Part shown: positions 1 through 64,000 of the stretch, piece after piece
Layout: each line of letters begins with the position of its first letter
How positions within the stretch are numbered: the first letter of the stretch is position 1
Origin: a virus
Reading direction: 5' to 3' (one strand)
DNA: 64,000 nucleotides
IMG/VR virus record: IMGVR_UViG_3300008267_000023
Coordinates: 19,218 to 83,217 of that record
Position numbers and translations under genes: made by a program
Notes under the pieces: model-generated
Told to the model about the DNA's origin: nothing
Seen by the model: the letters and a program-made list of their open reading frames with translations, nothing else
Databases searched by the model: none

Positions 1-1
1 G

Positions 2-559
2 AAAGGAAAACTTGTTAGATTATCATCTGGAATATCTAATGAAACAGGTGATTTATCAACAGTACGACAGCAATTACAGTATGCCCAAAAGATGGGGGCA
101 AAGGGAGTTCAATTAATGGGAACAAGTGTAGATAGGGGAGATTTATCTCCATTGAATGCAAAGTTACAAGCATTAGCAAATGAATTTCCTGGATTTGTTC
201 AATTTACTGGTGGGTTCAATGCTGCTGATAAAATTCATCCAGACTATAAAAAGTATAGTCAAAAATTACAGAATATGATGAAAGGTGGAATGGGAGGGGA
301 AGGAGTGGACATGTCTAAATTTGCTCCAGGTGCTCTTTCTAAATTAGAAAATTACCCAGAATATAATGCTCCAGGTTCATCAATTGTTTTAGTTCCTATT
401 GGTGGACAATCTGCACCTTCGGGGTCTAATGCTCCAATGACTGTTACTAGTGCTGGAGGTGGTGGAACTCCTCCCCCAATGATTATGGGAAAATCACAGG
501 CACAGGTGGTAAATAGTTTAATGAAAACTCTTCTTCTCACAAATCTTTCACAAACATAA
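2..559 (+). CDS. C-terminal part of a tail protein, SGNH-hydrolase-like
   Basis: The 5' end lies outside the window; the frame is open from base 2. The visible ~185 residues contain a segment with the layout of the end of an SGNH/GDSL hydrolase: lVRLSSGISNETGD, then a helix, KGVQLMGTS, LNAKLQALANE, and DKIHPDYKKYSQKL, which resembles the D-x-x-H block with the catalytic Asp and His. A Gly/Pro-rich linker and a hydrophobic tail (VVNSLMKTLLLTNL) follow. It overlaps the hub gene by one base, so it belongs to the baseplate hub operon and may be the end of a large tape-measure or hub protein. The enzyme assignment is inferred from motif order only. Confidence 0.5.
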   Translation, partial: KGKLVRLSSGISNETGDLSTVRQQLQYAQKMGAKGVQLMGTSVDRGDLSPLNAKLQALANEFPGFVQFTGGFNAADKIHPDYKKYSQKLQNMMKGGMGGEGVDMSKFAPGALSKLENYPEYNAPGSSIVLVPIGGQSAPSGSNAPMTVTSAGGGGTPPPMIMGKSQAQVVNSLMKTLLLTNLSQT

Positions 560-1869
560 TGTCAAATCCATTTATAACAGGTTTAACATATAATTTTGTT
601 GTCATAGAGTCTCTTGACGGCAAGAAAAAAATTGACATTACAAATTCTGTTTTGTTTGCAGATTATTATGAAGATATACTTTCACCTTGTGTCACCATGA
701 GTATGATGATACAGAATTCGACTTCTCTTTTTAATTTTTTACCGATAAGAGGAGGAGAAAGAGTATCATTTAGTGTTCAGACTGGATCTGGTGAATTTAC
801 CTTAGATGAAAAATTTTCTATGTATGTTTTCAAGGTGAGTGATATTATTGCCGAAGACATGAAAGAAATGTTCACATTGCATTTGACTTCAAGAGAAGGA
901 ATCACAAATGAAACGACAAGATGCTTTAAAAAATATGAAGGAAATATCAAAACAACAGTAGAATCTATATTAAAGAATGATTTAAAAAGTGAGAAATATG
1001 AAACTAAGAATATTGAAAGTACATCAAATAGCTATAATTTTATTGGCAACACAAGAAAACCATTTACGGTATTAACTTGGTTGGGACCAAAAGCAATGCC
1101 AAATGCATCTGGTGGTGTTTCTGGAAAAGGAAACAGTGGAGAAGCAAAAGGAACTTCTGGTTATTTGTTCTATGAAAATAAAGAAGGATTCAATTTCAAA
1201 AGTATTGATAGTTTAGTTTCTAGTACTCAAATTGGATCTTCTTCGGCAGATTCTAAAACCATATCAAAGTATGTTTACACTGGAGTAGTCGAAGCAAGTA
1301 AAGTAGAAAATGCATTTATAATTTTAAACTATAATATAGAAAAAAATATTGATTTATTAAAGAGTCTAAGAGTCGGAATGTATTCAAATAAAACATACTT
1401 TTATGATTTTTATACTGGTCATATGGACATTTACACTTATAAACTGAAAGACCAAATCAAAAATACATTAGGAACAGATGATACGATAGCAGTTTCTAAA
1501 GAACTTGGTGATTCGTGGACAAGAATAATGGTCAGAACTTCTGATAGAGGTGTTTTAGATAAAGAAACTGTAGTAAAAGAATCAGGAAGAGATGTTGCGG
1601 ATATGGCAAAATCTGCATCAAGATATAACATTTTATTTACTCAGTCACTAAATATGGTAGTACCATGTAACATTAAACTAAAAGCTGGTGACGTAATTCA
1701 AGCTGAATTTCCTGCAATCGAAGTAACCGATAAAAAACAAGCTGACAAACAACAAAGTGGAAATTATTTAATTAAAGAATTAAGACACCATTTTGAACTG
1801 AATCAAGTAGTGACAAGTTTAAAATTGATTCGTGATAGTTATGGATTATATGGGTCTTCTAACCGATAA
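559..1869 (+). CDS. Baseplate hub protein, gp27-like
   Basis: A 436-residue protein directly upstream of the gp5-like gene. It has a beta-rich N-terminal half (MSNPFITGLTYNFVVIESL), a middle segment typical of tail hub proteins (GYLFYENKEGFNFKSIDSL), and an end with KLKAGDVIQAEFP and a strand-rich tail. In T4, gp27 trimers form the hub that holds gp5 at the tip of the tail tube. Position and general sequence character support the same role here; I cannot align it to gp27 by eye. The ATG overlaps the preceding stop by one base. Confidence 0.6.
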   Translation: MSNPFITGLTYNFVVIESLDGKKKIDITNSVLFADYYEDILSPCVTMSMMIQNSTSLFNFLPIRGGERVSFSVQTGSGEFTLDEKFSMYVFKVSDIIAEDMKEMFTLHLTSREGITNETTRCFKKYEGNIKTTVESILKNDLKSEKYETKNIESTSNSYNFIGNTRKPFTVLTWLGPKAMPNASGGVSGKGNSGEAKGTSGYLFYENKEGFNFKSIDSLVSSTQIGSSSADSKTISKYVYTGVVEASKVENAFIILNYNIEKNIDLLKSLRVGMYSNKTYFYDFYTGHMDIYTYKLKDQIKNTLGTDDTIAVSKELGDSWTRIMVRTSDRGVLDKETVVKESGRDVADMAKSASRYNILFTQSLNMVVPCNIKLKAGDVIQAEFPAIEVTDKKQADKQQSGNYLIKELRHHFELNQVVTSLKLIRDSYGLYGSSNR

Positions 1870-1874
1870 AAACT

Positions 1875-2084
1875 ATGGAACTTCAACAGACCATCAATGA
1901 TATTTGCGAGGAACTAGAAAGTCCTGCAATAAATAAACAAAGAAAAAGATATTTGGACAATTATCTTTTAGAACTTTTAGAATATCAAAAGCATAATCCA
2001 GACACTCTTGATTGTCCAACTCATCTAGAGTTGTACTGTGATTTAAACCCAGGCGCACCCGAATGCAGAATTTTCGATGATTGA
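1875..2084 (+). CDS. Small hub-operon protein of unknown function
   Basis: 69 residues, acidic and helical, starting MELQQTINDICEELESPAIN and ending with a short Cys-containing segment (LDCPTHLELYCDLNPGAPEC). It sits between the hub gene and the gp5-like gene and overlaps the latter by 8 bases, which suggests translational coupling. Its position is like that of small hub-assembly factors in T4-type phages (for example gp51), but no motif proves that. Confidence 0.7.
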   Translation: MELQQTINDICEELESPAINKQRKRYLDNYLLELLEYQKHNPDTLDCPTHLELYCDLNPGAPECRIFDD

Positions 2085-4647
2085 AGGATCTTTATTAAAA
2101 TCAAACTATCTTGGAAAAGATGGATTTATTTGGTGGATAGGACAAGTTGCTCCAGCAAAAGTCTGGAGAGATGAGAAATCTTGGCCAGATGCTGGTAAAA
2201 ATAAAAAAGGAGAAAAGAGTGGTAGTTGGGCATATCGTTGTAAGGTAAGAATTATTGGGTATCATCCATTTGATAGAAATGTCCTTCCAGACAACGATTT
2301 GCCTTGGGCACACGTATTAACCACTGGAGCAGAAGGAGCAATTCAAGGAGGTGTTGGACAAACACTGAGATTGACTGGTGGGGAAACTGCCTTTGGTTTC
2401 TTCTTGGATGGTGATGATGGACAACAACCAGTAGTTGTCGGTTGTTTGCATAGAAATGAAAGTGTTGAAAATTTCCCATCAGAATCAATTGCCGATCAAC
2501 TAAGACCCTTTACTGGTCATACTGGACCATTGAGGCAAGGAGCAACGCAGATAAGAAAGCAAAATGATGGTGTTCAAGGTGAACCAAAAACATCAAACTC
2601 AATAACAGATATTGCTTTCTCTAAAGATATTGGTGATTTATCACAAACAACTAGAGAAGAAAATAAATCAGGAGCAGATCAATTTATCCGAGAAGATTAT
2701 GCATCTCAGCAATTTGCTGCAGAGGTTGGTGAAGTTTGTATTGTTAGAGAAAATGGATGTAATGATAATTTAATTGGGAAAATATCAAAAATATTACAAG
2801 AATTTATTCAATTTGTAGGAAGAATACAAGATTTTATTGGAACTTATATTGACCCAATATTAAACGAGTTTGTTGATATAGTTAATGAAATACGAGGATT
2901 TGCTAGAAGAATCGTTGGAGTTGTAAAATTCATAATCAATAATCTTCGTGGTTCAATCATTAAATTGGTAACAAACTTATTTCGTGATTTTATCGCAAAG
3001 GTTCTGCCACTACCACAACACCCACCAGTAGCAGAAGCAACGAAAAATATCATCAATATTATTTTCTGTTTATTTGAAAAATTAATTCCATTAATTATAG
3101 ATTATATTGTTAATCTTTTGACCAATATGATTGGTAAAATAATCAATGCACCATTGTGTGCTGTTGAAGAATTTACTGCAGCAATTCTTGGGAAGTTGAT
3201 GGAATTTATTGAAGACCTTCTTGGTCCAGTCATGTCTGGATTGAATTGGTTAATTGGTGGAATTGGAAAGATAAGTAATGTCTTGGGACAAATCTCATCT
3301 ATTGCACAACAGATTCTTAATTTTATTGGGTGCGATCAATTAAAATGCGAAACTGCCACTCAATGGTGTGCTGATGGTGGAGCATCTAAAAAAGGAAAAG
3401 ATAGTTGGTCTAGAACCCTTAAAAAGTTAAACTTTATGAAAGGAGTTAACCAAAGCATTGATGATGCTATTGGATCTACTTCATTGTTTGGATATACTGG
3501 ACCATCACCATTTAGAGACTGTTCACAAAGAGTAAATAATCCAACAAATCAAATAGACAAAACAAAACTTCCAACAGGAATGGTATACTCTTCATGTATA
3601 CCTCCGACACTTGAAATATTTGGAACAGGAATTAACGCACAAGCAATTCCTATTGTTGGAAATGATGGTAAAATATTGACTGTTGAAATATTAAATTCAG
3701 GAAAGGGTTACACAAAACCACCATCAATTAATGTAATTGATAATACAAATAATGGTTCGGGTGCCCAACTTGAAGCTAAAATTAGAAATGGAAGAATCGA
3801 GTCCATATATGTGGTAAATCCTGGATCTGGTTATTGTTTGCCAGATTATGCAAATACTTTTGTCTCCCCCACTTATTTTGTAACCGCAGATAAATACACA
3901 GTTTTTGAAGGTGAGACAATAAACTTTACAATAATAACTACAAATTTAGCAGATAATACTGAACTGAGTTACGATATTGGTGGAGATGTCACAATTGAAG
4001 ATTTGGAGATTGCTTCATTATCTAATAAAATAAAGATAGTTAATAATACAGCAACGTTATCTGTTAAAGTAAGGCAAGATAGTCAAACAGAACCTGTTGA
4101 AACTTTGATGTTTAATCTTTATGACCCAGATGATGATTTTGTCGCAAAGACAACTATTATAATTGGAAATAGACTTTCTCCGACACTTCCTCCAGCATTA
4201 AATCAACCAAATGAATCTCCACCAGGAACTCTAATTCCTGATGATTTAGGTGGAACTGCTGGTATTGGAACTACTTCATTACCAGGAAATCTAATTCCAT
4301 TCCCTGGAATATCTACCTTTACTGGTATTGGAACCAATGTTGTTGGTGTGATTACAAACTTTGCTATTCCCAATCCAGGGTTTGGATATACCTCTGGTGA
4401 TACTGTTAAATTTGAGAACTGTGTTTTTGGAGTAATTGTCACACCAACTGGAGCAATTGTTGGGTTGAATTCAATTAATTCGTGTAACAGCAACTTTACT
4501 ACAAATCCAGGACCAGCAGAAATTATTACTACTACAGGTGAAGGTGCGACAATATATCCAATAATACAATTCAAACCAACGTTCAATAAGATTACTGTTG
4601 TTAATCAATTTGGTGTTATTAATGTTATTGATTGTATCACTAAATAA
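2077..4647 (+). CDS. gp5: Baseplate hub/spike protein, gp5-like OB-fold, no lysozyme domain
   Basis: 856 residues. Residues ~15-130 match the OB-fold of T4 gp5: FIWWIGQVAP, RCKVRIIGYHPFDRN, LPWAHVL, GGVGQTLRLTGGETAFGFFL, QQPVVVGCLHRN. T4 gp5 then has a lysozyme domain and a C-terminal beta-helix. Here residues ~230-440 are instead a long amphipathic, hydrophobic helical region, followed by a GKGYTKPPSINV / GSGY module (~550-610), a Calx-beta-like segment (~620-700) and Gly/Pro/Thr-rich sequence. I see no lysozyme motif. The needle-like beta-helix is in the next gene. The protein should trimerise on the hub at the tail tip. Confidence 0.8.
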   Translation: MIEGSLLKSNYLGKDGFIWWIGQVAPAKVWRDEKSWPDAGKNKKGEKSGSWAYRCKVRIIGYHPFDRNVLPDNDLPWAHVLTTGAEGAIQGGVGQTLRLTGGETAFGFFLDGDDGQQPVVVGCLHRNESVENFPSESIADQLRPFTGHTGPLRQGATQIRKQNDGVQGEPKTSNSITDIAFSKDIGDLSQTTREENKSGADQFIREDYASQQFAAEVGEVCIVRENGCNDNLIGKISKILQEFIQFVGRIQDFIGTYIDPILNEFVDIVNEIRGFARRIVGVVKFIINNLRGSIIKLVTNLFRDFIAKVLPLPQHPPVAEATKNIINIIFCLFEKLIPLIIDYIVNLLTNMIGKIINAPLCAVEEFTAAILGKLMEFIEDLLGPVMSGLNWLIGGIGKISNVLGQISSIAQQILNFIGCDQLKCETATQWCADGGASKKGKDSWSRTLKKLNFMKGVNQSIDDAIGSTSLFGYTGPSPFRDCSQRVNNPTNQIDKTKLPTGMVYSSCIPPTLEIFGTGINAQAIPIVGNDGKILTVEILNSGKGYTKPPSINVIDNTNNGSGAQLEAKIRNGRIESIYVVNPGSGYCLPDYANTFVSPTYFVTADKYTVFEGETINFTIITTNLADNTELSYDIGGDVTIEDLEIASLSNKIKIVNNTATLSVKVRQDSQTEPVETLMFNLYDPDDDFVAKTTIIIGNRLSPTLPPALNQPNESPPGTLIPDDLGGTAGIGTTSLPGNLIPFPGISTFTGIGTNVVGVITNFAIPNPGFGYTSGDTVKFENCVFGVIVTPTGAIVGLNSINSCNSNFTTNPGPAEIITTTGEGATIYPIIQFKPTFNKITVVNQFGVINVIDCITK

Positions 4648-4667
4648 AAGAAATCTCTTCTTATAAA

Positions 4668-5219
4668 ATGACGGATCAACCAAAAGAGTGGTGGCAACAG
4701 GGATATGGATTTAAAGTTCAAGCAGGAACAAAAATAAATGGAAAGGAAGTTGGTTATGGTGTGATAACCGATGAGCATACTGGATATGCTTATTATAAAA
4801 ATGGTGACAAATGGGATTTGTCTTTGAAAACTTCATTGGAAGTTTGCGGAAAAAAGGTAAATGAAAAAGAACCAGCAAAAATTATCTATGCAAAAAATGG
4901 TGATATCCATTTCGAGGCAGTGAATGGTCAAATTACCTTGAAAGCAAGAAGCATTCGTCTTGTTGCAGAAGACGGTGAGGGAGAAGTTACAATTCAAGCA
5001 GGAAAAGTTGTTGAAATTGATGGTCCAACAAGTAGAATAAAAGGAACAAATATTGATATTCCCGCACAAAACTCTGTTAATATTATGGGTCAATATGTAG
5101 AAACCGCAGCAGGGGTACAAGAATCTAGCTCATCTTTAGTTGATATCTTCCAAGGATCTTTTATTGGACAGATTTTAAATTCACTTGGAAATTTGAAGAA
5201 GTTCTTACAATTACTATAA
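4668..5219 (+). CDS. Baseplate spike beta-helix protein
   Basis: 183 residues. Residues ~60-145 are a run of short alternating strands (NGDIHFEAVNGQITLKARSI, GEVTIQAGKVVEIDGPTSRI, IDIPAQNSVNIMG) of the kind found in VgrG proteins and the gp5 C-terminal triple beta-helix needle. A hydrophobic helix ends the protein (IGQILNSLGNLKKFLQLL). It follows the OB-fold gp5-like gene by 20 bases, so the spike appears to be split over two genes. Role inferred from fold character and position. Confidence 0.6.
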   Translation: MTDQPKEWWQQGYGFKVQAGTKINGKEVGYGVITDEHTGYAYYKNGDKWDLSLKTSLEVCGKKVNEKEPAKIIYAKNGDIHFEAVNGQITLKARSIRLVAEDGEGEVTIQAGKVVEIDGPTSRIKGTNIDIPAQNSVNIMGQYVETAAGVQESSSSLVDIFQGSFIGQILNSLGNLKKFLQLL

Positions 5220-5223
5220 TACT

Positions 5224-6162
5224 ATGCCAGCACTATCATCTATCTCAACTGTTGGGGATAAACTTATTGTAGGACAAATTGACACTTCATTTTTGACTGC
5301 ATCAACTAGAGTAACACCAGGGACAGCAGTTTTAAATGGACCAGTTTATATTGGTGCCACACCACAGTTTGGTATTGCTCGTGCTACATGCATGATTGGT
5401 CCACCATTGGGCAGTCTTGCTGCACCAGCATCTTTAGAAGTTACTGGAATAACAAATATAATTGGTTCATTAAATGTATTTGCAGTGAGTCTATTTACTG
5501 GAGTTACCACAAAAAATGGACTTACAATTAAAAATGCTTTAAGTTTAAAGAATGGAGTTGACTTAAAAAATTCGTTAAACTTGGGAAATGCACTTACTTT
5601 AAATAATGCTCCTGGAATTTTTCATGGATCTTTGACAGTTAATGGTATAATTGAATGCTTTGATGTTTCTATCCCAGTAACTACTTTATCAGCAACACAT
5701 GCGATTGCAACAAAAGCACTTGCTCTAGCAGGAAAGGGATTTGATATCCCACACCCAACGAAAAAAGATCACAGGTTGAGATATATTTGTCTGGAAGGTC
5801 CAGAAGTTGGGGCATACATTCGAGGAAAATTAGAAAATGGTAATATTATCGAATTGCCAGATTATTGGAGAAATCTTGTTCATCCAGAAACAATTAGTGT
5901 TAACTTAACTCCCATTGGACAATATCAAGAACTATTTGTAGAATCAATTGAATGGGGAACAAGAATTAAAATTAAAAATAATTCTGGGGCATCAATTAAA
6001 TGTTATTATACTGTATTTGCAGAAAGAGTTACGAATGATAAATTACAACCAGAATACAAGGGATTGACACCAGCAGACTATCCAGGAGATAATAGTGAAT
6101 ATGCTTTAGCAGGTTGGGATTATGCAGTCCACAAGGGAGAAAATAAAACACCAGGTTTATGA
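5224..6162 (+). CDS. Virion structural protein with conserved C-terminal domain
   Basis: 312 residues. The first ~165 are repetitive beta sequence (LKNGVDLKNSLNLGNALTL). Residues ~170-300 form a compact domain: FDIPHPTKKDHRLRYICLEG, GAYIRGKL, IIELPDYWRNLV, ISVNLTPIGQYQELFVESI, then VFAER. I recall this domain from the C-termini of fibre-like structural proteins in cyanophages. It starts 5 bases after the spike gene, so it is probably a baseplate or fibre component. Function beyond structure is unknown. Confidence 0.65.
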   Translation: MPALSSISTVGDKLIVGQIDTSFLTASTRVTPGTAVLNGPVYIGATPQFGIARATCMIGPPLGSLAAPASLEVTGITNIIGSLNVFAVSLFTGVTTKNGLTIKNALSLKNGVDLKNSLNLGNALTLNNAPGIFHGSLTVNGIIECFDVSIPVTTLSATHAIATKALALAGKGFDIPHPTKKDHRLRYICLEGPEVGAYIRGKLENGNIIELPDYWRNLVHPETISVNLTPIGQYQELFVESIEWGTRIKIKNNSGASIKCYYTVFAERVTNDKLQPEYKGLTPADYPGDNSEYALAGWDYAVHKGENKTPGL

Positions 6163-6841
6163 AATATTTCCAACGGTAATTTATCGTGGTGAAATAACAT
6201 GTCATGAAGAATTTAAGAAGCAATATATTACAGAACTATGTGATTACTGGCACTATTCTGAAGAACTTCCACGAGAAGAATTAGAATCACCAGAAAATTC
6301 TGGAAGATATTTTCTTCACCATAATGAAAAGTACAAAGATTTTTTTAAGTGCCTATCCAATAATGTTAGAGAATATCTAAATGTTCTAGATGTTGATGAT
6401 TCACTAATTGATATTCATGTAACAAAGTCTTGGGTGAATATTCACAAAGAGGATCTCCCAAATATAAAGGTACATACTCATAATTGTAGTGATATATCAT
6501 TTTGCTATTATTTAAATTGCAACGAAACCTCAGATAAACTATGTTTTCATCAAACTAAAAATAACAATGAAGTATCTGAGTTTATGTTTCAAACAACAAG
6601 AAGCGGAAAATATAATTTAATAGAAAAATTTAACAAATATAATTGTAATAGTTTTAATGTGACTCCAATAGAAGGAACTGTAGTTCTTTTCCCAAGTTCT
6701 CTAATGCATTCTACTATTCAACTTTTGGAGAGAGAAGGTCAAAGAATTTCAATCTGTGGTGATGTTACGTTAACTGTAAAAGAAAATTATGTAAAATGCG
6801 AGTACAGTAGACTTAATCCTTCTTTGTGGAGATCTTTCTAG
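6122..6841 (+). CDS. 2OG-Fe(II) oxygenase family protein
   Basis: 239 residues. The iron and co-substrate pattern is visible: HTHNCSDISFCYYL (His118/His120 and Asp124), a late His in FPSSLMHST (~198), and an Arg in QRISICGDV (~208). The layout resembles the phage/bacterial family with an H-x-H-x(n)-S-x-x-YYL signature. Such enzymes use 2-oxoglutarate, O2 and Fe(II) to hydroxylate a target, which is unknown here. The only in-frame ATG lies 41 bases inside the previous gene. It is one of five 2OG oxygenase genes in the window. Confidence 0.75.
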   Translation: MQSTREKIKHQVYEIFPTVIYRGEITCHEEFKKQYITELCDYWHYSEELPREELESPENSGRYFLHHNEKYKDFFKCLSNNVREYLNVLDVDDSLIDIHVTKSWVNIHKEDLPNIKVHTHNCSDISFCYYLNCNETSDKLCFHQTKNNNEVSEFMFQTTRSGKYNLIEKFNKYNCNSFNVTPIEGTVVLFPSSLMHSTIQLLEREGQRISICGDVTLTVKENYVKCEYSRLNPSLWRSF

Positions 6842-6844
6842 TAA

Positions 6845-6852
6845 AATAAATA
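6845..6852 (+). promoter_or_regulatory. T4-type late promoter AATAAATA
   Basis: AATAAATA lies 28 bases upstream of the start of the 561-residue structural gene, in a short gap between genes. It fits the NATAAATA late promoter of T4-like cyanophages. A weak inverted repeat (TAGTA/TACTA) surrounds it. Confidence 0.6.
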
Positions 6853-6880
6853 CTAAAAATGGTGTAAAAGTATCTTTACA

Positions 6881-8566
6881 ATGTCTGAATCAAGAGAAAT
6901 AATTGCAGAATTAAAAGAAGAATTGCAACTCAAAATAAAACAAAGAGAAGGAATTCTTGACAGATTATCATTGGTCGATATTGAAATCGACAAAATGGAT
7001 GATTTAATCATTGGAATTGATAGAGATGCAATCGGAGTAACCAATACTATAAATCAATCAGTAACTCCAGTTAAGACTGCGTATGATGCCAGAATTACTT
7101 CTGGATGCAGAACTGATTTAATATGGGAGGAACTTAGATCCTATGAATCTTGGGTTACGAGTGGTGCAGGAGATGGAGCAGGAATTACTAGAGTAACATT
7201 TACCGAATATCAAGTACAAAAAAATAGTGATGTATATGATTTTAAATCATATCATGGTTTAAAATATTACCAAAAACCATCAAATAAAGATTATGGTTCT
7301 AATTTAATTACCGAATTTGATGGTTATATTGCCATGGGGTCAAGTGTTATTGGTGTCAATAATGCAACTATTCTTCCATCTGTAATTAAAATTGGAGATA
7401 CCTTAAGTGACAATTTAGACAATCCACAAGCATTCACTACTGGGGACCTTCCAGAGGTTGTTGGGTTTGGAACAACCACTGTTGTTGGAATAGTAACAAC
7501 TTTAGTTGGGGGAATATCTACTGGTTCTTACATTTTCTCTAATTTTGGTGCTGGTAGTCTGAGTGGACTAACAACAGGGATGATTTTATTAGCACCAGAA
7601 GTTACAGGAATGACAACAAGTTATGTTGGTGTTTTAACTACAAATGGTTATACTTCAATCGTTGGTTTTGGTAGTACAACTCAAACTATTGAATATTATA
7701 ATGAAGTCGGAATATTGAGTACGTCTACTCTTTTAGTTCCTTCTTTAATTTTAGATAAGCCTGCAACTAATTACTTAGAAGAGGGAACATTTAGAGTTGG
7801 TATACTAACTTCCCTCCCAGCATTTTTTATATCCACTAGTGCATTAGCATCATTTGCAAGTACAACAGTATATGCAATTAGGAACACTCCAGATATTGAT
7901 GCCGATTTTGACTATAAATCAAATCCAAATAGTCCAGAAAAAATCGGAATTATAGATGCATCAACTGTTGGATTTGGACATAGTGTTTTTTATAATGCCT
8001 CAGGGAATCCTGCGGAGACAAAATCATGGAAACCAGAAACTGCAATGGAAAGAATAAAAATTGAAGGTGCTCCTGACATTCCAGCAGTTAAAGAACCAAA
8101 AGTTGGAGCAGGAAGAGCAGATTATTATATTGGAACAAAACAATGGCCAATAATAACAACTTGCACTAGTAGTGGGGGAGAAACCCCAATTATAACTTGC
8201 ACATCTGCATATGCACAATTGGGAACAAAAGTTACTATTGGAGGAACTTCTAATTTAGTATCAATTGGGTATACGGGAATGGCAAATGGAGGACCAGATC
8301 CAAATGGCGGTGCCTGTGCAGCATATGATACGGCAATCACAAATGCAACAAATAATATGAACACTGTAATTTCAGCAAATAGACCGACTGCAGAGAAATT
8401 GGTTTCTATGACAAAACGATTGAGAGAAAGACGTTCAGAAAAAGAATCATATGCTTGGTCTCTTCTTCAAGCAGCATCAAGAACAAGAGAAGAAATTGAA
8501 AAATTAAAATCTCAAATTTCTGAAATGGAAAATTTTGACTTTTCTAAGTACGAAAAGAAAAAATAA
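6881..8566 (+). CDS. Virion structural protein with terminal coiled coils
   Basis: 561 residues. Residues 1-50 and ~490-561 are strongly coiled-coil, the latter ending EEIEKLKSQISEMENFDFSK. The middle is Gly/Thr/Ser-rich beta sequence typical of fibre or collar proteins (VVGFGTTTVVGIVTTLVGG). It stands alone after a late promoter and precedes the long fibre genes. Probably a fibre- or baseplate-associated protein; exact role unknown. Confidence 0.65.
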   Translation: MSESREIIAELKEELQLKIKQREGILDRLSLVDIEIDKMDDLIIGIDRDAIGVTNTINQSVTPVKTAYDARITSGCRTDLIWEELRSYESWVTSGAGDGAGITRVTFTEYQVQKNSDVYDFKSYHGLKYYQKPSNKDYGSNLITEFDGYIAMGSSVIGVNNATILPSVIKIGDTLSDNLDNPQAFTTGDLPEVVGFGTTTVVGIVTTLVGGISTGSYIFSNFGAGSLSGLTTGMILLAPEVTGMTTSYVGVLTTNGYTSIVGFGSTTQTIEYYNEVGILSTSTLLVPSLILDKPATNYLEEGTFRVGILTSLPAFFISTSALASFASTTVYAIRNTPDIDADFDYKSNPNSPEKIGIIDASTVGFGHSVFYNASGNPAETKSWKPETAMERIKIEGAPDIPAVKEPKVGAGRADYYIGTKQWPIITTCTSSGGETPIITCTSAYAQLGTKVTIGGTSNLVSIGYTGMANGGPDPNGGACAAYDTAITNATNNMNTVISANRPTAEKLVSMTKRLRERRSEKESYAWSLLQAASRTREEIEKLKSQISEMENFDFSKYEKKK

Positions 8567-8612
8567 AAAGGGCAACTATATATTATAAGAACAAAAAGTA
8601 TACAAATAACTA

Positions 8613-11600
8613 ATGGCAGACAGATATCCTTTAATTGCCAATCCAACATCTAAACAAATAGAGGAATTGGCAGCTAATGACAATTTAAGTTTGTTGGGAA
8701 ATAGTATTGTAGGTGCTTCCACAATCACTGCCAATCAATTTATTGGAAATTTGGCTGGTTCTGCCACTACTTCTACATTCCTTTTTAGTGGTGCAAATAT
8801 TTTATCTGGAATAATTAGTCCCGATAGATTGAATGGATTTTACCCAATCGGTGTTTCCACTGCTAATGTATTAAATAATGCAACTAATATACTCAGTGGA
8901 ACAGTTCCAAGGGCAAGGTTGGGTGGTGATTATGACATTAATATCACTGGTACTGCTTCTACCTCAACTTCTCTAACAAATGCTTCAAATATAACTGGAG
9001 GCATTGTTCCTGCAGCAAGATTGAGTGGTGTATATAACATTGATATTACAGGAACGGCATATCAGGCAGTTGGTGCTGCTGCATCACTTACTATTTTTGA
9101 GCAAACTGATAACCAAGTACAATTTTTAACATATACGAAAGACTTCAATAAAGATACAAGTGCTTTCGTAAATCCTCTCGGTTTAGTCTATAATCCTGGT
9201 TTAAATTTTGTTGGTATTGGCACTTCTGTACCTACAGCAAATTTAGATGTTCTTGGTACATTGCGTACTGTAGGATTAACAACATCTAATAATTTATTCG
9301 CATTAGTTGCAAGAATCCCTACATTACAGGGAGTTACTTCTATTGATGAAACGACAAAAAATACAATAGAAGTATCCCTCGGTCTTGATGTATTAAATGA
9401 TTTAACAGTTGTTGGATTAAGTACATTTGATGCATTAAGAGTAGTTGGAATAACCACTCTCAACAATGTGTCAGTTACTGGTGTAGCAACTCAAGTTACT
9501 GCTAATATAACTAATTTAAATGCCACAAGAGCAAATATATCTGGTGTAACTACAGTATTTTCGGTTAGTGTTGGGTCAACTCAAATTATTAGCAGTTCCA
9601 GACAACTTCAGAATTTATCTGGAATAGACTCAACTACTGCTGCTTCCTTTAGAGCAGACCTTGGACTAAACGCACTGACTAGCATTAATGTAACTGGATT
9701 GAGTACTTTCCAGGATGTTAATGTTGCTGGAATAACTACATTGAATAATGTCAATGTATCTGGTGCAGCAACATTCCAGACAATAAATGCCACCACTTTC
9801 CTTGGATCTGGTGCTGCACTTTCTGGTATTGTGACAGCAATCATTCCTGGAATTGGGGTTACCATCAATCCAGTAAATGGAAAAGGCAGTGTTAGAATTG
9901 ATGCTTATAAACCAATTGGAAAAACAATCTTTGTTACTCAAAGTGGCAATGATGGAAATAGTGGATTAACAGAAAATGATTCTAAGGCAACCATAAAGGC
10001 AGCAGCAGCAATTGCAATGCCTGGAGATACCATTAAAGTTTTCCCTGGTTATTATGTAGAGAACAACCCAATAGTTCTTTCCAGAAATGTTGCGGTAGAA
10101 GGAACAGAATTAAGAAACTGTTTAGTAAGTCCACTAAATTCAGATAAAGACTTATTCCATGTTAATAATGCAGTTCATATTACCGACTTGAGTTTTGTTG
10201 GTGCTGATTCAACAAATGGTGCTGCTGTTGTTGCATTCCAACCACTAGTCGGAGTATCAAGTAATAGATTCTTTGATGCTGCAAGAATGATTCGAATGAA
10301 TCTTGATTTTATTGCAAATGAAGCAGTTGGTTATTTAACAAGTACCAGTTACAAATCTCCAGCATTCGTTGTTCCAACTGGAAATTCAAAAGATTGCAGT
10401 GATGACATCAAGGATATTTTTAAAGCAATTTGCCATGATATAACTAGAGGTGGAAACTCTAAATGTGTAGGTGCAGGAAAGTCATATTATAGTGAAAACA
10501 CGTTACAGCACATTACTGGAACAGATACAAATGGTTATAGTGTAAAAGAAGCAACTATTGATGCAATTAAGTACGCAGTGGGAATTGCATTTTCTTGTAT
10601 TAATAATGTTTCTTGGAATGGAAACTATCAAAATACATTTACTCAAGTAAAAGATGAAGGCATTCTGCCAGATCCAGTAACAGGTTCAAATAAGAGTATT
10701 GCTTCTTGCTCCAATGTTCTTTCTGCAGTTAATACTTGTGCAGGTATTGTAACGACTATCATTGGAGCAGGTTCATCAATTCTTGGTGTGGGAATCAATA
10801 CCACTTATCCTGGAAACGCAGGTGCTGGAACAACTATTCCAAATCATCCTTCATTCTCTCCTGGTGTTGGACCAATTCTTCAGGGTCCTTATATTAGAAA
10901 CTGTACTAATTTCATACCTAAGAGCATTGGTATGAAGGTCGATGGATTTGCAGCAGAGCCAGGTGATAAAGATGATGTAGGTGTAACAGGTTCAATGTCT
11001 GTTGACTCATATACACAATACAATCAAGGTGGTATTGGAGTATCAATCACAAATGGTGCTTATGCTCAGTTAGTTTCAATCTTTACTATTTGTTGTGATA
11101 CTGCAATCTATACAGAATCTGGTGGTCAATGTGATATTACAAACTCAAACTCATCATTTGGTAATTATGGTTTAGTTTCAATTGGAGTTGGCAATAATAA
11201 CACTAAATCAATCTATACTTTAACTGGAACTGCTTCAACAACAACCACAACTGGTCAAAATGAAGTTACAATATCTGGTATTGGAAGTTATAGACCATAT
11301 GACGGACAAGTTGTTTATTTTGATAAACTTTATTATTCGGTTCAAGAGATTCAAGTTACTGATGGTGGTTCTGGATACACTGCTGTTCCTAGAGTCACAA
11401 TTGATGCACCAACTGGTCCAAATGGAATTACGGCACAAGCATCAGCAACTGTAGAAAATGGTAGAGTTACTACAATTACTGTTGTTACTGCAGGAAGTCA
11501 ATATGATTCCCTGCCAAATGTGACAATTCAATCCCCAGATTCTGGAACTACTGCGACTGCACAGGCTTCAAGAATTGACCCAATTTACTATAGAATTTTG

Positions 11601-11975
11601 GAATCGACTCTTCCATCTGCAGGAGTTTCAACAGTAACTCTTGCACAGAATCTAAATAATACAGTAAGTTTTGGAACAACTGCATATTTCTCTAGAATAA
11701 GTTTACAACTTGCTTCTTCTCATGCATTTGAATTTATTGGTTCAGGTACAGAGATATTAAAAGCAAAACCAGCACTTGGTGGAGTAACAATTCAAGAAAA
11801 TGAGGTTGTTAAACTGAATGGTGGTGATGTTGTTTATACAAGCACCGACCAAGCAGGAAACTTTAGAATTGGTGATGGAGTAACAATCAATCAGGCAACT
11901 GGTGCTGTTTCTGGTAGAGATTTCACAAAAGCATTATTCACAACAATGACCCCATTCATTCTTGCACTCTCATAA
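8613..11975 (+). CDS. Large tail fibre/structural protein with beta-helix domain
   Basis: 1120 residues. N-terminal half: repeats of the type TVVGLSTFDALRVVGITTLN. From ~residue 435 a pectate-lyase-like right-handed beta-helix begins (KTIFVTQSGNDGNSGLTEND, then AAAAIAMPGDTIKVFPGYY). Residues ~910-985 carry two GSGY-type modules (TDGGSGYTAVPRVTIDAP). This is the architecture of long trimeric fibre proteins of cyanophages. It shares an SSSRQLxNxxxxD block with the 12356 gene, evidence of shared modules. The receptor-binding part is not identifiable. Confidence 0.7.
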   Translation: MADRYPLIANPTSKQIEELAANDNLSLLGNSIVGASTITANQFIGNLAGSATTSTFLFSGANILSGIISPDRLNGFYPIGVSTANVLNNATNILSGTVPRARLGGDYDINITGTASTSTSLTNASNITGGIVPAARLSGVYNIDITGTAYQAVGAAASLTIFEQTDNQVQFLTYTKDFNKDTSAFVNPLGLVYNPGLNFVGIGTSVPTANLDVLGTLRTVGLTTSNNLFALVARIPTLQGVTSIDETTKNTIEVSLGLDVLNDLTVVGLSTFDALRVVGITTLNNVSVTGVATQVTANITNLNATRANISGVTTVFSVSVGSTQIISSSRQLQNLSGIDSTTAASFRADLGLNALTSINVTGLSTFQDVNVAGITTLNNVNVSGAATFQTINATTFLGSGAALSGIVTAIIPGIGVTINPVNGKGSVRIDAYKPIGKTIFVTQSGNDGNSGLTENDSKATIKAAAAIAMPGDTIKVFPGYYVENNPIVLSRNVAVEGTELRNCLVSPLNSDKDLFHVNNAVHITDLSFVGADSTNGAAVVAFQPLVGVSSNRFFDAARMIRMNLDFIANEAVGYLTSTSYKSPAFVVPTGNSKDCSDDIKDIFKAICHDITRGGNSKCVGAGKSYYSENTLQHITGTDTNGYSVKEATIDAIKYAVGIAFSCINNVSWNGNYQNTFTQVKDEGILPDPVTGSNKSIASCSNVLSAVNTCAGIVTTIIGAGSSILGVGINTTYPGNAGAGTTIPNHPSFSPGVGPILQGPYIRNCTNFIPKSIGMKVDGFAAEPGDKDDVGVTGSMSVDSYTQYNQGGIGVSITNGAYAQLVSIFTICCDTAIYTESGGQCDITNSNSSFGNYGLVSIGVGNNNTKSIYTLTGTASTTTTTGQNEVTISGIGSYRPYDGQVVYFDKLYYSVQEIQVTDGGSGYTAVPRVTIDAPTGPNGITAQASATVENGRVTTITVVTAGSQYDSLPNVTIQSPDSGTTATAQASRIDPIYYRILESTLPSAGVSTVTLAQNLNNTVSFGTTAYFSRISLQLASSHAFEFIGSGTEILKAKPALGGVTIQENEVVKLNGGDVVYTSTDQAGNFRIGDGVTINQATGAVSGRDFTKALFTTMTPFILALS

Positions 11976-11993
11976 TTAGGAGGAAACTAAAAA

Positions 11994-12350
11994 ATGGCAG
12001 TAGCAGCCGCAGCAGTTAATAATTTTAGAACTGTAACAAAGGTAGTAGGAGTTTCTACAGAAGTAATTTATGAAGCACCAGTTGGATTTGTTGGTGTTAT
12101 TCTTTTGGCACAATGTGCGAATATCAGTGGTTCTGAACAGACTTTAAGTTTATATCACAATAGAACAACTATCGGTTTCGGTACAGTAACAACTGAATTA
12201 CTAAAAGATTATCCTATTCCAGCAAATGATACTGCAAACCTCTTGTCTGGAAAATTAGTTATAGAAACTGGTGATACTCTTTCTATAAGTGGAAGTTCTG
12301 GAACAAATTTGAAATTCCTTTCCAGTATCCTTGAAACATTTAACCAATAA
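11994..12350 (+). CDS. Small virion-associated beta protein
   Basis: 118 residues, all predicted beta (VIYEAPVGFVGVILLAQCAN, SLYHNRTTIGFGTVTTELL, GDTLSISGSSGTNLKFLSSI). A strong ribosome binding site AGGAGG lies at 11980-11985, one of the best in the window, so it may be made in high amount. It sits between two long fibre genes. Likely a small fibre, decoration or linker protein; no family recognised. Confidence 0.65.
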   Translation: MAVAAAAVNNFRTVTKVVGVSTEVIYEAPVGFVGVILLAQCANISGSEQTLSLYHNRTTIGFGTVTTELLKDYPIPANDTANLLSGKLVIETGDTLSISGSSGTNLKFLSSILETFNQ

Positions 12351-12355
12351 TAAAA

Positions 12356-14722
12356 ATGGCTGAGTATTTAAGTAATAGAGTAAAGAAAAAGTTTGGTACT
12401 GGTGTATCTACAACAAGATACGATTATTTGTCATTAGATCAAGCAGAACCAGATTTAGGTAATCCTTTAGTTGGTCCATCGTCAATTGGTGCAAAACCAT
12501 ATCCAAATGGTGGTGCTTATATACTTGCATCTTTTGCACAGACGGACAAATCTGATAGATATTGGGTTCCCCCATCTGCATTGTCTGGTCTTGGTCTTGG
12601 TGTTATTCCTGGTGCATTTACAATTAGAGATGAGAACGTTTTAGTTGGTGCAGCAAGTAGTTTTACAACTCTGAATTTTATTGGTCCAGGAGTTTCTGTT
12701 GATTTTGTTAGTGGTGATCCATCAGAGCAAACTGGAGTTGCAACAGTAAGAATTACCTCTCCCGCAGCAGGCACTTTAAGAAATATTCAATACCATGGAG
12801 CAGATGATCAATTAGCAGGATCTTCTAACTTTGTATTTGATTATTCAACAAATAGAGTTGGAATTGGTTCAACTCTTCCTGGTGTTGCATTAGATATTGG
12901 ACAAGGTGCAATTAGAGGTACTGGAATCTCAACCTTAACAACTCTATTCTCAAACTCAGTAACTTCAAATACACTCTTAATTAATAGTACAGCATCTTTT
13001 AATACAATATCGATTGGAAGCACCGAAGTAGTTAGTTCCTCCAGACAACTAAGAAATATTGCTTCTCTTGACGCAACTACAACTGCAACTATTGAGGCAG
13101 CAATTGCAAATGCACCAAATGCATTTACCGATTTAACTGTTACTGGGGTATCGACGTTTAATGGTTTGGTAGTTGCAAATGGTGGACTTCAAATTGGTGG
13201 AGGATCGAGTTTAGCTAGTCTTTCTGTAAGTGGAATATCAACATTTGGATATATCCAGGCAACAGGGATTAATGTTAGTGGTGTCACAACAACAAGTTCC
13301 TTGTCTGCAACAAATGCAAATATTTCTGGAATTGCGACAATTGGAATTGCAACAGTAGGCACAATAAATGCTACTAACTCGCAAATTACTTCCATAAAAG
13401 GTGCAGATGCAGCTATTACTGGAATAACTACAACAAATGATTTAAAAGCAAAGTATGCTAATGTTTCTACTGCTGGCACAATAGCAAATTTCTTTGCAAC
13501 AAATGCTACTGTATCTGGATTGACTTCCACTGGAAGTGTTTATACAAATACAGTAACAACAACTTCAAATGTTTCTATTGGTGGAAGTTTAACTGTAGAC
13601 ACTAACACTTTAATAGTAGATTCTGTAGCAAATGGAGTCGGATTAGGCACAACTCCAGGACATAGACTTCATGTTCAAGGTGATTTTAGAGTTAGTGATT
13701 TAGTTTATGTAAGTAATGGGAGAGGAATTACTGGACAAGTTTTAATTTCACAAGGTCCAAATCCTCCAGTATGGGGAGCACCAGATGCAGTTACTGTCGG
13801 TGCTGCACAATCTATCTACTTAACAAACAATAATACAAATTCTACTCACTTTTTAACTTTTTCAGAATCAAGTTCCGAAGTTGGTTATTTGAATGTAGAT
13901 ACTAATGGATTGGTCTATAATCCATCTACAAATAGATTGGGAATTGGAAGTACATCTCCAGCATTTAATGTTGACGTTTTAGGAGATGTAAATTTTACAG
14001 GAACTTTATATCAAAATGGTGAATTATATGTTGCATCAAGATGGGCAATTAATGAATCAAATAGCAATATTTGGAGACTCAGTGGAAATGTAGGTGTTGG
14101 AACTAGTGCATTAAATCATAAATTTACTGTAAAAGGAAATACATTATTAGATGGAATTACTTTTATTAATGATGGTTATCTAAAAGTTGGTGTTATAACT
14201 GCTTCAAATATTCATGTTGGAAGTGCAGGAACAATTGTTTCTGTTTCGGAGACTACCAGAAGAGTTGGATTGGGTACAACAGAACCACGTTCTACTCTTG
14301 AAATTGTCGGTGAAGGAAGAATTAATGGTGTAGCCCATTTTGAGGGATCTATAACTGAAAAAATTACCAATACATTCAATACCAACATCCCTTCAACAAA
14401 TGGTGTGATGACCATTGATGCAAGTGCAGGAACAGTTGTTGTTGGCATTTTAACAGAAGCAGTTTCCACTTGGGCATTTACTGGTGTTAATACAGAAGCA
14501 GCAAAAGCAACAACAGTTACTTTAATTATTGATTCAAACTCACTTTTGGGTTATGGTGAAACATGTATAGTAAATGGAACAAACATTTCAGGTGGGGTTA
14601 GATGGGGTGGTGGTATTGCACCACTACCAACTAACAATGAAGATATCCTAAGTTTCACTATTGCAACTGACTCTACTGGAACCATTCGTGTCTATGGTTC
14701 TTCTGCACTCAACTTTAGTTAA
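12356..14722 (+). CDS. Tail fibre/structural protein
   Basis: 788 residues. The N-terminus (MAEYLSNRVKKKFGTGVSTT) is followed by fibre repeats (LTVTGVSTFNGLVV, ATGINVSGVTTTSSLSATNA) and two NRxGIGSTxP modules near residues 160 and 525, like those in knob-bearing fibres. The final ~80 residues form a separate beta domain. It shares a block (SSSRQLRNIASLD) with the 8613 gene. No S74 peptidase motif is visible. Confidence 0.7.
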   Translation: MAEYLSNRVKKKFGTGVSTTRYDYLSLDQAEPDLGNPLVGPSSIGAKPYPNGGAYILASFAQTDKSDRYWVPPSALSGLGLGVIPGAFTIRDENVLVGAASSFTTLNFIGPGVSVDFVSGDPSEQTGVATVRITSPAAGTLRNIQYHGADDQLAGSSNFVFDYSTNRVGIGSTLPGVALDIGQGAIRGTGISTLTTLFSNSVTSNTLLINSTASFNTISIGSTEVVSSSRQLRNIASLDATTTATIEAAIANAPNAFTDLTVTGVSTFNGLVVANGGLQIGGGSSLASLSVSGISTFGYIQATGINVSGVTTTSSLSATNANISGIATIGIATVGTINATNSQITSIKGADAAITGITTTNDLKAKYANVSTAGTIANFFATNATVSGLTSTGSVYTNTVTTTSNVSIGGSLTVDTNTLIVDSVANGVGLGTTPGHRLHVQGDFRVSDLVYVSNGRGITGQVLISQGPNPPVWGAPDAVTVGAAQSIYLTNNNTNSTHFLTFSESSSEVGYLNVDTNGLVYNPSTNRLGIGSTSPAFNVDVLGDVNFTGTLYQNGELYVASRWAINESNSNIWRLSGNVGVGTSALNHKFTVKGNTLLDGITFINDGYLKVGVITASNIHVGSAGTIVSVSETTRRVGLGTTEPRSTLEIVGEGRINGVAHFEGSITEKITNTFNTNIPSTNGVMTIDASAGTVVVGILTEAVSTWAFTGVNTEAAKATTVTLIIDSNSLLGYGETCIVNGTNISGGVRWGGGIAPLPTNNEDILSFTIATDSTGTIRVYGSSALNFS

Positions 14723-14737
14723 TATTTTTTATAAATT

Positions 14738-15307
14738 ATGCCTAATTCATTTGGTGTTGCAAAAGCATTTCGTTCTGGTGAATTTCGTGACCCAGGAGTT
14801 AAATATGGTAATTTTTTCGTTTTTAACTACTTGGTCACGACTGGTGCTGACTTAGATATTAGAGCATCACTCTTAGACCCATCTGGAACATCTGCAGTTC
14901 TTGGATGGGGTAGAGATAATGTAATAAGTAAAAATGGAATTACCTTTGCATACTGGGGAGGTGATAATACAGGGGTTGGTGTAGAAGCAATCTATATCGA
15001 TAAAGCAAAGTTTTTACAAGCATTTCCCACAGCAACTTCTTTTACTTTAGATTTGAGATGTTTCTGGAACGCTATTATTGGAAATGAAGTTATTGTTAGC
15101 ATGGATGCATACCAGGGAGGAGCAATGGTATTGAATAACACAACACACACTTTCAGTAATCCAACTGCTACAAATACTTTCCCTTCATCTAAATCAATCA
15201 GAAGAACTATTGAGTTTCAATCATCAAACGTTGATACGGATGGACAAAGACACTCAAGGGTAATTGTTGATTTCACTGCAGAAACCATTACATACTTTGC
15301 CAATTGA
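14738..15307 (+). CDS. Virion structural protein
   Basis: 189 residues, beta-rich with aromatic residues (FGVAKAFRSGEFRDPGVKYG, FFVFNYLVTTGADLDIRASL, VLGWGRDNVISKNGITFAYW). It closes the first fibre block; a boxed promoter follows its stop codon. Probably a structural or fibre-tip protein. No enzyme motif seen. Confidence 0.6.
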   Translation: MPNSFGVAKAFRSGEFRDPGVKYGNFFVFNYLVTTGADLDIRASLLDPSGTSAVLGWGRDNVISKNGITFAYWGGDNTGVGVEAIYIDKAKFLQAFPTATSFTLDLRCFWNAIIGNEVIVSMDAYQGGAMVLNNTTHTFSNPTATNTFPSSKSIRRTIEFQSSNVDTDGQRHSRVIVDFTAETITYFAN

Positions 15308-15310
15308 TGA

Positions 15311-15354
15311 ACTGTCCATGACCATTTGACAAACCAGTGTTTTAGTGCTATAAT
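15311..15354 (+). promoter_or_regulatory. Boxed promoter with consensus -35/-10
   Basis: ACTGTC (15311-15316), then 32 bases, then TATAAT (15349-15354). This copy also has a perfect TTGACA at 15326-15331 with a 17-base spacer, and an extended -10 (TGCTATAATG). It drives the three small genes at 15381-16040. See the regulon finding for the other copies. Confidence 0.85.
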
Positions 15355-15380
15355 GTATATGGAATAAGACACTAAATTTA

Positions 15381-15560
15381 ATGATTATCTCTAGAGATGT
15401 TTTGGATGACCTCAGGGGAATGCAAGAAGACATGGCAGAGCATTTTGCCGATGAAAATTTTCCAATTAGTGGGGAAACTTATTGGACTTGCGTTCAGTGT
15501 CTTGCTGAAGCAAAACTTGCTGAACTAAGAGGAGAACTCGTTTATGATAATGAAAATTGA
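15381..15560 (+). CDS. Small conserved cyanophage protein
   Basis: 59 residues: starts MIISRDVLDDLRGMQEDMAE, then GETYWTCVQCLAEAKLAEL. Acidic and helical with one CVQC pair. First gene after a consensus promoter, leader ~15 nt. It overlaps the next gene by 17 bases. I recall similar small proteins in T4-like cyanophages but no function. Confidence 0.7.
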   Translation: MIISRDVLDDLRGMQEDMAEHFADENFPISGETYWTCVQCLAEAKLAELRGELVYDNEN

Positions 15561-15750
15561 TTATCACCAATTAAAAGATATTATTGTGAAAACAACTCCC
15601 GAAAACGTTAAAGAAGCAAACGAGGGATTATTCAATTGCACAATGACTTTACCTGCTGCTGCTAAGCATTGTGGAATGACTAAAAAAGAAATGAAACTGA
15701 CGTTCTTTGAATACATAAAGTATCACCCACCAACCTACAGCAATTTTTAA
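15544..15750 (+). CDS. Small conserved protein, helix-turn-helix-like
   Basis: 68 residues; an alternative ATG at 15550 gives MKIDYHQLKDII. The stretch MTLPAAAKHCGMTKKEMKLT looks like a helix-turn-helix of the kind that positions a recognition helix, so a small DNA-binding role is possible. The end is FFEYIKYHPPTY. Overlaps the previous gene, so probably coupled to it. Confidence 0.65.
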   Translation: MIMKIDYHQLKDIIVKTTPENVKEANEGLFNCTMTLPAAAKHCGMTKKEMKLTFFEYIKYHPPTYSNF

Positions 15751-15757
15751 ATAAATA
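15750..15757 (+). promoter_or_regulatory. Late promoter AATAAATA
   Basis: AATAAATA at the stop codon of the previous gene, 19 bases before the next ATG. It gives the downstream small gene, and possibly the giant fibre gene, late expression. Confidence 0.5.
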
Positions 15758-15776
15758 CATTGTAGTGGGATGTATA

Positions 15777-16040
15777 ATGAAATACAAAATCTCGTCAAAC
15801 TATTGCTACCATGATGGTATAATAGTTGATATGTATTTTATAAATGGAATCCCATTTACGTTTGATGACATTCCAACATTAATGCAAGAAGATCCGTATA
15901 TTCAAGTAGAAGCAGAAGGAAATCTTGATTATACTTCAGAAGATTTGTATATGTGGTCAAACTATCTAATTATGGAAGAATGTCATCCTCTCATGTTTGA
16001 ATTGGATTTAGAAAATCCAGAGGAATTACCTTGTGATTGA
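15777..16040 (+). CDS. Small acidic protein of unknown function
   Basis: 87 residues with the ATG at 15777 (a GTG at 15765 would add four residues). It is acidic and aromatic (YSSN-type start MKYKISSNYCYHDGIIVDMY, end LMFELDLENPEELPCD). It lies just before the giant fibre gene. An 8-bp inverted repeat (TAACTTAA/TTAAGTTA, 16069-16086) follows. No family recognised. Confidence 0.6.
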   Translation: MKYKISSNYCYHDGIIVDMYFINGIPFTFDDIPTLMQEDPYIQVEAEGNLDYTSEDLYMWSNYLIMEECHPLMFELDLENPEELPCD

Positions 16041-16068
16041 TAATCATAGTGCATTTTTGATAGCTAAA

Positions 16069-16086
16069 TAACTTAAGATTAAGTTA
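16069..16086 (+). repeat. 8-bp inverted repeat before the giant fibre gene
   Basis: TAACTTAA-GA-TTAAGTTA ends 14 bases before the ATG of the 2571-codon gene. It overlaps a TAAATAAC sequence related to the late promoter. It could be an operator or a weak hairpin near the ribosome binding site. Confidence 0.4.
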
Positions 16087-16099
16087 CTGTAGTTATAAA

Positions 16100-19000
16100 A
16101 TGCCTCTTTCAAGGTTAGAGAATTTTCTCAAGAATGCTGAAGGTAATATCCTTTATGTAAATCCATCTGATTTTGATGCTACTGATAGTTTTGAGAATCA
16201 AGGTAACTCCTTGTCAAGACCATTCAAGACTATTCAAAGGGCATTAATAGAAGCAGCAAGATTTTCATATCAACAAGGAAAAAATAACGATAGAATTGAT
16301 AGAACAACAATTCTTGTTTATCCAGGAACCCACTATATTGATAATAGACCTGGATATTCAATTGAAGAAATCAATGGAAATGCCGTTTACAAGAAGAGAA
16401 CTGGTCCATCTACTTGGGAAGAAACCACGTTAGACCAATTTGGTCTAACAACAAATTATGATATTTTGGATCCAGGTAATGACCTTTATAAGTATAACTC
16501 AGTACTTGGTGGTGTAATTCTCCCTCGTGGTACTTCCATTATTGGATTAGACCTAAGAAAAACAAAAATTCGTCCTTTGTTCGTTCCAAATCCAAAGGAT
16601 GATAATGTAGATAATACAAGTATTTTCAATGTTACTGGTACTTGCTACTTTACTGCATTCAGTATTTTTGATGCTGATCCAACAAAAACAGTATTCTTAG
16701 ATTATAGTCAAGCAAAAGTAGTTCCTAATTTTTCTCACCACAAATTAGTATCATTTGCTTATGCTGATGGTGTTAATAAGGTAAAACTAGGAAATTACCA
16801 GACTTATATCACCGACCTTGATATGTATTATTACAAGGTCGCAAAGGCATATGGGGATATAACAGGAAGAGGTTTAGTAGATTTCCCAGTAGGAAAAGAT
16901 TTTGAACCTTCTGTTGATGAATTTAGAATCGTTGGTTCTTTAGATCCAAATCCACTTGGTATTTCTAGTATTCGTGCTGGAAATGGTGATGGAACTGGAA
17001 ATCTAAACGTAATCACAGTAACTACTTCGAATAAGCAATCGGGAGAAACAACACCACACAACTTATTTGTTGACAGTCCATTCTTGATTAATGGTGTTAC
17101 AATTGACTCAGAATCTTATAATGGGTCATTTACTGTAAAAGAAGTTGTTGGAATCAATACCTTCACATTTACAACCAATTCTGCCCCAACAGAATATTTA
17201 CCTAATTTAAATGATATTGATACTGCATCACTTACTATTGGATCAGATACGGTAAGTTCTGCATCACCATATATCTTTAACTGTTCATTGCGTTCTGTTT
17301 ATGGAATGTGTGGACTTCATGCAGATGGAAACAGAGCAACAGGATTTAAATCAATTGTTGTTGCACAATATACTGGTGTAGCTCTACAAAAGGATAATAA
17401 TGCATTCATCCTTTATGATAATGGTATTTTCTATGATGAAAATACTCTTCCAGCAAATAGTCTAGAAAAACCATTACATACAAATTCCAGAGCAATCTTC
17501 AAACCATCTTATGAGAATTATCACATAAGAGCATCAAATAACGCATTCATTCAAGCAGTTTCTGTATTTGCTATTGGTTTCTCAAGGCATTTCTTAACAG
17601 AGTCTGGTGCTGACATGTCAATCACCAACTCCAACTCAAACTTTGGTAATACTTCATTAGAATCTATTGGATTTAAACCAGAATCTTTTGATAGAGATGA
17701 TACTGGTTATATTACTCACGTTATACCACCAAGAGAAGTAGTAGTAGAAGAAAATGAAGTTACCTGGTTATCTTTAGATGCAGTAAAGATAATCAATTCT
17801 GTAAGTTCTGATAGACTATACATCTATGGTGCAAATAACTCTGAAATAGTTCCAGCATTCCAAGTAGATGGTTATAGAATTGGAGCAAGAGATGATGATA
17901 AATTATATTTAACTATTACAATAGGAACTGCACAGACTACTTATAGTAGTCCAATATTAATGCCAGTTTCTGGTGGAACTGGATTAACTTCCAAAAAAGA
18001 ATATAAAGTAACTAGAGTTAATGGGCAGAACAATATTGTCAATAATATATTGTCATTTACCACTAATCACCAGTTAATTAATGGTGAAAAAATTAGAATC
18101 TTTAGTGACACTGGACAAACACCAGATGGAATTGAAAATGAGGGAATTTACTATGCAATTACAACGGGTGTTGGTGCAAACCAGATAAAACTGGCACAAT
18201 CACTCAATGATGCCATTGCAAATGTCCCAATTCTTGGACTATCAAATACTGGTGGTGTCCTAAAAGTAGTCAGTAGAGTTTCAGATAAACTTCCAGGAGA
18301 AATTGCTCACCCAATTCAGTTTGATTCTACCGAAACTAACTGGTATGTTACTGGTTCAACATTAGTAGATCAAAATCAAATTTATAATGCAATCGTTGGA
18401 ATTGGAACTTCTGTTATTGGAACTGAGACATCATCTACTTTCATTAAGAGAAGACTAGATAATCGTTCCATTGACGACAAAATCTATAAGCTTCGTTATG
18501 TAATTCCAAAAGAATACGAAAATGCAAAGCAACCAGAAGCAGGTTATGTAATTCAAGAGTCAAAAACTGTTGGTGTAAGTAGTCTTTCATACACTAATGA
18601 TACTCTATTGAGTGCAAAAGATTTAAGAAACGAAAAGGTCATCTCAAATGCTTCTGCTGGTTCAATTATTAATAATAATCAAATAATCACAATAACCTCT
18701 GAACTTCCACATGGTCTATCTGCTGGAGATTCAGTAAAAATTCAGAAAGTACGTAGTATTAATAATTCGGATGCAGCTGGAATTGTTTCAACATACAATG
18801 GTGTTTACACGGTTGATTCTGTATTAAATTCTAAGCAATTCCAATACACAATCAGTGGTGTTTCCACTAATCCTGGAACATTCAGCAACGATATTAATTC
18901 AAGAAACACTAGACAACAAAGAGAAGCACTCCCAGTATTCTCAAGAGATTCTTACAAAAATACCTTCTTCATCTATCGTGTATCTCAAGTAAAGAGACAC

Positions 19001-22000
19001 ATTCCTGGTGCAGATGGTCAGGATGGAATTTATCATTTAATTTGCCTAAGTTCAAATGTTGCACCATCAAGTAATGTAGGTTTCAATCTTGACAAAAAAC
19101 AATTTAATCAAGATGTAAAAAATCTTTATCCACAATTAGATAGGGATAATTTTGACACAAACCCAAAAGCAACAGTAAGTTATGCCGACCTAGAAGTATT
19201 AGGAAAAATTATTACTAGTGATAAGAGAAACTCAATTACACGAGAAGCAGTAAATTTCTTTGCTAAAAATGCTAAAATTGGTTATGGGTTGACAGCAGTT
19301 ACTTTAAGTGGAGTTGGAAATACTACCATAACAGTTAATACTGATGTTCAGCATAACTTAAATTCAATTAAGAGTTTTACTTTTACTCCTGGATCTGGTT
19401 ATCCAGCATCTCAGACATTATATTCTAAGCAACTTTTCCCAATTATTTCAAGTGGAGAAGGTGCTACAGTCAAGGTAACCACTGATCCATCTGGAAACAT
19501 TTCCAATGTTGAACTATTAGATGCTGGATCTGCTTACAGTGTAAATGATACTCTAAGTATCCCAGGAGGAGGAACAGCAAGCGTAGTAACGGTTACTGGA
19601 ATCAACAACAATAATAATACTGTTATTGAATTGAATGGATTCTCATCCGAAGACCTCAATAATGTATTTAAGATACAAACAATTTCAGATGCAAAATCTT
19701 TTGTACTTGCTGCCCCAACTGGTATCAGTACATATGAACCAAACACAAATGGAGAATTGCCTTATGCACTTGTCTCTGGTGAAGCATATGGAATCACATC
19801 ATCAGTTGTAAGTGACATAAGAACAGGAATTGTAACCTATACAACTTCTTCTGCTCACGGATTACTACCTGGAAATAAGGTTAGAATTGTACAAACAGGT
19901 TCTTCTATACTGAATGGTGAATTTGTTGTTCGTGAATCTGTAGGAATTAATACATTTACTATAGTTGCTTATGGTTTAACACAAACGGCATATTCATCAA
20001 CTGGTAGTGCATTAAAGAGAACATTATCACCAAATGCTAGAAATATTGGAAGAGGTGAAGAAAATCTCGGTTCTCGTGCTTCTACAATATACGATAAAAT
20101 TACAGTATACACTGACCAAATTTTTGATGGAAGCAGCAATACAATTAGTTTTGCTGACCCAACACCAGTAAAGAGAGGAGATTACTACACAATTAATTCT
20201 GAAATAATCAGAATTGCAAGTGCCTCAAATCCATTTACTGTTCTTAGAGGACAATTTGGTACGTTTAAGAATACTTCCCCAGTTGGATCTGCTGCAAGAA
20301 AAATAAAACTAATCCCAGCAGAGGTTAGAAGACCGTCATTCATGAGAGCTTCTGGTCATACATTTGAATACCTAGGTTTCGGTCCTGGTAACTATTCAAC
20401 TGGTATGCCACAAAGACAGAACAGAATTCTGTCTGAGGATGAAGTACTAACATCTCAAGCAAAAGAACAAAGAGGTGGTTCAGTAGTTTATACTGGAATG
20501 AACGACCTTGGTGAATTTTTCTCTGGAAGTAAGAAATTAAGTTCTGCAACTGGAGAGGAAAGTGTAATTGAAGCACCAATCTTAACTTATACTGGTGACG
20601 ACTCTCAAGGTGAGTCTGCAACAGTATCAAGTGGAATTTTCGATGAACTTCTTGTTCGACAAAGACTTACTGTTGAGGGTGGTGAAAATAATAACCAAGC
20701 GTCACAATTCTACGGTCCAGTAAACTTCACTCAGAAGGTAACTAACTTATCTGATTTTGGTATTGAGACAAAGAATTTATTACTCAAAGGAACAGCAGCA
20801 CAATCTAAGTTGATTACAGTTGGAATCTCAACTCCAACATCATTAACGATATCCGCACCACGTTCTGGTGATATTTCACTTCTTTCTAATCCTTCTAGTT
20901 ATATTGGTCATGTAAGAGTCAATAATGAATGGAGACCTTTTGGTTTAATTAGTAGACAACCAGATACTCTAGATATCAGAACTGATAGATTACATGTCAA
21001 TACAGTAGGGAATAGTTCATTTGATTTTGAAGTTCGTGGTGAATCAAAAGTACAAAATCTAATAGTTGATGGTCAAGTTGTTTTTACCCAACCACAAAGT
21101 TTGGGTAATGTGACATTCCAGAATGCAACTATTCAAAGAACAGCAATATTCACTGGATTGGGATTAGATCCAATTACTGGACTAACCTCCTCATATACAC
21201 AAGTCCACTTAGCAGGAATTTCACTTCTAAATGACTTAGAAGTTACTGGAATATCCACATTTGCTGGAAGAGTAGATTTTAATTCTAATATTTTTGGTGT
21301 TGGTGCAAAGTTTGGAAATATTCGTATTGGTGTTCGTGATGATAATACCATTGATACTGTTATTGGTGATTTAACAATTGATAGTGATTCTGGTACAACT
21401 AAAATTATCGATAATTTAGTTGTTAATGGCACATCTATTGAATTAAATACTGGAAGTGAAGTATCAATTGGTGGTACTATAACATCAAGACTGAATAATT
21501 CAAGAACATTTGATATTGGTATTGGAAATACGGATGGTGTTACTTCTATTTCACTACATGGTGATGATAGACTGTATGCAAATGGTGGTTTAATTGCTAG
21601 AAAAAATGCAGATCAAAGTTCTGAAATCATTCATAGAGGTGTATCTAAACTATCAATTAATGCATTAGATAGTGGTAGTGAAGTTTCTATTTTAACAGGA
21701 AATACAGAAAGAGTTCTTGTTGGCACCTCTGGAACAGTAACAATTTTCCAAAATAATTCTGGAACTGAACTAAAAGGAAATCATCTTAAGTTGACTCAAG
21801 ATGGTACTGGGGATGTTGCTTTATCTTGGGATATTACAAACAATAATGCAAACCGTCGTTGGTATGCTGGTATTGATGTAAGTGATAATTATTCTTGGAA
21901 ACTTGCAAATCCTGAAGCAACTCTTGCATATGGTTCAGAGAGTTTTGATAATCCATCAGAAACCAAATTAAAGATTTCTGGAAATGGTGATGCCATCATT

Positions 22001-23815
22001 GCAGGAACATTAACACTTGGAGGCAATTCACTTTCAACATTAAGTCAAACCTTTAGTTTGTTGAATAATAATGCAGTAATTGTAAATGCGTTCCAAGCAG
22101 CAACAACATTAAGTATGGGAAGCAATGCTTCAAATGCTACTGTAACTGTAAGAGGAACAACTCAATCTAATAGCACAGGAACTGGTGCTCTTGTTGTTGG
22201 TGGTGGTGTTGGTATTGCAGGAAATCTTTATGTTGGTGGTTACCACGGAAACACTACTATCCAAGGAACATTAAGTGCTACTGGTGACACAACTCTTGGT
22301 GGTAAATTATCATTAGCAAGTCATGCAACTTTTGGTGGAAACTTAAGAGTAGCAGGAATTGCAACAATCACTCAGAACTTATTAGTTGGTGGGGACTTTG
22401 ATTTAACTGGTAATGCTGATTTGGATGGTGACATCTTTGCACGTTCATTTATTAAGAAAAATCCAGGAAGACCAACCAATTTCCTAAGAGCAAATGGAAC
22501 TGATAGTATTTTAACTGGTCAAGATTTTATTGACTCTCTTGGATTTATCCCTGGTGCTCCAATTACAGTATCAACATATCCAGTAGGAAATTCAATCTTA
22601 CTTGATGATATTTCTGGTGCTTTTGATGGAACAACTCTTGTATTTAATTTGACTAGGGATGGTGGTACACCATTTACTCCAGTTGGACCAATTAACTTGA
22701 TTGTTTCTGTTGGTGGTGTAATTCAAAAAGGAAATACTGATTACTTAGTTCCAACAGATGGATCTGGTGCATTCTTACCACAAATTAGATTTACTACTGC
22801 ACCAACTGCAGGACTAAGTTGCTTCATTATTGCTTTGGGTGGACAAGGAGCATTACTTTCTGACCCAGCATGGGATAGAAAAGGACAAATTCCTGTTGGT
22901 GTTCGTGATAATGCTGCTGTTATGCAGGAAGTTGGTGCAGATGGAACAGTATTTACTGCTGATTCTTCATCGCAGACAGGAGTGGCATGGAAGTCAATTC
23001 CTCCAGGTGTTCCTACTGGTTCGGTGTTCTATTTTGCAACTGCATCTGCTCCATCTGGATATCTTGTTTGCGATGGTTCAATTGTTCCTAATGGAAATGG
23101 TACAGTACAAGGTATAACTGCAAACTTTGCTCCACTGTATGCAATGCTGGGAACAACATACGGTGGAGCAGGAAAAATTCCAGATTTAAGAAATTATTTT
23201 GCTGCTGGATCTGGTAGTTCTTATCCAATTGGTTCCACTGGTGGTTCAAATACTGTCACATTAACAACTGCACAACTACCTGGTCACACTCACAGTGGAA
23301 CGACTGCTGCTGATGGTGCTCACTCCCATAGTGGTTCAAGTAGCAGTGCAGGAGATCACTCCCATAGTGGTTCAAGTAGCAGTGCAGGAGATCACTCCCA
23401 TAGTGGTTCAAGTAGTGCAGCAGGTGACCACTCTCACAGTGGTTCTACTAGTTCTGCAGGATCTCACAGCCACAACTATCGAAGAACAGAGACAAATAAT
23501 ACACCTAAACAACCAGGTGGAGGTCCGCAAGCAAACTCAGGTGCTAATGGTGATAGTACTGGTAATGCAGGTGAACACTCTCATGGAATGTCATTGAATC
23601 CAGCAGGTAATCATTCCCATAGTATGTCTTTAAATCCAGGAGGAAGTCACTCTCACAATATGTCTTTAAATCCTGGTGGAACTCACTCCCACTCAATGAA
23701 TATTGATAGTGCTCCAAGTCACACACACAGTTTTACTACAAGTTCTACTGGTGCTGATGGTGCTCATGAAAACAGACCTCCATATGTTGCTCTGCTACCT
23801 GTTATTAAATACTAA
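16100..23815 (+). CDS. Giant tail fibre with collar domain and HxH repeats
   Basis: 2571 residues, the largest gene here. The N-terminal ~500 residues are pectin-lyase-like (ILYVNPSDFDATDSFENQGN, PFKTIQRALIEAARF, TILVYPGTHYID). Long beta and fibre repeats follow. At ~2305-2375 is a phage tail collar domain (PTGSVFYFATASAPSGYLVC, IPDLRNYFAAGSG). Residues ~2395-2560 hold about ten HSH/HTH motifs in two repeat types (AGDHSHSGSS and HSHxMSLNPxG), ending ENRPPYVALLPVIKY as in T4 gp12-like short fibres. HxH repeats in T4 gp37/gp12 tips bind metal ions along the trimer axis; the same is inferred here. Likely a receptor-binding fibre. Confidence 0.8.
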   Translation: MPLSRLENFLKNAEGNILYVNPSDFDATDSFENQGNSLSRPFKTIQRALIEAARFSYQQGKNNDRIDRTTILVYPGTHYIDNRPGYSIEEINGNAVYKKRTGPSTWEETTLDQFGLTTNYDILDPGNDLYKYNSVLGGVILPRGTSIIGLDLRKTKIRPLFVPNPKDDNVDNTSIFNVTGTCYFTAFSIFDADPTKTVFLDYSQAKVVPNFSHHKLVSFAYADGVNKVKLGNYQTYITDLDMYYYKVAKAYGDITGRGLVDFPVGKDFEPSVDEFRIVGSLDPNPLGISSIRAGNGDGTGNLNVITVTTSNKQSGETTPHNLFVDSPFLINGVTIDSESYNGSFTVKEVVGINTFTFTTNSAPTEYLPNLNDIDTASLTIGSDTVSSASPYIFNCSLRSVYGMCGLHADGNRATGFKSIVVAQYTGVALQKDNNAFILYDNGIFYDENTLPANSLEKPLHTNSRAIFKPSYENYHIRASNNAFIQAVSVFAIGFSRHFLTESGADMSITNSNSNFGNTSLESIGFKPESFDRDDTGYITHVIPPREVVVEENEVTWLSLDAVKIINSVSSDRLYIYGANNSEIVPAFQVDGYRIGARDDDKLYLTITIGTAQTTYSSPILMPVSGGTGLTSKKEYKVTRVNGQNNIVNNILSFTTNHQLINGEKIRIFSDTGQTPDGIENEGIYYAITTGVGANQIKLAQSLNDAIANVPILGLSNTGGVLKVVSRVSDKLPGEIAHPIQFDSTETNWYVTGSTLVDQNQIYNAIVGIGTSVIGTETSSTFIKRRLDNRSIDDKIYKLRYVIPKEYENAKQPEAGYVIQESKTVGVSSLSYTNDTLLSAKDLRNEKVISNASAGSIINNNQIITITSELPHGLSAGDSVKIQKVRSINNSDAAGIVSTYNGVYTVDSVLNSKQFQYTISGVSTNPGTFSNDINSRNTRQQREALPVFSRDSYKNTFFIYRVSQVKRHIPGADGQDGIYHLICLSSNVAPSSNVGFNLDKKQFNQDVKNLYPQLDRDNFDTNPKATVSYADLEVLGKIITSDKRNSITREAVNFFAKNAKIGYGLTAVTLSGVGNTTITVNTDVQHNLNSIKSFTFTPGSGYPASQTLYSKQLFPIISSGEGATVKVTTDPSGNISNVELLDAGSAYSVNDTLSIPGGGTASVVTVTGINNNNNTVIELNGFSSEDLNNVFKIQTISDAKSFVLAAPTGISTYEPNTNGELPYALVSGEAYGITSSVVSDIRTGIVTYTTSSAHGLLPGNKVRIVQTGSSILNGEFVVRESVGINTFTIVAYGLTQTAYSSTGSALKRTLSPNARNIGRGEENLGSRASTIYDKITVYTDQIFDGSSNTISFADPTPVKRGDYYTINSEIIRIASASNPFTVLRGQFGTFKNTSPVGSAARKIKLIPAEVRRPSFMRASGHTFEYLGFGPGNYSTGMPQRQNRILSEDEVLTSQAKEQRGGSVVYTGMNDLGEFFSGSKKLSSATGEESVIEAPILTYTGDDSQGESATVSSGIFDELLVRQRLTVEGGENNNQASQFYGPVNFTQKVTNLSDFGIETKNLLLKGTAAQSKLITVGISTPTSLTISAPRSGDISLLSNPSSYIGHVRVNNEWRPFGLISRQPDTLDIRTDRLHVNTVGNSSFDFEVRGESKVQNLIVDGQVVFTQPQSLGNVTFQNATIQRTAIFTGLGLDPITGLTSSYTQVHLAGISLLNDLEVTGISTFAGRVDFNSNIFGVGAKFGNIRIGVRDDNTIDTVIGDLTIDSDSGTTKIIDNLVVNGTSIELNTGSEVSIGGTITSRLNNSRTFDIGIGNTDGVTSISLHGDDRLYANGGLIARKNADQSSEIIHRGVSKLSINALDSGSEVSILTGNTERVLVGTSGTVTIFQNNSGTELKGNHLKLTQDGTGDVALSWDITNNNANRRWYAGIDVSDNYSWKLANPEATLAYGSESFDNPSETKLKISGNGDAIIAGTLTLGGNSLSTLSQTFSLLNNNAVIVNAFQAATTLSMGSNASNATVTVRGTTQSNSTGTGALVVGGGVGIAGNLYVGGYHGNTTIQGTLSATGDTTLGGKLSLASHATFGGNLRVAGIATITQNLLVGGDFDLTGNADLDGDIFARSFIKKNPGRPTNFLRANGTDSILTGQDFIDSLGFIPGAPITVSTYPVGNSILLDDISGAFDGTTLVFNLTRDGGTPFTPVGPINLIVSVGGVIQKGNTDYLVPTDGSGAFLPQIRFTTAPTAGLSCFIIALGGQGALLSDPAWDRKGQIPVGVRDNAAVMQEVGADGTVFTADSSSQTGVAWKSIPPGVPTGSVFYFATASAPSGYLVCDGSIVPNGNGTVQGITANFAPLYAMLGTTYGGAGKIPDLRNYFAAGSGSSYPIGSTGGSNTVTLTTAQLPGHTHSGTTAADGAHSHSGSSSSAGDHSHSGSSSSAGDHSHSGSSSAAGDHSHSGSTSSAGSHSHNYRRTETNNTPKQPGGGPQANSGANGDSTGNAGEHSHGMSLNPAGNHSHSMSLNPGGSHSHNMSLNPGGTHSHSMNIDSAPSHTHSFTTSSTGADGAHENRPPYVALLPVIKY
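23321..23428 (+). repeat. 36-bp tandem repeat inside the fibre gene
   Basis: Two identical 36-bp units (23321-23356 and 23357-23392) and a third diverged unit (to 23428), each coding for HSHSGSSSSAGD-type sequence. Near-identity at DNA level points to recent duplication and allows unit gain or loss by slippage. Confidence 0.85.
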
Positions 23816-23821
23816 ATTCAA

Positions 23822-23829
23822 AATAAATA
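23822..23829 (+). promoter_or_regulatory. Late promoter AATAAATA
   Basis: AATAAATA in the gap before the second collar-domain gene, 26 bases upstream of its ATG. An AAGGA ribosome binding site lies between them. Confidence 0.6.
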
Positions 23830-23847
23830 TTTAAAAAGGATTATAAA

Positions 23848-24648
23848 ATGGCAAGAACAGAAGTCGAAATTATTAGAGATGGAAAAATCGTTTCTCAAGA
23901 TTTTTCTTCTGGTTGTATATTGACAGATGCGATTGGAAATCTTCAGGTAACTACTGCTAAACTTGCTGACCGTTCTGTAACAGCACAAAAATTAGATGCT
24001 TCAATCAATTTTTTCCCCAGTGGGGGAATTGTGATGTGGAATGGAACAACATTAAATATCCCTTCTGGATGGGCATTATGTGATGGAACAAATGGAACTC
24101 CAGATTTAAGAGATAGATTTATTGTAGGTGCTGGAAGAAATTATAGTGTAAATGCTATTGGTGGAGCAGACTCTGTATCATTGACAGAATCCCAAATGCC
24201 AACTCACAGTCACTCAATGAGTAGTGCTGGGGATCATGGACACTCTGGTTCAACAAGTGGTGATGGTTCACACTCACATAGTGGAAGTACTGGTGGACAA
24301 AGTGCAAATCACACCCATGGTGGAGTAACAGATGTTAATGGATTTCACCAACATGGTTATGTATTAACTTTACCACAAAGAGGAACTAGTGGAGGTGGTG
24401 CTAGAGATGGAGCAAACCCACAAGGTGGAGCAACAGATGGAAACGGAAATCATCAACATACGTTCAATACTTATGGTGTAAGTAATGACCACTCCCATTC
24501 ATTCAGTGTTAGTGGTGGTGGACACTCTCATAGTGTGTCTATTAATGGTGTTGGTGGACATACACATTCAATAACTAGTGCTGGAAGTGGTGGATCTCAT
24601 GAAAATAGACCACCATATTATGCTCTTTGCTTCATTATGAAAACCTGA
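23848..24648 (+). CDS. Second collar-domain fibre protein
   Basis: 266 residues. The N-terminus (MARTEVEIIRDGKIVSQDFS) has an attachment-type motif followed by ITTAKLADRSVTAQKL-like sequence. A collar domain follows (FFPSGGIVMWNGTTLNIPSG, TPDLRDRFIVGAG, ~55-100). The rest has many HSH/HTH/HGH motifs and ends ENRPPYYALCFIMKT, as in the giant fibre. The two proteins appear to be paralogues in their distal halves. Probably a short tail fibre or alternative adhesin. Confidence 0.75.
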   Translation: MARTEVEIIRDGKIVSQDFSSGCILTDAIGNLQVTTAKLADRSVTAQKLDASINFFPSGGIVMWNGTTLNIPSGWALCDGTNGTPDLRDRFIVGAGRNYSVNAIGGADSVSLTESQMPTHSHSMSSAGDHGHSGSTSGDGSHSHSGSTGGQSANHTHGGVTDVNGFHQHGYVLTLPQRGTSGGGARDGANPQGGATDGNGNHQHTFNTYGVSNDHSHSFSVSGGGHSHSVSINGVGGHTHSITSAGSGGSHENRPPYYALCFIMKT

Positions 24649-24654
24649 TAAATA
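24647..24654 (+). promoter_or_regulatory. Late promoter GATAAATA
   Basis: GATAAATA overlaps the stop codon of the collar protein gene and lies 31 bases before the ATG of the small coiled-coil gene, so that gene is probably late like its fibre neighbours. Confidence 0.6.
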
Positions 24655-24684
24655 TTTTTGTAGTTATTTTAAATTAATAAACTC

Positions 24685-24861
24685 ATGGATGCGAAAACAA
24701 TGAATGAGACTCTTCTTGCAAAAGCAGAAGAACTTAGAAATGAACTTATTCAACTAGAACAAGATTTTAATTCAAAGAAAGAGCAATATTTAAAAATTCA
24801 AGGAGCATTAGAAGCTCTTTATGAACTAGATAAAGATTCATCTTCAAACGCAACAGAGTGA
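24685..24861 (+). CDS. Small coiled-coil protein, possible fibre chaperone
   Basis: 58 residues, almost entirely heptad-like: LLAKAEELRNELIQLEQDFN, then KKEQYLKIQGALEALYEL. It follows the fibre genes under a late promoter. T4 gp57A, a 79-residue coiled-coil chaperone for fibre trimerisation, has a related size and a KILQGTLAEIA segment. The resemblance to YLKIQGALEAL is suggestive only. Inference: fibre-assembly chaperone. Confidence 0.7.
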   Translation: MDAKTMNETLLAKAEELRNELIQLEQDFNSKKEQYLKIQGALEALYELDKDSSSNATE

Positions 24862-24893
24862 TTTTAATCAAAAATCCACTAGTAAGTCAATAG

Positions 24894-24943
24894 TTGACAA
24901 CCTCAAGATTCAGTGTTATGCTGTATAAGTCTTGAGGTTTCTT
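24894..24943 (+). promoter_or_regulatory. Sigma70 promoter inside an 8-bp inverted repeat
   Basis: TTGACA (24894-24899), 17-base spacer, TATGCT (24917-24922). The -10 lies in the loop of a perfect inverted repeat CCTCAAGA (24901-24908) / TCTTGAGG (24930-24937) followed by TTTCTTTG. The same DNA could end upstream transcripts and start a new one, or bind a repressor. Confidence 0.6.
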
Positions 24944-24979
24944 TGTAACTTTGAGAAAACAAGACCCGTCTATGGTGGT

Positions 24980-25036
24980 GGACGGTTTACGCAGTGTCAA
25001 GGGGGGAGTGGTGTCCCCCCTTTTTTCTGCTATGAT
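24980..25036 (+). promoter_or_regulatory. Boxed promoter for the CobT-like gene
   Basis: GGAC (24980-24983), right half AGTGTC (24993-24998), 32 bases, TATGAT (25031-25036) in an extended context (CTGCTATGATG). Box geometry is identical to the other copies although the right half has one mismatch. A terminator hairpin occupies the space between box and -10. Confidence 0.7.
25001..25026 (+). terminator. Rho-independent terminator
   Basis: GGGGGG, 8-base loop, CCCCCC, then six T. It ends upstream transcription immediately before the -10 of the CobT-like gene promoter. Confidence 0.85.
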
Positions 25037-25060
25037 GAATGGAGTTCAAAAGCACACCAG

Positions 25061-27244
25061 ATGTCCGTCAACCTAGAAGTTAAAGGTTCTCTTGCCAAAT
25101 GTCTGGCAACTGAGAATCTAATTATTGAACACAAAAAAGTTCCGACTGCAATGTTTGACGTAGACCGTCGTGTGCTGACTCTTCCCACTTGGGATAAAGC
25201 ATCTGCGACTGTCTATGACCTTCTGGTGGGTCACGAAGTCGGACACGCACTGTTTACCGATAATATTGACTGGACGAAAGATTATCCAGAAGTTCCTAGG
25301 GATTTTGTAAACGTTCTTGAGGATGTTCGTGTGGAACGTCTGATGAAGAAAAAGTATCCTGGTCTTTCTCGTACTTTCTATAATGGTTATAATGAACTGA
25401 ACTCTGATGACTTCTTCTCAACTAAAGAAGAGAACCTGGATGAACTGACTTTCATTGACCGAATCAATCTTTACTTCAAGATTGGTGCTTTTCATAACAT
25501 TTGTTTCAATGATGCTGAGGATGAGTTTCTGACTCGTGCTTCTCGGACTGAAACTTTTGATGAAGTGCTGAAACTTGCTCGTGAAATCGTTGAGTTTGTG
25601 AAGTATAAAAAGCAAGAGGTTCAGGCAATGCCTACTCCTGGTGAAGGTGATTCTTCTCAGGGTGCTGGTGAGTCGGTGGATTCTCCTGCCAATTCTTCTC
25701 AAGGAGGAGAAGGTGAAAACGGTCAGAACAAATCTGAACTAGAGCAAGATTCTCAGGGTCAGTCTCAAACTGAAGGTGAATCCTTCGGTGATGATATGAA
25801 TAAGTCTATGGAAGCACCTAATGGTGGTGGTTTCGGTCAGGAAGCAAGTAATCAGCACGGTGAAACCAATAAAGATGAACTGACTTCCAAGACTTCCCGT
25901 TCTTTTGATGAAAAGTCTCAAGACCTTGTGGATAAGTATGCTCAAGAAACTCATTATGTGGAACTTCCCAAAATGAATCTTGATACGATGATTATTCCGA
26001 ATGAGTTTATTCATCGTAAGGCAACTGAGTTTTATACCACTCGTGGTTCTTATTACAAAGAGACTTTTGATTTCACTTGTAAGGAATATAATACCTACAA
26101 GAAGTCTGCTGAAAAGGAAGTTTCTTATCTGGTAAAAGAGTTTGAGTGTAAGAAGTCTGCAGACCAATATGCTCGGTCTAGCACTGCCCGCACGGGTGTT
26201 CTTGACACTTCTAAACTCCACACCTATAAGTTCAACGAAGACCTGTTTAAGAAGGTCTCTGTGGTTCCTGACGGTAAGAATCACGGTCTCATCTTCATTC
26301 TTGACTGGTCTGGTTCGATGAGTGAATTCATCCTGGATGCTTATAAGCAACTGTTGAATCTCATTTGGTTCTGCCGTAAGGTGAATATTCCTTTCGAGGT
26401 GTATGCTTTCACTCTGGATTGTCATTCTTATATGGAACTGCAACCAAATCATCCTCCTGTGTATGAAAAGGTTGCTGGTGTTCTTGCCCCTGAAAACTCT
26501 TTCCGTCTGATGAATTTCTTCACCAGTAAAGTGAACAACCGAGTTCTTGATGAACAACTCAAGAATATCTGGTCTGTTTGCTATGCATATCAGAAACGTG
26601 CTGGTGTTGTTCCTCCTCACCTGGACCTTTCTGGTTCTCCTATTGGTGAAAGTATTATGGCACTTCACTCTGTGATTCCTGATTTTCAAGCAAAGAATAA
26701 ACTTCAGAAGGTGAATGTTATCTTCCTGACTGATGGTGAGGGTTATCAGAATTCTGTGACGATTGCTCGTAAGGGTCGTTATCCCGATTCTCCCGAATAT
26801 ATTGGCAATACAAAGCATTCTCGCACTGCTATTCGTGATAGGAAGACTGGTCGGGTGTATCCTGCTCTGGATTATGATAACTTCCCTCGTTATGCCAAAA
26901 TTCTTTTGCAGACTGTGAAAGATAGGTTCCCAACTGTGAATCTGATTAACTTCCGTATCACTCCTGGTCGTGATTTTTCAACTTGCTATCGTTGGTATGG
27001 AAGTGGGCAAGAGAACTACGAGAAAGTAAAGTCTGATTATCGCAAGAATAGTTGTGTTCAATTCCAAGACACTGGTTTTGATCAATTTAATGTGATTGCT
27101 TCATCTTCCCTTTCCCAAGATGAAGACTTTGTTGTTCCCGAGAATGCAACGAAAGCACAAATTAAAACTGCTTTCACTAAAGTTCTGGGCAAGAAAAAGA
27201 CTAACAAGAAAATTCTTGGTTCTTTTATCAGTCTTGTTGCCTGA
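25061..27244 (+). CDS. CobT-like protein: HExxH metallopeptidase-like plus VWA domain
   Basis: 727 residues from the ATG at 25061 (MSVNLEVKGSLAKCLATENL). Upstream in-frame codons are rejected because the promoter lies within them. Residues 58-65 are HEVGHALF, a zinc-peptidase-type HExxH; NVLEDVRVERL follows (~85-95). Residues ~200-290 are Gln/Ser/Glu/Gly-rich. A von Willebrand A domain with a MIDAS motif (FILDWSGSMS, ~412-421) and FLTDGEG follow. CobT of cobaltochelatase also pairs a VWA domain with the CobS AAA+ ATPase, and a CobS-like gene lies downstream. Codon use looks more GC-rich (CTG, CGT) than in the fibre genes. Cobalamin synthesis is not proven; a MoxR/VWA chaperone role is equally possible. 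Confidence 0.75.
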   Translation: MSVNLEVKGSLAKCLATENLIIEHKKVPTAMFDVDRRVLTLPTWDKASATVYDLLVGHEVGHALFTDNIDWTKDYPEVPRDFVNVLEDVRVERLMKKKYPGLSRTFYNGYNELNSDDFFSTKEENLDELTFIDRINLYFKIGAFHNICFNDAEDEFLTRASRTETFDEVLKLAREIVEFVKYKKQEVQAMPTPGEGDSSQGAGESVDSPANSSQGGEGENGQNKSELEQDSQGQSQTEGESFGDDMNKSMEAPNGGGFGQEASNQHGETNKDELTSKTSRSFDEKSQDLVDKYAQETHYVELPKMNLDTMIIPNEFIHRKATEFYTTRGSYYKETFDFTCKEYNTYKKSAEKEVSYLVKEFECKKSADQYARSSTARTGVLDTSKLHTYKFNEDLFKKVSVVPDGKNHGLIFILDWSGSMSEFILDAYKQLLNLIWFCRKVNIPFEVYAFTLDCHSYMELQPNHPPVYEKVAGVLAPENSFRLMNFFTSKVNNRVLDEQLKNIWSVCYAYQKRAGVVPPHLDLSGSPIGESIMALHSVIPDFQAKNKLQKVNVIFLTDGEGYQNSVTIARKGRYPDSPEYIGNTKHSRTAIRDRKTGRVYPALDYDNFPRYAKILLQTVKDRFPTVNLINFRITPGRDFSTCYRWYGSGQENYEKVKSDYRKNSCVQFQDTGFDQFNVIASSSLSQDEDFVVPENATKAQIKTAFTKVLGKKKTNKKILGSFISLVA

Positions 27245-27266
27245 CCACCTGGGGGACTGTCCATTG
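27243..27266 (+). promoter_or_regulatory. Degenerate copy of the promoter box
   Basis: ACTGTCCA at 27256-27263 directly after the CobT-like stop codon. It aligns with the copy at 28886-28911 over about 25 bases (CACCTG, GGACTGTCC, GGG), but no good -10 lies at the usual distance; the endonuclease ATG is there instead. It looks like one half of a promoter region duplicated or split by the endonuclease insertion. Confidence 0.6.
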
Positions 27267-27292
27267 GGCACCCCCCTATACCTTTTATTTCT

Positions 27293-28402
27293 ATGAATTA
27301 TTATACTTATGCTTACTTGAGAGAAAATGGAACCCCTTACTATATTGGTAAGGGGAGTGGTGATAGGTGTTTTATTAAGGGAAAGAATGAAAGAATTAAT
27401 CCCCCAAAAGATAAGTCCAGAATAATATTACTTAAACAAAATTTAACTGAAGATGAAGCATTTAAACACGAAATTTATATGATTTCTATTCTTGGTAGAA
27501 AGGATTTGGGAACTGGTATTCTTCGCAATCTTACTAATGGTGGTGATGGTGTAAGTGGGTATGTTCCTAGTGAAAGTGTTAGGAAAGCAAGAAGAAGACA
27601 CGGAAAAGTAATTGGAAACCAGAACGCACAATTGAAAAGGGGAGTTTGTTCTCTTACGAAAGAACAAAGAGTAAAAAATGGAAATTATGTAAAAGAAAAC
27701 GGACTTGGAATATTTTCACAAACCCCAGAACAAAAAAGAGAAAATGGTAAAAAAGCAGGACAAAAAGCAAAAGAACTTGGACTTGGGGTATGTGGATTTG
27801 GATTTGAGGAAAGAAGTGCTGCTGGAAAAATAGGTGGTGCTAAAAATAGAGATAATAAAACTGGGATTTGTGGATTATCTTATGAAGAAAGGAGTGCTTG
27901 GGGGGATAAATGCAAAGAAGAAGGTATTGGAATATTCTCACCAGAATACTTAAAAGTTCGCAGTCAAATTTTAAGTGAAAGAAATTCTGGTGAAAATAAT
28001 CCTATGTATGGTAAAAAACATTCACCAGAAACAATTGAAAAAATTAGAAAAAAAGCACTAGAGAGAAAACCTAAAAAAATATACAAATTGAAAAATCCAA
28101 AGGGAGAAATAATTACTTTTGAAAATTTTGCAGAATTTTGCCATAAAAATAATTTAAATTCTGGGGGAGTTGCTAATGTTTTGCGGGGAAAATATATACA
28201 ACACAAGGGATGGACTTTACCAGAAACAATTTTAGAGAAAAAAATTTACACGATTAAAAGTCCAGAGGGAGTAATTTATACTTTTGATAATATAAAAGAA
28301 TTTTCAAAAGAGCATAATATTAAATGTGGTCTTGATGCAGTTTTGCGTGGTGTAAGAAAATCTTGTTATGGGTGGACAAAACCACCAGACGGGATATTAT
28401 AA
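27293..28402 (+). CDS. GIY-YIG homing endonuclease
   Basis: 369 residues. The N-terminal GIY-YIG nuclease domain shows YTYAYLRENGTPYYIGKGSG, an Arg near 25, and the catalytic Glu in EAFKHEIYMISILG (~60). NUMOD-type DNA-binding units follow: repeated GLGVCGFGFEERSAAGK-like segments, a NUMOD3-like GENNPMYGKKHSPETIEK (~235-255), and two C-terminal helix-turn-helix units ending HKGW and CYGW. Free-standing, with its own ATG, between the CobT-like and CobS-like genes. A selfish element that cuts uninserted copies of the neighbouring region. Confidence 0.9.
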   Translation: MNYYTYAYLRENGTPYYIGKGSGDRCFIKGKNERINPPKDKSRIILLKQNLTEDEAFKHEIYMISILGRKDLGTGILRNLTNGGDGVSGYVPSESVRKARRRHGKVIGNQNAQLKRGVCSLTKEQRVKNGNYVKENGLGIFSQTPEQKRENGKKAGQKAKELGLGVCGFGFEERSAAGKIGGAKNRDNKTGICGLSYEERSAWGDKCKEEGIGIFSPEYLKVRSQILSERNSGENNPMYGKKHSPETIEKIRKKALERKPKKIYKLKNPKGEIITFENFAEFCHKNNLNSGGVANVLRGKYIQHKGWTLPETILEKKIYTIKSPEGVIYTFDNIKEFSKEHNIKCGLDAVLRGVRKSCYGWTKPPDGIL

Positions 28403-28404
28403 AA

Positions 28405-28439
28405 ACAGACGTTATCATATAAATAGTGATAACGTCTGT
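28405..28439 (+). promoter_or_regulatory. 13-bp hairpin with a late promoter in its loop
   Basis: ACAGACGTTATCA (28405-28417) and TGATAACGTCTGT (28427-28439) are a perfect inverted repeat. The 9-base loop contains TATAAATA (28418-28425), the full T4 late consensus. It ends 9 bases before the HNH gene ATG. Read-through RNA would fold the hairpin against the start codon; late RNA starting just after the promoter would lack the 5' arm. T4 I-TevI is known to be controlled in a comparable way. Confidence 0.8.
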
Positions 28440-28448
28440 AATACTAAA

Positions 28449-28895
28449 ATGGAAAAGGAAGAAAAGAACTTTAAAGAAAGGGAAAGGTATAGAAATAAAA
28501 TAAAAGATGAGATATTTAAAGAAAACAAAAGAAAAAAAGATTTAGATTATTATCATAAAAATAAAGAAACAAGGGTTGCTAAACAAATAGAAAGGAGAAA
28601 GGAACTTTTATCTGAAGCAAAATCATTTTTAGGTGGGAAGTGTGTTTGGTGCGGAACAACCGAAAATCTTGAATTTGACCATATTGATGACTCCAAAAAA
28701 GAACATAATGTGGGAAATGCAGTAAGAAATACCAGAGAAGTGTTTTGGAATGAAGTAGGTAAGTGTCAGTTATTGTGTGTAAATTGCCACAATAAAAGAA
28801 CGACTGCACAAAAAAGAGCAAAACAAAAATTATGGTTATCATTACCACTTGAAGAACGAGAAAGATTATTGTCCAATGAACTCCAGGACACCTGA
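28449..28895 (+). CDS. HNH homing endonuclease
   Basis: 148 residues from the ATG at 28449; a start at 28368 is rejected because it lies inside the previous gene and the hairpin. Residues 1-60 are very basic and helical. The HNH domain is clear: CVWCGTTENLEFDHID (zinc Cys pair and catalytic DH), N residues, then CQLLCVNCHNKRT (second zinc pair). Free-standing homing endonuclease immediately after the GIY-YIG gene. Confidence 0.85.
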   Translation: MEKEEKNFKERERYRNKIKDEIFKENKRKKDLDYYHKNKETRVAKQIERRKELLSEAKSFLGGKCVWCGTTENLEFDHIDDSKKEHNVGNAVRNTREVFWNEVGKCQLLCVNCHNKRTTAQKRAKQKLWLSLPLEERERLLSNELQDT

Positions 28896-28942
28896 AGGAC
28901 TGTCCCATAGGGGCAGACGGGGGACCAAAAATGCCCTATAAT
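28886..28942 (+). promoter_or_regulatory. Boxed promoter for the CobS-like gene
   Basis: GGAC (28886-28889)-N12-GTCC (28902-28905), ACTGTC at 28899-28904, 32 bases, TATAAT (28937-28942). An inverted repeat ATAGGGGCA / TGCCCTAT spans the space up to the -10. Confidence 0.85.
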
Positions 28943-28975
28943 GTAAGGGTAGTCAAGACAGACCAACAAATCATT

Positions 28976-30079
28976 ATGGAAACCGCAATTGAACTGCTGA
29001 AATCTAAATACGGAACAGAGTTCGGAGTAGAGGCAGTTCGTGCTGTTGCTGATGAACTCGGAACCAGTTATGCAACTCTTTCCAAGAAACTTTCTAACTT
29101 TAAGGTTTCCCGAGGGAAGTGGAATCTTGAAATCACTCAAGACAAAATTGATGAACTTGAAGAAACTTACAATGCACCTTCTGTGAATCCTATCTCTACT
29201 GTTGAAAGTGTAAAACAAAACCTTATTCCTGATAAAGATGATACCTTCGTCAGCTTTGGCAACTTTACTGATGTTAAGAAAGTTGTTCAGTCTGGGATTT
29301 TTTATCCTGTATTCATCACTGGTCTCTCTGGTAATGGTAAAACTTTTAGCATTGAGCAATCTTGTGCTCAACTGAAAAGGGAACTCATTCGTGTTAATAT
29401 TACGATTGAGACTGACTCTGATGATTTGCTTGGTGGTTTCCGACTCGTGAACGGGGAAACTGTGTGGCACAATGGTCCCGTTGTTGAAGCAATGGAACGT
29501 GGTTCTATTCTTCTTCTGGATGAGATTGACCTGGCATCTAACAAGATTATGTGTCTGCAATCTGTTCTTGAGGGTAAAGGTGTATTCCTCAAGAAAATTG
29601 GTAAGCACGTTGTGCCCAAAGCAGGTTTCAATGTGATTGCGACTGCTAACACTAAAGGTAAGGGTAGTGATGACGGTCGTTTTATTGGCACCAATGTGCT
29701 CAATGAAGCATTCCTGGAACGATTCCCCATCACCTTCGAGCAAGAGTATCCTACTATCTCTGTTGAGACTAAAATCTTGACTAAAGTTGCAGAATCTCTT
29801 AACATTCCTATGGTTGGTGAGCACACCGATTTTATCAAGCACCTCTGCACCTGGTCTGAGATTATTCGCAAGACCTTCAACGATGGTGGTATTGATGAAG
29901 TTATCAGCACTCGTCGTCTGGTCCATATCATCAAGGCATATTCTATCTTCGGTAAGAAGGACAAAGCAATCAAGGTTTGTCTGAATCGTTTTGATGATGA
30001 AACCAAGTCAACTTTTGTTGAGTTGTATGACAAGATTGATGCTGAATTTAAGCAAACCGAAACGCAGGAGGTGGGGTAA
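28976..30079 (+). CDS. cobS: CobS-like AAA+ ATPase
   Basis: 367 residues from the ATG at 28976. The upstream ATG at 28931 overlaps the -10 box and cannot be in the mRNA from this promoter. An N-terminal helix-turn-helix-like part (ADELGTSYATLSKKLSN) precedes the ATPase: Walker A GLSGNGKTF (~116), Walker B SILLLDEID (~177-185), sensor IATANTKGKG, and an Arg-bearing LERFPITFEQEYP. It matches the MoxR/CobS branch, annotated as cobS in many cyanophages. CobS with CobT and CobN inserts cobalt into the corrin ring. The pairing with the VWA protein fits either a chelatase subunit or a MoxR-type chaperone. The stop codon lies in a GGGG-TAAA-CCCC hairpin. Confidence 0.85.
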   Translation: METAIELLKSKYGTEFGVEAVRAVADELGTSYATLSKKLSNFKVSRGKWNLEITQDKIDELEETYNAPSVNPISTVESVKQNLIPDKDDTFVSFGNFTDVKKVVQSGIFYPVFITGLSGNGKTFSIEQSCAQLKRELIRVNITIETDSDDLLGGFRLVNGETVWHNGPVVEAMERGSILLLDEIDLASNKIMCLQSVLEGKGVFLKKIGKHVVPKAGFNVIATANTKGKGSDDGRFIGTNVLNEAFLERFPITFEQEYPTISVETKILTKVAESLNIPMVGEHTDFIKHLCTWSEIIRKTFNDGGIDEVISTRRLVHIIKAYSIFGKKDKAIKVCLNRFDDETKSTFVELYDKIDAEFKQTETQEVG

Positions 30080-30128
30080 ACCCCCTTCCTGACTATATAA
30101 AAACGACCCTTCTACCCTTTTTCTTCCT

Positions 30129-30275
30129 ATGAGTTCCCTTTTCTTCGAGAAAGACGCAGATTCAATTTATGAGGAGTACCAGGTTACTTCTGAGAGTTCT
30201 AATGACCAGCAGCAAGACGAAGAAGAATATAGAGAAGATAAAATGGAACAGATGATTTCCCGACATGGTTACTGA
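30129..30275 (+). CDS. Small acidic protein of unknown function
   Basis: 48 residues, Gln/Glu/Asp-rich (SNDQQQDEEEYREDK). Follows the cobS-like gene at 49 bases. No family recognised; the next gene follows after 10 bases with a good GGAGG site. Confidence 0.5.
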   Translation: MSSLFFEKDADSIYEEYQVTSESSNDQQQDEEEYREDKMEQMISRHGY

Positions 30276-30285
30276 TGGAGGTTTT

Positions 30286-30426
30286 ATGTTTCAGGAAGTA
30301 GAAAAAAAGGTTAAAAAAGAGCAAATTGAAGAACTTAAGCAGTTTGCCGAATATCTTGGTGTTGACTTTGAAGATTATCTAGAGTATCTTCATCCAGATG
30401 TTGATTTTGATGACTATTCACGGTAA
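30286..30426 (+). CDS. Small acidic helical protein
   Basis: 46 residues: MFQEVEKKVKKEQIEELKQF, then LGVDFEDYLEYLHPDVDFDD. Good ribosome binding site GGAGG 5 bases upstream. Possibly a protein-interaction peptide; function unknown. Confidence 0.55.
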   Translation: MFQEVEKKVKKEQIEELKQFAEYLGVDFEDYLEYLHPDVDFDDYSR

Positions 30427-30431
30427 TTTTT

Positions 30432-31028
30432 GTGCAAAAAATTATTGAGCATACAAAATTTATTCATGAATATCAAGATATCGCATCTGAGAAAGAATGC
30501 GATGAGATTAGGAATTTAATTTCATCTTCAAAGATTATTGATGAGTGTCTAAGTAATAGTACACCAAGGACAAAGGTGAGAAATAATTCGTGTGTGAGTG
30601 TAACTATGTTGGCACCACAAGATTCTGCCTTAAAAAAAGCAGATGACATGATTCATAGTATTTTTTCAAAGGCTCATCATCACTATGTAACTAATAATAA
30701 AAATTATTTTTCGATTGAAACTGCAGAGCATCTTCATCAATTATCGTGTTCTTATACATATAGAACATATGATGAGAGTGATTACTATGACTGGCACATT
30801 GACAGTTCTCATATGTGCCAATTTGTTTTTTCTTATATTCTTTATTTGAATGATGATTTTTGTGGGGGAGACACTTTGTTTCTTTTTCAGAAATTAAAAG
30901 TAAAACCAAAAACTGGTAGTATGCTTTGTTTTCCTTGTGATTTTCAAACAGTTCATAAGTCAACTCCAATCAAAAAAGGAAAAAAAGATATTATCTGGAC
31001 ATGCATGGAATTTTATCCTAGGAATTGA
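30432..31028 (+). CDS. Prolyl-4-hydroxylase-like 2OG-Fe(II) oxygenase
   Basis: 198 residues with a GTG start. The double-stranded beta-helix signature is clear: YDWHIDSS (His122-x-Asp124), SYILYLNDDFCGGDTLF, GSMLCFPCDFQTVHKSTPI (His175), then a basic residue cluster KKGKK in the place of the co-substrate-binding Arg/Lys. Such enzymes in cyanophages are thought to hydroxylate protein or other targets. Target unknown. Confidence 0.85.
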   Translation: MQKIIEHTKFIHEYQDIASEKECDEIRNLISSSKIIDECLSNSTPRTKVRNNSCVSVTMLAPQDSALKKADDMIHSIFSKAHHHYVTNNKNYFSIETAEHLHQLSCSYTYRTYDESDYYDWHIDSSHMCQFVFSYILYLNDDFCGGDTLFLFQKLKVKPKTGSMLCFPCDFQTVHKSTPIKKGKKDIIWTCMEFYPRN

Positions 31029-31034
31029 TACATT

Positions 31035-31199
31035 ATGGAAGAGCAGATGGATGGTTACATTAGTTCGAATGGTCTTTGGGCTGCTGTACCTTGGGGGAAA
31101 AAATATATCTCCATTTATAACGGAGAACAAATTTGTGTTCATCATACACTAGAAACTGCCAAAAAATTTATCCAAAAACAAAACAGAAACAAAAAATGA
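31035..31199 (+). CDS. Small protein of unknown function
   Basis: 54 residues: MEEQMDGYISSNGLWAAVPW, then KKYISIYNGEQICVHHTLET, ending in a basic tail. The aromatic beta pattern with a helical end suggests a small folded domain. The TGA overlaps the next ATG. Confidence 0.6.
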   Translation: MEEQMDGYISSNGLWAAVPWGKKYISIYNGEQICVHHTLETAKKFIQKQNRNKK

Positions 31200-31441
31200 T
31201 TACCTTACTTTACAATATACATCAAGAAGATGATAGAGTAACTGTAACCGCAATTGTTGAAGATGCTAGAGTGATTTTTCCTGCAACTAGGTTTGAACCA
31301 GAAGAATATGGCCCTGCATTATGTGAAGCATCTTTTTACCTAGATGAAGAAGAAGTTCTACCAACAGAGGATGAAGAATTGATTAATTATTTGGAAAATT
31401 TGAACTTGGATTGGGAAGTAATTTCTATGGATGATTATTAA
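31196..31441 (+). CDS. Small acidic protein of unknown function
   Basis: 81 residues from ATG 31196 (a TTG at 31133 is rejected because it lies inside the previous gene). Starts MITLLYNIHQEDDRVTVTAI and ends in an acidic helix. ATGA overlap with the previous gene indicates coupling. No family recognised. Confidence 0.6.
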   Translation: MITLLYNIHQEDDRVTVTAIVEDARVIFPATRFEPEEYGPALCEASFYLDEEEVLPTEDEELINYLENLNLDWEVISMDDY

Positions 31442-31482
31442 CAAATATTAAGTTTAAATATTATTAGAGCTGAGGTAAAGAA

Positions 31483-31653
31483 ATGGTTGTATTACTTTCC
31501 ACAACCATCATAAGTTGTACACAGGCACTTAATTTAATTAATCGAGTTTCTTCTGTTGTAGGATTGACAGATTTACAAAGAAAGGAAATAGTGTTAGAGT
31601 TGAAAAAGGTAATTCCGTCTTGCCCAGTAAAAATAAACAATAAGGAGAAATAG
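31483..31653 (+). CDS. Small protein with hydrophobic N-terminus
   Basis: 56 residues: MVVLLSTTIISCTQALNLIN, then VVGLTDLQRKEIVLEL. The IISC sequence resembles a lipobox, but the basic residues normally preceding the hydrophobic core are missing. I recall related short proteins in T4-like cyanophages. Function unknown. Confidence 0.6.
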   Translation: MVVLLSTTIISCTQALNLINRVSSVVGLTDLQRKEIVLELKKVIPSCPVKINNKEK

Positions 31654-31654
31654 T

Positions 31655-31852
31655 ATGGAAAAACCATATTTTATATACGATGCCGAGTCAAAAAAAGATA
31701 AATGGAATCGTGGTTTAGATTTGTTTATTGAGAGTGTTCATAAACCAGATAATGAACTGAGGCAAGCAGCACATGATCAAAAATGTTTTCATGAATTGAT
31801 GGATGTGAGAGAAAACGTTTTAGAGTATCTTAAAACTATTAGATGGGACTGA
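31655..31852 (+). CDS. Small protein of unknown function
   Basis: 65 residues, charged (KPYFIYDAESKKDKWNRGLD). An AAGGAGA ribosome binding site lies 8 bases upstream. The stop overlaps the next start (TGATG). Confidence 0.6.
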   Translation: MEKPYFIYDAESKKDKWNRGLDLFIESVHKPDNELRQAAHDQKCFHELMDVRENVLEYLKTIRWD

Positions 31853-32424
31853 TGGAAGATTATAACCCTTCATTTGAGATTCTTCATTTTTCTTATCGTC
31901 ATTGGAAATCGTATCACGAAGAGGGATGCTATAATGTAAACCTTGTCTTTCGTGCATCTGATACTGATGACGAGTATTATAGTTCAAAGCAAAGGTTTAT
32001 GCATGAGACTGAAGAATGGCATAAATCTGAAATTGTTCAAGACCTTGAACTGGAACAAAAATATATACACGGTCTTGCGGCAAAGATTAAAAAAACAGGT
32101 AAAGATTTATTTGATGGTTGGAGAGAAGAAAAGGAAAGTGAAGACTTTGATCCAAATGAGTTAGTTGAAATTGATATTGTAAATGAAGAAGGAATAGATA
32201 GGGAAGATGTTTATATTAAAGGATATCAAAGAAACGAATCAATGATGCTTCAATACATTGAAAAATTCAATGTATTTCGTTTTTATGAATTTTTTGAAAT
32301 CAATCCAGCAACAAAAGGAATTATTGGGTATATTGAAGAATTGAGAAAACTAAACAATCCCGATCAGTATCATTCTGGTCAATTCCTAAGAGCAATTAAA
32401 TCTTTAGAAAATTGGTGGGACTAA
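31852..32424 (+). CDS. Protein of unknown function
   Basis: 190 residues from ATG 31852, which shares a base with the previous stop (an ATG at 31843 would add three residues). Acidic with many aromatic residues: LHFSYRHWKSYHEEGCYNVN, KIKKTGKDLFDGWREEKESE. Possibly alpha/beta. No motif recognised. Confidence 0.6.
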   Translation: MEDYNPSFEILHFSYRHWKSYHEEGCYNVNLVFRASDTDDEYYSSKQRFMHETEEWHKSEIVQDLELEQKYIHGLAAKIKKTGKDLFDGWREEKESEDFDPNELVEIDIVNEEGIDREDVYIKGYQRNESMMLQYIEKFNVFRFYEFFEINPATKGIIGYIEELRKLNNPDQYHSGQFLRAIKSLENWWD

Positions 32425-32664
32425 ATGGAAATCTACTACTTTTGGTTTTTTCTTTTTGCTATAACGGCATATTTTGTTGTAACTGATGAAAGTGTTGCTA
32501 AACTTGTAGATTATGCAACTAAGTTGTTACGATTTCAATATGAAAAAACTAAATGGTGGATACTTCATAATCCAAAAACTCCCTGGGCAAAATATTCAAT
32601 ACATCGTCGTTCGATGAGACTTGCAGAAGAATTACTAAAAGACTTAGAATCAAAATCTAAATAA
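32425..32664 (+). CDS. Small inner-membrane protein
   Basis: 79 residues with one N-terminal membrane segment (IYYFWFFLFAITAYFVV, residues 3-19) and a basic cytoplasmic-type tail (KTKWWILHNPKTPWAKYSIH). Directly abuts the previous gene. Likely alters or docks at the host membrane; unknown. Confidence 0.65.
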   Translation: MEIYYFWFFLFAITAYFVVTDESVAKLVDYATKLLRFQYEKTKWWILHNPKTPWAKYSIHRRSMRLAEELLKDLESKSK

Positions 32665-32689
32665 AAAAAATATAACAATTTGATTAATT

Positions 32690-33373
32690 ATGGAAATTAC
32701 TAGACAATTTCAATACGATCTTCCCGACGATTATCTATCATATGAAACTACTTTGGGATTAAAAGCTGATTGGACTTATACTGGACCAGATAAAGTTTGG
32801 GTTTTTATAGACAAAAAAACAAATAAATTAATAAGACAGGAGGGTTTTATAGAATACTGTGATGATTTGGACTATGAATTCCAAAAGGTTGCAATGGATA
32901 GACGTGCTGGAATAAGTTCTTATGCAGTATTACTTGAATTTGAAAATGATCCATTACTCACTTCTGCAGTTGTAGTTCCTCCACCAGAAATGAAGGATAT
33001 GGACGTAAAAAATTATTATCATCATGAAACTGGTGAATGGATTTATGCGAGACCAAATCCAACTACACCTTGCCATACGATTGAAATTGGGGATTGTGAA
33101 TATGATTTAGAAAAAAATCAATTCAAAAAACCATATCCTTGGAAGAAACCACATCTGAATAGAGAAGACTATATAATTGGTTATAAAAATCAATTAGAGT
33201 TTCTACAAAAATTAGATACATCAAATTTTACTGAAAAGCAAAAAGAATTATGGGAAAAATTCATGCCAGAGTATGAAAATCTTTTAGTGAAATATGAAAG
33301 ATATTTGGATACTCCTTGGATGATTAGAGGACCAGAGATTCCCATTTACAGTAAAGATTGGGATACTTTGTAA
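32690..33373 (+). CDS. Conserved cyanophage protein of unknown function
   Basis: 227 residues: DDYLSYETTLGLKADWTYTG, KNYYHHETGEWIYARPNPTT, then a helical C-terminal third. The HHETGEWxYxRPNP segment looks like a small beta domain. No catalytic motif is visible. Confidence 0.6.
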   Translation: MEITRQFQYDLPDDYLSYETTLGLKADWTYTGPDKVWVFIDKKTNKLIRQEGFIEYCDDLDYEFQKVAMDRRAGISSYAVLLEFENDPLLTSAVVVPPPEMKDMDVKNYYHHETGEWIYARPNPTTPCHTIEIGDCEYDLEKNQFKKPYPWKKPHLNREDYIIGYKNQLEFLQKLDTSNFTEKQKELWEKFMPEYENLLVKYERYLDTPWMIRGPEIPIYSKDWDTL

Positions 33374-33375
33374 AA

Positions 33376-33383
33376 AATAAATA
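33376..33383 (+). promoter_or_regulatory. Late promoter AATAAATA
   Basis: AATAAATA 21 bases before the ATG of the next gene, in a 30-base gap. Confidence 0.5.
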
Positions 33384-33403
33384 ACCATGTTAGAGGATAA
33401 AAC

Positions 33404-33718
33404 ATGCTTTCTACACAATACCGTCTTCGTCTTGAATCAATCTGTGAGAAAATTGCTCTACATGAGGAAGTAAGTCTTGATGATATGATTTGGGCAGAAA
33501 AACTTGCTAAAGCAAATAGAACTGCTGGAACTATTCTACGTCAAGCAAGACGTAAGGCAGAAAATCCAGAGATGAATGAAATGGATGATTTTTTAAATCA
33601 ACTTGATATTGGTGGATTTGGAAATGAAAGACACGGAAAAAGGGGATTTGATAGTATAGATGATATGATAGATTGGTGGACAGAGGATAAACCAGATGAT
33701 TGGAGGCAGAGAGATTAA
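33404..33718 (+). CDS. Conserved small protein of unknown function
   Basis: 104 residues, helical N-terminal half (YRLRLESICEKIALHEEVSL, WAEKLAKANRTAGTILRQAR) and an acidic Trp-rich end (IDDMIDWWTEDKPDDWRQ). The stop overlaps the next start (TAATG). No known motif. Confidence 0.65.
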   Translation: MLSTQYRLRLESICEKIALHEEVSLDDMIWAEKLAKANRTAGTILRQARRKAENPEMNEMDDFLNQLDIGGFGNERHGKRGFDSIDDMIDWWTEDKPDDWRQRD

Positions 33719-33951
33719 TGCAAGCAGTTCTTTATACAGATGGAAGTCAAGAGTGCGAACGCATTCGTATGCTTCTTAAAAGTTTGGGTGGAGAATATTT
33801 AGAGTATCAACTTGGTGTTGATTTTAGTGATAGGCAATTTAGAGCAGAATTTGGAAAAGATGCTGTATATCCTCAGATCACGGTTAATCATGAACATATT
33901 GGTAGTCTAAAAGAAACATTGCAATATTTTAAGGAGAGAAACTTGATTTGA
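33718..33951 (+). CDS. Glutaredoxin-like protein
   Basis: 77 residues from ATG 33718. The thioredoxin-fold pattern is good: AVLYTDGSQECERIRMLLKS, then FGKDAVYPQITVNHEHIGSL with the cis-Pro, then a last helix. The usual CxxC is SQEC, so only the second Cys remains; it would act as a monothiol form if active. Glutaredoxins donate electrons to ribonucleotide reductase. Confidence 0.8.
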   Translation: MQAVLYTDGSQECERIRMLLKSLGGEYLEYQLGVDFSDRQFRAEFGKDAVYPQITVNHEHIGSLKETLQYFKERNLI

Positions 33952-33959
33952 AGTTTCTC

Positions 33960-33988
33960 TTGACAAATAAAAACCATAGATGTACAGT
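33960..33988 (+). promoter_or_regulatory. Sigma70-type promoter
   Basis: TTGACA (33960-33965), 17-base spacer, TACAGT (33983-33988), directly after the glutaredoxin gene. Predicted start near 33995, before the ATG at 34010. Confidence 0.75.
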
Positions 33989-34009
33989 AAATGTATATAT
34001 TTTTTTATC

Positions 34010-34216
34010 ATGAACTATAAACCTTATACTTTAGAGTGGTCAAGAAAAAGATACTTAAATGAAGCAATTCAAAAGTATTTTGAATCTGGAGTTGATGCCG
34101 AAATTATTGTGGATGATATTATTGATTGTTTAAGTGAAACACTTGCACACCATAATACACAATCAGAAAAGATTCAAATTGTTATGGATTCAATTAATAA
34201 ATTTCGCAATGACTGA
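34010..34216 (+). CDS. Small helical protein of unknown function
   Basis: 68 residues starting MNYKPYTLEWSRKRYLNEAI. The upstream in-frame start at 33980 is rejected because it overlaps the promoter. Acidic helices (AEIIVDDIIDCLSETLAHHN). Overlaps the next gene by 8 bases. Confidence 0.65.
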   Translation: MNYKPYTLEWSRKRYLNEAIQKYFESGVDAEIIVDDIIDCLSETLAHHNTQSEKIQIVMDSINKFRND

Positions 34217-34436
34217 AGATACTTTTGTGCCACCATTTGTTATTGGTGAAAACGTAAAATTTATTGGATGCTCAAAGGAGCAAATCCGTTGGGGAAATAA
34301 TGATGATCCTAATGGTGTTTTGATGGTCGAAAAAATTTATAAAGTGGTTGAAGTGGATATTCATTCTCAACACACAAAAATTTCAGTTCAGGGAGTAATT
34401 GGAAGATTCAATAGTGTATGCTTTGCCAGTGTTTGA
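34209..34436 (+). CDS. Small beta-rich protein of unknown function
   Basis: 75 residues from ATG 34209: PFVIGENVKFIGCSKEQIRW, VLMVEKIYKVVEVDIHSQHT. Pattern of a small SH3- or KOW-like barrel, inferred only. Overlaps the previous gene by 8 bases; a boxed promoter begins at its stop codon. Confidence 0.6.
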   Translation: MTEDTFVPPFVIGENVKFIGCSKEQIRWGNNDDPNGVLMVEKIYKVVEVDIHSQHTKISVQGVIGRFNSVCFASV

Positions 34437-34480
34437 ACTGGCACAGAACCTGTCCCATTGACCTTAACCCGTGCTATAAT
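34437..34480 (+). promoter_or_regulatory. Boxed promoter for the RlpA-like gene
   Basis: ACTGGC (34437-34442), 32 bases, TATAAT (34475-34480) with the extended -10 TGCTATAAT. No good -35 at 17 bases, so activation through the box is plausible. Confidence 0.8.
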
Positions 34481-34510
34481 AAAGAGGAAGAAAAGCAACG
34501 TTCCTTCTTG

Positions 34511-34825
34511 ATGGTTGAGACTCTAATTGCTGGATTGACTTGTGGAATTGCAACTTTTTACGGACTAGGAGACGGATTTCATGGACAAACTACGGCAAAT
34601 GGTGAGCGGTTTGATGCTTATCGTTGGACTGCAGCTCATCCTTATCTACCTATGGGCACACGCATACGGGTGACCAATCAGGATAATCTAAAACAAGTAG
34701 TTGTTCGCATCAATGACCGTGGACCTTATTCACACGCAGACTTAGATTTGAGTTATGCTGCTTTTAGCCATATTGCTTCTCCTCGTAGGGGGAATGCTGT
34801 TGTATGTTTCCGTATTATTGGATAG
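34511..34825 (+). CDS. RlpA-like double-psi beta-barrel protein
   Basis: 104 residues from ATG 34511. Nearly the entire protein is an RlpA domain: GIATFYGLGDGFHGQTTANG, FDAYRWTAAHPYLPMGTRIR, VTNQDNLKQVVVRINDRGPY, DLDLSYAAFSHIA. The conserved His43 and Asp69 of this family are present. Some bacterial RlpA proteins are lytic transglycosylases acting on naked glycan strands. Only ~11 residues precede the domain and no clear signal peptide is seen, so export would need a holin, or the protein acts elsewhere. A lysis or septal-peptidoglycan role is inferred. Confidence 0.85.
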   Translation: MVETLIAGLTCGIATFYGLGDGFHGQTTANGERFDAYRWTAAHPYLPMGTRIRVTNQDNLKQVVVRINDRGPYSHADLDLSYAAFSHIASPRRGNAVVCFRIIG

Positions 34826-34830
34826 AAAAA

Positions 34831-35106
34831 ATGACTGAGAAAAAACCTACTTCTAAGAAAACTACTCCTAAAAAAGCAGCAACACCAAAGAAAAAGCAAA
34901 CACCACAATTAAAAATTACGGAGTCCGATAAGCAGTCATTTCCTTATAATCAGTTCCCTGTAAAGATTATACATAAAGATGGCAAGGATTTATGCGAAAC
35001 AAAAACTTGCTATTTTCAAAGTGAACATTACGCACAAAAGTATATCACTCGATGCAATTTCAAGAAAACAGATTATCAAATCTTCATGAAACCGAAAACC
35101 AAGTGA
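34831..35106 (+). CDS. Small basic protein with Lys/Pro/Thr-rich N-terminus
   Basis: 91 residues from ATG 34831. Residues 3-32 are a histone-like Lys/Thr/Pro/Ala run (KKTTPKKAATPKKKQTPQLK). The rest is a small globular part (FPVKIIHKDGKDLCETKTCY). Could bind nucleic acid; unknown. Confidence 0.6.
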   Translation: MTEKKPTSKKTTPKKAATPKKKQTPQLKITESDKQSFPYNQFPVKIIHKDGKDLCETKTCYFQSEHYAQKYITRCNFKKTDYQIFMKPKTK

Positions 35107-35333
35107 AAAAAGAAAAAACTCCTTGGAGGTGGTGGGCAAAGGCATTGGGTGAAAAAGCATCCAAATGCGATAAAGAATCTGATAAAATTGCAATGATTAG
35201 AACAATAATTTTTGCTACTTATCTAATTACTAACTGTTTTATTGTTGCTGGTGTAATTCGGCATTGGAATGATGAAACACAAATTATAATTCAAGTTGAA
35301 GGAGTTGACTATGGAACCCAAGTTGTACGATGA
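35103..35333 (+). CDS. Small membrane protein
   Basis: 76 residues from a GTG at 35103 overlapping the previous stop (GTGA); an ATG at 35052 would overlap the previous gene by 55 bases. One membrane segment (TIIFATYLITNCFIVAGVI) between a basic N-terminal part (EKTPWRWWAKALGEKASK) and a short tail. Unknown function. Confidence 0.6.
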   Translation: MKKEKTPWRWWAKALGEKASKCDKESDKIAMIRTIIFATYLITNCFIVAGVIRHWNDETQIIIQVEGVDYGTQVVR

Positions 35334-35517
35334 TTGCTTTTATGTCCAACAAAAAAAGTATGGTCTTTGGTATTCCACTGACAAAGATGGGAACGGACTT
35401 ATCACATCTCTCTCTGAAGAGCAATGTGTATCAGCAACCCGTTTTTACCTTAAAGGACGGCAGGAAGGTTTCATTGAATCCAAAGTTTATGAAGGTGAAG
35501 TAGGAGGAAAACTTTAA
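35311..35517 (+). CDS. Small protein of unknown function
   Basis: 68 residues from ATG 35311: MEPKLYDDCFYVQQKKYGLW, SLSEEQCVSATRFYLKGRQE. Overlaps the previous gene by 23 bases. An alpha/beta mini-domain; no family recognised. Confidence 0.6.
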   Translation: MEPKLYDDCFYVQQKKYGLWYSTDKDGNGLITSLSEEQCVSATRFYLKGRQEGFIESKVYEGEVGGKL

Positions 35518-35523
35518 ATTAAA

Positions 35524-36627
35524 ATGAATCTAGAATTAAAAGAAAAAAAGTATAAAATTATAAAAAATTTTATAGACAAACAACGTGCTATTGATTTAGC
35601 AGAGGAGTTCGAAACTTATTGTGAAAAAAATGATGTAGAAGTAGATACTCAAGTAAATAATGCATTATCACATTATAACTATCCGTCATTTTTAGAGTTA
35701 TTGGTGGAAAAAGTAAGTGATGTTTCTTCGTTAGTTGATGAAAATGTTCTTCCGACATATTCTTATTCTAGATTTTATAAAAATAAAAGTGTTTTAGAAC
35801 CACATGTAGATAGAGGTTCTTGTGAAATATCATTGACCGTGCATCTTCATGGTGACAAACCTTGGGAATTTTATATTGTAGACGGTGATAAAAAAGAGTA
35901 TATTTTGCTTGAACCAGGTGACGCAATCTTATACTTGGGAATGGAGATTGTTCATGGTAGAGAACAATATGAAGGAGAAAAATATTTTCAAGTTTTCTTG
36001 CATTATGTAAAATCTAAAGGTCAATATTCAAATCTATACTTTGATAATAAAAAATTTCAAAAATCAAAATTGAGTGAAAGTGATTATATTAAAGTTTACG
36101 ATAATATGATTGATAGTGACTTATGCGATAAATTAATTGAAGAGTTTTCTGATGATGAGTGGGTTCATTCTGGTCTAGGACATGAAGATAATATTGATTT
36201 AAGTATAAGAAATTGCAAATCTGTGCAATTATCATTAAATGAATTTATAGATAGAAATAAAAAAACAAGAAAACTCTTAGATGAAATGATGTTTGAATGT
36301 GCATCTAATGCCATCAAAAAGTACATGGAAGAATTTTCAGATTTAGAAATCAAATCTGATACTGGATACACCATGTTAAAATATGAAGAAGGTGGATTTT
36401 ATATTCAACATACCGATTCATTTAAAGAACAACCAAGAACAATATCTTGTTCATTTATAATAAATGATGATTATGATGGAGGAGAATTTGCATTCTTTGA
36501 TAGGAAATTAAAGTACAAATTAAAAAAGGGTTCTGTTTTGATGTTCCCTTCTAATTTTATGTTTCCTCATGAAATTATGCCAGTAAAAAGTGGCACAAGG
36601 TATTCCGTTATTACTTGGTTTATATAA
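35524..36627 (+). CDS. Tandem two-domain 2OG-Fe(II) oxygenase
   Basis: 367 residues with two complete oxygenase cores. Domain 1: EPHVDRGSCEISLTVHL (His94-x-Asp96), PGDAILYLGMEIVHGREQYE (His144). Domain 2: YIQHTDSF (His296-x-Asp298), YDGGEFAFFDRKLKYKLKKG, SVLMFPSNFMFPHEIMPV (His349), GTRYSVITW (Arg359). Both keep the iron triad, so both may be active; the domains differ enough to have separate origins or an old duplication. Substrate unknown. Confidence 0.85.
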   Translation: MNLELKEKKYKIIKNFIDKQRAIDLAEEFETYCEKNDVEVDTQVNNALSHYNYPSFLELLVEKVSDVSSLVDENVLPTYSYSRFYKNKSVLEPHVDRGSCEISLTVHLHGDKPWEFYIVDGDKKEYILLEPGDAILYLGMEIVHGREQYEGEKYFQVFLHYVKSKGQYSNLYFDNKKFQKSKLSESDYIKVYDNMIDSDLCDKLIEEFSDDEWVHSGLGHEDNIDLSIRNCKSVQLSLNEFIDRNKKTRKLLDEMMFECASNAIKKYMEEFSDLEIKSDTGYTMLKYEEGGFYIQHTDSFKEQPRTISCSFIINDDYDGGEFAFFDRKLKYKLKKGSVLMFPSNFMFPHEIMPVKSGTRYSVITWFI

Positions 36628-36762
36628 ATGCAAAAAGAATATCATACTCAAATTGTTATTCTTCTTACAATTTTAATTTTGATTGACATCTCAATCATAG
36701 GTGGTATACTTTGGAAGGGACACGCAAATTTTATTGAAGTTTACAAGCATTTAAAAACATGA
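36628..36762 (+). CDS. Small membrane protein
   Basis: 44 residues with one membrane segment (IVILLTILILIDISIIGGIL). ATG directly follows the oxygenase stop; the end overlaps the next ATG (ATGA). A TTGACA promoter lies within the gene. Confidence 0.55.
   Translation: MQKEYHTQIVILLTILILIDISIIGGILWKGHANFIEVYKHLKT
36683..36710 (+). promoter_or_regulatory. Sigma70-type promoter inside a small gene
   Basis: TTGACA (36683-36688), 16-base spacer, TATACT (36705-36710). It would start RNA near 36718 for the following small genes. Confidence 0.6.
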
Positions 36763-36890
36763 CACAACGTACTTACACTCAAAAAGATGGAACTATCTGG
36801 GAATGGACTGAAACTCCAGAAGTCGCAAAAGAAATTCAAAATTATTGGAAAGTAGTAAAGCAAAATGAATCCCAAACCCCTAACACCTGA
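36759..36890 (+). CDS. Small protein of unknown function
   Basis: 43 residues: MTQRTYTQKDGTIWEWTETP, then EVAKEIQNYWKVVKQ. Overlaps both neighbours (ATGA at the start, 26 bases at the end). Unknown. Confidence 0.5.
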   Translation: MTQRTYTQKDGTIWEWTETPEVAKEIQNYWKVVKQNESQTPNT

Positions 36891-37086
36891 AGAAGTTCAA
36901 AAGGCAGCAGAACAATTCTTTCCATTGTTTGATATTGTTAATCAACGTATGCCATCAGGTTCTAAAACAGAAGACACTCTTAAAGTAATGGAAACAGTTT
37001 GTACGTTAGCACAAAAACTCCGATTAGAAGAAGAGAAAACACAATTTGGTTTTAATAAAAAAACACAAGATTCTGATTCTGAATAA
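36865..37086 (+). CDS. Small helical protein of unknown function
   Basis: 73 residues: PEEVQKAAEQFFPLFDIVNQ, VMETVCTLAQKLRLEEEKTQ. Acidic end. I recall similar small proteins in cyanophages; no function known to me. Confidence 0.6.
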   Translation: MNPKPLTPEEVQKAAEQFFPLFDIVNQRMPSGSKTEDTLKVMETVCTLAQKLRLEEEKTQFGFNKKTQDSDSE

Positions 37087-37100
37087 CCAAAATTTTTATT

Positions 37101-37613
37101 ATGAATATCTTTGCAACTTCTCCTTTTCCTGCTGAGAGTGCCATCTGCCTACCAGATAAACACGTTGTTAAGATGCCCCTTGAGTGCTGTCAAATGCTCT
37201 CCATCGTAGCATCAGATAAATGGGGTCATGGATATGGTCCTCTGTATAAGACTGATAATACTCCATACAAGACGGAAAAAGGTGCATTCCGAAATCATCC
37301 CTGCACTAAATGGGCAACGGAAAATATTCATAATGCATATTGGTTGATTAAGCATGGACTGAACTTGTGCGATGAGTACTGTCTTCGTTATGATAAGACC
37401 CATGCTTGTTACAAAACTTTAGTTGATGCCTATTATTTGTTCCCAAAAGGTAAAATAACTAGTATAACTCCATTTGCGAGGGCAATGCCTGATGAGTATA
37501 AACTTGACACAAGCATTGATACTTTTACTGCTTACAAGATGTATATCGCATCCAAACCTTGGGTTGCATCTAATTATCTTCGTATGCCAGAACGAAAACC
37601 TGATTGGGTATAA
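37101..37613 (+). CDS. Conserved phage protein, CLPDKHVVKM family
   Basis: 170 residues. Conserved-looking motifs: AESAICLPDKHVVKMPLECC, FRNHPCTKWATENIHNAYWL, CDEYCLRYDKTHACYKTL, TPFARAMPDEYK. I remember this family from many T4-like phages and phage metagenomes, without assigned function. The cluster of conserved Asp, Lys, His and Cys residues suggests an enzyme, which is inference. Confidence 0.65.
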   Translation: MNIFATSPFPAESAICLPDKHVVKMPLECCQMLSIVASDKWGHGYGPLYKTDNTPYKTEKGAFRNHPCTKWATENIHNAYWLIKHGLNLCDEYCLRYDKTHACYKTLVDAYYLFPKGKITSITPFARAMPDEYKLDTSIDTFTAYKMYIASKPWVASNYLRMPERKPDWV

Positions 37614-37616
37614 AAA

Positions 37617-37946
37617 ATGAAAGAATGGATTAAAAGTCTTTTCGACTATAAATTTACAAATCACGATGAAGAGTCAACAAAGTATTTCATCGATAAGGTT
37701 ACAGGAAGTGAATATAACATTGCTGATTTGATAATTTTACTATCAAATCAGTTGGACGAACTTCAAGAAAAATATAAAGGTCTTCTCAATGATGTCAAGA
37801 GACTAGAAGAAGAGAATGTTGAATTAACAAATTCTTTGTATGAGATTGAAAACAAATTAGAATCTAGGATTGACAAGATTCATCCTGTTGTTTACAATTT
37901 TAATGAAAATAAAAGTCTAGATAAATTTACCCTTGGAGATGCATGA
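37617..37946 (+). CDS. Coiled-coil protein of unknown function
   Basis: 109 residues; ~45-90 is a strong coiled coil (LSNQLDELQEKYKGLLNDVK, LEEENVELTNSLYEIENKLE). The stop overlaps the talC start (ATGA). Confidence 0.6.
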   Translation: MKEWIKSLFDYKFTNHDEESTKYFIDKVTGSEYNIADLIILLSNQLDELQEKYKGLLNDVKRLEEENVELTNSLYEIENKLESRIDKIHPVVYNFNENKSLDKFTLGDA

Positions 37947-38599
37947 AAATCTTTTTAGATACTGCTGAAGTTGATATGATTCGTCCAGCATACGAAACTG
38001 GACTGATTGATGGTGTAACTACAAATCCTACTTTGATTATGCGAAGTGGAAGAGACCCAGTGGAAGTAATTAAAGAAATTTCTACTACTTTTACTTCTCT
38101 TCAATCTATTTCTGCTGAAGTAGTTGCTGATACTGCTGAAGAGATGTTGGAGCAAGCACAAGCATTTAATGGACTGTGGAACGTTACAATTAAAGTTCCT
38201 TGTACTGTAGAGGGTCTCAAAGCATGTAGACAACTTGCAAGTCAAGGGACACACGTTAATGTCACTTTGATTTTCTCAGTTGCACAAGCAATTCTTGCAG
38301 AAAAAGCAGGTGCAAAATATGTTTCCCCATTTGTGGGAAGGTGGTTGGATAATTCTGTTGATGGTATTGAATTAATTAAGAATATTAGGCAAGCATATAG
38401 TGGTCAAGGTCAACTTTGTCTTACAAATATTCTAGCTGCTTCTCTACGTGATGTGAGGCAGGTCGAAAAATGTGCTATGATGGGAGCAGATGTTGTAACT
38501 ATTCCTCCAACTGTATTCTGGGGAATGTATAAAAATATCATGACTGATAAAGGATTAGAATTATTTCAAAAAGATTGGGAGAAAGTAAATGGTCTATGA
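37943..38599 (+). CDS. talC: Transaldolase
   Basis: 218 residues, the length of the small TalC/MipB-type transaldolases. Motifs: MKIFLDTAEVDMIRPAYETG, DGVTTNPTLI, WNVTIKVPCTVEGLKA with the Schiff-base Lys84, and YVSPFVGRWLD. It transfers a dihydroxyacetone unit between sugar phosphates. Cyanophage talC is a known auxiliary metabolic gene thought to push carbon through the pentose phosphate pathway for NADPH and ribose. Translationally coupled to its neighbours by ATGA overlaps. Confidence 0.95.
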   Translation: MKIFLDTAEVDMIRPAYETGLIDGVTTNPTLIMRSGRDPVEVIKEISTTFTSLQSISAEVVADTAEEMLEQAQAFNGLWNVTIKVPCTVEGLKACRQLASQGTHVNVTLIFSVAQAILAEKAGAKYVSPFVGRWLDNSVDGIELIKNIRQAYSGQGQLCLTNILAASLRDVRQVEKCAMMGADVVTIPPTVFWGMYKNIMTDKGLELFQKDWEKVNGL

Positions 38600-38789
38600 A
38601 TCTTTGACAGAGTTTGAAAGGGCACTTGCTCGATTTGGAGACAAGGTTCAACTAATTGTTGGACTAGAAATCTCCGATAAAATGAGTCCAGAAACAGCAT
38701 ATCAAGAAATTAAAGATATGTTAAAAGAACTCAAAAAACTTCGAAAAAAAGAAAAAGAAACTTGGGAGAATGAAAATAGGGCAGAGTAA
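38589..38789 (+). CDS. Small coiled-coil protein next to talC
   Basis: 66 residues: MVYESLTEFERALARFGDKV, then a basic/acidic helix (YQEIKDMLKELKKLRKKEKE). Overlaps talC by 11 bases. Unknown role. Confidence 0.6.
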   Translation: MVYESLTEFERALARFGDKVQLIVGLEISDKMSPETAYQEIKDMLKELKKLRKKEKETWENENRAE

Positions 38790-38799
38790 TAATTTTACT

Positions 38800-39690
38800 A
38801 TGAATAATCTTAGAATCGCTGGGGCACAAATTCCAGTAAGCACTGATGTTCAATTCAATAAAAAAGAAATCTTAAAATCTATTGATTGGGCTAAAGAAAA
38901 TGAAGTTAATCATTTGCTGACACCCGAAGGTTCTTTATCTGGTTATACTCAAGATTGGATGGACAGATTTGATGAAATTGTGGATGCTGAAAATGAAATT
39001 CAGGTCCACTTATCTGAGTCGGGAGTGTTTTTACATTTGGGCACTTTCTTCAAGCAAGAAGAATTTCTTGGGAATATAAAAAGAAATCAAATTCGTCATT
39101 ATGCTCCTTGGGGTCAGTTTATGGGGGCAACAAATAAAACATATGCTGTTCCAGATATTGAAAGGGTTCTTCCAAGATCAAGACAAGATAATTTGCAATT
39201 TGTTCCTTTATCGGAAGAAAATTTAAATCTTCTTGCAGTTGGGTTAATTTGTAATGATATGTGGGGTGCTTCAGAAGCAGGTGGAGAACCACTAACAACA
39301 CAGATAAAAAAAACAGGACAAGTTAGTTTAATACTACATGCGACTAACGGTAAAAAGTATAGAGATGATGATTATCATTACGATGCTTACAATGCATGGC
39401 ATGATGGTCATTTAAGAATGGCAGCATTTAATACAGTCATTCCTATTTTGACTGTAGATTCTTGTGTTCCTTGGGACTGGAACCCAGAAAGTGATATTCC
39501 TATTGATTTTTATCCAACATCAAGTGAAAGTGGAGTCGTTGATTTTCTTGGATGGAAAACTGATGTGCCAAGAAAAGGTCGTCAATATTTTTATTATGAT
39601 TTAGATGTTTCTTTACCACCATTTGCAAGAATTTACAAACACTTAGATGAGTGTAAAATGAAAGGTAAATATGTGCCAACTTTAGAATAA
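38800..39690 (+). CDS. Nitrilase-superfamily carbon-nitrogen hydrolase
   Basis: 296 residues from ATG 38800, where the family-type start NLRIAGAQIPVST begins (an ATG at 38770 would overlap the previous gene). The Glu-Lys-Cys triad is present: LLTPEGSLSGYT (Glu43), ATNKTYAV (Lys113), VGLICNDMWG (Cys151). Late motif ATNGKKYRDDDYHYDAYNAW. These enzymes hydrolyse amides or nitriles; the substrate is unknown. Possibly nitrogen salvage in the infected cell, an inference. Confidence 0.8.
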   Translation: MNNLRIAGAQIPVSTDVQFNKKEILKSIDWAKENEVNHLLTPEGSLSGYTQDWMDRFDEIVDAENEIQVHLSESGVFLHLGTFFKQEEFLGNIKRNQIRHYAPWGQFMGATNKTYAVPDIERVLPRSRQDNLQFVPLSEENLNLLAVGLICNDMWGASEAGGEPLTTQIKKTGQVSLILHATNGKKYRDDDYHYDAYNAWHDGHLRMAAFNTVIPILTVDSCVPWDWNPESDIPIDFYPTSSESGVVDFLGWKTDVPRKGRQYFYYDLDVSLPPFARIYKHLDECKMKGKYVPTLE

Positions 39691-39695
39691 TTATT

Positions 39696-39848
39696 ATGGA
39701 TTCATTAAAAATAATTCAGAATGAAGATGGTTCATTTTCAATGGAGTGGAATAAAGAAGACCCAAATTGGAAGTGGTTGAATGGGTTGACTTCAAAGGAG
39801 ATTCAAGTTATCATGGAGCAAGCAATCAAAGATTATGGACATGAGTGA
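39696..39848 (+). CDS. Small protein of unknown function
   Basis: 50 residues: MDSLKIIQNEDGSFSMEWNK, NWKWLNGLTSKEIQVIMEQA. Overlaps the next gene by 8 bases. A short beta hairpin plus helix is likely; similar small proteins recalled in T4-like cyanophages. Confidence 0.6.
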   Translation: MDSLKIIQNEDGSFSMEWNKEDPNWKWLNGLTSKEIQVIMEQAIKDYGHE

Positions 39849-40575
39849 ATATAAAAAGTATTCTCTTGAGAATCTTGAGAACTGGATGCATGATGCAATG
39901 TCTTGTGCAGAGGCATCACCACAAGAAATCTATGATGTGATTAAAGGTGTTGTTGAGGAAAACTATTATGTCTACAAGAATCAAACATCTCAAGCATATG
40001 AACTTCTTGCTCTTCTGAATGGTAATGGTAAGGGTCATTTAACTTGTGATAAAGACGATTCATCTGAAGAATGTAAGAAATCTTGGACTTCTTTTTGGGA
40101 AGAGAACGATTGCCCAGAAGAATATAGGGAACCAAAGGTAGAGGATATTATGCCACCTTGGGGTCATAGTGATATGGAAGCACTTCGTTACACTGAAGAA
40201 GAACTGAATGGGATGTGCGATAAGGCAGCATCTGATGAAGAAAAATATAAGAGTAATCTAAAGGAAGAAATTTCTAGGAATGATCCAAATCGTATTGATT
40301 ATAAAGATGGACTGATTTATGAGTCACCAGATGATGGAAAAACTGTCTATGCAAGGAAACCTGGAGAAACCGAAAGAACTTTAATTGAACAAGAAAAATC
40401 AAAAAAGTGGATTTTACCAATTGAAAAATATGATGATGATAATTATTATGTTTCTTTTCCTGACGAACTGCTGAAAGCAGCAAATATTAAAGAGGGTGAC
40501 ATCGTAGAATGGGTTGATAATGGAAATAGTACATTTTCATTGAAGAAGGCATCTATAATGCACCATTCTGTATAG
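39841..40575 (+). CDS. Protein with C-terminal AbrB/MazE-like domain
   Basis: 244 residues from ATG 39841. The N-terminal ~190 residues are acidic and unrecognised (SEYKKYSLENLENWMHDAMS, VKVEDIMPPWG-like). The last ~50 have the swapped-hairpin pattern of AbrB/MazE DNA-binding proteins: DNYYVSFPDELLKAANIKEG, DIVEWVDNGNSTFSLKKA. Possibly a transcription regulator or an antitoxin-like protein; no toxin partner is evident. Confidence 0.6.
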   Translation: MSEYKKYSLENLENWMHDAMSCAEASPQEIYDVIKGVVEENYYVYKNQTSQAYELLALLNGNGKGHLTCDKDDSSEECKKSWTSFWEENDCPEEYREPKVEDIMPPWGHSDMEALRYTEEELNGMCDKAASDEEKYKSNLKEEISRNDPNRIDYKDGLIYESPDDGKTVYARKPGETERTLIEQEKSKKWILPIEKYDDDNYYVSFPDELLKAANIKEGDIVEWVDNGNSTFSLKKASIMHHSV

Positions 40576-40579
40576 TTAG

Positions 40580-40609
40580 TTGACTTTTGACAACTAAATT
40601 TGTTAAAAT
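40580..40609 (+). promoter_or_regulatory. Sigma70-type promoter
   Basis: TTGACT (40580-40585), 18-base spacer, TAAAAT (40604-40609). An AAAGGAG ribosome binding site lies at 40619-40625 before the ATG at 40636. Confidence 0.6.
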
Positions 40610-40635
40610 ATTTAAATTTAAAGGAGAATATTAAA

Positions 40636-40890
40636 ATGCTTGATAATTTTGTTGATGATACCCACGCACAAGAATGGTTATCTGAATTTTATGGAAAAAC
40701 AGATGAATATGTTCATTGCTTTAATACTGTTAGAGATAAACTCTTTGCTGAGTTTGATTCAAATACACAAGTAAATGCACATGTAATTCCTGTTATCCGT
40801 GATATTACTAATTTGTTAATTGCTACCACAAATAACAAAATCACTAAAAAATACGAGGGACTTTATCCAGATAATTATGGCACTATCTAA
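40636..40890 (+). CDS. Small protein of unknown function
   Basis: 84 residues from ATG 40636: MLDNFVDDTHAQEWLSEFYG, NAHVIPVIRDITNLLIATTN. The in-frame upstream start at 40600 overlaps the promoter and is rejected. Helical; unknown. Confidence 0.65.
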   Translation: MLDNFVDDTHAQEWLSEFYGKTDEYVHCFNTVRDKLFAEFDSNTQVNAHVIPVIRDITNLLIATTNNKITKKYEGLYPDNYGTI

Positions 40891-41107
40891 ATCCGTTGAA
40901 GATTCACTTAAAGAAGCAGAAGCAAGTTTGCGTAATGCACTTGCTTATGCTGCACGTCAAGAACGTCCAATGGTTTGTAGTGTGATTGCAGACCTGATTA
41001 GTCGAATAGAATCACTCCAAAGCACTGATGCTATTCTTGATAAATTGGAAAATCGTAAACCAGGAGATTCTGGTTTTTTTGGAACTATGTTTGGGAAAAA
41101 TGACTGA
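40877..41107 (+). CDS. Small helical protein of unknown function
   Basis: 76 residues from ATG 40877: MALSKSVEDSLKEAEASLRN, ALAYAARQERPMVCSVIADL. A well-formed helical hairpin with the motif NALAYAARxERPMVCS, which I recall as conserved in cyanophages. Overlaps both neighbours. Confidence 0.65.
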   Translation: MALSKSVEDSLKEAEASLRNALAYAARQERPMVCSVIADLISRIESLQSTDAILDKLENRKPGDSGFFGTMFGKND

Positions 41108-41474
41108 AAAAGAACCAAATGAGTTTGGAAAAGCAATGCAAGAGTGGTGGGACTCCGATGCTTGCAAACAAATGCAGAAAGCAAATGAAGAAGCACGTCA
41201 ACGTGCAATTGGAAAGTATCATATGTTATCTGAAGAAGACAAGATTGATATGGTTGAAGCAATCACCTATATAATGTGCAATACAGAGAAGGAAGGAACA
41301 TCACATCGTGGATTGCAATCAGCACTTGGGATTTATCCTGGAGGCTTTTGGGTAAATTATCTTATGGATGTTCACAATGCTCTCTGGTCATATTATCATG
41401 ATGAAAGACAACAAAAAGAAGTTGAAGAGGACATTGAGCAACTAAAAGAATTTCTAAAAGAAGAGAATGATTAA
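41100..41474 (+). CDS. Protein of unknown function
   Basis: 124 residues from ATG 41100 (ATGACTGA overlap with the previous stop). Helical: KAMQEWWDSDACKQMQKANE, VEAITYIMCNTEKEGTSHRG, LQSALGIYPGGFWVNYLMDV. No known motif. Overlaps the bilin reductase gene by 8 bases. Confidence 0.6.
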   Translation: MTEKEPNEFGKAMQEWWDSDACKQMQKANEEARQRAIGKYHMLSEEDKIDMVEAITYIMCNTEKEGTSHRGLQSALGIYPGGFWVNYLMDVHNALWSYYHDERQQKEVEEDIEQLKEFLKEEND

Positions 41475-42132
41475 CTACGATGAAATCTGGAATGATTATC
41501 AAAAAATTATCTTAGATGAATTAAATTTGGATTTAACTTCATCTGATGAATATGAAATCAATAATAATAAAATATTTTCTAATTTATATGGTGGAGAATA
41601 TTTTATTAAATCCAGAGAGACTGTTATCAATACAGGAAGTTCATCAATTTATAATAATATTATCTACCCCAAAACAGGGAAAAACCTCCCTTCTTTCGGG
41701 GTAGATTTAATGGCATTTATGGAAAAGAAAGTTATCATCGTATTTGACTTTCAGCATCCTACAGAGAATTATGATTTCGACCATGAATTAGTTAAAGAAT
41801 TAATGGGAGAGTATAAGTATAATACTAAAGAGATTAGGTTCTTTGAACCAGGAAATCATTTTTCAAATTATATTTTTGTGCGAAAGTGTACTGTACATGA
41901 AGTTGGAAATTATTTAAATGATTTTAGGAAATATATTTCAACTTATAGAAAAATGGTAGAAGATGCAAAACCAAGTGAAACTGAAGAAACACTTTATGCT
42001 GATTTCGATACTTATATGCATAAACTAGATCCAGTTAGTGGATTTATGGAATCTAGATTTGGAAAGGAATTTGCTAAGAATTACGTTGATAATTTTCTTT
42101 TTCCATACGCAAAGTTACAAACCTTTACTTAA
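41467..42132 (+). CDS. Ferredoxin-dependent bilin reductase (PebS/PcyA family)
   Basis: 221 residues, typical length for the family. Motifs: LPSFGVDLMAFMEKKVIIVF (Asp80), DFQHP, IFVRKCTVHEVGNYLNDFRK, AKPSETEETLYADFDTYMHK-type region, KLDPVSGFMESRFGKEFAKN (Asp188) and FLFPY. The two Asp residues fit the catalytic pair described in PebS. These enzymes reduce biliverdin with ferredoxin electrons to phycobilin pigments. Whether this one makes phycoerythrobilin (PebS) or phycocyanobilin (PcyA) cannot be decided by eye. No heme oxygenase gene lies in the window. Confidence 0.85.
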   Translation: MINYDEIWNDYQKIILDELNLDLTSSDEYEINNNKIFSNLYGGEYFIKSRETVINTGSSSIYNNIIYPKTGKNLPSFGVDLMAFMEKKVIIVFDFQHPTENYDFDHELVKELMGEYKYNTKEIRFFEPGNHFSNYIFVRKCTVHEVGNYLNDFRKYISTYRKMVEDAKPSETEETLYADFDTYMHKLDPVSGFMESRFGKEFAKNYVDNFLFPYAKLQTFT

Positions 42133-42206
42133 ATCTAAAGACAACATTAAGAAAACGGTGATATGCTAGATACTATGTTAGGATATGCTCATCAATTGAG
42201 ACCACT

Positions 42207-42383
42207 ATGACCTATTCAGAAAATTTTAATTCAGAACTTTCTAATGATGAGTGGAGTGAGTTGGTTGCACTTAAAGATGTAATTAACCAAAATCCAGCAG
42301 CAGTGCATCCAGAAAAAATGGAACTTTTTACTGCACTTTTTGTTAAGTCTCTTGAGGGAAAAGGTAATACGACTCCATTATGA
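42207..42383 (+). CDS. Small protein of unknown function
   Basis: 58 residues: MTYSENFNSELSNDEWSELV, HPEKMELFTALFVKSLEGKG. Acidic and helical. Ends in an ATGA overlap with the next gene. The 74 bases before it hold no clear promoter. Confidence 0.6.
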   Translation: MTYSENFNSELSNDEWSELVALKDVINQNPAAVHPEKMELFTALFVKSLEGKGNTTPL

Positions 42384-42526
42384 CTACTGAAAAAACATCA
42401 GAACAAATTCTAAGGGAATTAGAAGAACTTAGAATACGAGTTGCAATTCTAGAAGAAGATACTAAAGTCCTTCAGTTACAACTTGATTTAACTCAGCAAT
42501 CAATAGACGCAGTGTTTGACCTCTGA
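42380..42526 (+). CDS. Small coiled-coil protein
   Basis: 48 residues, one amphipathic helix (QILRELEELRIRVAILEEDT, LQLQLDLTQQSIDAVFDL). Its stop codon lies inside the stem of the following terminator. Unknown. Confidence 0.6.
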   Translation: MTTEKTSEQILRELEELRIRVAILEEDTKVLQLQLDLTQQSIDAVFDL

Positions 42527-42547
42527 TAAATACTCAGAGGTCTTTTT
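42520..42547 (+). terminator. Terminator with a late promoter in its loop
   Basis: CCTCTGA (42520-42526), 7-base loop, TCAGAGG (42534-42540), then TCTTTTT. The loop region contains GATAAATA (42525-42532), a late promoter for the gene at 42556. Early transcripts would stop here; late RNA starting just downstream would lack the 5' arm. Confidence 0.75.
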
Positions 42548-42555
42548 GTGTTTAT

Positions 42556-43386
42556 ATGCTTTCTGAAGGTAGAAAAAGAGATGCTGCAGCAAATGCAGTT
42601 TTAGCACTTTCATTTGCTGCAAATGCAGCACAATCTCCTCAATCATTAGTAAGATCTGGACACGATGCTGCTCCAAGTCTTCCTTTAATGGGAGAACTGA
42701 TGAGAAAGAGGAAGGAAGCAAATAGAAATTTGGATAGTCCAAGAGTATCAGAACCAGCACGTAATCGTAAGAGAAAAACATTTAAAGAGTTTGTAGAAGA
42801 AGCAGTAATAATTACTGAAGGAGCACACTTCTCAACTAGAGATGAGTTGATAAAACATCATGGAGGAAAACTACCAGATGGAACCTTTATTAAAAATAGA
42901 GGAACAAAAGAGAATCCTAGGTATGGAATTGCTTCATCTCAAGCTAGAGAAAAGCATAAACAAGACCGTGAAGAAAGAACTAAAAAAGCAACAGGGCAAC
43001 TAACCCCAAGGGAAAAGGCAAAAGTTGAACGTAAACGTAAATTAGCAAGAGAACGTGGAGCAGAACTTCATCACGCAACTGAAATAGAAACTTCTGGTAA
43101 AGAAATGAAGGATATGTCTCCTGGTGATGTGTTGAGATATAAGAAAAAGCAAGCACAAGAGAAGAAGTATCACGGCAATGACCCTAAAAATCTAGTTGTT
43201 GCTGATAAAAGTCCAGTATCAAAGTTTAAACCCCAAAAACCAGGATTTCACCATGGTAAGTTCCATGCATTTGAAAGAGGTAATCGTAGAAAACTAGAAG
43301 ATATTGGTAATGCTATTACTCCTATGAGAGCTTTCACTACTCTTGTGAATAAAGCAAGAAGAAAGACTAGAAGAGGTGAAGATTAA
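42556..43386 (+). CDS. Basic putative internal virion protein with HNH-like motif
   Basis: 276 residues, strongly basic. Residues 74-83 are KTFKEFVEEA, matching the T4 internal-protein capsid-targeting sequence, here after a 73-residue Ala/Arg-rich extension. Residues ~168-240 hold an HNH-like pattern: ELHHATEIE (His172, His173), GNDPKNLVVAD (Asn212), GFHHGKFHAFE (His232, His233, His237). It leads a late-promoter gene block whose next members start with the targeting sequence. Inference: an internal protein packaged in the head that may cut DNA after entry. The HNH call is by eye. Confidence 0.65.
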   Translation: MLSEGRKRDAAANAVLALSFAANAAQSPQSLVRSGHDAAPSLPLMGELMRKRKEANRNLDSPRVSEPARNRKRKTFKEFVEEAVIITEGAHFSTRDELIKHHGGKLPDGTFIKNRGTKENPRYGIASSQAREKHKQDREERTKKATGQLTPREKAKVERKRKLARERGAELHHATEIETSGKEMKDMSPGDVLRYKKKQAQEKKYHGNDPKNLVVADKSPVSKFKPQKPGFHHGKFHAFERGNRRKLEDIGNAITPMRAFTTLVNKARRKTRRGED

Positions 43387-43393
43387 ATAAATA
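43386..43393 (+). promoter_or_regulatory. Late promoter AATAAATA
   Basis: AATAAATA directly after the previous stop codon, 21 bases before the ATG of the first gene starting MKTFREFLEEA. Confidence 0.65.
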
Positions 43394-43413
43394 AAAGAAA
43401 AGTCATAAAAAAG

Positions 43414-43872
43414 ATGAAGACCTTTAGAGAGTTCCTAGAAGAAGCATACATCTACGAGATGCGTAAAGAGGATGAAGTAAAGGGAGAAAAGAGAACTCCT
43501 CTTTATGTAAGTAAAACTTCTGGAAGAGTTGTGAAGAACCCTGAGACTGGTCGTTCAGAAGTTAAAAAATCAACAAGAACTTCACTATCACCTAGAGCAG
43601 CAATCGGTAGATTGAAGCAGGGTATGAAAGACCCTCTCAACACCTATAGTCAACCAGAAACTTATGGTGCTACTAGACACGCACACGGTGGTGGTGGAAG
43701 TGGAGCAAAGGCACCTGGAAGAAAGAGAGGTGTTGGTAAGTTAGAGCAACAAAAGATTGATAAGGCACAAAGAGAAAGAGGTGAGAGACCATTGGGTTCG
43801 GGTCCATCTCCAGAATATAAAGTTGCATTGAAGAAAGCAAAAAGAGCACGTTCAATGGGTGGTGGGCAATGA
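43414..43872 (+). CDS. Putative internal virion protein (capsid-targeting N-terminus)
   Basis: 152 residues. Starts MKTFREFLEEAYIYEM; T4 internal proteins start MKTYQEFIAEA and are cut by the gp21 prohead protease after Ile-Ala-Glu. Here Leu-Glu-Glu occupies that place. The rest is basic, Gly/Ser-rich and low in hydrophobic residues (ARHAHGGGGSGAKAPGRKRG-like), suited to DNA-filled capsids. Overlaps the next gene by 4 bases (ATGA). Confidence 0.7.
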   Translation: MKTFREFLEEAYIYEMRKEDEVKGEKRTPLYVSKTSGRVVKNPETGRSEVKKSTRTSLSPRAAIGRLKQGMKDPLNTYSQPETYGATRHAHGGGGSGAKAPGRKRGVGKLEQQKIDKAQRERGERPLGSGPSPEYKVALKKAKRARSMGGGQ

Positions 43873-44717
43873 AGACTTTTCGGGAATTTATTTCTGAAGC
43901 AAAGAAGTGTTGGCCTGGATATAAGAAAAAAGGCACACAAAAACTCTTCGGAAAGACTTATAATCGTTGTGTGAAAGAGGATACCGAAGAACTTGAAGAA
44001 AGTTCAACAGGTGAAAGAAGTGGTAGAAGAACACGAGGCAAGGTAACTCTTGCTCGTGGTCGTGGTGCTGATATGAAAAGGCAGGAGAGAACTACTGCTG
44101 CGATTGCAAAGAAAGCAGGTCTCAAAGGAACTGGTAAGTATTCCACCAATGATTTGAGAACTAGACCATATGATTATACAACTTATGATAGTGAAGATAC
44201 TTATGATGATTATGGTAGCACCGAGCAGGACCATTATATCCGCACTCACGCATCAGCAAGATCAGCAGCAAAGGGAGAGAGTTTAATTAAGAAATATAAA
44301 GAGAGAAGAAAAGACCCACAAGGAAACACTAGAGTTAAAACTGCACCTTCAAGTGAGAGTGTGAGAAGAGTGAGAGATTTTAGAAAGCAAATGACTAAAA
44401 CAGGTGCTAATAAGAGAGGTCCAGTTCATACTGTAGATATTATGCATCGTGATAGTGAAGTTGGAAAAGGTGATAAGGACCAACAAATGGAAAGAGGTAG
44501 AAACTTTATCCAAGCACTAAAAGATACTCCAAAGCATCTAAAAGCGGCAGGAGCAAAGAAAGGTGAGGCTGTAATTGGTAAACCAACAGCAGTTATGTCT
44601 GGTGAAGACCAGAAGACTGGAGTAGCAAAGAGAGCAAAACTTTATAAGAAAGTATTTGGTAAGAGAAGCACTAAAAAGTCTGAAAAGACTGGTCTTATGA
44701 CAGGAAAGGTAGACTAA
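43869..44717 (+). CDS. Putative internal virion protein (capsid-targeting N-terminus)
   Basis: 282 residues, very basic. Starts MKTFREFISEAKKCWPGYKK; the Ile-Ser-Glu before Ala11 fits gp21-type cleavage. A short Cys-containing segment (CWPGYKKKGTQKLFGKTYNR) follows, then Arg/Lys-rich sequence with many Thr, Ser and Asp. No enzyme motif seen. Overlaps both neighbours by 1-4 bases, so the three genes are one translational unit. Confidence 0.7.
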   Translation: MKTFREFISEAKKCWPGYKKKGTQKLFGKTYNRCVKEDTEELEESSTGERSGRRTRGKVTLARGRGADMKRQERTTAAIAKKAGLKGTGKYSTNDLRTRPYDYTTYDSEDTYDDYGSTEQDHYIRTHASARSAAKGESLIKKYKERRKDPQGNTRVKTAPSSESVRRVRDFRKQMTKTGANKRGPVHTVDIMHRDSEVGKGDKDQQMERGRNFIQALKDTPKHLKAAGAKKGEAVIGKPTAVMSGEDQKTGVAKRAKLYKKVFGKRSTKKSEKTGLMTGKVD

Positions 44718-45337
44718 TGAAATCATTCACTCAATTTCTAGAAGAAGCATATTTCATTCTGGAAAAGAAAAGACAATATGATGATGGGCACGGATTTGAT
44801 AGGTCAAAGCATCCTGATTTAGAAATTGATTATGACCGTCCTAGGGGTAAAGACCAGGACCAAAGCATAAGAGGTTATACAAGAATTCATCATAAACCAA
44901 GTGGTATAACGTATGAGGTAAATCACGATAAGAGACATAGCTCTGATGATGAACATGAGCATATGTATGATGCAAAATTGCAAGGAAAAGCAAGAGAAGC
45001 ACACGGACATAAACCAGAACATAATATCCGTTGGGACCACTCCAAACCTTGGAGAGAACGAGATAAGATGAGCAAAGGTGAAAAAATAAAGGCTGCTAGA
45101 GATGCAAAAAGAGTCTGGGATAAGCACATCAAACATAGAATTCCCAGTGGGCATCTAGTATCCAATGAACCAGATGAAAATTCTGATGATAAGAGAAGAG
45201 ACCCAGATAAAAATACAAGAGCATCCATTTATAAGAAATCTGGATTTGGTAAGGTTAATCGTTGGGGAGTTCAATACTCTACAAAGATTGGAAATAAACT
45301 TCATCCAGTCAATGATGACGATGGTGATGACGATTGA
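44717..45337 (+). CDS. Putative internal virion protein (capsid-targeting N-terminus)
   Basis: 206 residues. Starts MKSFTQFLEEAYFILEKKRQ, the third consecutive gene with the targeting-type N-terminus (Leu-Glu-Glu at 8-10). The rest is rich in His, Asp, Lys and Arg (SGITYEVNHDKRHSSDDEHE, HMYDAKLQGKAREAHGHKPE), ending DDDGDDD. Unknown activity; the His/Asp density could bind metals. Confidence 0.65.
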   Translation: MKSFTQFLEEAYFILEKKRQYDDGHGFDRSKHPDLEIDYDRPRGKDQDQSIRGYTRIHHKPSGITYEVNHDKRHSSDDEHEHMYDAKLQGKAREAHGHKPEHNIRWDHSKPWRERDKMSKGEKIKAARDAKRVWDKHIKHRIPSGHLVSNEPDENSDDKRRDPDKNTRASIYKKSGFGKVNRWGVQYSTKIGNKLHPVNDDDGDDD

Positions 45338-45342
45338 AACTA

Positions 45343-45350
45343 AATAAATA
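45343..45350 (+). promoter_or_regulatory. Possible late promoter AATAAATA
   Basis: AATAAATA in the 26-base gap before the ATG at 45364. The predicted RNA start leaves only about 8 leader bases, so it is less certain than the other copies. Confidence 0.4.
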
Positions 45351-45363
45351 AAAAACTGTAAAT

Positions 45364-46398
45364 ATGGATTCCCAAGACTTACGCAATCTTCACGAAGCAT
45401 ATTCTAATGTTTACGAACAGCAGATTGGTGTCCCTCTAAAGGATGCATCTGACCGTGCTGCAAAGGAACAACTTAAGAAGATGATTCCAAAGGGAGAAAA
45501 AATCCATACTCCTAAAGCAACATTACAAAATGCTGCTTATGAACCAGAAGGTGATGAGATTGAAGAGGATGTAAGAAATAGAGATATAAATGCCAGAGGT
45601 GGGTTTGACCCAAGATTTGACAAAAGACCAACAACTACTGGTAGTGGACAAGTCAGAACTCCTGGTGGACCTGTAAAAACTCCTGGTGGACCTGTAAAAA
45701 CTCCTGGTGGTCCAGTATCAACCCCAAGACCAACAGGACCAGTAGCACAAGCACCAAAACCTGCTGGTGGTATTCTTGGAACATTGGATAAGGCTGCTAG
45801 AGATACTGCAGGCAAAGTTGGTGAAGTAGTTGGTAGAGAAACAGCAAAGAGTGTTCCTGGTGCAAATCTTCCTATTCTTGGTGATGTGATTAAAAATGAA
45901 GGTGGAAGAAGAGGAAGAAATCAAGGACAACAGATGTATGATAAAGCAAAGGAAACTGTCGGTAGTTTTCTGAAGCAAGATTATGAACCAGATTTGTTTG
46001 ATGTTATTCTTGAATATCTGGTTGCAGAAGGATATGCAGATACCAATGAGAATGCATTAGTGATTATGGCAAATATGAGTGAAGAGTGGAGAGAAACTAT
46101 TCTTGAAGCAGAAGTTCTTGCTATGAAAGGTGGAGTTCCTGGTTCAGTAAAGGTTAGACCATCTTTAAGTATTCCTGGAACTAATATTGGTGTTGGTCCA
46201 AATAAACCAGTTCCTGGAACTTTTACAACCACAACTCCAGGTCAGAGAGATAAAATTAAGCAAGGTGATACTCACATTGACCGTGGTGTAGGTGGTATGC
46301 AACCAAGACAAGGTGCAGGTCCAACTGGGCAAGAAAGAAGAAGATATAATACACAAATTGCACAAAGTAGAACTCCTGGAAAACCAATGCCACAGTGA
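45364..46398 (+). CDS. Late protein with EGYAD-MSEEW module
   Basis: 344 residues. Starts MDSQDLRNLHEAYSNVYEQQ; Leu-His-Glu before Ala12 could be a prohead-protease site. Pro/Gly-rich linkers with a GGPVKTP repeat (~103-125) follow. Residues ~212-250 hold a helical module, DVILEYLVAEGYADTNENAL then IMANMSEEWRETIL, also found in the proteins at 46901 and 49204. The end is Gly/Pro/Arg-rich. Probably virion-associated; the module may mediate assembly. Confidence 0.65.
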   Translation: MDSQDLRNLHEAYSNVYEQQIGVPLKDASDRAAKEQLKKMIPKGEKIHTPKATLQNAAYEPEGDEIEEDVRNRDINARGGFDPRFDKRPTTTGSGQVRTPGGPVKTPGGPVKTPGGPVSTPRPTGPVAQAPKPAGGILGTLDKAARDTAGKVGEVVGRETAKSVPGANLPILGDVIKNEGGRRGRNQGQQMYDKAKETVGSFLKQDYEPDLFDVILEYLVAEGYADTNENALVIMANMSEEWRETILEAEVLAMKGGVPGSVKVRPSLSIPGTNIGVGPNKPVPGTFTTTTPGQRDKIKQGDTHIDRGVGGMQPRQGAGPTGQERRRYNTQIAQSRTPGKPMPQ

Positions 46399-46454
46399 GA
46401 CCACTTCCCAAACTGTCCCCAGACCCCGCAAGGGGTCTTTTTTTGTGCTACAAT
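46399..46454 (+). promoter_or_regulatory. Boxed promoter
   Basis: ACTGTC (46412-46417), 31 bases, TACAAT (46449-46454) in the extended context GTGCTACAAT. A terminator hairpin lies between box and -10. Drives the gene at 46476. Confidence 0.8.
46421..46444 (+). terminator. Rho-independent terminator
   Basis: AGACCCC, loop GCAA, GGGGTCT, then seven T. It ends the late block at 42556-46398 and sits inside the boxed promoter of the next gene. Confidence 0.9.
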
Positions 46455-46475
46455 ATTCTCAATCACAAGACTCCT

Positions 46476-46883
46476 ATGGAACTTACAGTTGTTGCAATCA
46501 AACGTGAAGATGGTTTGTATCACTTTGACCATCCTCATAATGATACAGTTGAAGAACTGCTGATGAATGGAACTGAAGAAGCAATTGATGAGCATTGCTA
46601 CTTCAAGACTGGAAAGTATCCGATTGAGGGTGATGAAGTTGAGATTTCTCTCTTCCTTGAAGAACCTGCTGATTATGATACTTTGCTTGTGAAAGAAGTA
46701 TCTGATGAAGAAGGAACAACTTATACTGATACAACGATGTGTGTTCCTGTTTGGTTGTGCCCTTGGTTGCAAGGATACTTTGGTGATGTTCCTGAAGAAA
46801 TTTACATCAAAGTGCGTCCAATTAACAACGGTCTTGAGAGTTTCGTTGCTGCTACTGGTATGAGAGGTTTTTTGAATAAATAA
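46476..46883 (+). CDS. Conserved protein of unknown function
   Basis: 135 residues from ATG 46476: MELTVVAIKREDGLYHFDHP, VEELLMNGTEEAIDEHCYFK, MCVPVWLCPWLQGYFGDVPE. Acidic alpha/beta. The upstream start at 46395 is rejected because it lies across the terminator and promoter. No known family. Confidence 0.7.
   Translation: MELTVVAIKREDGLYHFDHPHNDTVEELLMNGTEEAIDEHCYFKTGKYPIEGDEVEISLFLEEPADYDTLLVKEVSDEEGTTYTDTTMCVPVWLCPWLQGYFGDVPEEIYIKVRPINNGLESFVAATGMRGFLNK
46875..46882 (+). promoter_or_regulatory. Late promoter AATAAATA
   Basis: AATAAATA overlapping the end of the previous gene, 19 bases before the small EGYAD-module gene. Confidence 0.5.
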
Positions 46884-46900
46884 AAGAAAAAAGTAGTCAG

Positions 46901-47059
46901 ATGAAACCAACTCCAAGAGAATTGCAAGAAACTTATAAAACCTATGAAAGTCTTGTGGAGCATTTAATATCAGAGGGTTATGCAGATGATAAAGAATCTG
47001 CAGATAAGATTATTGAAGGTATGAGTCAAACCTGGTATAATCTTATCATCAACGACTGA
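46901..47059 (+). CDS. Minimal free-standing EGYAD-MSxxW module protein
   Basis: 52 residues, almost entirely the module: ESLVEHLISEGYADDKESAD followed by IIEGMSQTWYNLIIND. The same unit is fused to larger proteins at 45364 and 49204. Preceded by a late promoter, so probably a late, virion- or assembly-related protein. Confidence 0.75.
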   Translation: MKPTPRELQETYKTYESLVEHLISEGYADDKESADKIIEGMSQTWYNLIIND

Positions 47060-47115
47060 GGACACTTTCGGAACTGTCCACCAGTCTTGCCAGGCACCCC
47101 AAGAGGTGCTATGAT
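47060..47115 (+). promoter_or_regulatory. Boxed promoter (best dyad copy)
   Basis: GGAC (47060-47063)-N12-GTCC (47076-47079); ACTGTC at 47073-47078; 31 bases to TATGAT (47110-47115). This copy also has TTGCCA (47087-47092) with a 17-base spacer. A GCACC/GGTGC hairpin ends at the -10. Confidence 0.85.
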
Positions 47116-47144
47116 TACAAGGTAATCGAGAGGGGAAACCACCA

Positions 47145-47375
47145 ATGTCCTTGATTGAATTCACTAATTCTTCTGCCATCTCCAAGATTTCTTTTAATCA
47201 CGATGATGGGGAGATTGGTGTTGCTTTTACTGCTAATCCTGATAAGTATTACTACTTCCAATGTGAAGACGTAGACAACTTTATTGAAAAGTTGGAAGAA
47301 ACTGTAAATGCAAACGAGAGTCTCGGGAAGTTTATTTCTGGTCTTCGTAAAGATGGGACTTTGATTTCCGTTTGA
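47145..47375 (+). CDS. KTSC-domain-like protein
   Basis: 76 residues: SSAISKISFNHDDGEIGVAF, KYYYFQCEDVDNFIEKLEET, then ESLGKFISGLRK. This is the layout of the small KTSC domain, often fused to or near lysyl-tRNA synthetase-type and phage genes; its function is uncertain. First gene of the region leading into the tRNA cluster. Confidence 0.7.
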   Translation: MSLIEFTNSSAISKISFNHDDGEIGVAFTANPDKYYYFQCEDVDNFIEKLEETVNANESLGKFISGLRKDGTLISV

Positions 47376-47409
47376 TTACACTGCTATTCGTTATTTGCGA
47401 ATAGCAAAT

Positions 47410-47482
47410 GCTGGTTTAGCAATCTGGCGAATGCAATCGACTCATAATCGATGGGAGGCGAGTTCGATCCTCGCAACCAGCA
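47410..47482 (+). tRNA. tRNA with anticodon CAT (Met, or Ile2 if lysidine-modified)
   Basis: Acceptor GCTGGTT/AACCAGC, discriminator A, anticodon stem ATCGA/TCGAT with loop CTCATAA, T arm GCGAGTTCGATCCTCGC. CCA not encoded. A second CAT tRNA lies at 51236, so one of them may be Ile2 reading ATA. Confidence 0.9.
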
Positions 47483-47483
47483 C

Positions 47484-47512
47484 TTGACAATCTGAGGTTC
47501 CTGCCTTATGAT
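47484..47512 (+). promoter_or_regulatory. Sigma70 promoter in the tRNA cluster
   Basis: TTGACA (47484-47489), 17-base spacer, TATGAT (47507-47512). TGACAAT and ATTGTCA form an inverted repeat around the promoter. Confidence 0.8.
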
Positions 47513-47530
47513 TGTCATATAACCAACCAA

Positions 47531-47605
47531 GGGACTGTTGCTTATTGGTTAAAGCCCACTGCTTATAACGGTGTGAACAGAGTTCAATTCTCTGCAGTCC
47601 TACCA
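47531..47605 (+). tRNA. tRNA-Ile(TAT)
   Basis: Acceptor GGGACTG/CAGTCCT with encoded ACCA, anticodon stem CACTG/CGGTG, loop CTTATAA, T loop TTCAATT. Reads ATA without lysidine modification. TAT anticodons are uncommon in bacteria. Confidence 0.9.
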
Positions 47606-47621
47606 AAAAAAAAAACTAAAT

Positions 47622-47705
47622 GGGAGCGTGGCGGAATCGGTAGACGCATCTGACTTAAAATCAGCTGGGAGTAGTCCCGTGGGAGTTCAAGTCTCCCCGT
47701 TCCTA
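47622..47705 (+). tRNA. tRNA-Leu(TAA)
   Basis: Class II tRNA. Acceptor GGGAGCG/CGTTCCT, anticodon loop CTTAAAA, long variable arm GGGAGTAGTCCC, T arm GGGAGTTCAAGTCTCCC. A TTGCCC-GAAA-GGGCAA hairpin follows at 47707-47722. Confidence 0.95.
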
Positions 47706-47756
47706 CTTGCCCGAAAGGGCAAATCGTACAATCTAACTTATAGAATTATCTAACTT

Positions 47757-48338
47757 ATGATTACGACTGAAAGATTCAAAAAAATCTGTGAAACAGAATT
47801 TGACTGGAACATGATTTTTGGGGCAGTGAAAGATGCCTACAATGATAAAGGATTTAAGAGCAATTCAGATAACTTTTTGCGAGCAAAGGTATTTGAACTT
47901 GCTATTGCTTGCTTCTCCCAAGTTGAATACATTGACGAAGATGGAGTTGACTTTCTCCTGAAAGTTCTTGGAGACTGTATTCGAATTGAAGCAAAGTTCC
48001 TCAAGGGTTTCTTTAAGAAGGACGGAACTTGCAAAGAAGTAAAAATGAAAAATTATCGGGGAGATGTAACTGAGGTTGCTTTTAACCGATATCAAACTGA
48101 AAATAAATTTGATTATGTAATGATTATTGACCGTGATTCATATAAGGTTGCGATTGCTTCCCGTGAAACGGCACAAAAGTATTATGTGAGCAAAGGTGAT
48201 GGAGTGATGGTGCAGTTTCCTATCAATGAACTCAGTGTTCTTGATTTGGATATTGCAAACTTTACTTTCCCAGAATCACCTGATAGACTGTCTGACCTCC
48301 TTCGGGAAACAATGATTAACTGGATTAAAAATAGATGA
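47757..48338 (+). CDS. Putative restriction endonuclease, PD-(D/E)xK type
   Basis: 193 residues. A nuclease signature is visible: KVFELAIACFSQVEY (Glu47), DEDGVDFLLKVLGDC (Asp65), IRIEAKF (Glu78-x-Lys80). It overlaps a DNA adenine methyltransferase gene by 4 bases, the usual arrangement of a type II restriction-modification pair. It might instead be a nuclease acting on host DNA. No homology to a named enzyme is claimed. Confidence 0.65.
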   Translation: MITTERFKKICETEFDWNMIFGAVKDAYNDKGFKSNSDNFLRAKVFELAIACFSQVEYIDEDGVDFLLKVLGDCIRIEAKFLKGFFKKDGTCKEVKMKNYRGDVTEVAFNRYQTENKFDYVMIIDRDSYKVAIASRETAQKYYVSKGDGVMVQFPINELSVLDLDIANFTFPESPDRLSDLLRETMINWIKNR

Positions 48339-49174
48339 AACAATTCCCATTAAAGACTATGCTCCGTTACCCTGGAGGCAAGAGTAAAGCACTAAAGACT
48401 CTTGCTCCTTGGTTTCCGAGTGACTTCAAAGAGTTCCGTGAACCATTCTTGGGTGGTGGAAGCATTTCTTTAATGATTTCTCAAAACTACCCAAAGGTTC
48501 CTATTTGGGTGAATGACAAATACTTTTATCTCTATAACTTCTGGGTTCAACTTCGTGATAATGGTCAAACATTATCGGAAAGGTTGAGAGCAATCAAAGA
48601 AGAAGTAAATGGAGATGATGAAGCACATAAAGACTTGTTCAATCGGTATCAGAGTGACATTGAAACTCTTGAACCTTTTGAACAAGCAATTGCTTTTTTC
48701 ATTCTAAACAAGTGTTCTTATTCTGGTTTGACTGAGAATTCTACATTCTCAGTTCAAGCATCACGTTCTAACTTTTCTCTTGTTGGTATTGACAAACTTC
48801 CAAAGTATTCATACATCATTAAAAACTGGAAAATCACAAACATTGATTATGAACCAGTGATGAACGATGCTGGTGATAACGTATTTGTCTTTCTTGACCC
48901 TCCTTACGACATTAAAGATTTCCTTTATGGAACGGGAAGGAAACTACACTCCTCATTCTCACACGAAAGATTTGCGGATGATGTAGATAATTGTCCTCAT
49001 CGTTTTATGATTACTTACAACCTTAATGATTGGTTGTTGAATCGTTATAAAGAGTATAATCTTAACGAGTGGAAACTTAGATACTCTATGGTTCACCGTG
49101 GAGAGAAGGGAACTCAAGACAATGTGAAGACAGAATTGCTAATTACCAATTACCAACAAGATTCGATTATATAA
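48335..49174 (+). CDS. DNA adenine N6-methyltransferase (D12/Dam class)
   Basis: 279 residues. Motifs in D12 order: MLRYPGGKSKALKTLAPWFP, SAM-binding REPFLGGGS (35-43), LNKCSYSGLTENSTFSVQ (125-142), catalytic VFLDPPYDI (DPPY 188-191). It methylates adenine, probably at a short palindrome such as GATC (inference). It may protect phage DNA from the linked nuclease or from host enzymes. Confidence 0.9.
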   Translation: MKQFPLKTMLRYPGGKSKALKTLAPWFPSDFKEFREPFLGGGSISLMISQNYPKVPIWVNDKYFYLYNFWVQLRDNGQTLSERLRAIKEEVNGDDEAHKDLFNRYQSDIETLEPFEQAIAFFILNKCSYSGLTENSTFSVQASRSNFSLVGIDKLPKYSYIIKNWKITNIDYEPVMNDAGDNVFVFLDPPYDIKDFLYGTGRKLHSSFSHERFADDVDNCPHRFMITYNLNDWLLNRYKEYNLNEWKLRYSMVHRGEKGTQDNVKTELLITNYQQDSII

Positions 49175-49177
49175 ATA
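49170..49177 (+). promoter_or_regulatory. Late promoter TATAAATA
   Basis: Full T4 late consensus TATAAATA across the methyltransferase stop codon, 26 bases before the ATG at 49204. Confidence 0.7.
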
Positions 49178-49203
49178 AAATATATAAGAATTATACAAAA
49201 CCA

Positions 49204-49899
49204 ATGGATTATAAGGACCTGCAAAATCTTTCCAACCTAACAAGACAAGTTTTGTCTGAATCAAATCAACCAAAAGAGTCATATTTGGATAAGTGGCCCT
49301 ATACTTCTCCATATCTTGAAGAAGAAGTTATTGATGAAGAGAGAGCAGAGGGTGTAAAACCATATCGTCCAACTATGTCTCAGGCAGAAGTTAGGGCAGA
49401 TGCAAAGAAAGCTCGTGAAAAGCACTTAAAAAGTGCTGAAGGAAAAACTGGTTATGGTCCTGAAGAGAAGTTTAAGGATTGGAAAGATAAAGCAACCCCA
49501 GGTTCAACTCTCAAGAGAAAGGGTGGAGAAGAGGAAACTGTTTCACAAAGAATGGACCGTGAAAAGCCTTATGGTAAGAGAATGACTGGTCCTCTTGCTA
49601 GAGCACAAGGAAGTCGTACTGCTTCTGCTGTAACAAGAACAACCGAGGGTCCAGGAGAACCTCAAGCAGTTACAATGCCTAGAAAAGGTAGAGAAGAAGC
49701 ACCAAAGAAAAAGGCAAAGCCTTCTAGAGAAATTATCCGTAGAGCAAAGACAGAAGAAAGCTTCGATCTTTATGATCTAATTCTTGCACACCTAGTTAGT
49801 GAAGGATTTGCTGAGACTCCAAAAGCAGCAGTTGCAATTATGAGCAACATGAGTGAAGCATGGGTAGACAGCATTGTTGACTACTACATCGAAGGTTGA
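49204..49899 (+). CDS. Late protein with EGFAE-MSEAW module
   Basis: 231 residues, basic. Starts MDYKDLQNLSNLTRQVLSES. The C-terminal ~40 residues are YDLILAHLVSEGFAETPKAA then IMSNMSEAWVDSIV, the module shared with 45364 and 46901. The middle is Lys/Arg/Glu-rich (AEVRADAKKAREKHLKSAEG). Behind a full late promoter, so probably virion-related like its paralogues. Confidence 0.65.
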   Translation: MDYKDLQNLSNLTRQVLSESNQPKESYLDKWPYTSPYLEEEVIDEERAEGVKPYRPTMSQAEVRADAKKAREKHLKSAEGKTGYGPEEKFKDWKDKATPGSTLKRKGGEEETVSQRMDREKPYGKRMTGPLARAQGSRTASAVTRTTEGPGEPQAVTMPRKGREEAPKKKAKPSREIIRRAKTEESFDLYDLILAHLVSEGFAETPKAAVAIMSNMSEAWVDSIVDYYIEG

Positions 49900-49926
49900 C
49901 TTTTTTCTAAAAACCTGGTATAAATA
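49896..49926 (+). promoter_or_regulatory. Combined sigma70 and late promoter
   Basis: TTGACT (49896-49901), 17-base spacer, TATAAA (49919-49924), which is also the start of the late consensus TATAAATA (49919-49926). Both polymerase forms could use it. Confidence 0.6.
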
Positions 49927-49945
49927 AAACATACAACATAAAACA

Positions 49946-50047
49946 ATGACTAACCTTCATACACAACCAAAGAGTGATTATAATCCCATTACCTGCTGGT
50001 TTATGGGAGAATCCCTCTTGGTTGCAAATGTGGTAAGTCAAAGTTAA
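49946..50047 (+). CDS. Possible 33-residue peptide
   Basis: An ATG 20 bases after the promoter opens a 33-codon frame (MTNLHTQPKSDYNPITCWFM). It ends before a strong terminator, so promoter, short frame and terminator form one unit. It could be a leader peptide or a small RNA rather than a gene. Confidence 0.35.
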   Translation: MTNLHTQPKSDYNPITCWFMGESLLVANVVSQS

Positions 50048-50071
50048 CAGAACAAACCATAAAAGCAATCA

Positions 50072-50106
50072 AGAGGGAGAATCCAAAAGGTTCTCCCTCT
50101 TTTTTT
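50072..50106 (+). terminator. Rho-independent terminator
   Basis: AGAGGGAGAATCC, loop AAAA, GGTTCTCCCTCT with one bulged base, then seven T. It ends the short unit started at 49926. From here to 50209 I see no gene. Confidence 0.95.
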
Positions 50107-50209
50107 ATGCCTTGTGCCACTTGTTCAACTGGTCGTATCATTTGCCACTGGGGTCCAAACCCTGGTATATTACATGAGTCGGTGGGGGAACGAGACCCCA
50201 AACTGCCAA

Positions 50210-50266
50210 GTCCACTTTCGGAACTGGCACAACCCACTTGCCCCGCAACGGGTTCCGTGGTATTCT
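50210..50266 (+). promoter_or_regulatory. Boxed promoter of the main tRNA cluster
   Basis: ACTGGC (50223-50228), 32 bases, TATTCT (50261-50266); TTGCCC (50238-50243) sits 17 bases from the -10. Predicted start near 50273, 52 bases before the first tRNA of the cluster. Confidence 0.75.
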
Positions 50267-50324
50267 TAAGGAGTGGTTGAGAGACCACCAGCACCTTGAC
50301 AACTGAATAATTACCACATTATAT

Positions 50325-50396
50325 GGGTCTGTAACTCAATGGTAGAGTAACGGGCTTTTAACCTGGAAGTTGTGAGTTCGAGCCTCACCAGACCCA
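50325..50396 (+). tRNA. tRNA-Lys(TTT)
   Basis: Acceptor GGGTCTG/CAGACCC, discriminator A, D stem ACTC/GAGT, anticodon loop CTTTTAA, T arm GTGAGTTCGAGCCTCAC. Confidence 0.95.
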
Positions 50397-50434
50397 TTGA
50401 CCGCCGCAGTTCGGTCATTAAATATCAACTGTTC

Positions 50435-50516
50435 GGGTAGGTGTCCGAGTGGTTAATGGAGGCGGACTGTAAATCCGCTGGCTCTGCCTACGGGGGTTCA
50501 AATCCCTCCCTGCCCA
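50435..50516 (+). tRNA. tRNA-Tyr(GTA)
   Basis: Class II. Acceptor GGGTAGG/CCTGCCC, discriminator A, anticodon loop CTGTAAA, variable arm GGCTCTGCC, T arm GGGGGTTCAAATCCCTCC. Confidence 0.95.
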
Positions 50517-50520
50517 CCTT

Positions 50521-50593
50521 GACCTTGTAACTCAGTGGTTAGAGTGCTACCCTGTCACGGTAGAAGTCGTGGGTTCAAGTCCCATCAAGGTCG
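50521..50593 (+). tRNA. tRNA-Asp(GTC)
   Basis: Acceptor GACCTTG/CAAGGTC, discriminator G, anticodon stem CTACC/GGTAG with loop CTGTCAC, T arm GTGGGTTCAAGTCCCAT. Confidence 0.95.
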
Positions 50594-50758
50594 TTGTTAC
50601 ACTGCCGATGGAGTATCCCTCCTTGGTGGTTGTAGCACGTTATCCTGAATGTTGCCAGTTAGGTAAGGAATAACGTAGCGAGAAACTGGAAGAGGGGAGG
50701 AAGTGGAAGCCGTTGATTTTAAATCAACTTAGAGGTGCATTTGCTTCTTCCTCATCAA
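50594..50758 (+). other. Structured spacer with pseudoknot-like pairing
   Basis: 165 bases between tRNA-Asp and tRNA-Glu with no tRNA. Stem 1: 50637-50645 pairs with 50667-50676 (ACGTTATCC/GGAATAACGT, one bulge). Stem 2: CCAGTT (50655-50660) pairs with AACTGG (50684-50689). The order S1-S2-S1'-S2' is an H-type pseudoknot. A long stem-loop follows (50699-50751) with a tRNA-like 7-base loop at its tip (GTTGA-TTTTAAA-TCAAC) but no D or T arm. Either a remnant of a tRNA plus spacer, or a small RNA. Confidence 0.45.
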
Positions 50759-50831
50759 GGTCCTATCGTCTAGAGGCCAAGGACATCACTCTTTCACAGT
50801 GAAGACACGGGTTCAAATCCCGTTAGGACTA
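50759..50831 (+). tRNA. tRNA-Glu(TTC)
   Basis: Acceptor GGTCCTA/TAGGACT, discriminator A, anticodon stem TCACT/AGTGA with loop CTTTCAC, T arm ACGGGTTCAAATCCCGT. Confidence 0.95.
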
Positions 50832-50835
50832 CCTT

Positions 50836-50909
50836 GGGAACATAGCTCCAACTGGTAGAGCACAGGGCTGAAGACCTTGGTGTTGTCGGTTCAAATCCGA
50901 CTGTTCCCA
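50836..50909 (+). tRNA. tRNA-Phe(GAA)
   Basis: Acceptor GGGAACA/TGTTCCC, discriminator A, anticodon loop CTGAAGA, T arm GTCGGTTCAAATCCGAC. Confidence 0.95.
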
Positions 50910-50910
50910 C

Positions 50911-51048
50911 TTGGGTTGTTGCCCGATATGAAAAACACTTCTAGTTACTTTAGCGGGTAACAATAGTTGTGAAAAATCGGAATTACCCCTGCCCGTTCTC
51001 TTCGGGATGCGAATTGGGGAAAGGCAAAGGGAAGAGACAACAACCCAT
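50911..51048 (+). ncRNA. Candidate structured RNA between tRNA-Phe and tRNA-Ile
   Basis: A perfect 10-bp closing helix pairs 50912-50921 (TGGGTTGTTG) with 51038-51047 (CAACAACCCA). Inside: CCGAT (50923-50927)/ATCGG (50976-50980), enclosing CTA-GTTAC (50941-50948)/GTAAC-aa-TAG (50957-50966); then CCCC (50986-50989)/GGGG (51016-51019), enclosing CCCG (50992-50995)/CGGG (51003-51006). The result is a closed multi-branch fold with no coding frame or tRNA. No match to an RNA family I know. Confidence 0.55.
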
Positions 51049-51051
51049 ATT

Positions 51052-51123
51052 GGAACCGTAGCTCAGTGGTAGAGCACTCGGCTGATAACCGAGCGGTCAC
51101 AAGTTCAAATCTTGTCGGTTCCA
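51052..51123 (+). tRNA. tRNA-Ile(GAT)
   Basis: Acceptor GGAACCG/CGGTTCC, discriminator A, anticodon stem CTCGG/CCGAG with loop CTGATAA, T arm CAAGTTCAAATCTTG. Confidence 0.95.
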
Positions 51124-51142
51124 TTCCCTTTATGGGAAACTC

Positions 51143-51232
51143 GGAAGTGTGGCAGAGAGGTCTAATGCAGTGGATTGCTAATCCGCCGATGTTCTTTAAG
51201 GGCATCCGTTGGTTCGAATCCAACCACTTCCG
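51143..51232 (+). tRNA. tRNA-Ser(GCT)
   Basis: Class II, 90 bases. Acceptor GGAAGTG/CACTTCC, discriminator G, anticodon loop TTGCTAA, long variable arm, T arm GTTGGTTCGAATCCAAC. Confidence 0.95.
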
Positions 51233-51235
51233 TTT

Positions 51236-51309
51236 GGCAGTATAGCTCAGTCTGGCAGAGCACGGGTCTCATATGCCTATGGTCGATAGTTCAAATCTAT
51301 CTACTGCCT
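51236..51309 (+). tRNA. tRNA-Met(CAT)
   Basis: Acceptor GGCAGTA/TACTGCC, unusual discriminator T, D stem GCTC/GAGC, anticodon loop CTCATAT, T arm GATAGTTCAAATCTATC. Second CAT tRNA in the window; the pair at 1-72 is G-C, so not a typical initiator. Confidence 0.85.
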
Positions 51310-51310
51310 T

Positions 51311-51382
51311 GTGTCGTTAGCCTAGTGGTTAAGGCAGTAGTTTGTGGAACTACCTAGATGAGTTCAATTCTCATACGACACC
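51311..51382 (+). tRNA. tRNA-His(GTG)
   Basis: Acceptor GTGTCGT/ACGACAC, C73 as in His tRNAs, anticodon stem GTAGT/ACTAC with loop TTGTGGA, T arm ATGAGTTCAATTCTCAT. The base before G1 is T, so G-1 would have to be added afterwards. Confidence 0.9.
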
Positions 51383-51384
51383 CC

Positions 51385-51462
51385 GTTTAGGTGGCAGAGT
51401 GGTCAAATGCAACAGTCTGCAAAACTGTAAAACCGTGGGTTCGAATCCCACCCTAAACTCCA
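51385..51462 (+). tRNA. tRNA-Cys(GCA)
   Basis: Acceptor GTTTAGG/CCTAAAC, T73 (a Cys identity element) and encoded CCA, anticodon stem ACAGT/ACTGT with loop CTGCAAA, T arm GTGGGTTCGAATCCCAC. Confidence 0.95.
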
Positions 51463-51463
51463 A

Positions 51464-51535
51464 TCCAGAATCGACTAACTGGCAGGTCACCACCCTTTGA
51501 AGGTGTTCGTCTGGGTTCGAATCCTAGTTCTGGAA
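51464..51535 (+). tRNA. tRNA-Gln(TTG)
   Basis: Acceptor TCCAGAA/TTCTGGA, discriminator A, anticodon stem CACC/GGTG with loop CTTTGAA, T loop TTCGAAT. Starts two bases after the tRNA-Cys CCA. Confidence 0.95.
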
Positions 51536-51539
51536 CTAT

Positions 51540-51620
51540 GCCCCTGTGGTGAAATGGTAGACACAGTTGACTCAAAATCAACCGCAGAAATGCATGTCGG
51601 TTCGAATCCGACTGGGGGCA
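51540..51620 (+). tRNA. tRNA-Leu(CAA)
   Basis: Class II. Acceptor GCCCCTG/TGGGGGC, discriminator A, anticodon stem GTTGA/TCAAC with loop CTCAAAA, T arm GTCGGTTCGAATCCGAC. Confidence 0.95.
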
Positions 51621-51625
51621 CCTAA

Positions 51626-51697
51626 GCAGGATTGGTGTAATTGGTAGCACGAGAGTCTCCAAAACTTTTAGTAGAGGTTCAAGTCCTCTATCCTGTG
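51626..51697 (+). tRNA. tRNA-Trp(CCA)
   Basis: Acceptor GCAGGAT/ATCCTGT (G-T first pair), G73 as in Trp tRNAs, anticodon loop CTCCAAA, T arm AGAGGTTCAAGTCCTCT. Confidence 0.9.
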
Positions 51698-51700
51698 CTT

Positions 51701-51774
51701 GTTCTCTTAACTCAGTGGAATAGAGTGCTTGGCTACGAACCAAGAAGTCGGAGGTTCAAATCCTCCAGAGAACG
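51701..51774 (+). tRNA. tRNA-Arg(ACG)
   Basis: Acceptor GTTCTCT/AGAGAAC, discriminator G, anticodon stem CTTGG/CCAAG with loop CTACGAA, T arm GGAGGTTCAAATCCTCC. A34 would need host TadA to become inosine. Confidence 0.95.
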
Positions 51775-51775
51775 C

Positions 51776-51804
51776 TTGACAATCTATGCTACATATAGTA
51801 TGAT
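51776..51804 (+). promoter_or_regulatory. Sigma70 promoter inside the tRNA cluster
   Basis: TTGACA (51776-51781), 17-base spacer, TATGAT (51799-51804), directly after tRNA-Arg. It shares TTGACAATCT...TATGATTGT with the promoter at 47484. Confidence 0.85.
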
Positions 51805-51813
51805 TGTTATATT

Positions 51814-51898
51814 GGAAAGGTGGTCGAGTGGTTGAAGGCTCTAGTCTTGAAAACTAGCGATGTGAAAGCATCCGTGGGTTCGAATCCCACCCTTTCCG
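51814..51898 (+). tRNA. tRNA-Ser(TGA)
   Basis: Class II. Acceptor GGAAAGG/CCTTTCC, discriminator G, anticodon stem CTAGT/ACTAG with loop CTTGAAA, variable arm GATGTGAAAGCATC, T arm GTGGGTTCGAATCCCAC. Confidence 0.95.
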
Positions 51899-51918
51899 TT
51901 GCTCCTTGTGAGCAAAAT

Positions 51919-51992
51919 GCCTCCGTAGCTCAGCTGGATAGAGCAACGGTTTTGTAAACCGTAGGTCGTCGGTTCAAGTCCGACCGTGGGCT
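51919..51992 (+). tRNA. tRNA-Thr(TGT)
   Basis: Acceptor GCCTCCG/CGTGGGC with one mismatch (C-T) and T73, anticodon stem ACGGT/ACCGT with loop TTTGTAA, T arm GTCGGTTCAAGTCCGAC. Confidence 0.9.
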
Positions 51993-52020
51993 TGACAGAA
52001 TTTCAATTCTGTCTTACACT
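51992..52020 (+). promoter_or_regulatory. Sigma70 promoter inside the tRNA cluster
   Basis: TTGACA (51992-51997), 17-base spacer, TACACT (52015-52020), starting at the last base of tRNA-Thr. A perfect TTGAGGAA-GAAA-TTCCTCAA hairpin (52047-52066) lies in its leader before tRNA-Gly. Confidence 0.75.
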
Positions 52021-52071
52021 TCTTTAGTCCGTGTGAAGGAAGTGAGTTGAGGAAGAAATTCCTCAACATTT

Positions 52072-52146
52072 GCGAAAGTAACTCAACGGTAGAGTCCCTG
52101 CCTTCCAAGCAGGTTGTTGCGAGTTCGAATCTCGTCTTTCGCTCCA
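52072..52146 (+). tRNA. tRNA-Gly(TCC)
   Basis: Acceptor GCGAAAG/CTTTCGC, T73 and encoded CCA, anticodon stem CCTGC/GCAGG with loop CTTCCAA, T arm GCGAGTTCGAATCTCGT. Confidence 0.95.
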
Positions 52147-52218
52147 GGGAAATTAACTCAGTGGTAGAGTGGCCTCCTTACAAGTGGTAAGTCACTGGTT
52201 CGAATCCAGTATTTCCCA
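52147..52218 (+). tRNA. tRNA-Val(TAC)
   Basis: Acceptor GGGAAAT/ATTTCCC, discriminator A, D stem ACTC/GAGT, anticodon loop CTTACAA, T arm ACTGGTTCGAATCCAGT. Starts at the base after the tRNA-Gly CCA. Confidence 0.9.
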
Positions 52219-52242
52219 TTAACAATATACATATATTGTTAA
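52219..52242 (+). repeat. Perfect 11-bp inverted repeat between tRNAs
   Basis: TTAACAATATA and TATATTGTTAA separated by two bases. As RNA it would form a stable hairpin between tRNA-Val and tRNA-Pro; no T-run follows, so processing or separation is more likely than termination. Confidence 0.7.
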
Positions 52243-52249
52243 ACAAACT

Positions 52250-52323
52250 CGGGATGTAGCGCAGCTTGGTAGCGCATCTGTTTTGGGAACAGAGGGTCGT
52301 AGGTTCGAATCCTATCATCCCGA
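52250..52323 (+). tRNA. tRNA-Pro(TGG)
   Basis: Acceptor CGGGATG/CATCCCG, discriminator A, D stem GCGC/GCGC, anticodon stem TCTGT/ACAGA with loop TTTGGGA, T arm GTAGGTTCGAATCCTAT. Confidence 0.95.
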
Positions 52324-52348
52324 CTTGAAACAATTTTCTTTTAATTAT

Positions 52349-52960
52349 ATGGACACAATTCACTATCTTTATAAAGAAAATTGTTTCAGTCAATCCGAAT
52401 TGGATTTGATTTTTGATGAGTTAAACTTTTTAAATAATCCATTAATTCTTGAGGGTCCAGAAGTAACTGGTTCAGCAGAAAAAAATGGTTCTTTCAAGAA
52501 GAAGAATAAAGGTGTTTGGGTGAGTGATTTTTACACAAATCCACATAAAACATCTTTATGGAGATTAACTAGAAAAGTTTTAGATAATTATATATTAGAT
52601 TATAGTCAATTGCACTATTCAAATAGAGCAGTGCTAAATACAAATTACTCTAAAACATTATTATCTTATTATGAAAATGCAGATTGTTATGAACCACATA
52701 CTGATTCTGCATCAGTAACAGTGTTATTTTGGTTTTTCAAAGAACCAAAGCATTTTGATGGGGGAGACCTCATTCTTAATGATATTGGAAAAACATTTGA
52801 AGTACAAAATAACTCAATGTTGATGTTTCCTTCTTGGGCAAAACATTCTGTTACTGAAGTAAAAATGGATGAAAAGTATTTAAATCAAAAATTGGGTAGA
52901 TACTCAATTACAATGTTTATGCATATTCATCCACATTATGATTATATTTCTAACAAATGA
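52349..52960 (+). CDS. 2OG-Fe(II) oxygenase
   Basis: 203 residues from ATG 52349 (the longer frame from 52283 runs through tRNA-Pro). Core motifs: YEPHTDSASVTVLFWFF (His117-x-Asp119), DGGDLILNDIG, SMLMFPSWAKHSVTEV (His166), GRYSITMFMH (Arg184). It resembles prolyl hydroxylase-like enzymes. An insertion inside the tRNA cluster; the next small gene overlaps it (ATGA). Confidence 0.85.
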   Translation: MDTIHYLYKENCFSQSELDLIFDELNFLNNPLILEGPEVTGSAEKNGSFKKKNKGVWVSDFYTNPHKTSLWRLTRKVLDNYILDYSQLHYSNRAVLNTNYSKTLLSYYENADCYEPHTDSASVTVLFWFFKEPKHFDGGDLILNDIGKTFEVQNNSMLMFPSWAKHSVTEVKMDEKYLNQKLGRYSITMFMHIHPHYDYISNK

Positions 52961-53124
52961 AAATAAATCTCTGGTACTGTAAAGATATGGGTCAGTGGAG
53001 GTGGTCATTAACTGATGATTCCCGACCAATCGTTAAGCAGGAAACTGGTCAACAACCAGATTTACGAGTTGCAATGAATGACATTGCAAACACTGTTGAA
53101 TATATGCTTTCTAAGGAAAGTTAA
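52957..53124 (+). CDS. Small conserved protein
   Basis: 55 residues: MKINLWYCKDMGQWRWSLTD, PDLRVAMNDIANTVEYMLSK. The LRVAMNDIANTVEYxL segment is one I recall from small cyanophage proteins. Coupled to the oxygenase by ATGA overlap; tRNA-Asn follows 6 bases later. Unknown function. Confidence 0.7.
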   Translation: MKINLWYCKDMGQWRWSLTDDSRPIVKQETGQQPDLRVAMNDIANTVEYMLSKES

Positions 53125-53130
53125 TTTTAT

Positions 53131-53202
53131 TCCCCTATAGCTCAACGGCAGAGCAGAGAGCTGTTAACTCTAAGGTTCCTCGTTCGAATCGAGGTGGGGG
53201 AG
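53131..53202 (+). tRNA. tRNA-Asn(GTT)
   Basis: Acceptor TCCCCTA/TGGGGGA, discriminator G, anticodon stem GAGAG/CTCTA with loop CTGTTAA, T arm CCTCGTTCGAATCGAGG. Confidence 0.95.
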
Positions 53203-53331
53203 TTGGAAGTCCTAGGTCTTCCAAACTGAAAATGCTGGACAAACTTCGGGGGTACAAATCCTTGCAAGGTCTCCCTGCCCATTACCTGGTGGTTCCTGAG
53301 AACAGGAAGAATAAGGTCTGGTGTTTTCTTT
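53203..53331 (+). other. Structured spacer, possible tRNA remnant
   Basis: 129 bases with no gene. Hairpins: TTGGAAG/CTTCCAA (53203-53224, loop TCCTAGGT) and TTCCTG-AGAA-CAGGAA (53293-53308). The sequence GGGGGTACAAATCC near 53250 resembles a decayed T arm, and CTTCCAA a Gly-type anticodon loop. No complete cloverleaf can be drawn. Confidence 0.35.
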
Positions 53332-53413
53332 GTCGATGTGGCGGAATTGGTAGACGCGCTGGGTTTAGGTTCCAGTGAAGTAATTCGTGGAGGTTCAAGT
53401 CCTCTCATCGATA
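53332..53413 (+). tRNA. tRNA-Leu(TAG)
   Basis: Class II. Acceptor GTCGATG/CATCGAT, discriminator A, anticodon stem CTGGG/TCCAG with loop TTTAGGT, variable arm TGAAGTAATTCG, T arm GAGGTTCAAGTCCTC. A TTAGGAT-TTTT-ATCCTAA hairpin follows (53414-53431). Confidence 0.9.
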
Positions 53414-53445
53414 TTAGGATTTTTATCCTAAATAAAAAAAAAAAC

Positions 53446-53518
53446 GGGGAATTAGCTCAGTTGGTAGAGCAGGGTCTTTGCAAGGCCAAGGTCAGGAGTT
53501 CGAGTCTCCTATTCTCCA
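53446..53518 (+). tRNA. tRNA-Ala(TGC)
   Basis: Acceptor GGGGAAT/ATTCTCC with the G3-T70 pair that marks Ala, discriminator A, anticodon loop TTTGCAA, T arm AGGAGTTCGAGTCTCCT. Last tRNA of the cluster. Confidence 0.95.
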
Positions 53519-53540
53519 TTAACCAATTGCGTAGGGAAGT

Positions 53541-53981
53541 ATGGAACTTCAAACGATTGGGTCAAAGGTTTTAAGAGAAAAAGCAAAAAGAGTAGCAAAT
53601 ATTGATGATACCATAAGGTATCTTTGTTTTAATATGGCAAAGACCATGAGAGAGAAAAATGGTATTGGTATTGCTGCTCCTCAAGTTGGTGTAAGTAAAA
53701 GAATTATAATTGTTGATAATAAAGGAAAAGACTGGATTTTAATCAATCCAGAAATAGTATGGAAAAGTGATACCCTTGTTAATTTTGAAGAAGGATGTCT
53801 AAGTGTTCCTGGTGTTTTTGATAATGTGAAAAGACCAGAATCAATAAAGATTAAATATAGAAACGCAAAGGGAAAACCAATCTTCGAAAAAGTAGATGGT
53901 TTATTGTCGAGAATTGTTCAACATGAGATTGACCATTTAGATGGAGTTTTATTTGTTGACTATTTGAAAGAAAAAGAGTAA
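53541..53981 (+). CDS. def: Peptide deformylase
   Basis: 146 residues. All three family motifs are present: GIGIAAPQVG (41-50), EEGCLSVPG (83-91) with the metal Cys, and QHEIDHLDG (127-135) with the metal His pair and catalytic Glu. It removes the formyl group from new proteins. Phage deformylases are known in marine cyanophages and are thought to help mature photosystem proteins such as D1. Here it stands between the tRNAs and the tmRNA. The C-terminus is short, as in phage forms. Confidence 0.95.
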   Translation: MELQTIGSKVLREKAKRVANIDDTIRYLCFNMAKTMREKNGIGIAAPQVGVSKRIIIVDNKGKDWILINPEIVWKSDTLVNFEEGCLSVPGVFDNVKRPESIKIKYRNAKGKPIFEKVDGLLSRIVQHEIDHLDGVLFVDYLKEKE

Positions 53982-53984
53982 TAT

Positions 53985-54049
53985 ATAAAGTGTTCAAGAG
54001 GATGGGAATTCTGATGTTTCGGACTGGGGTTCGATTCCCCACATCTCCA
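53985..54049 (+). ncRNA. ssrA: tmRNA acceptor piece (permuted, two-piece)
   Basis: TTTCGGACTGGGGTTCGATT holds the T arm, as in tmRNA; CATCTCC (54042-54048) is the 3' acceptor strand and A54049 the discriminator. CATCTCC pairs with GGGGATG at 54056-54062 downstream, giving a G3-U70 Ala pair. TCAA (53994-53997) and GATGGG (54001-54006) pair with TTGA and CTTATC of the coding piece (helix P2). The 3' half lies upstream of the 5' half, the permuted order known from alpha-cyanobacteria. CCA is not encoded; the left end is approximate. Confidence 0.85.
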
Positions 54050-54055
54050 TTTCAG

Positions 54056-54228
54056 GGGGATGTACTGGTTTCGACGGGGCATAAAGGTCTTATCTGTTGA
54101 CGGGACAAACAAACAAACAAACGCAGCGAATAAAATCGTCAAGTTCACTCGTCAGTCTGCACCTGTTGCAGTTTGACTCTAAATGAGTGGAGGGGGTTAT
54201 AAGTTTCCTTCTTACCCAAAACTTACAT
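54056..54228 (+). ncRNA. ssrA: tmRNA coding piece (permuted, two-piece)
   Basis: Starts GGGGATGTACTGGTTTCGAC, the tmRNA 5' signature (acceptor strand plus D-loop). P2 strands CTTATC (54089-54094) and TTGA (54097-54100) follow. The tag frame starts at GCA 54123 or GCG 54126: (A)ANKIVKFTRQSAPVAV, stop TGA 54174-54176. A pseudoknot follows: GGGT (54194-54197)/ACCC (54214-54217) with AAGTTT (54201-54206)/AAACTT (54219-54224). Only 6 bases separate the two pieces. With SmpB it frees stalled ribosomes and tags the products. The final residue is Val where Ala is usual. Confidence 0.9.
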
Positions 54229-54250
54229 AGGGGTGCAATGCCCCTTTTAT
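54229..54250 (+). terminator. Terminator after the tmRNA
   Basis: AGGGG, 7-base loop, CCCCT, then TTTATTTTA. Confidence 0.7.
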
Positions 54251-54252
54251 TT

Positions 54253-54260
54253 TATAAATA
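54253..54260 (+). promoter_or_regulatory. Late promoter TATAAATA
   Basis: Full late consensus right after the tmRNA terminator, 29 bases before the ATG at 54289. Confidence 0.65.
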
Positions 54261-54288
54261 CTCAAGAATTATTCATTTTAGAAAGTTC

Positions 54289-54453
54289 ATGAAGTCACTC
54301 ACATTAACTGTAAACAATATTGCTCCTTTCTTTGTTGCAGCAGTAGTCTCCGCATCGACTGCTTTCATTGGATTTGGTTTTTATCATGGGACCTTCCATA
54401 TGAATGCAAATCAAGCACACTGCCACCAAGATGGAGTTTGTCACAATCACTGA
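54289..54453 (+). CDS. Small membrane protein with Cys/His-rich end
   Basis: 54 residues from ATG 54289; the frame open from 54187 overlaps the tmRNA and is rejected. One membrane segment (IAPFFVAAVVSASTAFIGFG) followed by HMNANQAHCHQDGVCHNH, whose Cys/His cluster could bind a metal. Behind a late promoter. Unknown. Confidence 0.65.
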   Translation: MKSLTLTVNNIAPFFVAAVVSASTAFIGFGFYHGTFHMNANQAHCHQDGVCHNH

Positions 54454-54461
54454 GGTAAATT

Positions 54462-54587
54462 ATGAAATTTGTTATCATTGCAATTCTTTCTAGTGTTGTT
54501 TCTATTGTGACATGGGAAAGTTTACATGTTGTTTATCATATTGATGGACCCAAAGAAGAAGTGATTAGTAAAAAAATAAATAATTAA
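54462..54587 (+). CDS. Small signal-anchored protein
   Basis: 41 residues: MKFVIIAILSSVVSIVTWES, then a short polar tail. One hydrophobic N-terminal segment. Unknown function. Confidence 0.5.
   Translation: MKFVIIAILSSVVSIVTWESLHVVYHIDGPKEEVISKKINN
54575..54582 (+). promoter_or_regulatory. Late promoter AATAAATA
   Basis: AATAAATA 22 bases before the ATG at 54604, within the end of the previous small gene. Confidence 0.5.
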
Positions 54588-54603
54588 AATTCGAATTAAA
54601 ACA

Positions 54604-54852
54604 ATGGGAAGATTTACTGATTTATTCCAAGAAAATCAACCAGCAGAAGAAGTTTTTGCTCCTGCACCAGTAGCAGAATCAGTAGAGGTATCTGCACCTG
54701 TAGTTGAAGTTACGGAACTCTCTGCACCAGAAGCAGTTGTGGAAGAAAATGAAATTTTCAATCCAAATGCTAGAGACAGAGATGGTGATGGTCTTGTTCA
54801 GGAAGGAACAATTCACGAAAGACCAGTATCAAAGAAAACAAAAAAATACTGA
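54604..54852 (+). CDS. Small acidic protein with EF-hand-like loop
   Basis: 82 residues: MGRFTDLFQENQPAEEVFAP, then Val/Glu/Ala/Pro-rich repeats (VAESVEVSAPVVEVTELSAP), then NPNARDRDGDGLVQEGT, which matches a calcium-binding EF-hand loop (Asp at 1, 3, 5; Gly at 6). Basic last residues. I recall similar proteins in T4-like cyanophages; role unknown. Confidence 0.65.
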   Translation: MGRFTDLFQENQPAEEVFAPAPVAESVEVSAPVVEVTELSAPEAVVEENEIFNPNARDRDGDGLVQEGTIHERPVSKKTKKY

Positions 54853-54909
54853 GGACAGTCGGGCAACCGTCCACTGAAGTCCCCAACCCAGTCCGAGTCG
54901 TGCTATGAT
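54853..54909 (+). promoter_or_regulatory. Boxed promoter
   Basis: GGAC (54853-54856)-N12-GTCC (54869-54872), right half ACCGTC (54866-54871, one mismatch), 32 bases, TATGAT (54904-54909) in the extended context GTGCTATGAT. Starts directly after the previous stop codon. Confidence 0.8.
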
Positions 54910-54931
54910 TACTAGGTAATCAAAGAGGTGC

Positions 54932-55069
54932 ATGACTCGGATTTTTCTTGACGAATCGCAAATTGAAGAACTCGACAACTTTGATATTTACGAAGATTTA
55001 GAAGATATTTTTACTGAAGAACCAGTTGCCGAAGATGACTGGTTTGGTGTTGATGACCCTGAAATCTGA
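54932..55069 (+). CDS. Small acidic protein
   Basis: 45 residues, 15 of them Asp or Glu: MTRIFLDESQIEELDNFDIY, then EDDWFGVDDPEI. Net charge strongly negative, like DNA-mimic or inhibitor peptides, though nothing proves that. First gene behind a boxed promoter. Confidence 0.65.
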   Translation: MTRIFLDESQIEELDNFDIYEDLEDIFTEEPVAEDDWFGVDDPEI

Positions 55070-55082
55070 TTTTTAATTTATT

Positions 55083-55493
55083 ATGTCTACTCGTTCACGT
55101 ATCGGCATCGAACTCAAGAACGGTTCTGTGCTTTCTGTGTATCACCACTGGGATGGTTATCCCGAATGGTTGGGTCGCATTCTCAACACTCACTACAACA
55201 CTCGGGAGAAAGTTGCTGAGTTGATTGATGGTGGTGACATGAGTTCCTGCTGGACTGAAGACCGTTGGAATAGTGAGACTAAAGCACAAGAATATGGTCC
55301 TCAATACTACTCTCAACGTGGTCAAGATTGTCCTCCACGGCACGATGAGACTCTGACAGAGTATTTGTCTGATGGTGAGGAATACGCATACCTCTTCAAT
55401 CGCAATGGTGAGTGGGTGTGCTATACTATGAATTGTTATGAACAAAAACTTCCAGAAATTATTGAAATCCCCTCTACTGCTCTTCACGTCTGA
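55083..55493 (+). CDS. Conserved phage protein, MSTRSRIGIE family
   Basis: 136 residues: MSTRSRIGIELKNGSVLSVY, HHWDGYPEWLGRILNTHYNT, KVAELIDGGDMSSCW, EYAYLFNRNGEWVCY. I recognise the opening motif from many phages and plasmids, without assigned function. The HWDGYPE segment is the most conserved part. Confidence 0.7.
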   Translation: MSTRSRIGIELKNGSVLSVYHHWDGYPEWLGRILNTHYNTREKVAELIDGGDMSSCWTEDRWNSETKAQEYGPQYYSQRGQDCPPRHDETLTEYLSDGEEYAYLFNRNGEWVCYTMNCYEQKLPEIIEIPSTALHV

Positions 55494-55496
55494 TTT

Positions 55497-55688
55497 ATGA
55501 AAACTTCTACTGCTCTTGGTCTCACCTTTGGTGTAATTGTTCTTGCTGTTGCTGCTCTATTTTTTGAAGCAGCACTGCTTGGATTGATTTTGTCTTGGTT
55601 TAATGTTTCATTGACCATCTGGCAAAATCTTGCTATCGTATTTCTTGCTAATCTTATTTTCAAACCCACTGGAGGTTCTTCGAAATGA
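55497..55688 (+). CDS. Small membrane protein with two segments
   Basis: 63 residues with two hydrophobic helices (ALGLTFGVIVLAVAALFFEA and ILSWFNVSLTIWQNLAIVFL). The stop overlaps the next start. Size and topology are those of small holin-like proteins, but so are many unrelated phage proteins. Confidence 0.6.
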   Translation: MKTSTALGLTFGVIVLAVAALFFEAALLGLILSWFNVSLTIWQNLAIVFLANLIFKPTGGSSK

Positions 55689-55807
55689 TTACTACACTTA
55701 TGGCAGGATTTGCTTTTGGTTATTGTGTAATGGATATTATCTTAAATTATCGTGCTCGTCGTATTATGGACGAACTTCTTGAATCTACTCTGGAGAATGA
55801 CAAATGA
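55685..55807 (+). CDS. Small protein, hydrophobic N-terminus
   Basis: 40 residues: MITTLMAGFAFGYCVMDIIL, then a basic/acidic helix (NYRARRIMDELLESTLEN). Overlaps both neighbours by 4 bases. Unknown. Confidence 0.55.
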   Translation: MITTLMAGFAFGYCVMDIILNYRARRIMDELLESTLENDK

Positions 55808-56211
55808 AACAACAAAACGGATTTATTGACCCTGCTATCGTTGCTATTTCTGTTGGTGTGATTGTAATTGGTGGTCTCATCTTTATTGGTGGTCCACAAT
55901 ATAATGTGTGGCAACAATCTCTTGCTGGTAAAGCAGAACTTCAGAAAGCAGAGTATACTCGTCAGGTAGCAGTTCTGGAAGCACAAGCAAAGAAAGATAG
56001 TGCTCAACAACTTGCCGATGCTGAAATCATCCGTGCTACTGGTGTTGCTAAGGCAAACCAAATCATCGGTGATTCACTGAAGGACAACCGTGAGTATCTT
56101 CAGTATCTGTATATCACTGGTATCGAAGATGGTGCCAAGAATGGTAATGTGACCATTTATGTTCCAACTGAAGGTGGTATGCCTGTTCCTACACTTCAAA
56201 TGAATAAGTGA
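55804..56211 (+). CDS. Membrane-anchored SPFH/band-7-like protein
   Basis: 135 residues. One N-terminal membrane segment (AIVAISVGVIVIGGLIFIGG), then a long helix rich in Ala, Gln, Lys and Glu (AGKAELQKAEYTRQVAVLEA, IIRATGVAKANQIIGDSL), then LQYLYITGIED. This resembles the C-terminal helical part of band-7 proteins. It may form membrane-bound oligomers; phage role unknown. Confidence 0.6.
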   Translation: MKQQNGFIDPAIVAISVGVIVIGGLIFIGGPQYNVWQQSLAGKAELQKAEYTRQVAVLEAQAKKDSAQQLADAEIIRATGVAKANQIIGDSLKDNREYLQYLYITGIEDGAKNGNVTIYVPTEGGMPVPTLQMNK

Positions 56212-56219
56212 TGTTGATG

Positions 56220-56390
56220 ATGTCTGAAAATTGGGCAAAAGAATTAACTCACAACCAAGTGATTGACTTTTATTACAGTCAGATTAAAGATTGGTACACT
56301 CCTAAAAATCAAAGTAACATTTTAGTCTATAATAAAGAAGAAAAATTTTATCTATTAGAAGAACCATACGAACAAGATGATTACGAGTAA
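56220..56390 (+). CDS. Small acidic protein of unknown function
   Basis: 56 residues from ATG 56220 (other starts at 56208-56217 would add up to four residues): MSENWAKELTHNQVIDFYYS, then a beta part FYLLEEPYEQDDYE. Overlaps the next gene by 14 bases. Confidence 0.55.
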   Translation: MSENWAKELTHNQVIDFYYSQIKDWYTPKNQSNILVYNKEEKFYLLEEPYEQDDYE

Positions 56391-57075
56391 AAATTTATTT
56401 CCAATAACATGTGTTGATGATTTTTACTCTGACCCAGATAAAATTAGAGACTTTGCTTTATCTTTAGACTATTCAAAGAAAGAGGATGGAAATTATCCAG
56501 GAGAAAGAAGTCAACTAGTTCATAAAATATCACCCCATCTTTTTGATGTTTTATGCAATAAGGTCTTTTCTTTGTTTTTTGATTTTAATTCAAATTATTT
56601 GGATTGGAAAGTTCAATCTTATTTTCAAAAAATTTATCCATTTGAATCTTCAATTGAAGATTCAAATGAAGTAAACTCTGGATGGACACATGTTGACGAT
56701 AATACAATTTTTGCAGGAGTTATCTATTTAAATCCAAATCCAAGTTTAGATTCTGGAACTTCGATATATGAAGCAGATGATATTGATGAAAATGAAATTG
56801 ACTGGAGTGTAAGAAATAATTTTTATAACAAAAAAGGATTGCCTCCAGATGAATATGCTAAAATCAAATCAAAGCACAATTTAAAATTTCATAAGACTGT
56901 AGAATTTAAGAATGTCTACAACAGAATGATTATGTATAGTGGTTCCTATTGGCATAGACATTCTGGTTTTTTGATGAAAAATGAAGATTTTAGATTGACT
57001 CAAGTTTTTTTTGTTACTCACTTAAAGAGTAATTATCCCCCACCTTGTATTAGGTGCCAAAACTACAATTTCTAA
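56377..57075 (+). CDS. 2OG-Fe(II) oxygenase-like protein
   Basis: 232 residues. The iron triad pattern: SGWTHVDDNTIFAGVIYLNP (His105-x-Asp107), MIMYSGSYWHRHSGFLM (His193 or His195), DFRLTQVFFV (Arg206). A long insertion (~125-180) lies between strands. The N-terminus (FPITCVDDFYSDPDKIRDFA) is typical of phage hydroxylases of this group. Fifth oxygenase gene of the window. Confidence 0.75.
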   Translation: MITSKNLFPITCVDDFYSDPDKIRDFALSLDYSKKEDGNYPGERSQLVHKISPHLFDVLCNKVFSLFFDFNSNYLDWKVQSYFQKIYPFESSIEDSNEVNSGWTHVDDNTIFAGVIYLNPNPSLDSGTSIYEADDIDENEIDWSVRNNFYNKKGLPPDEYAKIKSKHNLKFHKTVEFKNVYNRMIMYSGSYWHRHSGFLMKNEDFRLTQVFFVTHLKSNYPPPCIRCQNYNF

Positions 57076-57086
57076 GTAATTAAATC

Positions 57087-57287
57087 ATGACAACTAAAAG
57101 AAAATTTGTTTGTGTTCAACCAACTTCTAGTATTGCTCAACTGAGGTTTAATACCGAAATGGACAACTTGCACAGTTGTTATGTTGACATTGAAAGAGAA
57201 AATGTGCTATTTTTGACCTCTGTAAACGGTAAGTATAAGTTTACAGTAAACAAAACTGAAGATAGTAACTGGAAAATTATTAAATGA
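57087..57287 (+). CDS. Small protein of unknown function
   Basis: 66 residues, beta pattern: TKRKFVCVQPTSSIAQLRFN, VLFLTSVNGKYKFTV. ATGA overlap with the next gene. Unknown. Confidence 0.6.
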   Translation: MTTKRKFVCVQPTSSIAQLRFNTEMDNLHSCYVDIERENVLFLTSVNGKYKFTVNKTEDSNWKIIK

Positions 57288-57667
57288 AACATTTTTTTGC
57301 TCTTCTTGTAGTTTTTATGTCTGTGCCAACATTTGCACAGACAGTACCACCTAAACCGAAGGTGTATCGTCCTTTTGTATATGAAACTCCATGTGTTTTG
57401 GAGGCAGGACTTCAGACTTATCCTGATACCTGTAAAGTTGTAGAAACTCGTGAAACTGGTGGTGCTCTTCGCACCCGCAACATCTTTTCCAATAAGTTTG
57501 GGTTGACCATTAAAGGTCGATTTGATAAAGAGAAAGGATATATGACATGGGATAGTCATAACAAATATGAGTATAAGTGGGAATATAAAGTTGGTGGTAA
57601 TCAAGAATCTGGTGCATGGACTTATGTGATGCCTGGGTTCTTACTTCAAAATGTTTCTTGGGATTGA
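57284..57667 (+). CDS. Exported protein with Sec signal peptide
   Basis: 127 residues. N-terminus MKHFFALLVVFMSVPTFA followed by QT is a standard signal peptide with cleavage after Ala18. The mature part has two Cys (CVLEAGLQTYPDTC), enough for one disulfide, and strands FGLTIKGRF, YKWEYKVGG. Should act in the periplasm of the infected cell; unknown function. Confidence 0.7.
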   Translation: MKHFFALLVVFMSVPTFAQTVPPKPKVYRPFVYETPCVLEAGLQTYPDTCKVVETRETGGALRTRNIFSNKFGLTIKGRFDKEKGYMTWDSHNKYEYKWEYKVGGNQESGAWTYVMPGFLLQNVSWD

Positions 57668-57672
57668 TTATT

Positions 57673-57915
57673 ATGTTTATTAAACCTCTTGTTGCTTATC
57701 CACTTCTTATAATTATGGGAATGATTGGATTTAGTATCGGTGGAGTTGTTAGTACAGAAAGTACGACAAACAATACACTCAAATTGTGCAATCAAAAACC
57801 ACATGAGTGTAAGTTCAAATACGATATTTTGATGTATAATGAAACTGGTAGAGTTCCTTATGCTCCACCAAAACCTCAGACTCAACCACAACCCAAACCT
57901 GAAGAGAAGAAATGA
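57673..57915 (+). CDS. Small membrane protein with Pro-rich tail
   Basis: 80 residues from ATG 57673: membrane segment VAYPLLIIMGMIGFSIGGVV, two Cys in KLCNQKPHECKF, and a Pro/Gln-rich end (PPKPQTQPQPKPEEKK). Overlaps the next gene by 4 bases. Unknown. Confidence 0.6.
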   Translation: MFIKPLVAYPLLIIMGMIGFSIGGVVSTESTTNNTLKLCNQKPHECKFKYDILMYNETGRVPYAPPKPQTQPQPKPEEKK

Positions 57916-58154
57916 AACTTCTAGACTTTAAATATATCCAAGACTTTGGACACGAATATTATTTTTGTTTTCTGAAAGGAAAGAATCGGTCATTTCTTCA
58001 AGTCTCTTTGAATTGGAATGACTATGCTGGTTGGCCTTATATTCAAGTTTCTTCTGGATGTGGACGACTTCTTTCTGTTATTCTCTGGGTATACAAGTTT
58101 GGTCTAGATTTTGATGTTGCTGGATATAATTGGCCCTCTAAGTATGACGACTGA
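57912..58154 (+). CDS. Small protein, paralogue of the 59411 gene
   Basis: 80 residues: MKLLDFKYIQDFGHEYYFCF, SFLQVSLNWNDYAGWPYIQV. The 59411 product (MKLFDYETYEDYGKEWFFQV, ALLDITVQWDDYG) is clearly related. A local duplication; function unknown. Confidence 0.65.
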   Translation: MKLLDFKYIQDFGHEYYFCFLKGKNRSFLQVSLNWNDYAGWPYIQVSSGCGRLLSVILWVYKFGLDFDVAGYNWPSKYDD

Positions 58155-58345
58155 TGAAACTTTCAGAAAAGGCAAAAATATACTATAATGTTTGGTGCTG
58201 TGCATATCAAAGACGATATGCTGCCAAACTTGCACAAGACTGGCAAAGATATGATGGAGAGCATCAAACACTTTTAATGTGCTTGAATATGAAAGGTGCA
58301 AAGTGGTGTCAGTTTGATTCAGATAAACCTAAGCATTTAACCTAA
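58154..58345 (+). CDS. Small basic protein of unknown function
   Basis: 63 residues: MKLSEKAKIYYNVWCCAYQR, AAKLAQDWQRYDGEHQ. Shares one base with each neighbour (TGATG, TAATG). Confidence 0.55.
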   Translation: MKLSEKAKIYYNVWCCAYQRRYAAKLAQDWQRYDGEHQTLLMCLNMKGAKWCQFDSDKPKHLT

Positions 58346-58440
58346 TGACATTTTCTCCCATAGACGTAGGAATCATTATATTTGTTGTAATGTACATCTG
58401 GTTATGGATTTTTATTTACTCACTTAAAGACAATGACTGA
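58345..58440 (+). CDS. Membrane micropeptide
   Basis: 31 residues, a single membrane span (VGIIIFVVMYIWLWIFIYSL). Overlaps both neighbours, consistent with a real gene in this tightly packed string. Confidence 0.5.
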   Translation: MTFSPIDVGIIIFVVMYIWLWIFIYSLKDND

Positions 58441-58660
58441 AAAGCAAAAAAACATTATCAAATATACTCTTGGTGGTAGTATTCTATTGAATATGTTTAT
58501 GTGTTTGAATCTTTACCGTCAAATGATAGAACTTCAATATAAGGTAAGTTCTATTGATAGTAATGTGATGTCTGCAGTTCAATCTTTAAGCAAAGACGTT
58601 TGGGATATGAAAAGTTCATCGGCAAATAGTGCTAGTAATTATTCTGGGTATGCTGAGTAA
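58433..58660 (+). CDS. Small membrane protein
   Basis: 75 residues: membrane segment YTLGGSILLNMFMCLNLY, then a coiled-coil-like helix (MIELQYKVSSIDSNVMSAVQ) and a Ser/Asn-rich end. Spanin-like size, but no signal or lipobox. Unknown. Confidence 0.55.
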   Translation: MTEKQKNIIKYTLGGSILLNMFMCLNLYRQMIELQYKVSSIDSNVMSAVQSLSKDVWDMKSSSANSASNYSGYAE

Positions 58661-58824
58661 TGAATTTAACTATAATTAATGGCATATTGATGATGTGTTT
58701 AGATGGTTGGTTTGTGTGTGAAAGAAACTATGAACCACCTAAAATGCAATACTATGAACCAGGAAAGTCTTGTTATATTGAAGGAGTATTTTATACATCT
58801 TGTCCTAAGCAGGAATACAAATGA
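58660..58824 (+). CDS. Small Cys-containing protein
   Basis: 54 residues: MNLTIINGILMMCLDGWFVC, then CYIEGVFYTSCPKQEYK. Four Cys in total. Hydrophobic start could insert in the membrane. Unknown. Confidence 0.5.
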   Translation: MNLTIINGILMMCLDGWFVCERNYEPPKMQYYEPGKSCYIEGVFYTSCPKQEYK

Positions 58825-58979
58825 AACCACTACCACCGAAAATTGAACTTGATATAATGTGGACGGTCGCAACGAGCACCAGTTTGGAAACTGGCACAAG
58901 ACCCCACCTGCTCTTTGCCAGGATGCTGTATGATGAGTTCAACGACATTCAACCCCGAGTGAGACTTAGAGATGACTAA
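58821..58979 (+). CDS. Doubtful small frame over a promoter
   Basis: 52 codons starting MKPLPPKIELDIMWTVATST, overlapping both neighbours by 4-8 bases as real genes here do. However, the DNA contains a complete boxed promoter (58890-58934). It may be a real short gene that also carries the promoter, or a chance frame. Confidence 0.3.
   Translation: MKPLPPKIELDIMWTVATSTSLETGTRPHLLFARMLYDEFNDIQPRVRLRDD
58890..58934 (+). promoter_or_regulatory. Boxed promoter
   Basis: ACTGGC (58890-58895), 33 bases, TATGAT (58929-58934). CCAGTTT/AAACTGG forms a small hairpin over the box. Drives the gene at 58972. Confidence 0.7.
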
Positions 58980-59424
58980 AGTTTATAATCTCACAATTAC
59001 AAAAGAACAAGCATTGGCAATTTCTTTTGCTTGTGATTTACTTCAAAGAGTTGAGTTGGGACAGTGGGAAGAAATTGTGGATTGGTTGCCTCTCAAAAGA
59101 CCAACCGATTACGAGCAACTTCACGCAGATAGACGCACCATCGGCAAGATTCTTGCTCACCATATGATTGATGGAATTGATGGGTATGGAAGTTCATTGG
59201 GTGTTGGGCATCCAGACCTTCCAAAGAACAATGGAGTTCTTTATGACATTCATCAGGTTATTCGGCATAAACTTGCTTGGGAGCAGGCAGTGGAGAATGG
59301 TTTGATTGAGAGTGAAGATTCTCCACGCAAATGGCCCGAGATGATGCAAGTATGCTATGATGACCCTATGAAATGGGGAGACCAACCACTTGCTAAAATG
59401 GAGAGGATTGATGAAACTCTTTGA
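58972..59424 (+). CDS. Protein of unknown function
   Basis: 150 residues: VYNLTITKEQALAISFACDL, HHMIDGIDGYGSSLGVGHPD, IHQVIRHKLAWEQAVENGLI. Helical with conserved-looking His and Asp residues, but no motif I can name. First gene behind a boxed promoter. Confidence 0.6.
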   Translation: MTKVYNLTITKEQALAISFACDLLQRVELGQWEEIVDWLPLKRPTDYEQLHADRRTIGKILAHHMIDGIDGYGSSLGVGHPDLPKNNGVLYDIHQVIRHKLAWEQAVENGLIESEDSPRKWPEMMQVCYDDPMKWGDQPLAKMERIDETL

Positions 59425-59674
59425 TTATGAAACTTACGAGGACTATGGAAAGGAATGGTTCTTTCAAGTTCTCAAATCTTCCAAGTTTGCTCTGCTTGAT
59501 ATTACAGTGCAGTGGGATGACTATGGAGCAGATGAAATTATCCCAGAAATTTTGTTGACTATTGGCACTCGTCAGTTGTTTGGATTCTTCATCCGATACA
59601 AACGATTTCAATTTGATTTTGACCTAATGACTTCACTTCCACGCAATCTTGACTGGTATCGGAAAAACAAATGA
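59411..59674 (+). CDS. Small protein, paralogue of the 57912 gene
   Basis: 87 residues from ATG 59411: MKLFDYETYEDYGKEWFFQV, then ALLDITVQWDDYGADEIIPE. Same beta pattern as the 57912 product. Overlaps the next gene by 4 bases. Confidence 0.65.
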   Translation: MKLFDYETYEDYGKEWFFQVLKSSKFALLDITVQWDDYGADEIIPEILLTIGTRQLFGFFIRYKRFQFDFDLMTSLPRNLDWYRKNK

Positions 59675-59922
59675 ACGTCCCACTCAAAGCAATCACAATT
59701 ACCTATAGCAAAACTATTACAGTTGCTCCCACAACTGATATGTTCTTGAACTCGGATGTGGAACCAACACAAGAAGCATTTGAAAGTATGATGCTTACTG
59801 AATTATTTGATTCTATCTTTTATGAGGTAGGAGGTAATGGTTCTCCTATGGATAATACTGATATTCAACGATTTGAAGATGTTTTTATTGACTGGTGGGA
59901 CTGGGATGTAAACGATGACTAA
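59671..59922 (+). CDS. Small acidic protein of unknown function
   Basis: 83 residues: VPLKAITITYSKTITVAPTT, FDSIFYEVGGNGSPMDNTDI, end FIDWWDWDVNDD. Overlaps the next gene by 8 bases. Unknown. Confidence 0.55.
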   Translation: MNVPLKAITITYSKTITVAPTTDMFLNSDVEPTQEAFESMMLTELFDSIFYEVGGNGSPMDNTDIQRFEDVFIDWWDWDVNDD

Positions 59923-60106
59923 AAGAGCACAAAAACTCCTAGATGCTTCTATGGAACTCACACTGCGACCACAGAAGGATGACCGCAAGAAACTGATTGC
60001 TTTTATCCTAAACGAAGCAGCAGCACGACTTTGCACTGATTGGGGAGAACTTCAAAATCCTGTTGATGTATTGTATGAACTTGCCAATGAGGTAGAAGCA
60101 CTATGA
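59915..60106 (+). CDS. Small helical protein of unknown function
   Basis: 63 residues: MTKRAQKLLDASMELTLRPQ, KKLIAFILNEAAARLCTDWG. Overlaps both neighbours. Unknown. Confidence 0.55.
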   Translation: MTKRAQKLLDASMELTLRPQKDDRKKLIAFILNEAAARLCTDWGELQNPVDVLYELANEVEAL

Positions 60107-60396
60107 CTGACCTTGATGAACTATTTGGACCAGAGAACAAGTTTGTTGTTCCTGTAACCATTCATCTTTCCACAGATGATGAGGTGAGATTGCGAAAGTT
60201 TATCAATCTTCACTTTCTTGGAGATGTTGATGCTAATGAACTTGTAGATGGTTATTATCAAGCAAAGTATCCAGAGAAAGAAACACAAGAATATAAAGAT
60301 GCTACTTGGAAGATTTCTGGTGGTTATACAGTAAATCTTGCTGTTGAGTTTGATACTAATGGAAATCCTACATTTGAAGTTGTGAGTGATGACTGA
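60103..60396 (+). CDS. Small protein of unknown function
   Basis: 97 residues, acidic: TDLDELFGPENKFVVPVTIH, NELVDGYYQAKYPEKETQEY, GGYTVNLAVEFDTNGNPTFE. ATGA overlap at the start. Unknown. Confidence 0.55.
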   Translation: MTDLDELFGPENKFVVPVTIHLSTDDEVRLRKFINLHFLGDVDANELVDGYYQAKYPEKETQEYKDATWKISGGYTVNLAVEFDTNGNPTFEVVSDD

Positions 60397-60484
60397 CCCA
60401 GATTATTCACTTCCAGTAGGACTTGGAATTTTCTTTATCATTATTTTCATTATGTTCGCAACAGGAAATCTTAATTATGGTTGA
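60389..60484 (+). CDS. Membrane micropeptide
   Basis: 31 residues, one span (LPVGLGIFFIIIFIMFATGN). Overlaps both neighbours by 8 bases, which supports it as a gene. Confidence 0.5.
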   Translation: MTDPDYSLPVGLGIFFIIIFIMFATGNLNYG

Positions 60485-60662
60485 AAAAGTAAAGTTTGTA
60501 ACTATCACCCGAACTATTGATGACCGCAAAGGTATTCATTACCTTGATGCTATTGATGTGAATGGGTATCACTGGACTGCTGAAATGGATGACAAACAAG
60601 AGAAGTGGTTAGTGTATTCTAAACTATGGACTAAAGACCCTCAAATGCCGTATGACATTTGA
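60477..60662 (+). CDS. Small beta-rich protein
   Basis: 61 residues from ATG 60477: MVEKVKFVTITRTIDDRKGI, HYLDAIDVNGYHWTAEMDDK. Likely a small beta barrel. A boxed promoter starts at its stop codon. Confidence 0.6.
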   Translation: MVEKVKFVTITRTIDDRKGIHYLDAIDVNGYHWTAEMDDKQEKWLVYSKLWTKDPQMPYDI

Positions 60663-60719
60663 GGACACTTGAAGAACTGGCACAGGAGACCTCCACAAGG
60701 TCTCCTATTGGTCTATAAT
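60663..60719 (+). promoter_or_regulatory. Boxed promoter
   Basis: GGAC (60663-60666), ACTGGC (60676-60681), 32 bases, TATAAT (60714-60719). A perfect 8-bp hairpin GGAGACCT/AGGTCTCC (60685-60705) lies between box and -10. Confidence 0.85.
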
Positions 60720-60741
60720 AACCTCATAAGCAACCAAACCG

Positions 60742-60918
60742 ATGGACTACGAAACTGAAATCATAGATGGACGCAGAGCAGTTGTCCGTCACATCTTCAA
60801 GGCACACGAAATCCAAGTTGGTTCTCGTTGGGCACGAGCAGATGGTTCCAAAGGTTATGTGACCGTTGAAGGTCTCAATTCTTATGGAGACCGTTATTGC
60901 TTGATTGTGGAGGACTGA
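60742..60918 (+). CDS. Small beta-rich protein
   Basis: 58 residues: MDYETEIIDGRRAVVRHIFK, GYVTVEGLNSYGDRYCLIVE. First gene behind a boxed promoter; its stop shares a base with the next ATG. Unknown. Confidence 0.65.
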   Translation: MDYETEIIDGRRAVVRHIFKAHEIQVGSRWARADGSKGYVTVEGLNSYGDRYCLIVED

Positions 60919-61142
60919 TGGATAACAAAGACGCAATTGTTTTTAGTGTATTGGTTATTGGTATTTTGAGTCTCTTTGGAGGTGTTATTGGTATGAATTA
61001 CTGGGATGCACAACAAGTTCGTGTGATGTATCAACAAGCATACGCAAAGAATATGGATTGTCGCAGTGATAGCAAAAGGTCTATCTACGAGATAGAGAAA
61101 GTATGCGGTTCTGTTCCTAATTTTGAGGATTATCAGAAATGA
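60918..61142 (+). CDS. Small membrane protein
   Basis: 74 residues from ATG 60918: one membrane span (AIVFSVLVIGILSLFGGVIG), then a periplasmic-type part with two Cys (CRSDSKRSIYEIEKVC). Unknown. Confidence 0.6.
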   Translation: MDNKDAIVFSVLVIGILSLFGGVIGMNYWDAQQVRVMYQQAYAKNMDCRSDSKRSIYEIEKVCGSVPNFEDYQK

Positions 61143-61459
61143 CTAAATGTATTCGTGACGGAAAAGTTGCTGTTCTGTACTCTCCTGGTTATGGAGCAGG
61201 ATGGAGCACTTGGAATGGTGATAAGTATCGTGAGTTTCTTCTTCACGATGAGAAACTTGTTGACCTTGTAGAATTCAACCAACAAGACAAAATTGAAGAG
61301 TATGTGAAATCAGTTTTTCCTGGTGAATATGTCTATTGTGGAGGTGCCGACCAACTACGAGTAGAGTGGGTTTATCCTGGAACTCAATTCCTTATTACAG
61401 ATTACGATGGTTCTGAAAGTATTGAATTTAATTCTGATGGTTATTGGAGTGTTGCCTGA
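61139..61459 (+). CDS. Protein of unknown function
   Basis: 106 residues: CIRDGKVAVLYSPGYGAGWS, FNQQDKIEEYVKSVFPGEYV, LRVEWVYPGTQFLITDYDGS. An alpha/beta fold is likely. Overlaps both neighbours. I recall related proteins in large phages without a function. Confidence 0.6.
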   Translation: MTKCIRDGKVAVLYSPGYGAGWSTWNGDKYREFLLHDEKLVDLVEFNQQDKIEEYVKSVFPGEYVYCGGADQLRVEWVYPGTQFLITDYDGSESIEFNSDGYWSVA

Positions 61460-61671
61460 TGACCGACATAAATCTCTGTAAGGATTGTAAGCATTACAAA
61501 AGAGATTGGGGTGCTCGTATTACTGGATTTGGAGACACATTTGACTTATGCCTTCATCCTCTTGTGACTGAAAATGTTGTGACTGGAAGAAATAATGGTA
61601 AGTATTGTGATCATGTGCGAAAGTATTATGAATGTGGGATGGACGGAAAACTTTTTGAGGCACGGAAATAA
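61459..61671 (+). CDS. Small Cys-rich (zinc-binding-like) protein
   Basis: 70 residues from ATG 61459: NLCKDCKHYKRDW, DLCLHPLV, GKYCDHVRKYYECG. Six Cys and several His in CxxC/CxH patterns fit one or two zinc sites. Unknown partner. Confidence 0.6.
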   Translation: MTDINLCKDCKHYKRDWGARITGFGDTFDLCLHPLVTENVVTGRNNGKYCDHVRKYYECGMDGKLFEARK

Positions 61672-61871
61672 TGAAAGTTTATGATTACCGAATTGTAGAA
61701 GACCTCAATTTGAAAACTTTGAAACCTTATTTTTATATTCAATATTATCATCTTACTGAAAAAAAGTATTATCCCTACTCAGATGATACATTCCAAACTC
61801 TTCAAGAAGCACAAGAAGCAATACGACTACTGAGAAAATACAACGAACCTGTATATCATTATGTGGAGTGA
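61671..61871 (+). CDS. Small protein of unknown function
   Basis: 66 residues: MKVYDYRIVEDLNLKTLKPY, YPYSDDTFQTLQEAQEAIRL. Beta-beta-alpha pattern. ATG shares one base with the previous stop. Confidence 0.55.
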   Translation: MKVYDYRIVEDLNLKTLKPYFYIQYYHLTEKKYYPYSDDTFQTLQEAQEAIRLLRKYNEPVYHYVE

Positions 61872-61872
61872 T

Positions 61873-62027
61873 ATGAATTTCTGCGGGGGGCAAAAGATGT
61901 CGGTCATTTGTCTGTTGATAGGGATTTGATTTTGGTGTATAATGAACTGAAAAAACTCTTTGATACTGGAATACGAAACAAAGAACCAGACAATTATCCA
62001 CACTTATACGCACCTGGAACGAAATGA
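61873..62027 (+). pseudogene. Frameshifted small gene at a G6 run
   Basis: ATG 61873 opens MNFCGGQKM and soon meets a stop. One added G in the run at 61885-61890 would join it to the frame GAKDVGHLSVDRDLILVYNE, LKKLFDTGIRNKEP, ending at TGA 62025-62027, exactly overlapping the next ATG as other genes here do. So either a real frameshift, a sequencing error, or a programmed shift. Confidence 0.5.
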
Positions 62028-62674
62028 CTGATTGGAAACCTGAAAAGAATATCTCATCTCCTTGGGATGTTGATACTTGGGAAAATAACATAGGACAACC
62101 AGTAAAACCTTCTGGGGATAATCTGCCGTATCCTTATACAACTCCACCACTAAAAATAGGACCATCAGGGTATAAACTCAATCCAGAGAAACTTGCGAAA
62201 GCACCTCAACGCATTTGGTCGTATTTCTTTGGTGCTTTTTATTTCACAGAAGAGTTTGAGTATTTTGATATAGTCAAACCATATTTGGATATTCCAGAGC
62301 AACCTAAAACTCTGGATGAAATCTCACAAGAGTTTGATGAGAAGATTGATAAACTGATTGAGAAAACGAAGAGAAACTTTTATGCCTCTAAACTAACTGC
62401 GGAGAGAAACTACGAAAATAAGTTTGATAGAATTATTCAGGACTTTGAGTATGCTAAGGAGCACGGAAGTTTCCCACAAAAACTTACCTATGTTACTACT
62501 GGATTGGGTGTGAATAATTATGTGACTTCTAACTTTGTAATCAAATCTACTTCTATGGGTGTTGGGTATTGGGATGTAAAACCAAACATTCAAATCTGGT
62601 TACAGGTGAAACCAAATTGGTTGGTGCGGAAGTGTGCTAAAATCTTCTTTGATTTTGGGTGGAAAGATGGATGA
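62024..62674 (+). CDS. Protein of unknown function
   Basis: 216 residues: RIWSYFFGAFYFTEEFEYFD, a charged helix (DEKIDKLIEKTKRNFYASKL), then a beta-rich end (YWDVKPNIQIWLQVKPNWLV). No motif named. Overlaps the next gene by 8 bases. Confidence 0.55.
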   Translation: MTDWKPEKNISSPWDVDTWENNIGQPVKPSGDNLPYPYTTPPLKIGPSGYKLNPEKLAKAPQRIWSYFFGAFYFTEEFEYFDIVKPYLDIPEQPKTLDEISQEFDEKIDKLIEKTKRNFYASKLTAERNYENKFDRIIQDFEYAKEHGSFPQKLTYVTTGLGVNNYVTSNFVIKSTSMGVGYWDVKPNIQIWLQVKPNWLVRKCAKIFFDFGWKDG

Positions 62675-62825
62675 GGACTACCAACCAAGAAATCGTGAAA
62701 AATCCAAACAAGCAAAGTATGGTTTGTTCTGGTGTAATTCTTGTGATAGACAACTGGTGCGTGATGGTGTAAAATGCCCTGTATGCGGAACAAAAAACAA
62801 TCCAAAGAAAATTAGATATGACTAA
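62667..62825 (+). CDS. Small zinc-ribbon protein
   Basis: 52 residues from ATG 62667: YGLFWCNSCDRQLVRDGVKC then PVCGTKNNPKK. Two CxxC knuckles spaced for one zinc ribbon. May bind nucleic acid or polymerase; inferred from fold only. Confidence 0.65.
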   Translation: MDEDYQPRNREKSKQAKYGLFWCNSCDRQLVRDGVKCPVCGTKNNPKKIRYD

Positions 62826-63159
62826 TCCTCTCATCGCAAAATATGAAGAACTTTACGGGAAGAAAGAAGAACCAAAAGCAGAACTTGTAAAATTATCACA
62901 AGAACAGAGTGATATTCTGAATAAGTATCTACAAAATACTAATTTTCCTTATGCACCTCCTCAATCAGTAGCAACTTCAAATACTGGTATTACAGCAGTA
63001 AATCCTTCACGAACATTCACATCTTATGAACCAACAGAAGATGCTTTTTTGGAGGTTGCTGGTAAAGTTCAAAAAGGTGATGCAAAAGTTGTGAGTATGC
63101 ATATGAATATGGAACATTTCAGAAAATCATACACCTTTGAGGTTCAGGTGTACACTTGA
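62818..63159 (+). CDS. Protein of unknown function
   Basis: 113 residues: NPLIAKYEELYGKKEEPKAE, then Thr/Ser/Pro-rich sequence, then a beta end (GDAKVVSMHMNMEHFRKSYT). Unknown. Confidence 0.55.
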   Translation: MTNPLIAKYEELYGKKEEPKAELVKLSQEQSDILNKYLQNTNFPYAPPQSVATSNTGITAVNPSRTFTSYEPTEDAFLEVAGKVQKGDAKVVSMHMNMEHFRKSYTFEVQVYT

Positions 63160-63206
63160 AGAACTGGCACACCACTTCCCACAAGGAGGTGGTTTTGCCT
63201 TATAAT
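63150..63206 (+). promoter_or_regulatory. Boxed promoter
   Basis: ACTGGC (63163-63168), 32 bases, TATAAT (63201-63206). A hairpin CCACTTCC/GGAGGTGG (63172-63192) followed by TTTT lies between box and -10. Confidence 0.85.
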
Positions 63207-63229
63207 ACTCTCATACACACAGACACCTA

Positions 63230-63415
63230 ATGACTAAAGTTGTTTATAATGCCTGCTACGGTGGGTTTGGTCTTTCTAAAGAAGCAGTCCAACGATACTG
63301 GGACATCAAAGGACAACAAGTTTGGATTGAAGATAGTGAGTGGGGATTTAAAGTTTGGTTAGTTCCACCTGAAGAACGACTGAAACCACAAACCACAAAA
63401 GTAATACTCTCATAA
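63230..63415 (+). CDS. Small protein of unknown function
   Basis: 61 residues: MTKVVYNACYGGFGLSKEAV, QRYWDIKGQQVWIEDSEWGF. The VVYNACYGGFGLSxEA opening is one I recall from many phages; function unknown. First gene behind a boxed promoter. Confidence 0.7.
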   Translation: MTKVVYNACYGGFGLSKEAVQRYWDIKGQQVWIEDSEWGFKVWLVPPEERLKPQTTKVILS

Positions 63416-63426
63416 GCAACCAACCG

Positions 63427-63570
63427 ATGATTGACCCACAAATCACTGACGAACAAATCAAAAAGATTTTTGAGGACTTCTGTGAGGATGATGAAACTAT
63501 GGACTTTGGAAACTTTCGTATGGCAGTGAGAGTGGTTCAACACACAATCGGACAAAACGCATTGAAATGA
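63427..63570 (+). CDS. Small acidic helical protein
   Basis: 47 residues: MIDPQITDEQIKKIFEDFCE, FGNFRMAVRVVQHTIGQ. ATGA overlap with the next gene. Unknown. Confidence 0.55.
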   Translation: MIDPQITDEQIKKIFEDFCEDDETMDFGNFRMAVRVVQHTIGQNALK

Positions 63571-63716
63571 CTAAACACGAGATTGGGGAAGCAATTGGAT
63601 TTTATATTTTTGTGGGATTGATGGGTTGGGCACTTGTGTCTTTCTTTCCTCTTACTTGGGGACAGGCACTCATAATCTCTTGGATGTATAACAAATTTGT
63701 TGATGAACTGAAATGA
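63567..63716 (+). CDS. Small membrane protein
   Basis: 49 residues: GFYIFVGLMGWALVSFFPLT and QALIISWMYNKFVDELK give one or two membrane helices. Overlaps both neighbours by 4 bases. Unknown. Confidence 0.55.
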   Translation: MTKHEIGEAIGFYIFVGLMGWALVSFFPLTWGQALIISWMYNKFVDELK

Positions 63717-63988
63717 CACCTCAAATGCTTGATGCCTACACTGATTATCCTATTGGAAAACTTGGTGATACTGAATTTGAAAAGGCACCCATTCGTAAAT
63801 GCACTATTCTCACTTGGGACAGAAGCAAGTATTGTGATGTCCTTGTGTATTTTGTAGATGAGGATGGTGATTTGCGAGGACATATTACTAACTTCAAGCA
63901 GTGGTATTTGTATAAGAACGAAGCACGACTTGATGATGGAGTTCAATTTACTGATGATGAACTGAAAACTCTTCCTTGGACTTATTGA
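63713..63988 (+). CDS. Protein of unknown function
   Basis: 91 residues: PIRKCTILTWDRSKYCDVLV, YFVDEDGDLRGHITNFKQWY. Beta-rich. Ends TTGATG, overlapping the next start by one base. Confidence 0.6.
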   Translation: MTPQMLDAYTDYPIGKLGDTEFEKAPIRKCTILTWDRSKYCDVLVYFVDEDGDLRGHITNFKQWYLYKNEARLDDGVQFTDDELKTLPWTY

Positions 63989-64000
63989 TGAAACTCTACG
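63988..64000 (+). CDS. Start of a further gene, cut by the window end
   Basis: ATGAAACTCTAC overlaps the previous stop by one base, the usual pattern here; only four codons are visible. Confidence 0.4.

Follow-up and report, generated by a model that had tools for sequence, protein, structure and literature searches.

The closest described system is that of the T4 internal proteins IPI, IPII and IPIII, each of which inhibits a different GmrSD nuclease (PMC12373910). According to T4 mutagenesis, positions 4 and 7 of the leader serve in targeting, and positions 8 and 10 in processing (PMC9026906). We retrieved the T4 sequences: IPI begins MKTFKEFTSTTTPVSTITEA, gp23 carries SFLTEAEIGG, and IPII and IPIII read MKTYQEFIAEA, the start that an earlier note, hereafter the sequence-only reading, had given for them. 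The T4 ipI gene adjoins the T4 tRNA cluster. For T4-like cyanophages, virion mass spectrometry has been published for S-CREM2 (PMC10665884) and S-SCSM1 (PMC9602691); these papers leave undecided whether enzymes of the kind discussed below are packaged or carried over. Polyvalent proteins and the DarA-Hdf antirestriction proteins of P1 are also thought to be delivered with phage DNA.

The locus described here lies in a 64-kb window (the whole stretch of DNA that was analysed), which belongs to an 83,217-base (83-kb) virus record that is an incomplete fragment. The record is that of a T4-like cyanophage of the Kyanoviridae type. Baseplate hub and tail genes were recognised in it, as were a gp32-like protein, CobS-like and bilin reductase genes and a psbD-like fragment; among named phages, those of Synechococcus are its closest relatives. 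The features of the locus are given below, with CTS denoting a putative capsid-targeting sequence and a slash the predicted cut; tRNA genes begin at 47410, downstream of gene 5.

42526..42532, + strand: ATAAATA late-promoter-like site, 24 nt upstream of gene 1; consensus match only
42556..43386, + strand: gene 1, 276 aa; conserved 72-aa leader extension, internal CTS, and mature part with HNH-like invariants H172 H173, N212 and H233
42772..42801, + strand: internal CTS of gene 1, RKTFKEFVEE; gp21 cut predicted before Ala83
43387..43393, + strand: ATAAATA late-promoter-like site before gene 2, inside TAAATAAATA
43414..43872, + strand: gene 2, 152 aa, basic; CTS at start
43414..43443, + strand: gene 2 CTS, MKTFREFLEE/A; leader pattern match
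43869..44717, + strand: gene 3, 282 aa; CTS, KKCWPGYKKKGTQKLFGKTYNRCVK module and mature domain, with a second LEE/S site ahead of the mature domain
43869..43898, + strand: gene 3 CTS, MKTFREFISE/A; leader pattern match
44717..45337, + strand: gene 4, 206 aa; CTS and payload of unknown fold
44717..44746, + strand: gene 4 CTS, MKSFTQFLEE/A; leader pattern match
45344..45350, + strand: ATAAATA late-promoter-like site before gene 5
45364..46398, + strand: gene 5, 344 aa; second leader class, MDSQDLRNLHE/AYSNVY; probably also packaged
49204..49899, + strand: gene with a third leader class, MDYKDLQNLSNLTRQVLSE/S, and a C-terminal module as in gene 5; possibly a further packaged protein, by inference

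The sequence-only reading had claimed three MK[TS]F gene starts and a fourth, internal KTFKEFVEEA, and both the N-termini and their coordinates were confirmed. The starts are MKTFREFLEEA at 43414, MKTFREFISEA at 43869 and MKSFTQFLEEA at 44717, and gene 1 (276 aa, at 42556) has RKTFKEFVEEA at residues 73-83, KTFKEFVEEA being residues 74-83. A degenerate DNA pattern for the leader start matched exactly three times in the window, each time at a gene start of the block, and never in 100 dinucleotide shuffles of the window; it was not found elsewhere in the 83-kb record, and a reversed-pattern control gave 0 matches. The targeting residues F4 and F7 are present in the three start leaders and in the internal one, and all four leaders have an aliphatic P3, Glu at P1 and a small P1', the features of a gp21-type site. 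The claim that the sites fit such a protease held at the level of the motif only (LEE/A, ISE/A, LEE/A and VEE/A). That the proteins are basic and poor in hydrophobic residues also held (mature pI 10.3, 10.4, 10.1 and 9.0, with 20-25% hydrophobic residues), and the central claim, a T4-type CTS on otherwise unrelated proteins, passed every available sequence test.

The claims about gene layout held only in part. The genes were said to overlap each other, which is true only of genes 2 and 3 (by 4 nt) and genes 3 and 4 (by 1 nt); genes 1 and 2 are separated by a 27-nt gap that contains a promoter-like ATAAATA site. Late promoters were said to lie upstream, and ATAAATA is found before genes 1, 2 and 5 but not before genes 3 and 4. 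Over the whole window this motif is not over-represented (16 observed vs 22.6 expected from shuffles), so that the promoter argument depends only on position and strand; all 16 of the 16 sites are on the coding strand. The block had been closed at 45337, and the related system continues beyond that point.

Conservation of the leader was assessed over all distinct open frames starting MK[TS] in ca. 1.5 Mb of related virus contigs. Among 120 distinct MK[TS][FY] starts, 95% had F7, 85% [ILVM]8 and 84% E10, whereas the 55 MK[TS][not FY] control starts had F7 in 5%, an aliphatic residue 8 in 35% and E10 in 7%; not all of these sequences are independent. The residues conserved across the 120 starts (4, 7, 8 and 10) are those identified by T4 mutagenesis. 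When the gene 3 and gene 4 family profiles were compared with hhalign, the alignment was confined to residues 1-11: the mature parts are unrelated, and conservation ends at the predicted cut site. In the gene 1 family, K74, T75, F76 and F79 are invariant in 24 relatives, both where the leader lies internally and where it opens the protein, and three of these proteins (L058, L061 and L076) begin exactly at the leader. Distant relatives of gene 4 likewise begin MKTFQEF, and nearly all of the 29 relatives of gene 2 either carry this first leader class (tag 1) or sit behind a gene-1-type leader. Conservation of the leader is thus shown, and we consider it highly probable that the leader acts as a capsid-targeting sequence.

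The sequence-only reading had proposed a search for the gp21 homologue. None was found in the 83-kb record, an incomplete fragment without that region, and gp21 homologues with 65-70% identity to S-SM2 gp21 are encoded in five relatives. In one of these (G009, 72.6 kb), gp21 is on the same contig as the block, and the adjacent major capsid protein reads SGSFLTEAVPT, with the same FLTE/A site as T4 gp23.

Among relatives of the record, the block is modular. About a dozen payload modules occur behind the leader in ca. 30 block architectures, counted from 34 strings, some of them taken from loci that overlap on a single contig. As a rule, the first cistron has the same 72-residue extension and leader, followed by either the HNH-like or the gene-2 module, and the remaining modules each have their own leader or are fused. 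Fused precursors retain [LI]xE followed by a small residue at their junctions, as in NDEDLEE/AKAPKSD of L007 and MQELEE/SSMGERS of L038, and gp21 could therefore release separate payloads, although this is an inference. Payloads are also duplicated, with two gene-3 copies in L038 and two gene-4-like copies in L159. In most of the relatives' loci with enough flank, a tRNA cluster lies downstream of the block. One relative, G002, has a CTS gene of a ~105-aa family about 2 kb before gp21 (78736 vs 80997), and this family also occurs in the isolate S-SRM01. A tblastn search of sequenced phage isolates returned no relative of gene 1, 2 or 4; a match in S-SRM01 to part of gene 3 (37% identical) is the sole isolate relative among the CTS proteins of the block. 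S-SRM01 encodes two CTS paralogues of the gene-3 type and also has NMNAT. No cellular relatives of gene 1 were found in GTDB genomes.

Genes 1-4 had no confident match in Pfam or in the PADLOC defence-system models, and the PHROG matches of genes 2-4 were weak and to families of unknown function. Structure prediction, which the sequence-only reading had suggested as a check, modelled the mature part of gene 1 confidently (AlphaFold2 pLDDT about 85-90), and the model of gene 4 reached a pLDDT of 66. The gene 1 family has an invariant HH...N...H and a strand-strand-helix order, and of its 24 members, 4 matched Pfam HNH_2 and 1 matched AHH, only weakly (E about 0.03); there was no PDB fold match. 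An HNH endonuclease is a possibility for gene 1, offered tentatively and inferred only from an HNH-like signature in its sequence. For genes 3 and 4 there was no PDB match, the gene 4 profile search having used 13 sequences. A GNAT-like fold for these two proteins, considered on the basis of a RAxLYKKxGF stretch, found no support in Pfam, in a PDB profile search or with Foldseek; no GNAT was among the 50 best fold matches of the gene 4 model, none of which was significant. A separate CTS-tagged module of relatives gave a weak GNAT match (E 0.027), and a leader-bearing HiPIP-type iron-sulphur protein of relatives, also present in S-SRM01, scored above the Pfam cut-off. In clustering of mature parts at E 1e-4, T4 IPII and IPIII remained singletons with no likeness to cyanophage payloads; IPI was outside this clustering, because its leader departs from the pattern on which the set was built. 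Since the T4 internal proteins block GmrSD, early action against a host system is, by analogy, the most likely role for the payloads.

Evidence from virions comes from other cyanophages. In the S-CREM2 and S-SCSM1 genomes, potential gene starts were scanned for M..[FY]..F[LIVMF].E, with one residue fewer tolerated before the aromatic position. Strict CTS starts were found in 5 of 97 virion proteins vs 1 of 404 others (Fisher p=0.0013), a test that rests on few hits and on a pattern derived from the freshwater set and fixed when some of the S-CREM2 proteins were already known. All four strict CTS proteins of S-CREM2 are in virions, with none among its other proteins; SSCSM1_30, a strict CTS protein of S-SCSM1, was not detected in S-SCSM1 virions. 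The proteins detected in virions, the last three with looser forms of the leader, are the following.

S-CREM2 gp6, SAM hydrolase: MKDFDSFLEE
S-CREM2 gp14, APH-like kinase: VKRFDAFLTE
S-CREM2 gp136: MQTFSMFFSE
S-CREM2 gp154, cytidylyltransferase: MKNFSSFLTEA
S-SCSM1 NMNAT: MKSFLQFLKEA
S-CREM2 gp13: MKDLHSFLTE, looser form
S-CREM2 gp12, Cas9-like: internal LRFASFMAEA, looser form
S-SCSM1 SSCSM1_93: ends KRTFKEFLEYIE, looser form

Thus, detection of leader-bearing proteins in the virions of other cyanophages is shown by published data, and all four (4/4) non-lytic enzymes of S-CREM2 virions bear the leader, which is internal in the Cas9-like protein and otherwise at the start. NMNAT begins with the leader in 9 of 10 phages examined, S-SZBM1 having a one-residue-shorter variant. 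The annotated start of the Bellamy NMNAT is too far downstream. The CWPGY module of gene 3 is contained in S-CREM2 gp160, which was found in virions, and also in a structural-protein family adjoining the terminase genes in S-SM2 and S-P4. The bearing passages of the two proteome papers (PMC10665884, PMC9602691) neither mention the leader nor report the N-termini of the proteins that carry it, and in the open-access literature searched, 'capsid targeting' co-occurs with 'cyanophage' only in a T4 review.

Two further leader classes were seen beyond the block. Gene 5 (45364) begins MDSQDLRNLHEAYSNVY and the gene at 49204 begins MDYKDLQNLSNLTRQVLSES; each of these leaders recurs on many different proteins, and both classes likewise end in [LIV]xE-A/S. 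Payloads move between the gene 5 leader (tag 2) and the first class: the WNDP module follows tag 2 in L036 and tag 1 in L061 and L065. A tag-2 protein, SSCSM1_89 (MDSKTFNSLSEAYAAVY), is labelled a virion protein in S-SCSM1. That these are additional packaging leaders is possible, but we regard it as a lead only.

Our preferred reading, which we consider likely overall, is that the products of genes 1-4 are precursors of internal proteins that are packaged, cut and injected. In this reading, the 10-residue leader would bring each precursor to the core of the prohead, the gp21-type protease of the phage would then cut after [ILV]-x-E, and the freed basic payload would remain with the packaged DNA and enter the host cell along with it. 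Some fused precursors may be cut into several payloads at the additional [LI]xE sites where modules join. The locus would be an exchange hotspot beside the tRNA cluster, in which payload modules are swapped, fused and duplicated behind leaders, and the probable role of the payloads would be to act on the host as infection begins, much as T4 IPI-III counter GmrSD nucleases. The sequence-only reading had described the proteins as packaged and delivered anti-defence effectors; their presence in virions, their injection, their anti-defence action and their host target are all inferred. Confidence falls along this series: packaging and gp21 cleavage of the genes 1-4 proteins are strongly expected, albeit by inference for these particular proteins, and injection of the payloads is a probable further step. 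Anti-defence action by at least one of the four, whose payload functions are unproven, is a question on which the balance tips neither way. Against the reading as a whole stand the absence of a proteome for this phage, the lack of gp21 in the fragment, the non-detection of SSCSM1_30 in virions, the near absence of isolate relatives of the CTS proteins, and the internal position of the gene 1 CTS behind 72 residues, an arrangement for which, to our knowledge, there is no T4 precedent.

The alternative that survives best is that the proteins are packaged and cut in the same way but work in morphogenesis, as prohead-core or DNA-condensing factors, and are not injected effectors. In its favour, the proteins are strongly basic with few hydrophobic residues, loss of T4 IPIII slows head assembly (PMC9026906), and the ~105-aa CTS family has a gene near gp21 in G002 and a member in S-SRM01. 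Against it, it would be unusual for assembly factors to vary as greatly as payload content does among close relatives; the same leader is also borne by enzymes (NMNAT, SAM hydrolase, kinase and a HiPIP-like protein); and all three T4 internal proteins inhibit host nucleases (PMC12373910). We consider it unlikely. A second alternative is that the leader proteins are retained in the infected cell, where they have a late role such as lysis or takeover, with the virion detections reflecting carry-over. The authors of both proteome papers raised carry-over as possible (PMC10665884, PMC9602691), but carry-over should not select for the 10-residue leader of the T4 internal proteins, nor does it fit the presence of that leader on every non-lytic enzyme of S-CREM2 virions, and we judge it very improbable. 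Mere descent of the shared N-terminus from old, diverged tandem duplicates, with no targeting role, draws support from the adjacency and co-orientation of the genes and the true duplication of some payloads (gene 3 in L038, gene-4-like in L159) but is already contradicted and all but ruled out, as the leader occurs on clearly unrelated, unlinked proteins including NMNAT, the HiPIP-like protein and those of T4, its conservation stops at the predicted cut site in agreement with the T4 mutational data, and leader-bearing proteins are enriched in virions.

Packaging and injection thus remain the preferred reading, and a bolder form of it can be stated, the joint elements of which we would neither bet on nor against. 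The T4 capsid-targeting leader may be a general delivery tag of the Kyanoviridae, and this tag may explain the NMNAT, SAM hydrolase, kinase and Cas9-like proteins in virions. The block would then be a payload cassette, with a leader cistron fixed beside the tRNA genes, modules that are swapped or fused, gp21 separating the fusions, and two or more other leader classes (MDSQDLRNLxEAY..VY and MNYKDLQN...ILTEA) on the same route. Injected proteins are the first phage products to face host defences, and they are hardly known outside the T-even phages. With a sequence rule for those of cyanophages, many 'hypothetical proteins' would become candidates for a part in immediate-early counter-defence or in taking over the host, and the question whether virion enzymes such as NMNAT are packaged or contaminants would be decided. 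An injected NAD-making enzyme (NMNAT) would, by inference, be a natural answer to NAD-depleting defences.

Compared with known systems, the proteins of the block resemble polyvalent proteins and P1 DarA-Hdf in that they are also thought to be delivered with phage DNA; a T4-type leader is not known on either of the latter. The virion enzymes of cyanophages (the SAM hydrolase, APH-like kinase, Cas9-like nuclease and cytidylyltransferase of S-CREM2 and the NMNAT of S-SCSM1) share the leader and are in virions, but they are recognisable enzymes encoded by scattered genes, whereas the block is a hotspot of small basic proteins. The likeness to T4 IPI, IPII and IPIII comprises a ten-residue leader with an aromatic residue 4, Phe7, an aliphatic residue 8 and Glu10, followed by Ala, together with unrelated basic mature parts, a tRNA-cluster neighbourhood and hotspot-like variability. 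The differences are that the cyanophage mature parts lack similarity to IPII or IPIII, that the leader may be internal behind a conserved 72-aa extension, that payloads may be fused or duplicated with extra [LI]xE sites, and that the host is a cyanobacterium, for which GmrSD has not been established as a target of the payloads. We therefore view the locus as a Kyanoviridae version of the known T4 internal-protein system, from which it differs in its new payloads, in modular fusions that can probably be cleaved, and in a conserved first cistron whose leader is internal.

T4-like capsid-targeting leaders were found on non-structural enzymes that mass spectrometry had detected in virions of the cyanophage S-CREM2 (OR473000; gp6, gp12, gp14, gp136 and gp154; comparison loci L181, L182 and L183), and the passages of the source paper that were consulted make no mention of the leader. 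The same leader forms the start of the cyanophage NMNAT/cytidylyltransferase in nearly all phages examined (L137, L142, L187-L191, L197 and L198); in Bellamy gp170 (L188) it was hidden because the annotated start lies about 16 codons too far downstream. It is also carried by a HiPIP-type high-potential iron-sulphur protein (L006:11758-11961, L136:1501 and L146:1501), with the isolate S-SRM01 among the carriers.

Many proteins with differing N-terminal leaders share a C-terminal module, (H/Y)L.(S/D)EGYAD....A..IM..MSE.W, which occurs at many loci, those of the window included. Features of the window are listed below.

45364-46398, 46901-47059 and 49204-49899: genes whose proteins carry the C-terminal module
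47410-53518, plus strand: cluster of 25 tRNA genes
Start 47757, plus strand: unidentified 193-aa gene
Start 48335 (within 47757-49174), plus strand: D12-class adenine methyltransferase gene
53541-53981: peptide deformylase gene
53960-54244, plus strand: cyanobacterial-type permuted tmRNA (Rfam RF01851, 133 bits)

The 193-aa gene lies upstream of the methyltransferase gene and overlaps it; the two may form a restriction-modification-like pair. The tRNA genes cover all 20 amino acids, and directly 3' of them is the phage-encoded tmRNA, whose tag is AANKIVKFTRQSAPVAV. Its 5' end falls inside the 3' end of the peptide deformylase gene.

In T4 itself, a 54-aa open frame near 19101 on the minus strand (L138) starts MKTFKEFIKE, a further sequence resembling the capsid-targeting start, beyond those of IPI-III.

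Follow-up and report, generated by a model that had tools for sequence, protein, structure and literature searches.

A covariation-supported RNA family, new to Rfam, among the tRNA genes of apparent cyanophages

The spacer between two tRNA genes of a viral tRNA array contains a structured RNA unit of about 136 nt, here named element A, which belongs to a genuine RNA family supported by covariation and new to Rfam. The homologous family, its compensated helices, its strand, its position flush with tRNAs, the change of its neighbours and the existence of one stand-alone copy are shown below. The reading that we favour, with a probability of about 0.66, is that element A is an autonomous, small and probably trans-acting phage RNA; its expression, its processing, its pseudoknot and its action in trans are inferred. 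The phages that carry it probably infect cyanobacteria.

The window, that is the whole stretch of DNA analysed, represents 64 kb of an IMG/VR virus record of 83,217 bases and contains 25 tRNA genes together with a tmRNA of the permuted type. The closest named-phage DNA to the two structured spacers of the window was found in the Synechococcus phages S-CBWM1 and S-CREM1, and we have inferred from this proximity that the window derives from a cyanophage. The tRNA-Phe gene (end at 50910) is separated by 140 bases from the tRNA-Ile gene (start at 51051), and many neighbouring tRNAs of the array are spaced by 1-3 nt. The features discussed in the text are the following:

50257-50276, + strand: promoter-like motif GTGGTATTCTTAAGG ahead of the tRNA array (promoter function inferred)
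50836-50910, + strand: flanking tRNA-Phe (gaa), upstream of element A
50911-51048, + strand: element A, the whole structured unit, between tRNA-Phe and tRNA-Ile
50912-50921, + strand: 5' strand of the closing helix P1
50922-50926, + strand: conserved CCCGA, with alternative partners that remain undecided (TCGG 50977-50980, forming P2, or CCC with GGG 51029-51031)
50936-50971, + strand: variable arm P2b, closed by CAC...GTG, variable in sequence and size
50986-50989, + strand: 5' strand of P3, CCCC
50992-50995, + strand: 5' strand of P4, CCCG
50998-51002, + strand: loop strand CUCUU of the inferred pseudoknot, invariant in 21/21 sequences (pairing without covariation)
51003-51006, + strand: 3' strand of P4, CGGG, pairing with 50992-50995
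51016-51019, + strand: 3' strand of P3, GGGG, pairing with 50986-50989
51032-51036, + strand: downstream strand AAGAG of the inferred pseudoknot, following the conserved AAAGGNAAAGG and invariant in 21/21 sequences
51038-51047, + strand: 3' strand of P1
51051-51124, + strand: flanking tRNA-Ile (gat), downstream of element A

Other features of the window were observed. The tmRNA (53960-54267) is a permuted, phage-borne tmRNA of the cyanobacterial type that adjoins a peptide deformylase-like gene (gene name judged by eye), and positions 27293-28402 contain a likely homing endonuclease with a NUMOD3 motif. The tRNA-Lys gene is preceded by a leader (50100-50323) for which some relatives show 82-94% conservation along most of its extent and which is shorter or broken in others. 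Promoter-like motifs are present inside this leader at 50142-50171 and at 50257, and a strong terminator-like hairpin (50071-50101) is localized just before it.

A preliminary description of the window, made without database searches, had claimed that a perfect helix of 10 bp closes a 138-base segment between two tRNAs otherwise tightly spaced. Both points held, the helix being P1 (50912-50921 with 51038-51047). A perfect inverted repeat of at least 10 bp was obtained in 41/5000 dinucleotide shuffles of the segment. The folding energy of the 138-mer is -45 kcal/mol (z -3.15), a value that none of 200 shuffles equalled. The claim of two internal multi-stem arms held in part, since the arms of the thermodynamic fold overlap only partially with the conserved arms of the comparative model. 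The conserved fold is composed of P1, the variable arm and a two-part hairpin P3/P4 whose CUCUU loop is able to pair with the downstream AAGAG. The absence of a coding frame, also claimed, was confirmed: no shared reading frame was found, at most 7 of the 21 distinct homologues being free of stops in any frame of either strand. The length of the homologues is comprised between 132 and 161 nt in the 21 distinct sequences and between 127 and 162 nt over 32 copies.

Covariation was analysed from an alignment of 21 distinct rows obtained with MAFFT without use of the structure, from which were left out the identical copies, the loci L175 and L240 (one contig present as two halves) and the truncated L231. 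The covariance model R1 was built with the arm pairs two positions off; the pair counts given here use the corrected structure and R1 itself was left uncorrected. Standard pairs represent 97.0% of the 630 pair cells. Changes on both sides were observed in 15 of the 30 pairs (shuffle mean 4.5; reached by 0/500 shuffles) and in 33 cells (shuffle mean 6.0). For covariation, the alignment scores 0.223, compared with 0.107 for shuffled alignments and 0.031-0.062 with slid partners, and none of 500 shuffles reached this value. The number of independent events is lower than the number of double-change cells, because most of the rows belong to one related group of phages. In the ranking of all 8541 column pairs, a P4 pair is at the top and the pairs of the model represent 4 of the top 30; the other pairs of the top 30 are for the most part located in the poorly aligned arm or explained by relatedness.

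Considering the helices one by one, P1 displays double changes in 8 of its 10 pairs, distributed across its two blocks (92.9 and 96.0% of cells paired), and its sequence ranges from TTAGCC/GGCTAA in S-CBWM1 to an unrelated helix of 22 bp in L174. P3 is paired in 98.8% of cells, with the variants CCCC/GGGG, CTAC/GTAG, CCTC/GAGG, TCCT/AGGA and CCCT/GGGG and one mismatched row (CCGC/GGGG), and P4 is paired in 100% of cells, with the variants CCCG/CGGG, CCCC/GGGG, CCAC/GTGG and CCCT/GGGG. These three helices were recovered by RNAalifold without aid. P2 (CCGA/TCGG) is paired in 94.0% of cells with no double change, and its CCC/GGG alternative is the one favoured by RNAalifold. The closing pairs of the variable arm are paired in 96.8% of cells, and arms of differing length and sequence fold as hairpins; that of L136 is very weak and that of L174 was not extracted. 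The + strand displays 19 G-U cells versus 6 A-C cells (corresponding to G-U on the opposite strand), an excess that fits a transcription of element A in the direction of the tRNAs.

The pseudoknot has a different status. The strands CUCUU and AAGAG are complementary and unvarying in the 21 rows, and hence give no covariation signal. One search pattern had fixed the 3' side of the pseudoknot, another the 5' side and a third neither; even with the third, no CUCUU/AAGAG variant was found. Because neither strand ever varies, the base pairing remains unproven and the pseudoknot is only inferred.

An alternative explanation would be that element A is a chance fold or debris derived from tRNAs in an array spacer. 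In its favour, structured spacers and broken tRNAs are numerous in arrays, and pseudoknot-free folding is near the level of shuffles in several members (z of +0.39 for S-CBWM1, +0.10 for L169, -0.06 for L164 and -0.44 for L136). This explanation is contradicted by the compensatory changes in P1, P3 and P4, and by the retention of element A in a phage without a T4-type capsid gene, so that we regard it as practically ruled out. According to the preliminary description, the segment may be a new small phage RNA with a structure, to be checked by covariation in related phages and by an Rfam search. The covariation check was passed and, with Rfam 15, no family was found on element A at the gathering score nor at an E-value below 0.1, and nothing convincing at permissive thresholds. 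Down to an E-value of 5, the matches in 50595-51055 concern only the two neighbouring tRNA genes and none lies in the segment. The proposal is thus supported, the production of a stable RNA being inferred.

Pattern scans of IMG/VR and of the phage collection yielded 33 complete copies of element A and one truncated copy (S-CBWM1 counted once, the window included, and L175/L240 counted as one, with the whole copy in record G034). BLAST against 50,697 phage records detected only S-CBWM1 (two accessions), with 85% identity over 67 bases, and two divergent members used as queries again detected S-CBWM1 alone. In this phage, the copy is localized in the tRNA-Gly/tRNA-Asn spacer, where nothing is annotated. 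Patterns defined from the aligned core recovered 29 IMG/VR stretches, and the full element was recognized by eye in all except L175, which begins inside element A and whose contig has the remainder of the copy in L240. Four more stretches, namely L230, L236, L238 and L231 (truncated), came from the pattern that had fixed the 5' side of the pseudoknot. The model R1 matches the window at 50911-51049 with 150.1 bits, by construction, since the window is one row of the model. Applied to the window and to 72 loci, mostly related arrays (73 sources in total), R1 detected element A only in the window and in L144. On 43 whole records, it gave one clear match apiece in 14, and noise-level matches only in two more.

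Several candidates were rejected. The R1 matches at E-values of 0.02-0.99 in relatives were treated as noise, the pattern CCCGTTNNNNNNCGGGATGNGAA gave 12 chance matches in viral contigs (L147-L158) that were discarded, and the additional stretches obtained with GGATGNGAANNNNNNNAAGGNAAAGG (L196-L226) contain no true member according to R1. No convincing element A was found in 84,980 bacterial and archaeal genomes by exact-pattern scans, which are narrower than a model search. One of these scans was empty and the other gave 36 stretches from scattered bacteria and an archaeon. These were judged to be chance matches, R1 recognizing mostly only the 26-38 patterned positions (best E-value 0.0045), and the same conclusion was reached for one full-length R1 match (E-value 0.17). 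A gene of the Gp23 capsid family is absent from the whole S-CBWM1 record and present in G034. As both carry element A, the family occurs in at least two phage lineages. No description of element A was found in the open-access literature searched, subscription journals and preprints being mostly outside its coverage.

P1 starts at -5 to +2 nt from the end of the upstream tRNA in 30 of the 32 copies scanned, the downstream tRNA starts 1-4 nt past P1 in 29, and the tRNAs are on the strand of element A in all 32. The neighbours are Phe/Ile (20 copies), Asp/Glu (4 copies), Glu/Ile (2 copies), Asp/Ile (2 copies), Gly/Asn (1 copy) and Lys/Leu (1 copy), to which are added two special cases. The L174 copy follows a tRNA-Lys, has its next tRNA 1.8 kb further on, and has kept the core beside its 22-bp P1 of unrelated sequence. 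The L238 copy is localized between protein genes, at 6.6 kb from the only tRNA of the locus; its core is kept and its P1 is lengthened by GTGGAGGG/CCCTCCAC.

The L238 copy lies directly behind GTGGTATTATTAAAGGGTGG, a promoter-like repeat with three copies on this locus, and a close form of the window motif at 50257-50276 precedes the stand-alone element A. The GTGGTATTNTTAA part of this repeat also stands before tRNA arrays and, in the form GTGGTATTCTTAA, the repeat precedes tRNA-Lys in many arrays including that of the window. On the - strand of L238, the promoter-like GCCACTTGTTCTAGTGGCACAC...GTGGTATTATTAAAGGGTGG is seen at 4370-4440 and 1990-2060, one of the three locus copies being before the stand-alone element, and a part of it is also present in an intergenic region of S-SKS1. 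A simple sigma-70 scan gave no sigma-70 match at the L238 repeat. It is possible that the L238 copy is the remnant of an eroded tRNA array.

The tight placement raises the possibility of a cis-acting element, which would aid or insulate the processing of its two neighbouring tRNAs and would be without function once excised. The short distance to the next tRNA in 29/32 copies and the constant tRNA strand are in favour of this reading. Against it, the flanking tRNA pairs change between phages, and the core is kept in L238, far from any tRNA, and in L174, with a tRNA on one side only. Moreover, tRNA-Phe and tRNA-Ile are adjacent in 21 of the 72 loci scanned, with a gap of 1-3 nt in 9, element A in 1 and different inserts in 11 (several of them closed by a helix). 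Because 9 of these 21 junctions hold just 1-3 nt and only one holds element A, the element is not essential to the related group of phages. We consider the cis-acting reading unlikely: the changing neighbours, the many relatives lacking element A at the junction and the stand-alone copy make a separate RNA more likely than a processing aid, this being an inference.

The inserts of the Phe/Ile spacers are diverse. In L088, L089 and L107, a different helix-closed insert of 162-164 nt occupies the slot held here by element A, and still other inserts are found in L141/L145 and in L085-L087/L137. In S-CREM1 (L134, 3301-3397), the spacer of 95 bases contains two T-arm-like hairpins that are apparently tRNA remains.

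A selfish or passenger element, spreading from slot to slot by recombination at similar tRNA ends and kept only by its mobility, was also considered. The different slots used in different phages and the alternative structured inserts in the same Phe/Ile slot of relatives would agree with it, as would L231 (6288-6413, - strand), where a truncated element A continues into a tRNA-Glu of which only the 3' half remains, apparently by a deletion between the two. On the other hand, each of the 14 records that gave a clear match contains a single clear copy, the loops are conserved besides the stems, which suggests a function beyond movement, and no protein or target-site mark was seen. We therefore judge this explanation improbable.

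Element A can be compared with several known RNAs. The phage T4 RNAs RNAC (rnaC, species 1 RNA, 139 nt) and RNAD (rnaD, species 2 RNA, 119 nt) are tRNA-region RNAs without known role (PMC3014915, PMC9697503), and a recurrent mutation has been reported in the rnaD region of a T4-related phage (PMC12685909). Like them, element A is a small RNA gene that lies within or beside the clustered tRNAs of a phage. Unlike them, it shows no sequence similarity: it scores 12 against rnaC and 13 against rnaD, versus shuffle means of 15.5 and 14.7 (996/1000 and 852/1000 shuffles as good), and R1 has no match on the T4 stretch examined (L185). In contrast to element A, the T4 RNAs sit past the last tRNA, and RNAC ends in a hairpin resembling a tRNA T-arm (by eye). 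GOLLD, a structured RNA of unknown function in phage-derived tRNA clusters, exceeds 400 nt and can enclose a tRNA gene (PMC6582537). Element A shares the location in a phage tRNA cluster; however, with 127-162 nt, no enclosed tRNA and no match in the Rfam library, it is not GOLLD, whose far larger size the preliminary description had mentioned. Conserved structured RNAs are also known from cyanophages, namely manA, wcaG, PhotoRC-II and glnA, described as cis-regulatory near protein genes (PMC2864571, PMC9964418), whereas element A, conserved and structured like them, has tRNAs as neighbours and matches no Rfam family. The S-CREM1 paper lists abiF, wcaG, manA and glnA RNAs (PMC9964418), none of which falls in the S-CREM1 tRNA stretch examined according to the coordinates of its Table 4.

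The array of the window includes a second structured spacer, element B (50595-50758, between tRNA-Asp and tRNA-Glu; z -3.75). Its core has homologues in S-CREM1 and in 10 IMG/VR stretches, and its loop can also pair downstream. Both elements are structured spacers of the same array; their sequences differ, with only GAATTGGGGA-like stretches in common (28-45/1000 shuffles as good). The S-CREM1 copy of element B weakly resembles T4 rnaD (3/1000 shuffles as good), the corresponding values being 118-135/1000 for the copies of the window and of L146. Element B displays too few changes for its covariation to be judged.

The RNAs of type III toxin-antitoxin systems are also pseudoknots. An RNA mimic or antitoxin directed against an RNA-dependent host defence, similar to such systems, could be evoked from the small inferred pseudoknot, the phage-borne character and the exchangeable slot of element A. 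This reading appears highly doubtful, as element A has no match to an Rfam antitoxin RNA, no tandem copies were found and no toxin has been identified, a toxin neighbour not having been sought.

In the reading that we prefer, that of an autonomous RNA, element A would in most phages belong to the transcript of the tRNA array. It would be released as a separate RNA, about 130-160 nt long, by cleavage at the tRNAs on either side, through 3'-end processing of the upstream tRNA and cutting by RNase P where the downstream tRNA begins, as RNAC and RNAD of T4 may be released. Because element A is flush with the tRNAs, it could be freed without any promoter or terminator specific to it, and the ends of the released RNA would be locked and guarded by P1. 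In the core, the CUCUU loop of the P3/P4 hairpin would pair with AAGAG, giving a pseudoknot of the H type whose linker is rich in purines. This core is the most constrained part of the element and therefore the likely binding surface. The RNA would act in trans, its target being a component of the host or of the phage rather than the neighbouring tRNAs. Among the possible classes of role, we infer that binding of a protein or blocking of a nuclease, as a decoy, is the most likely, the target being unidentified.

A bolder reading can be proposed, which we consider possible but less likely than not. The tRNA arrays of these cyanophages would at the same time be sets of small RNA genes that can be exchanged, with junctions of the Phe/Ile type serving as slots for unrelated helix-closed RNAs (element A, the insert of 162-164 nt and others). 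The processing of tRNAs would provide their production without promoters, and each would have a target in the host on which it acts in trans, for instance by serving as decoy for a nuclease involved in defence. If this were true, element A would be the first slot RNA with a covariation-supported fold.

Element A represents a second family, unrelated to RNAC and RNAD of T4, in the same genomic setting and with a sharply conserved core. Its copy in the cultured phage S-CBWM1, which grows on Synechococcus CBW1002, opens the question of the function of tRNA-region RNAs to testing in another system. The spacers of phage tRNA arrays, usually ignored, can harbour conserved RNA genes that are missing from Rfam.
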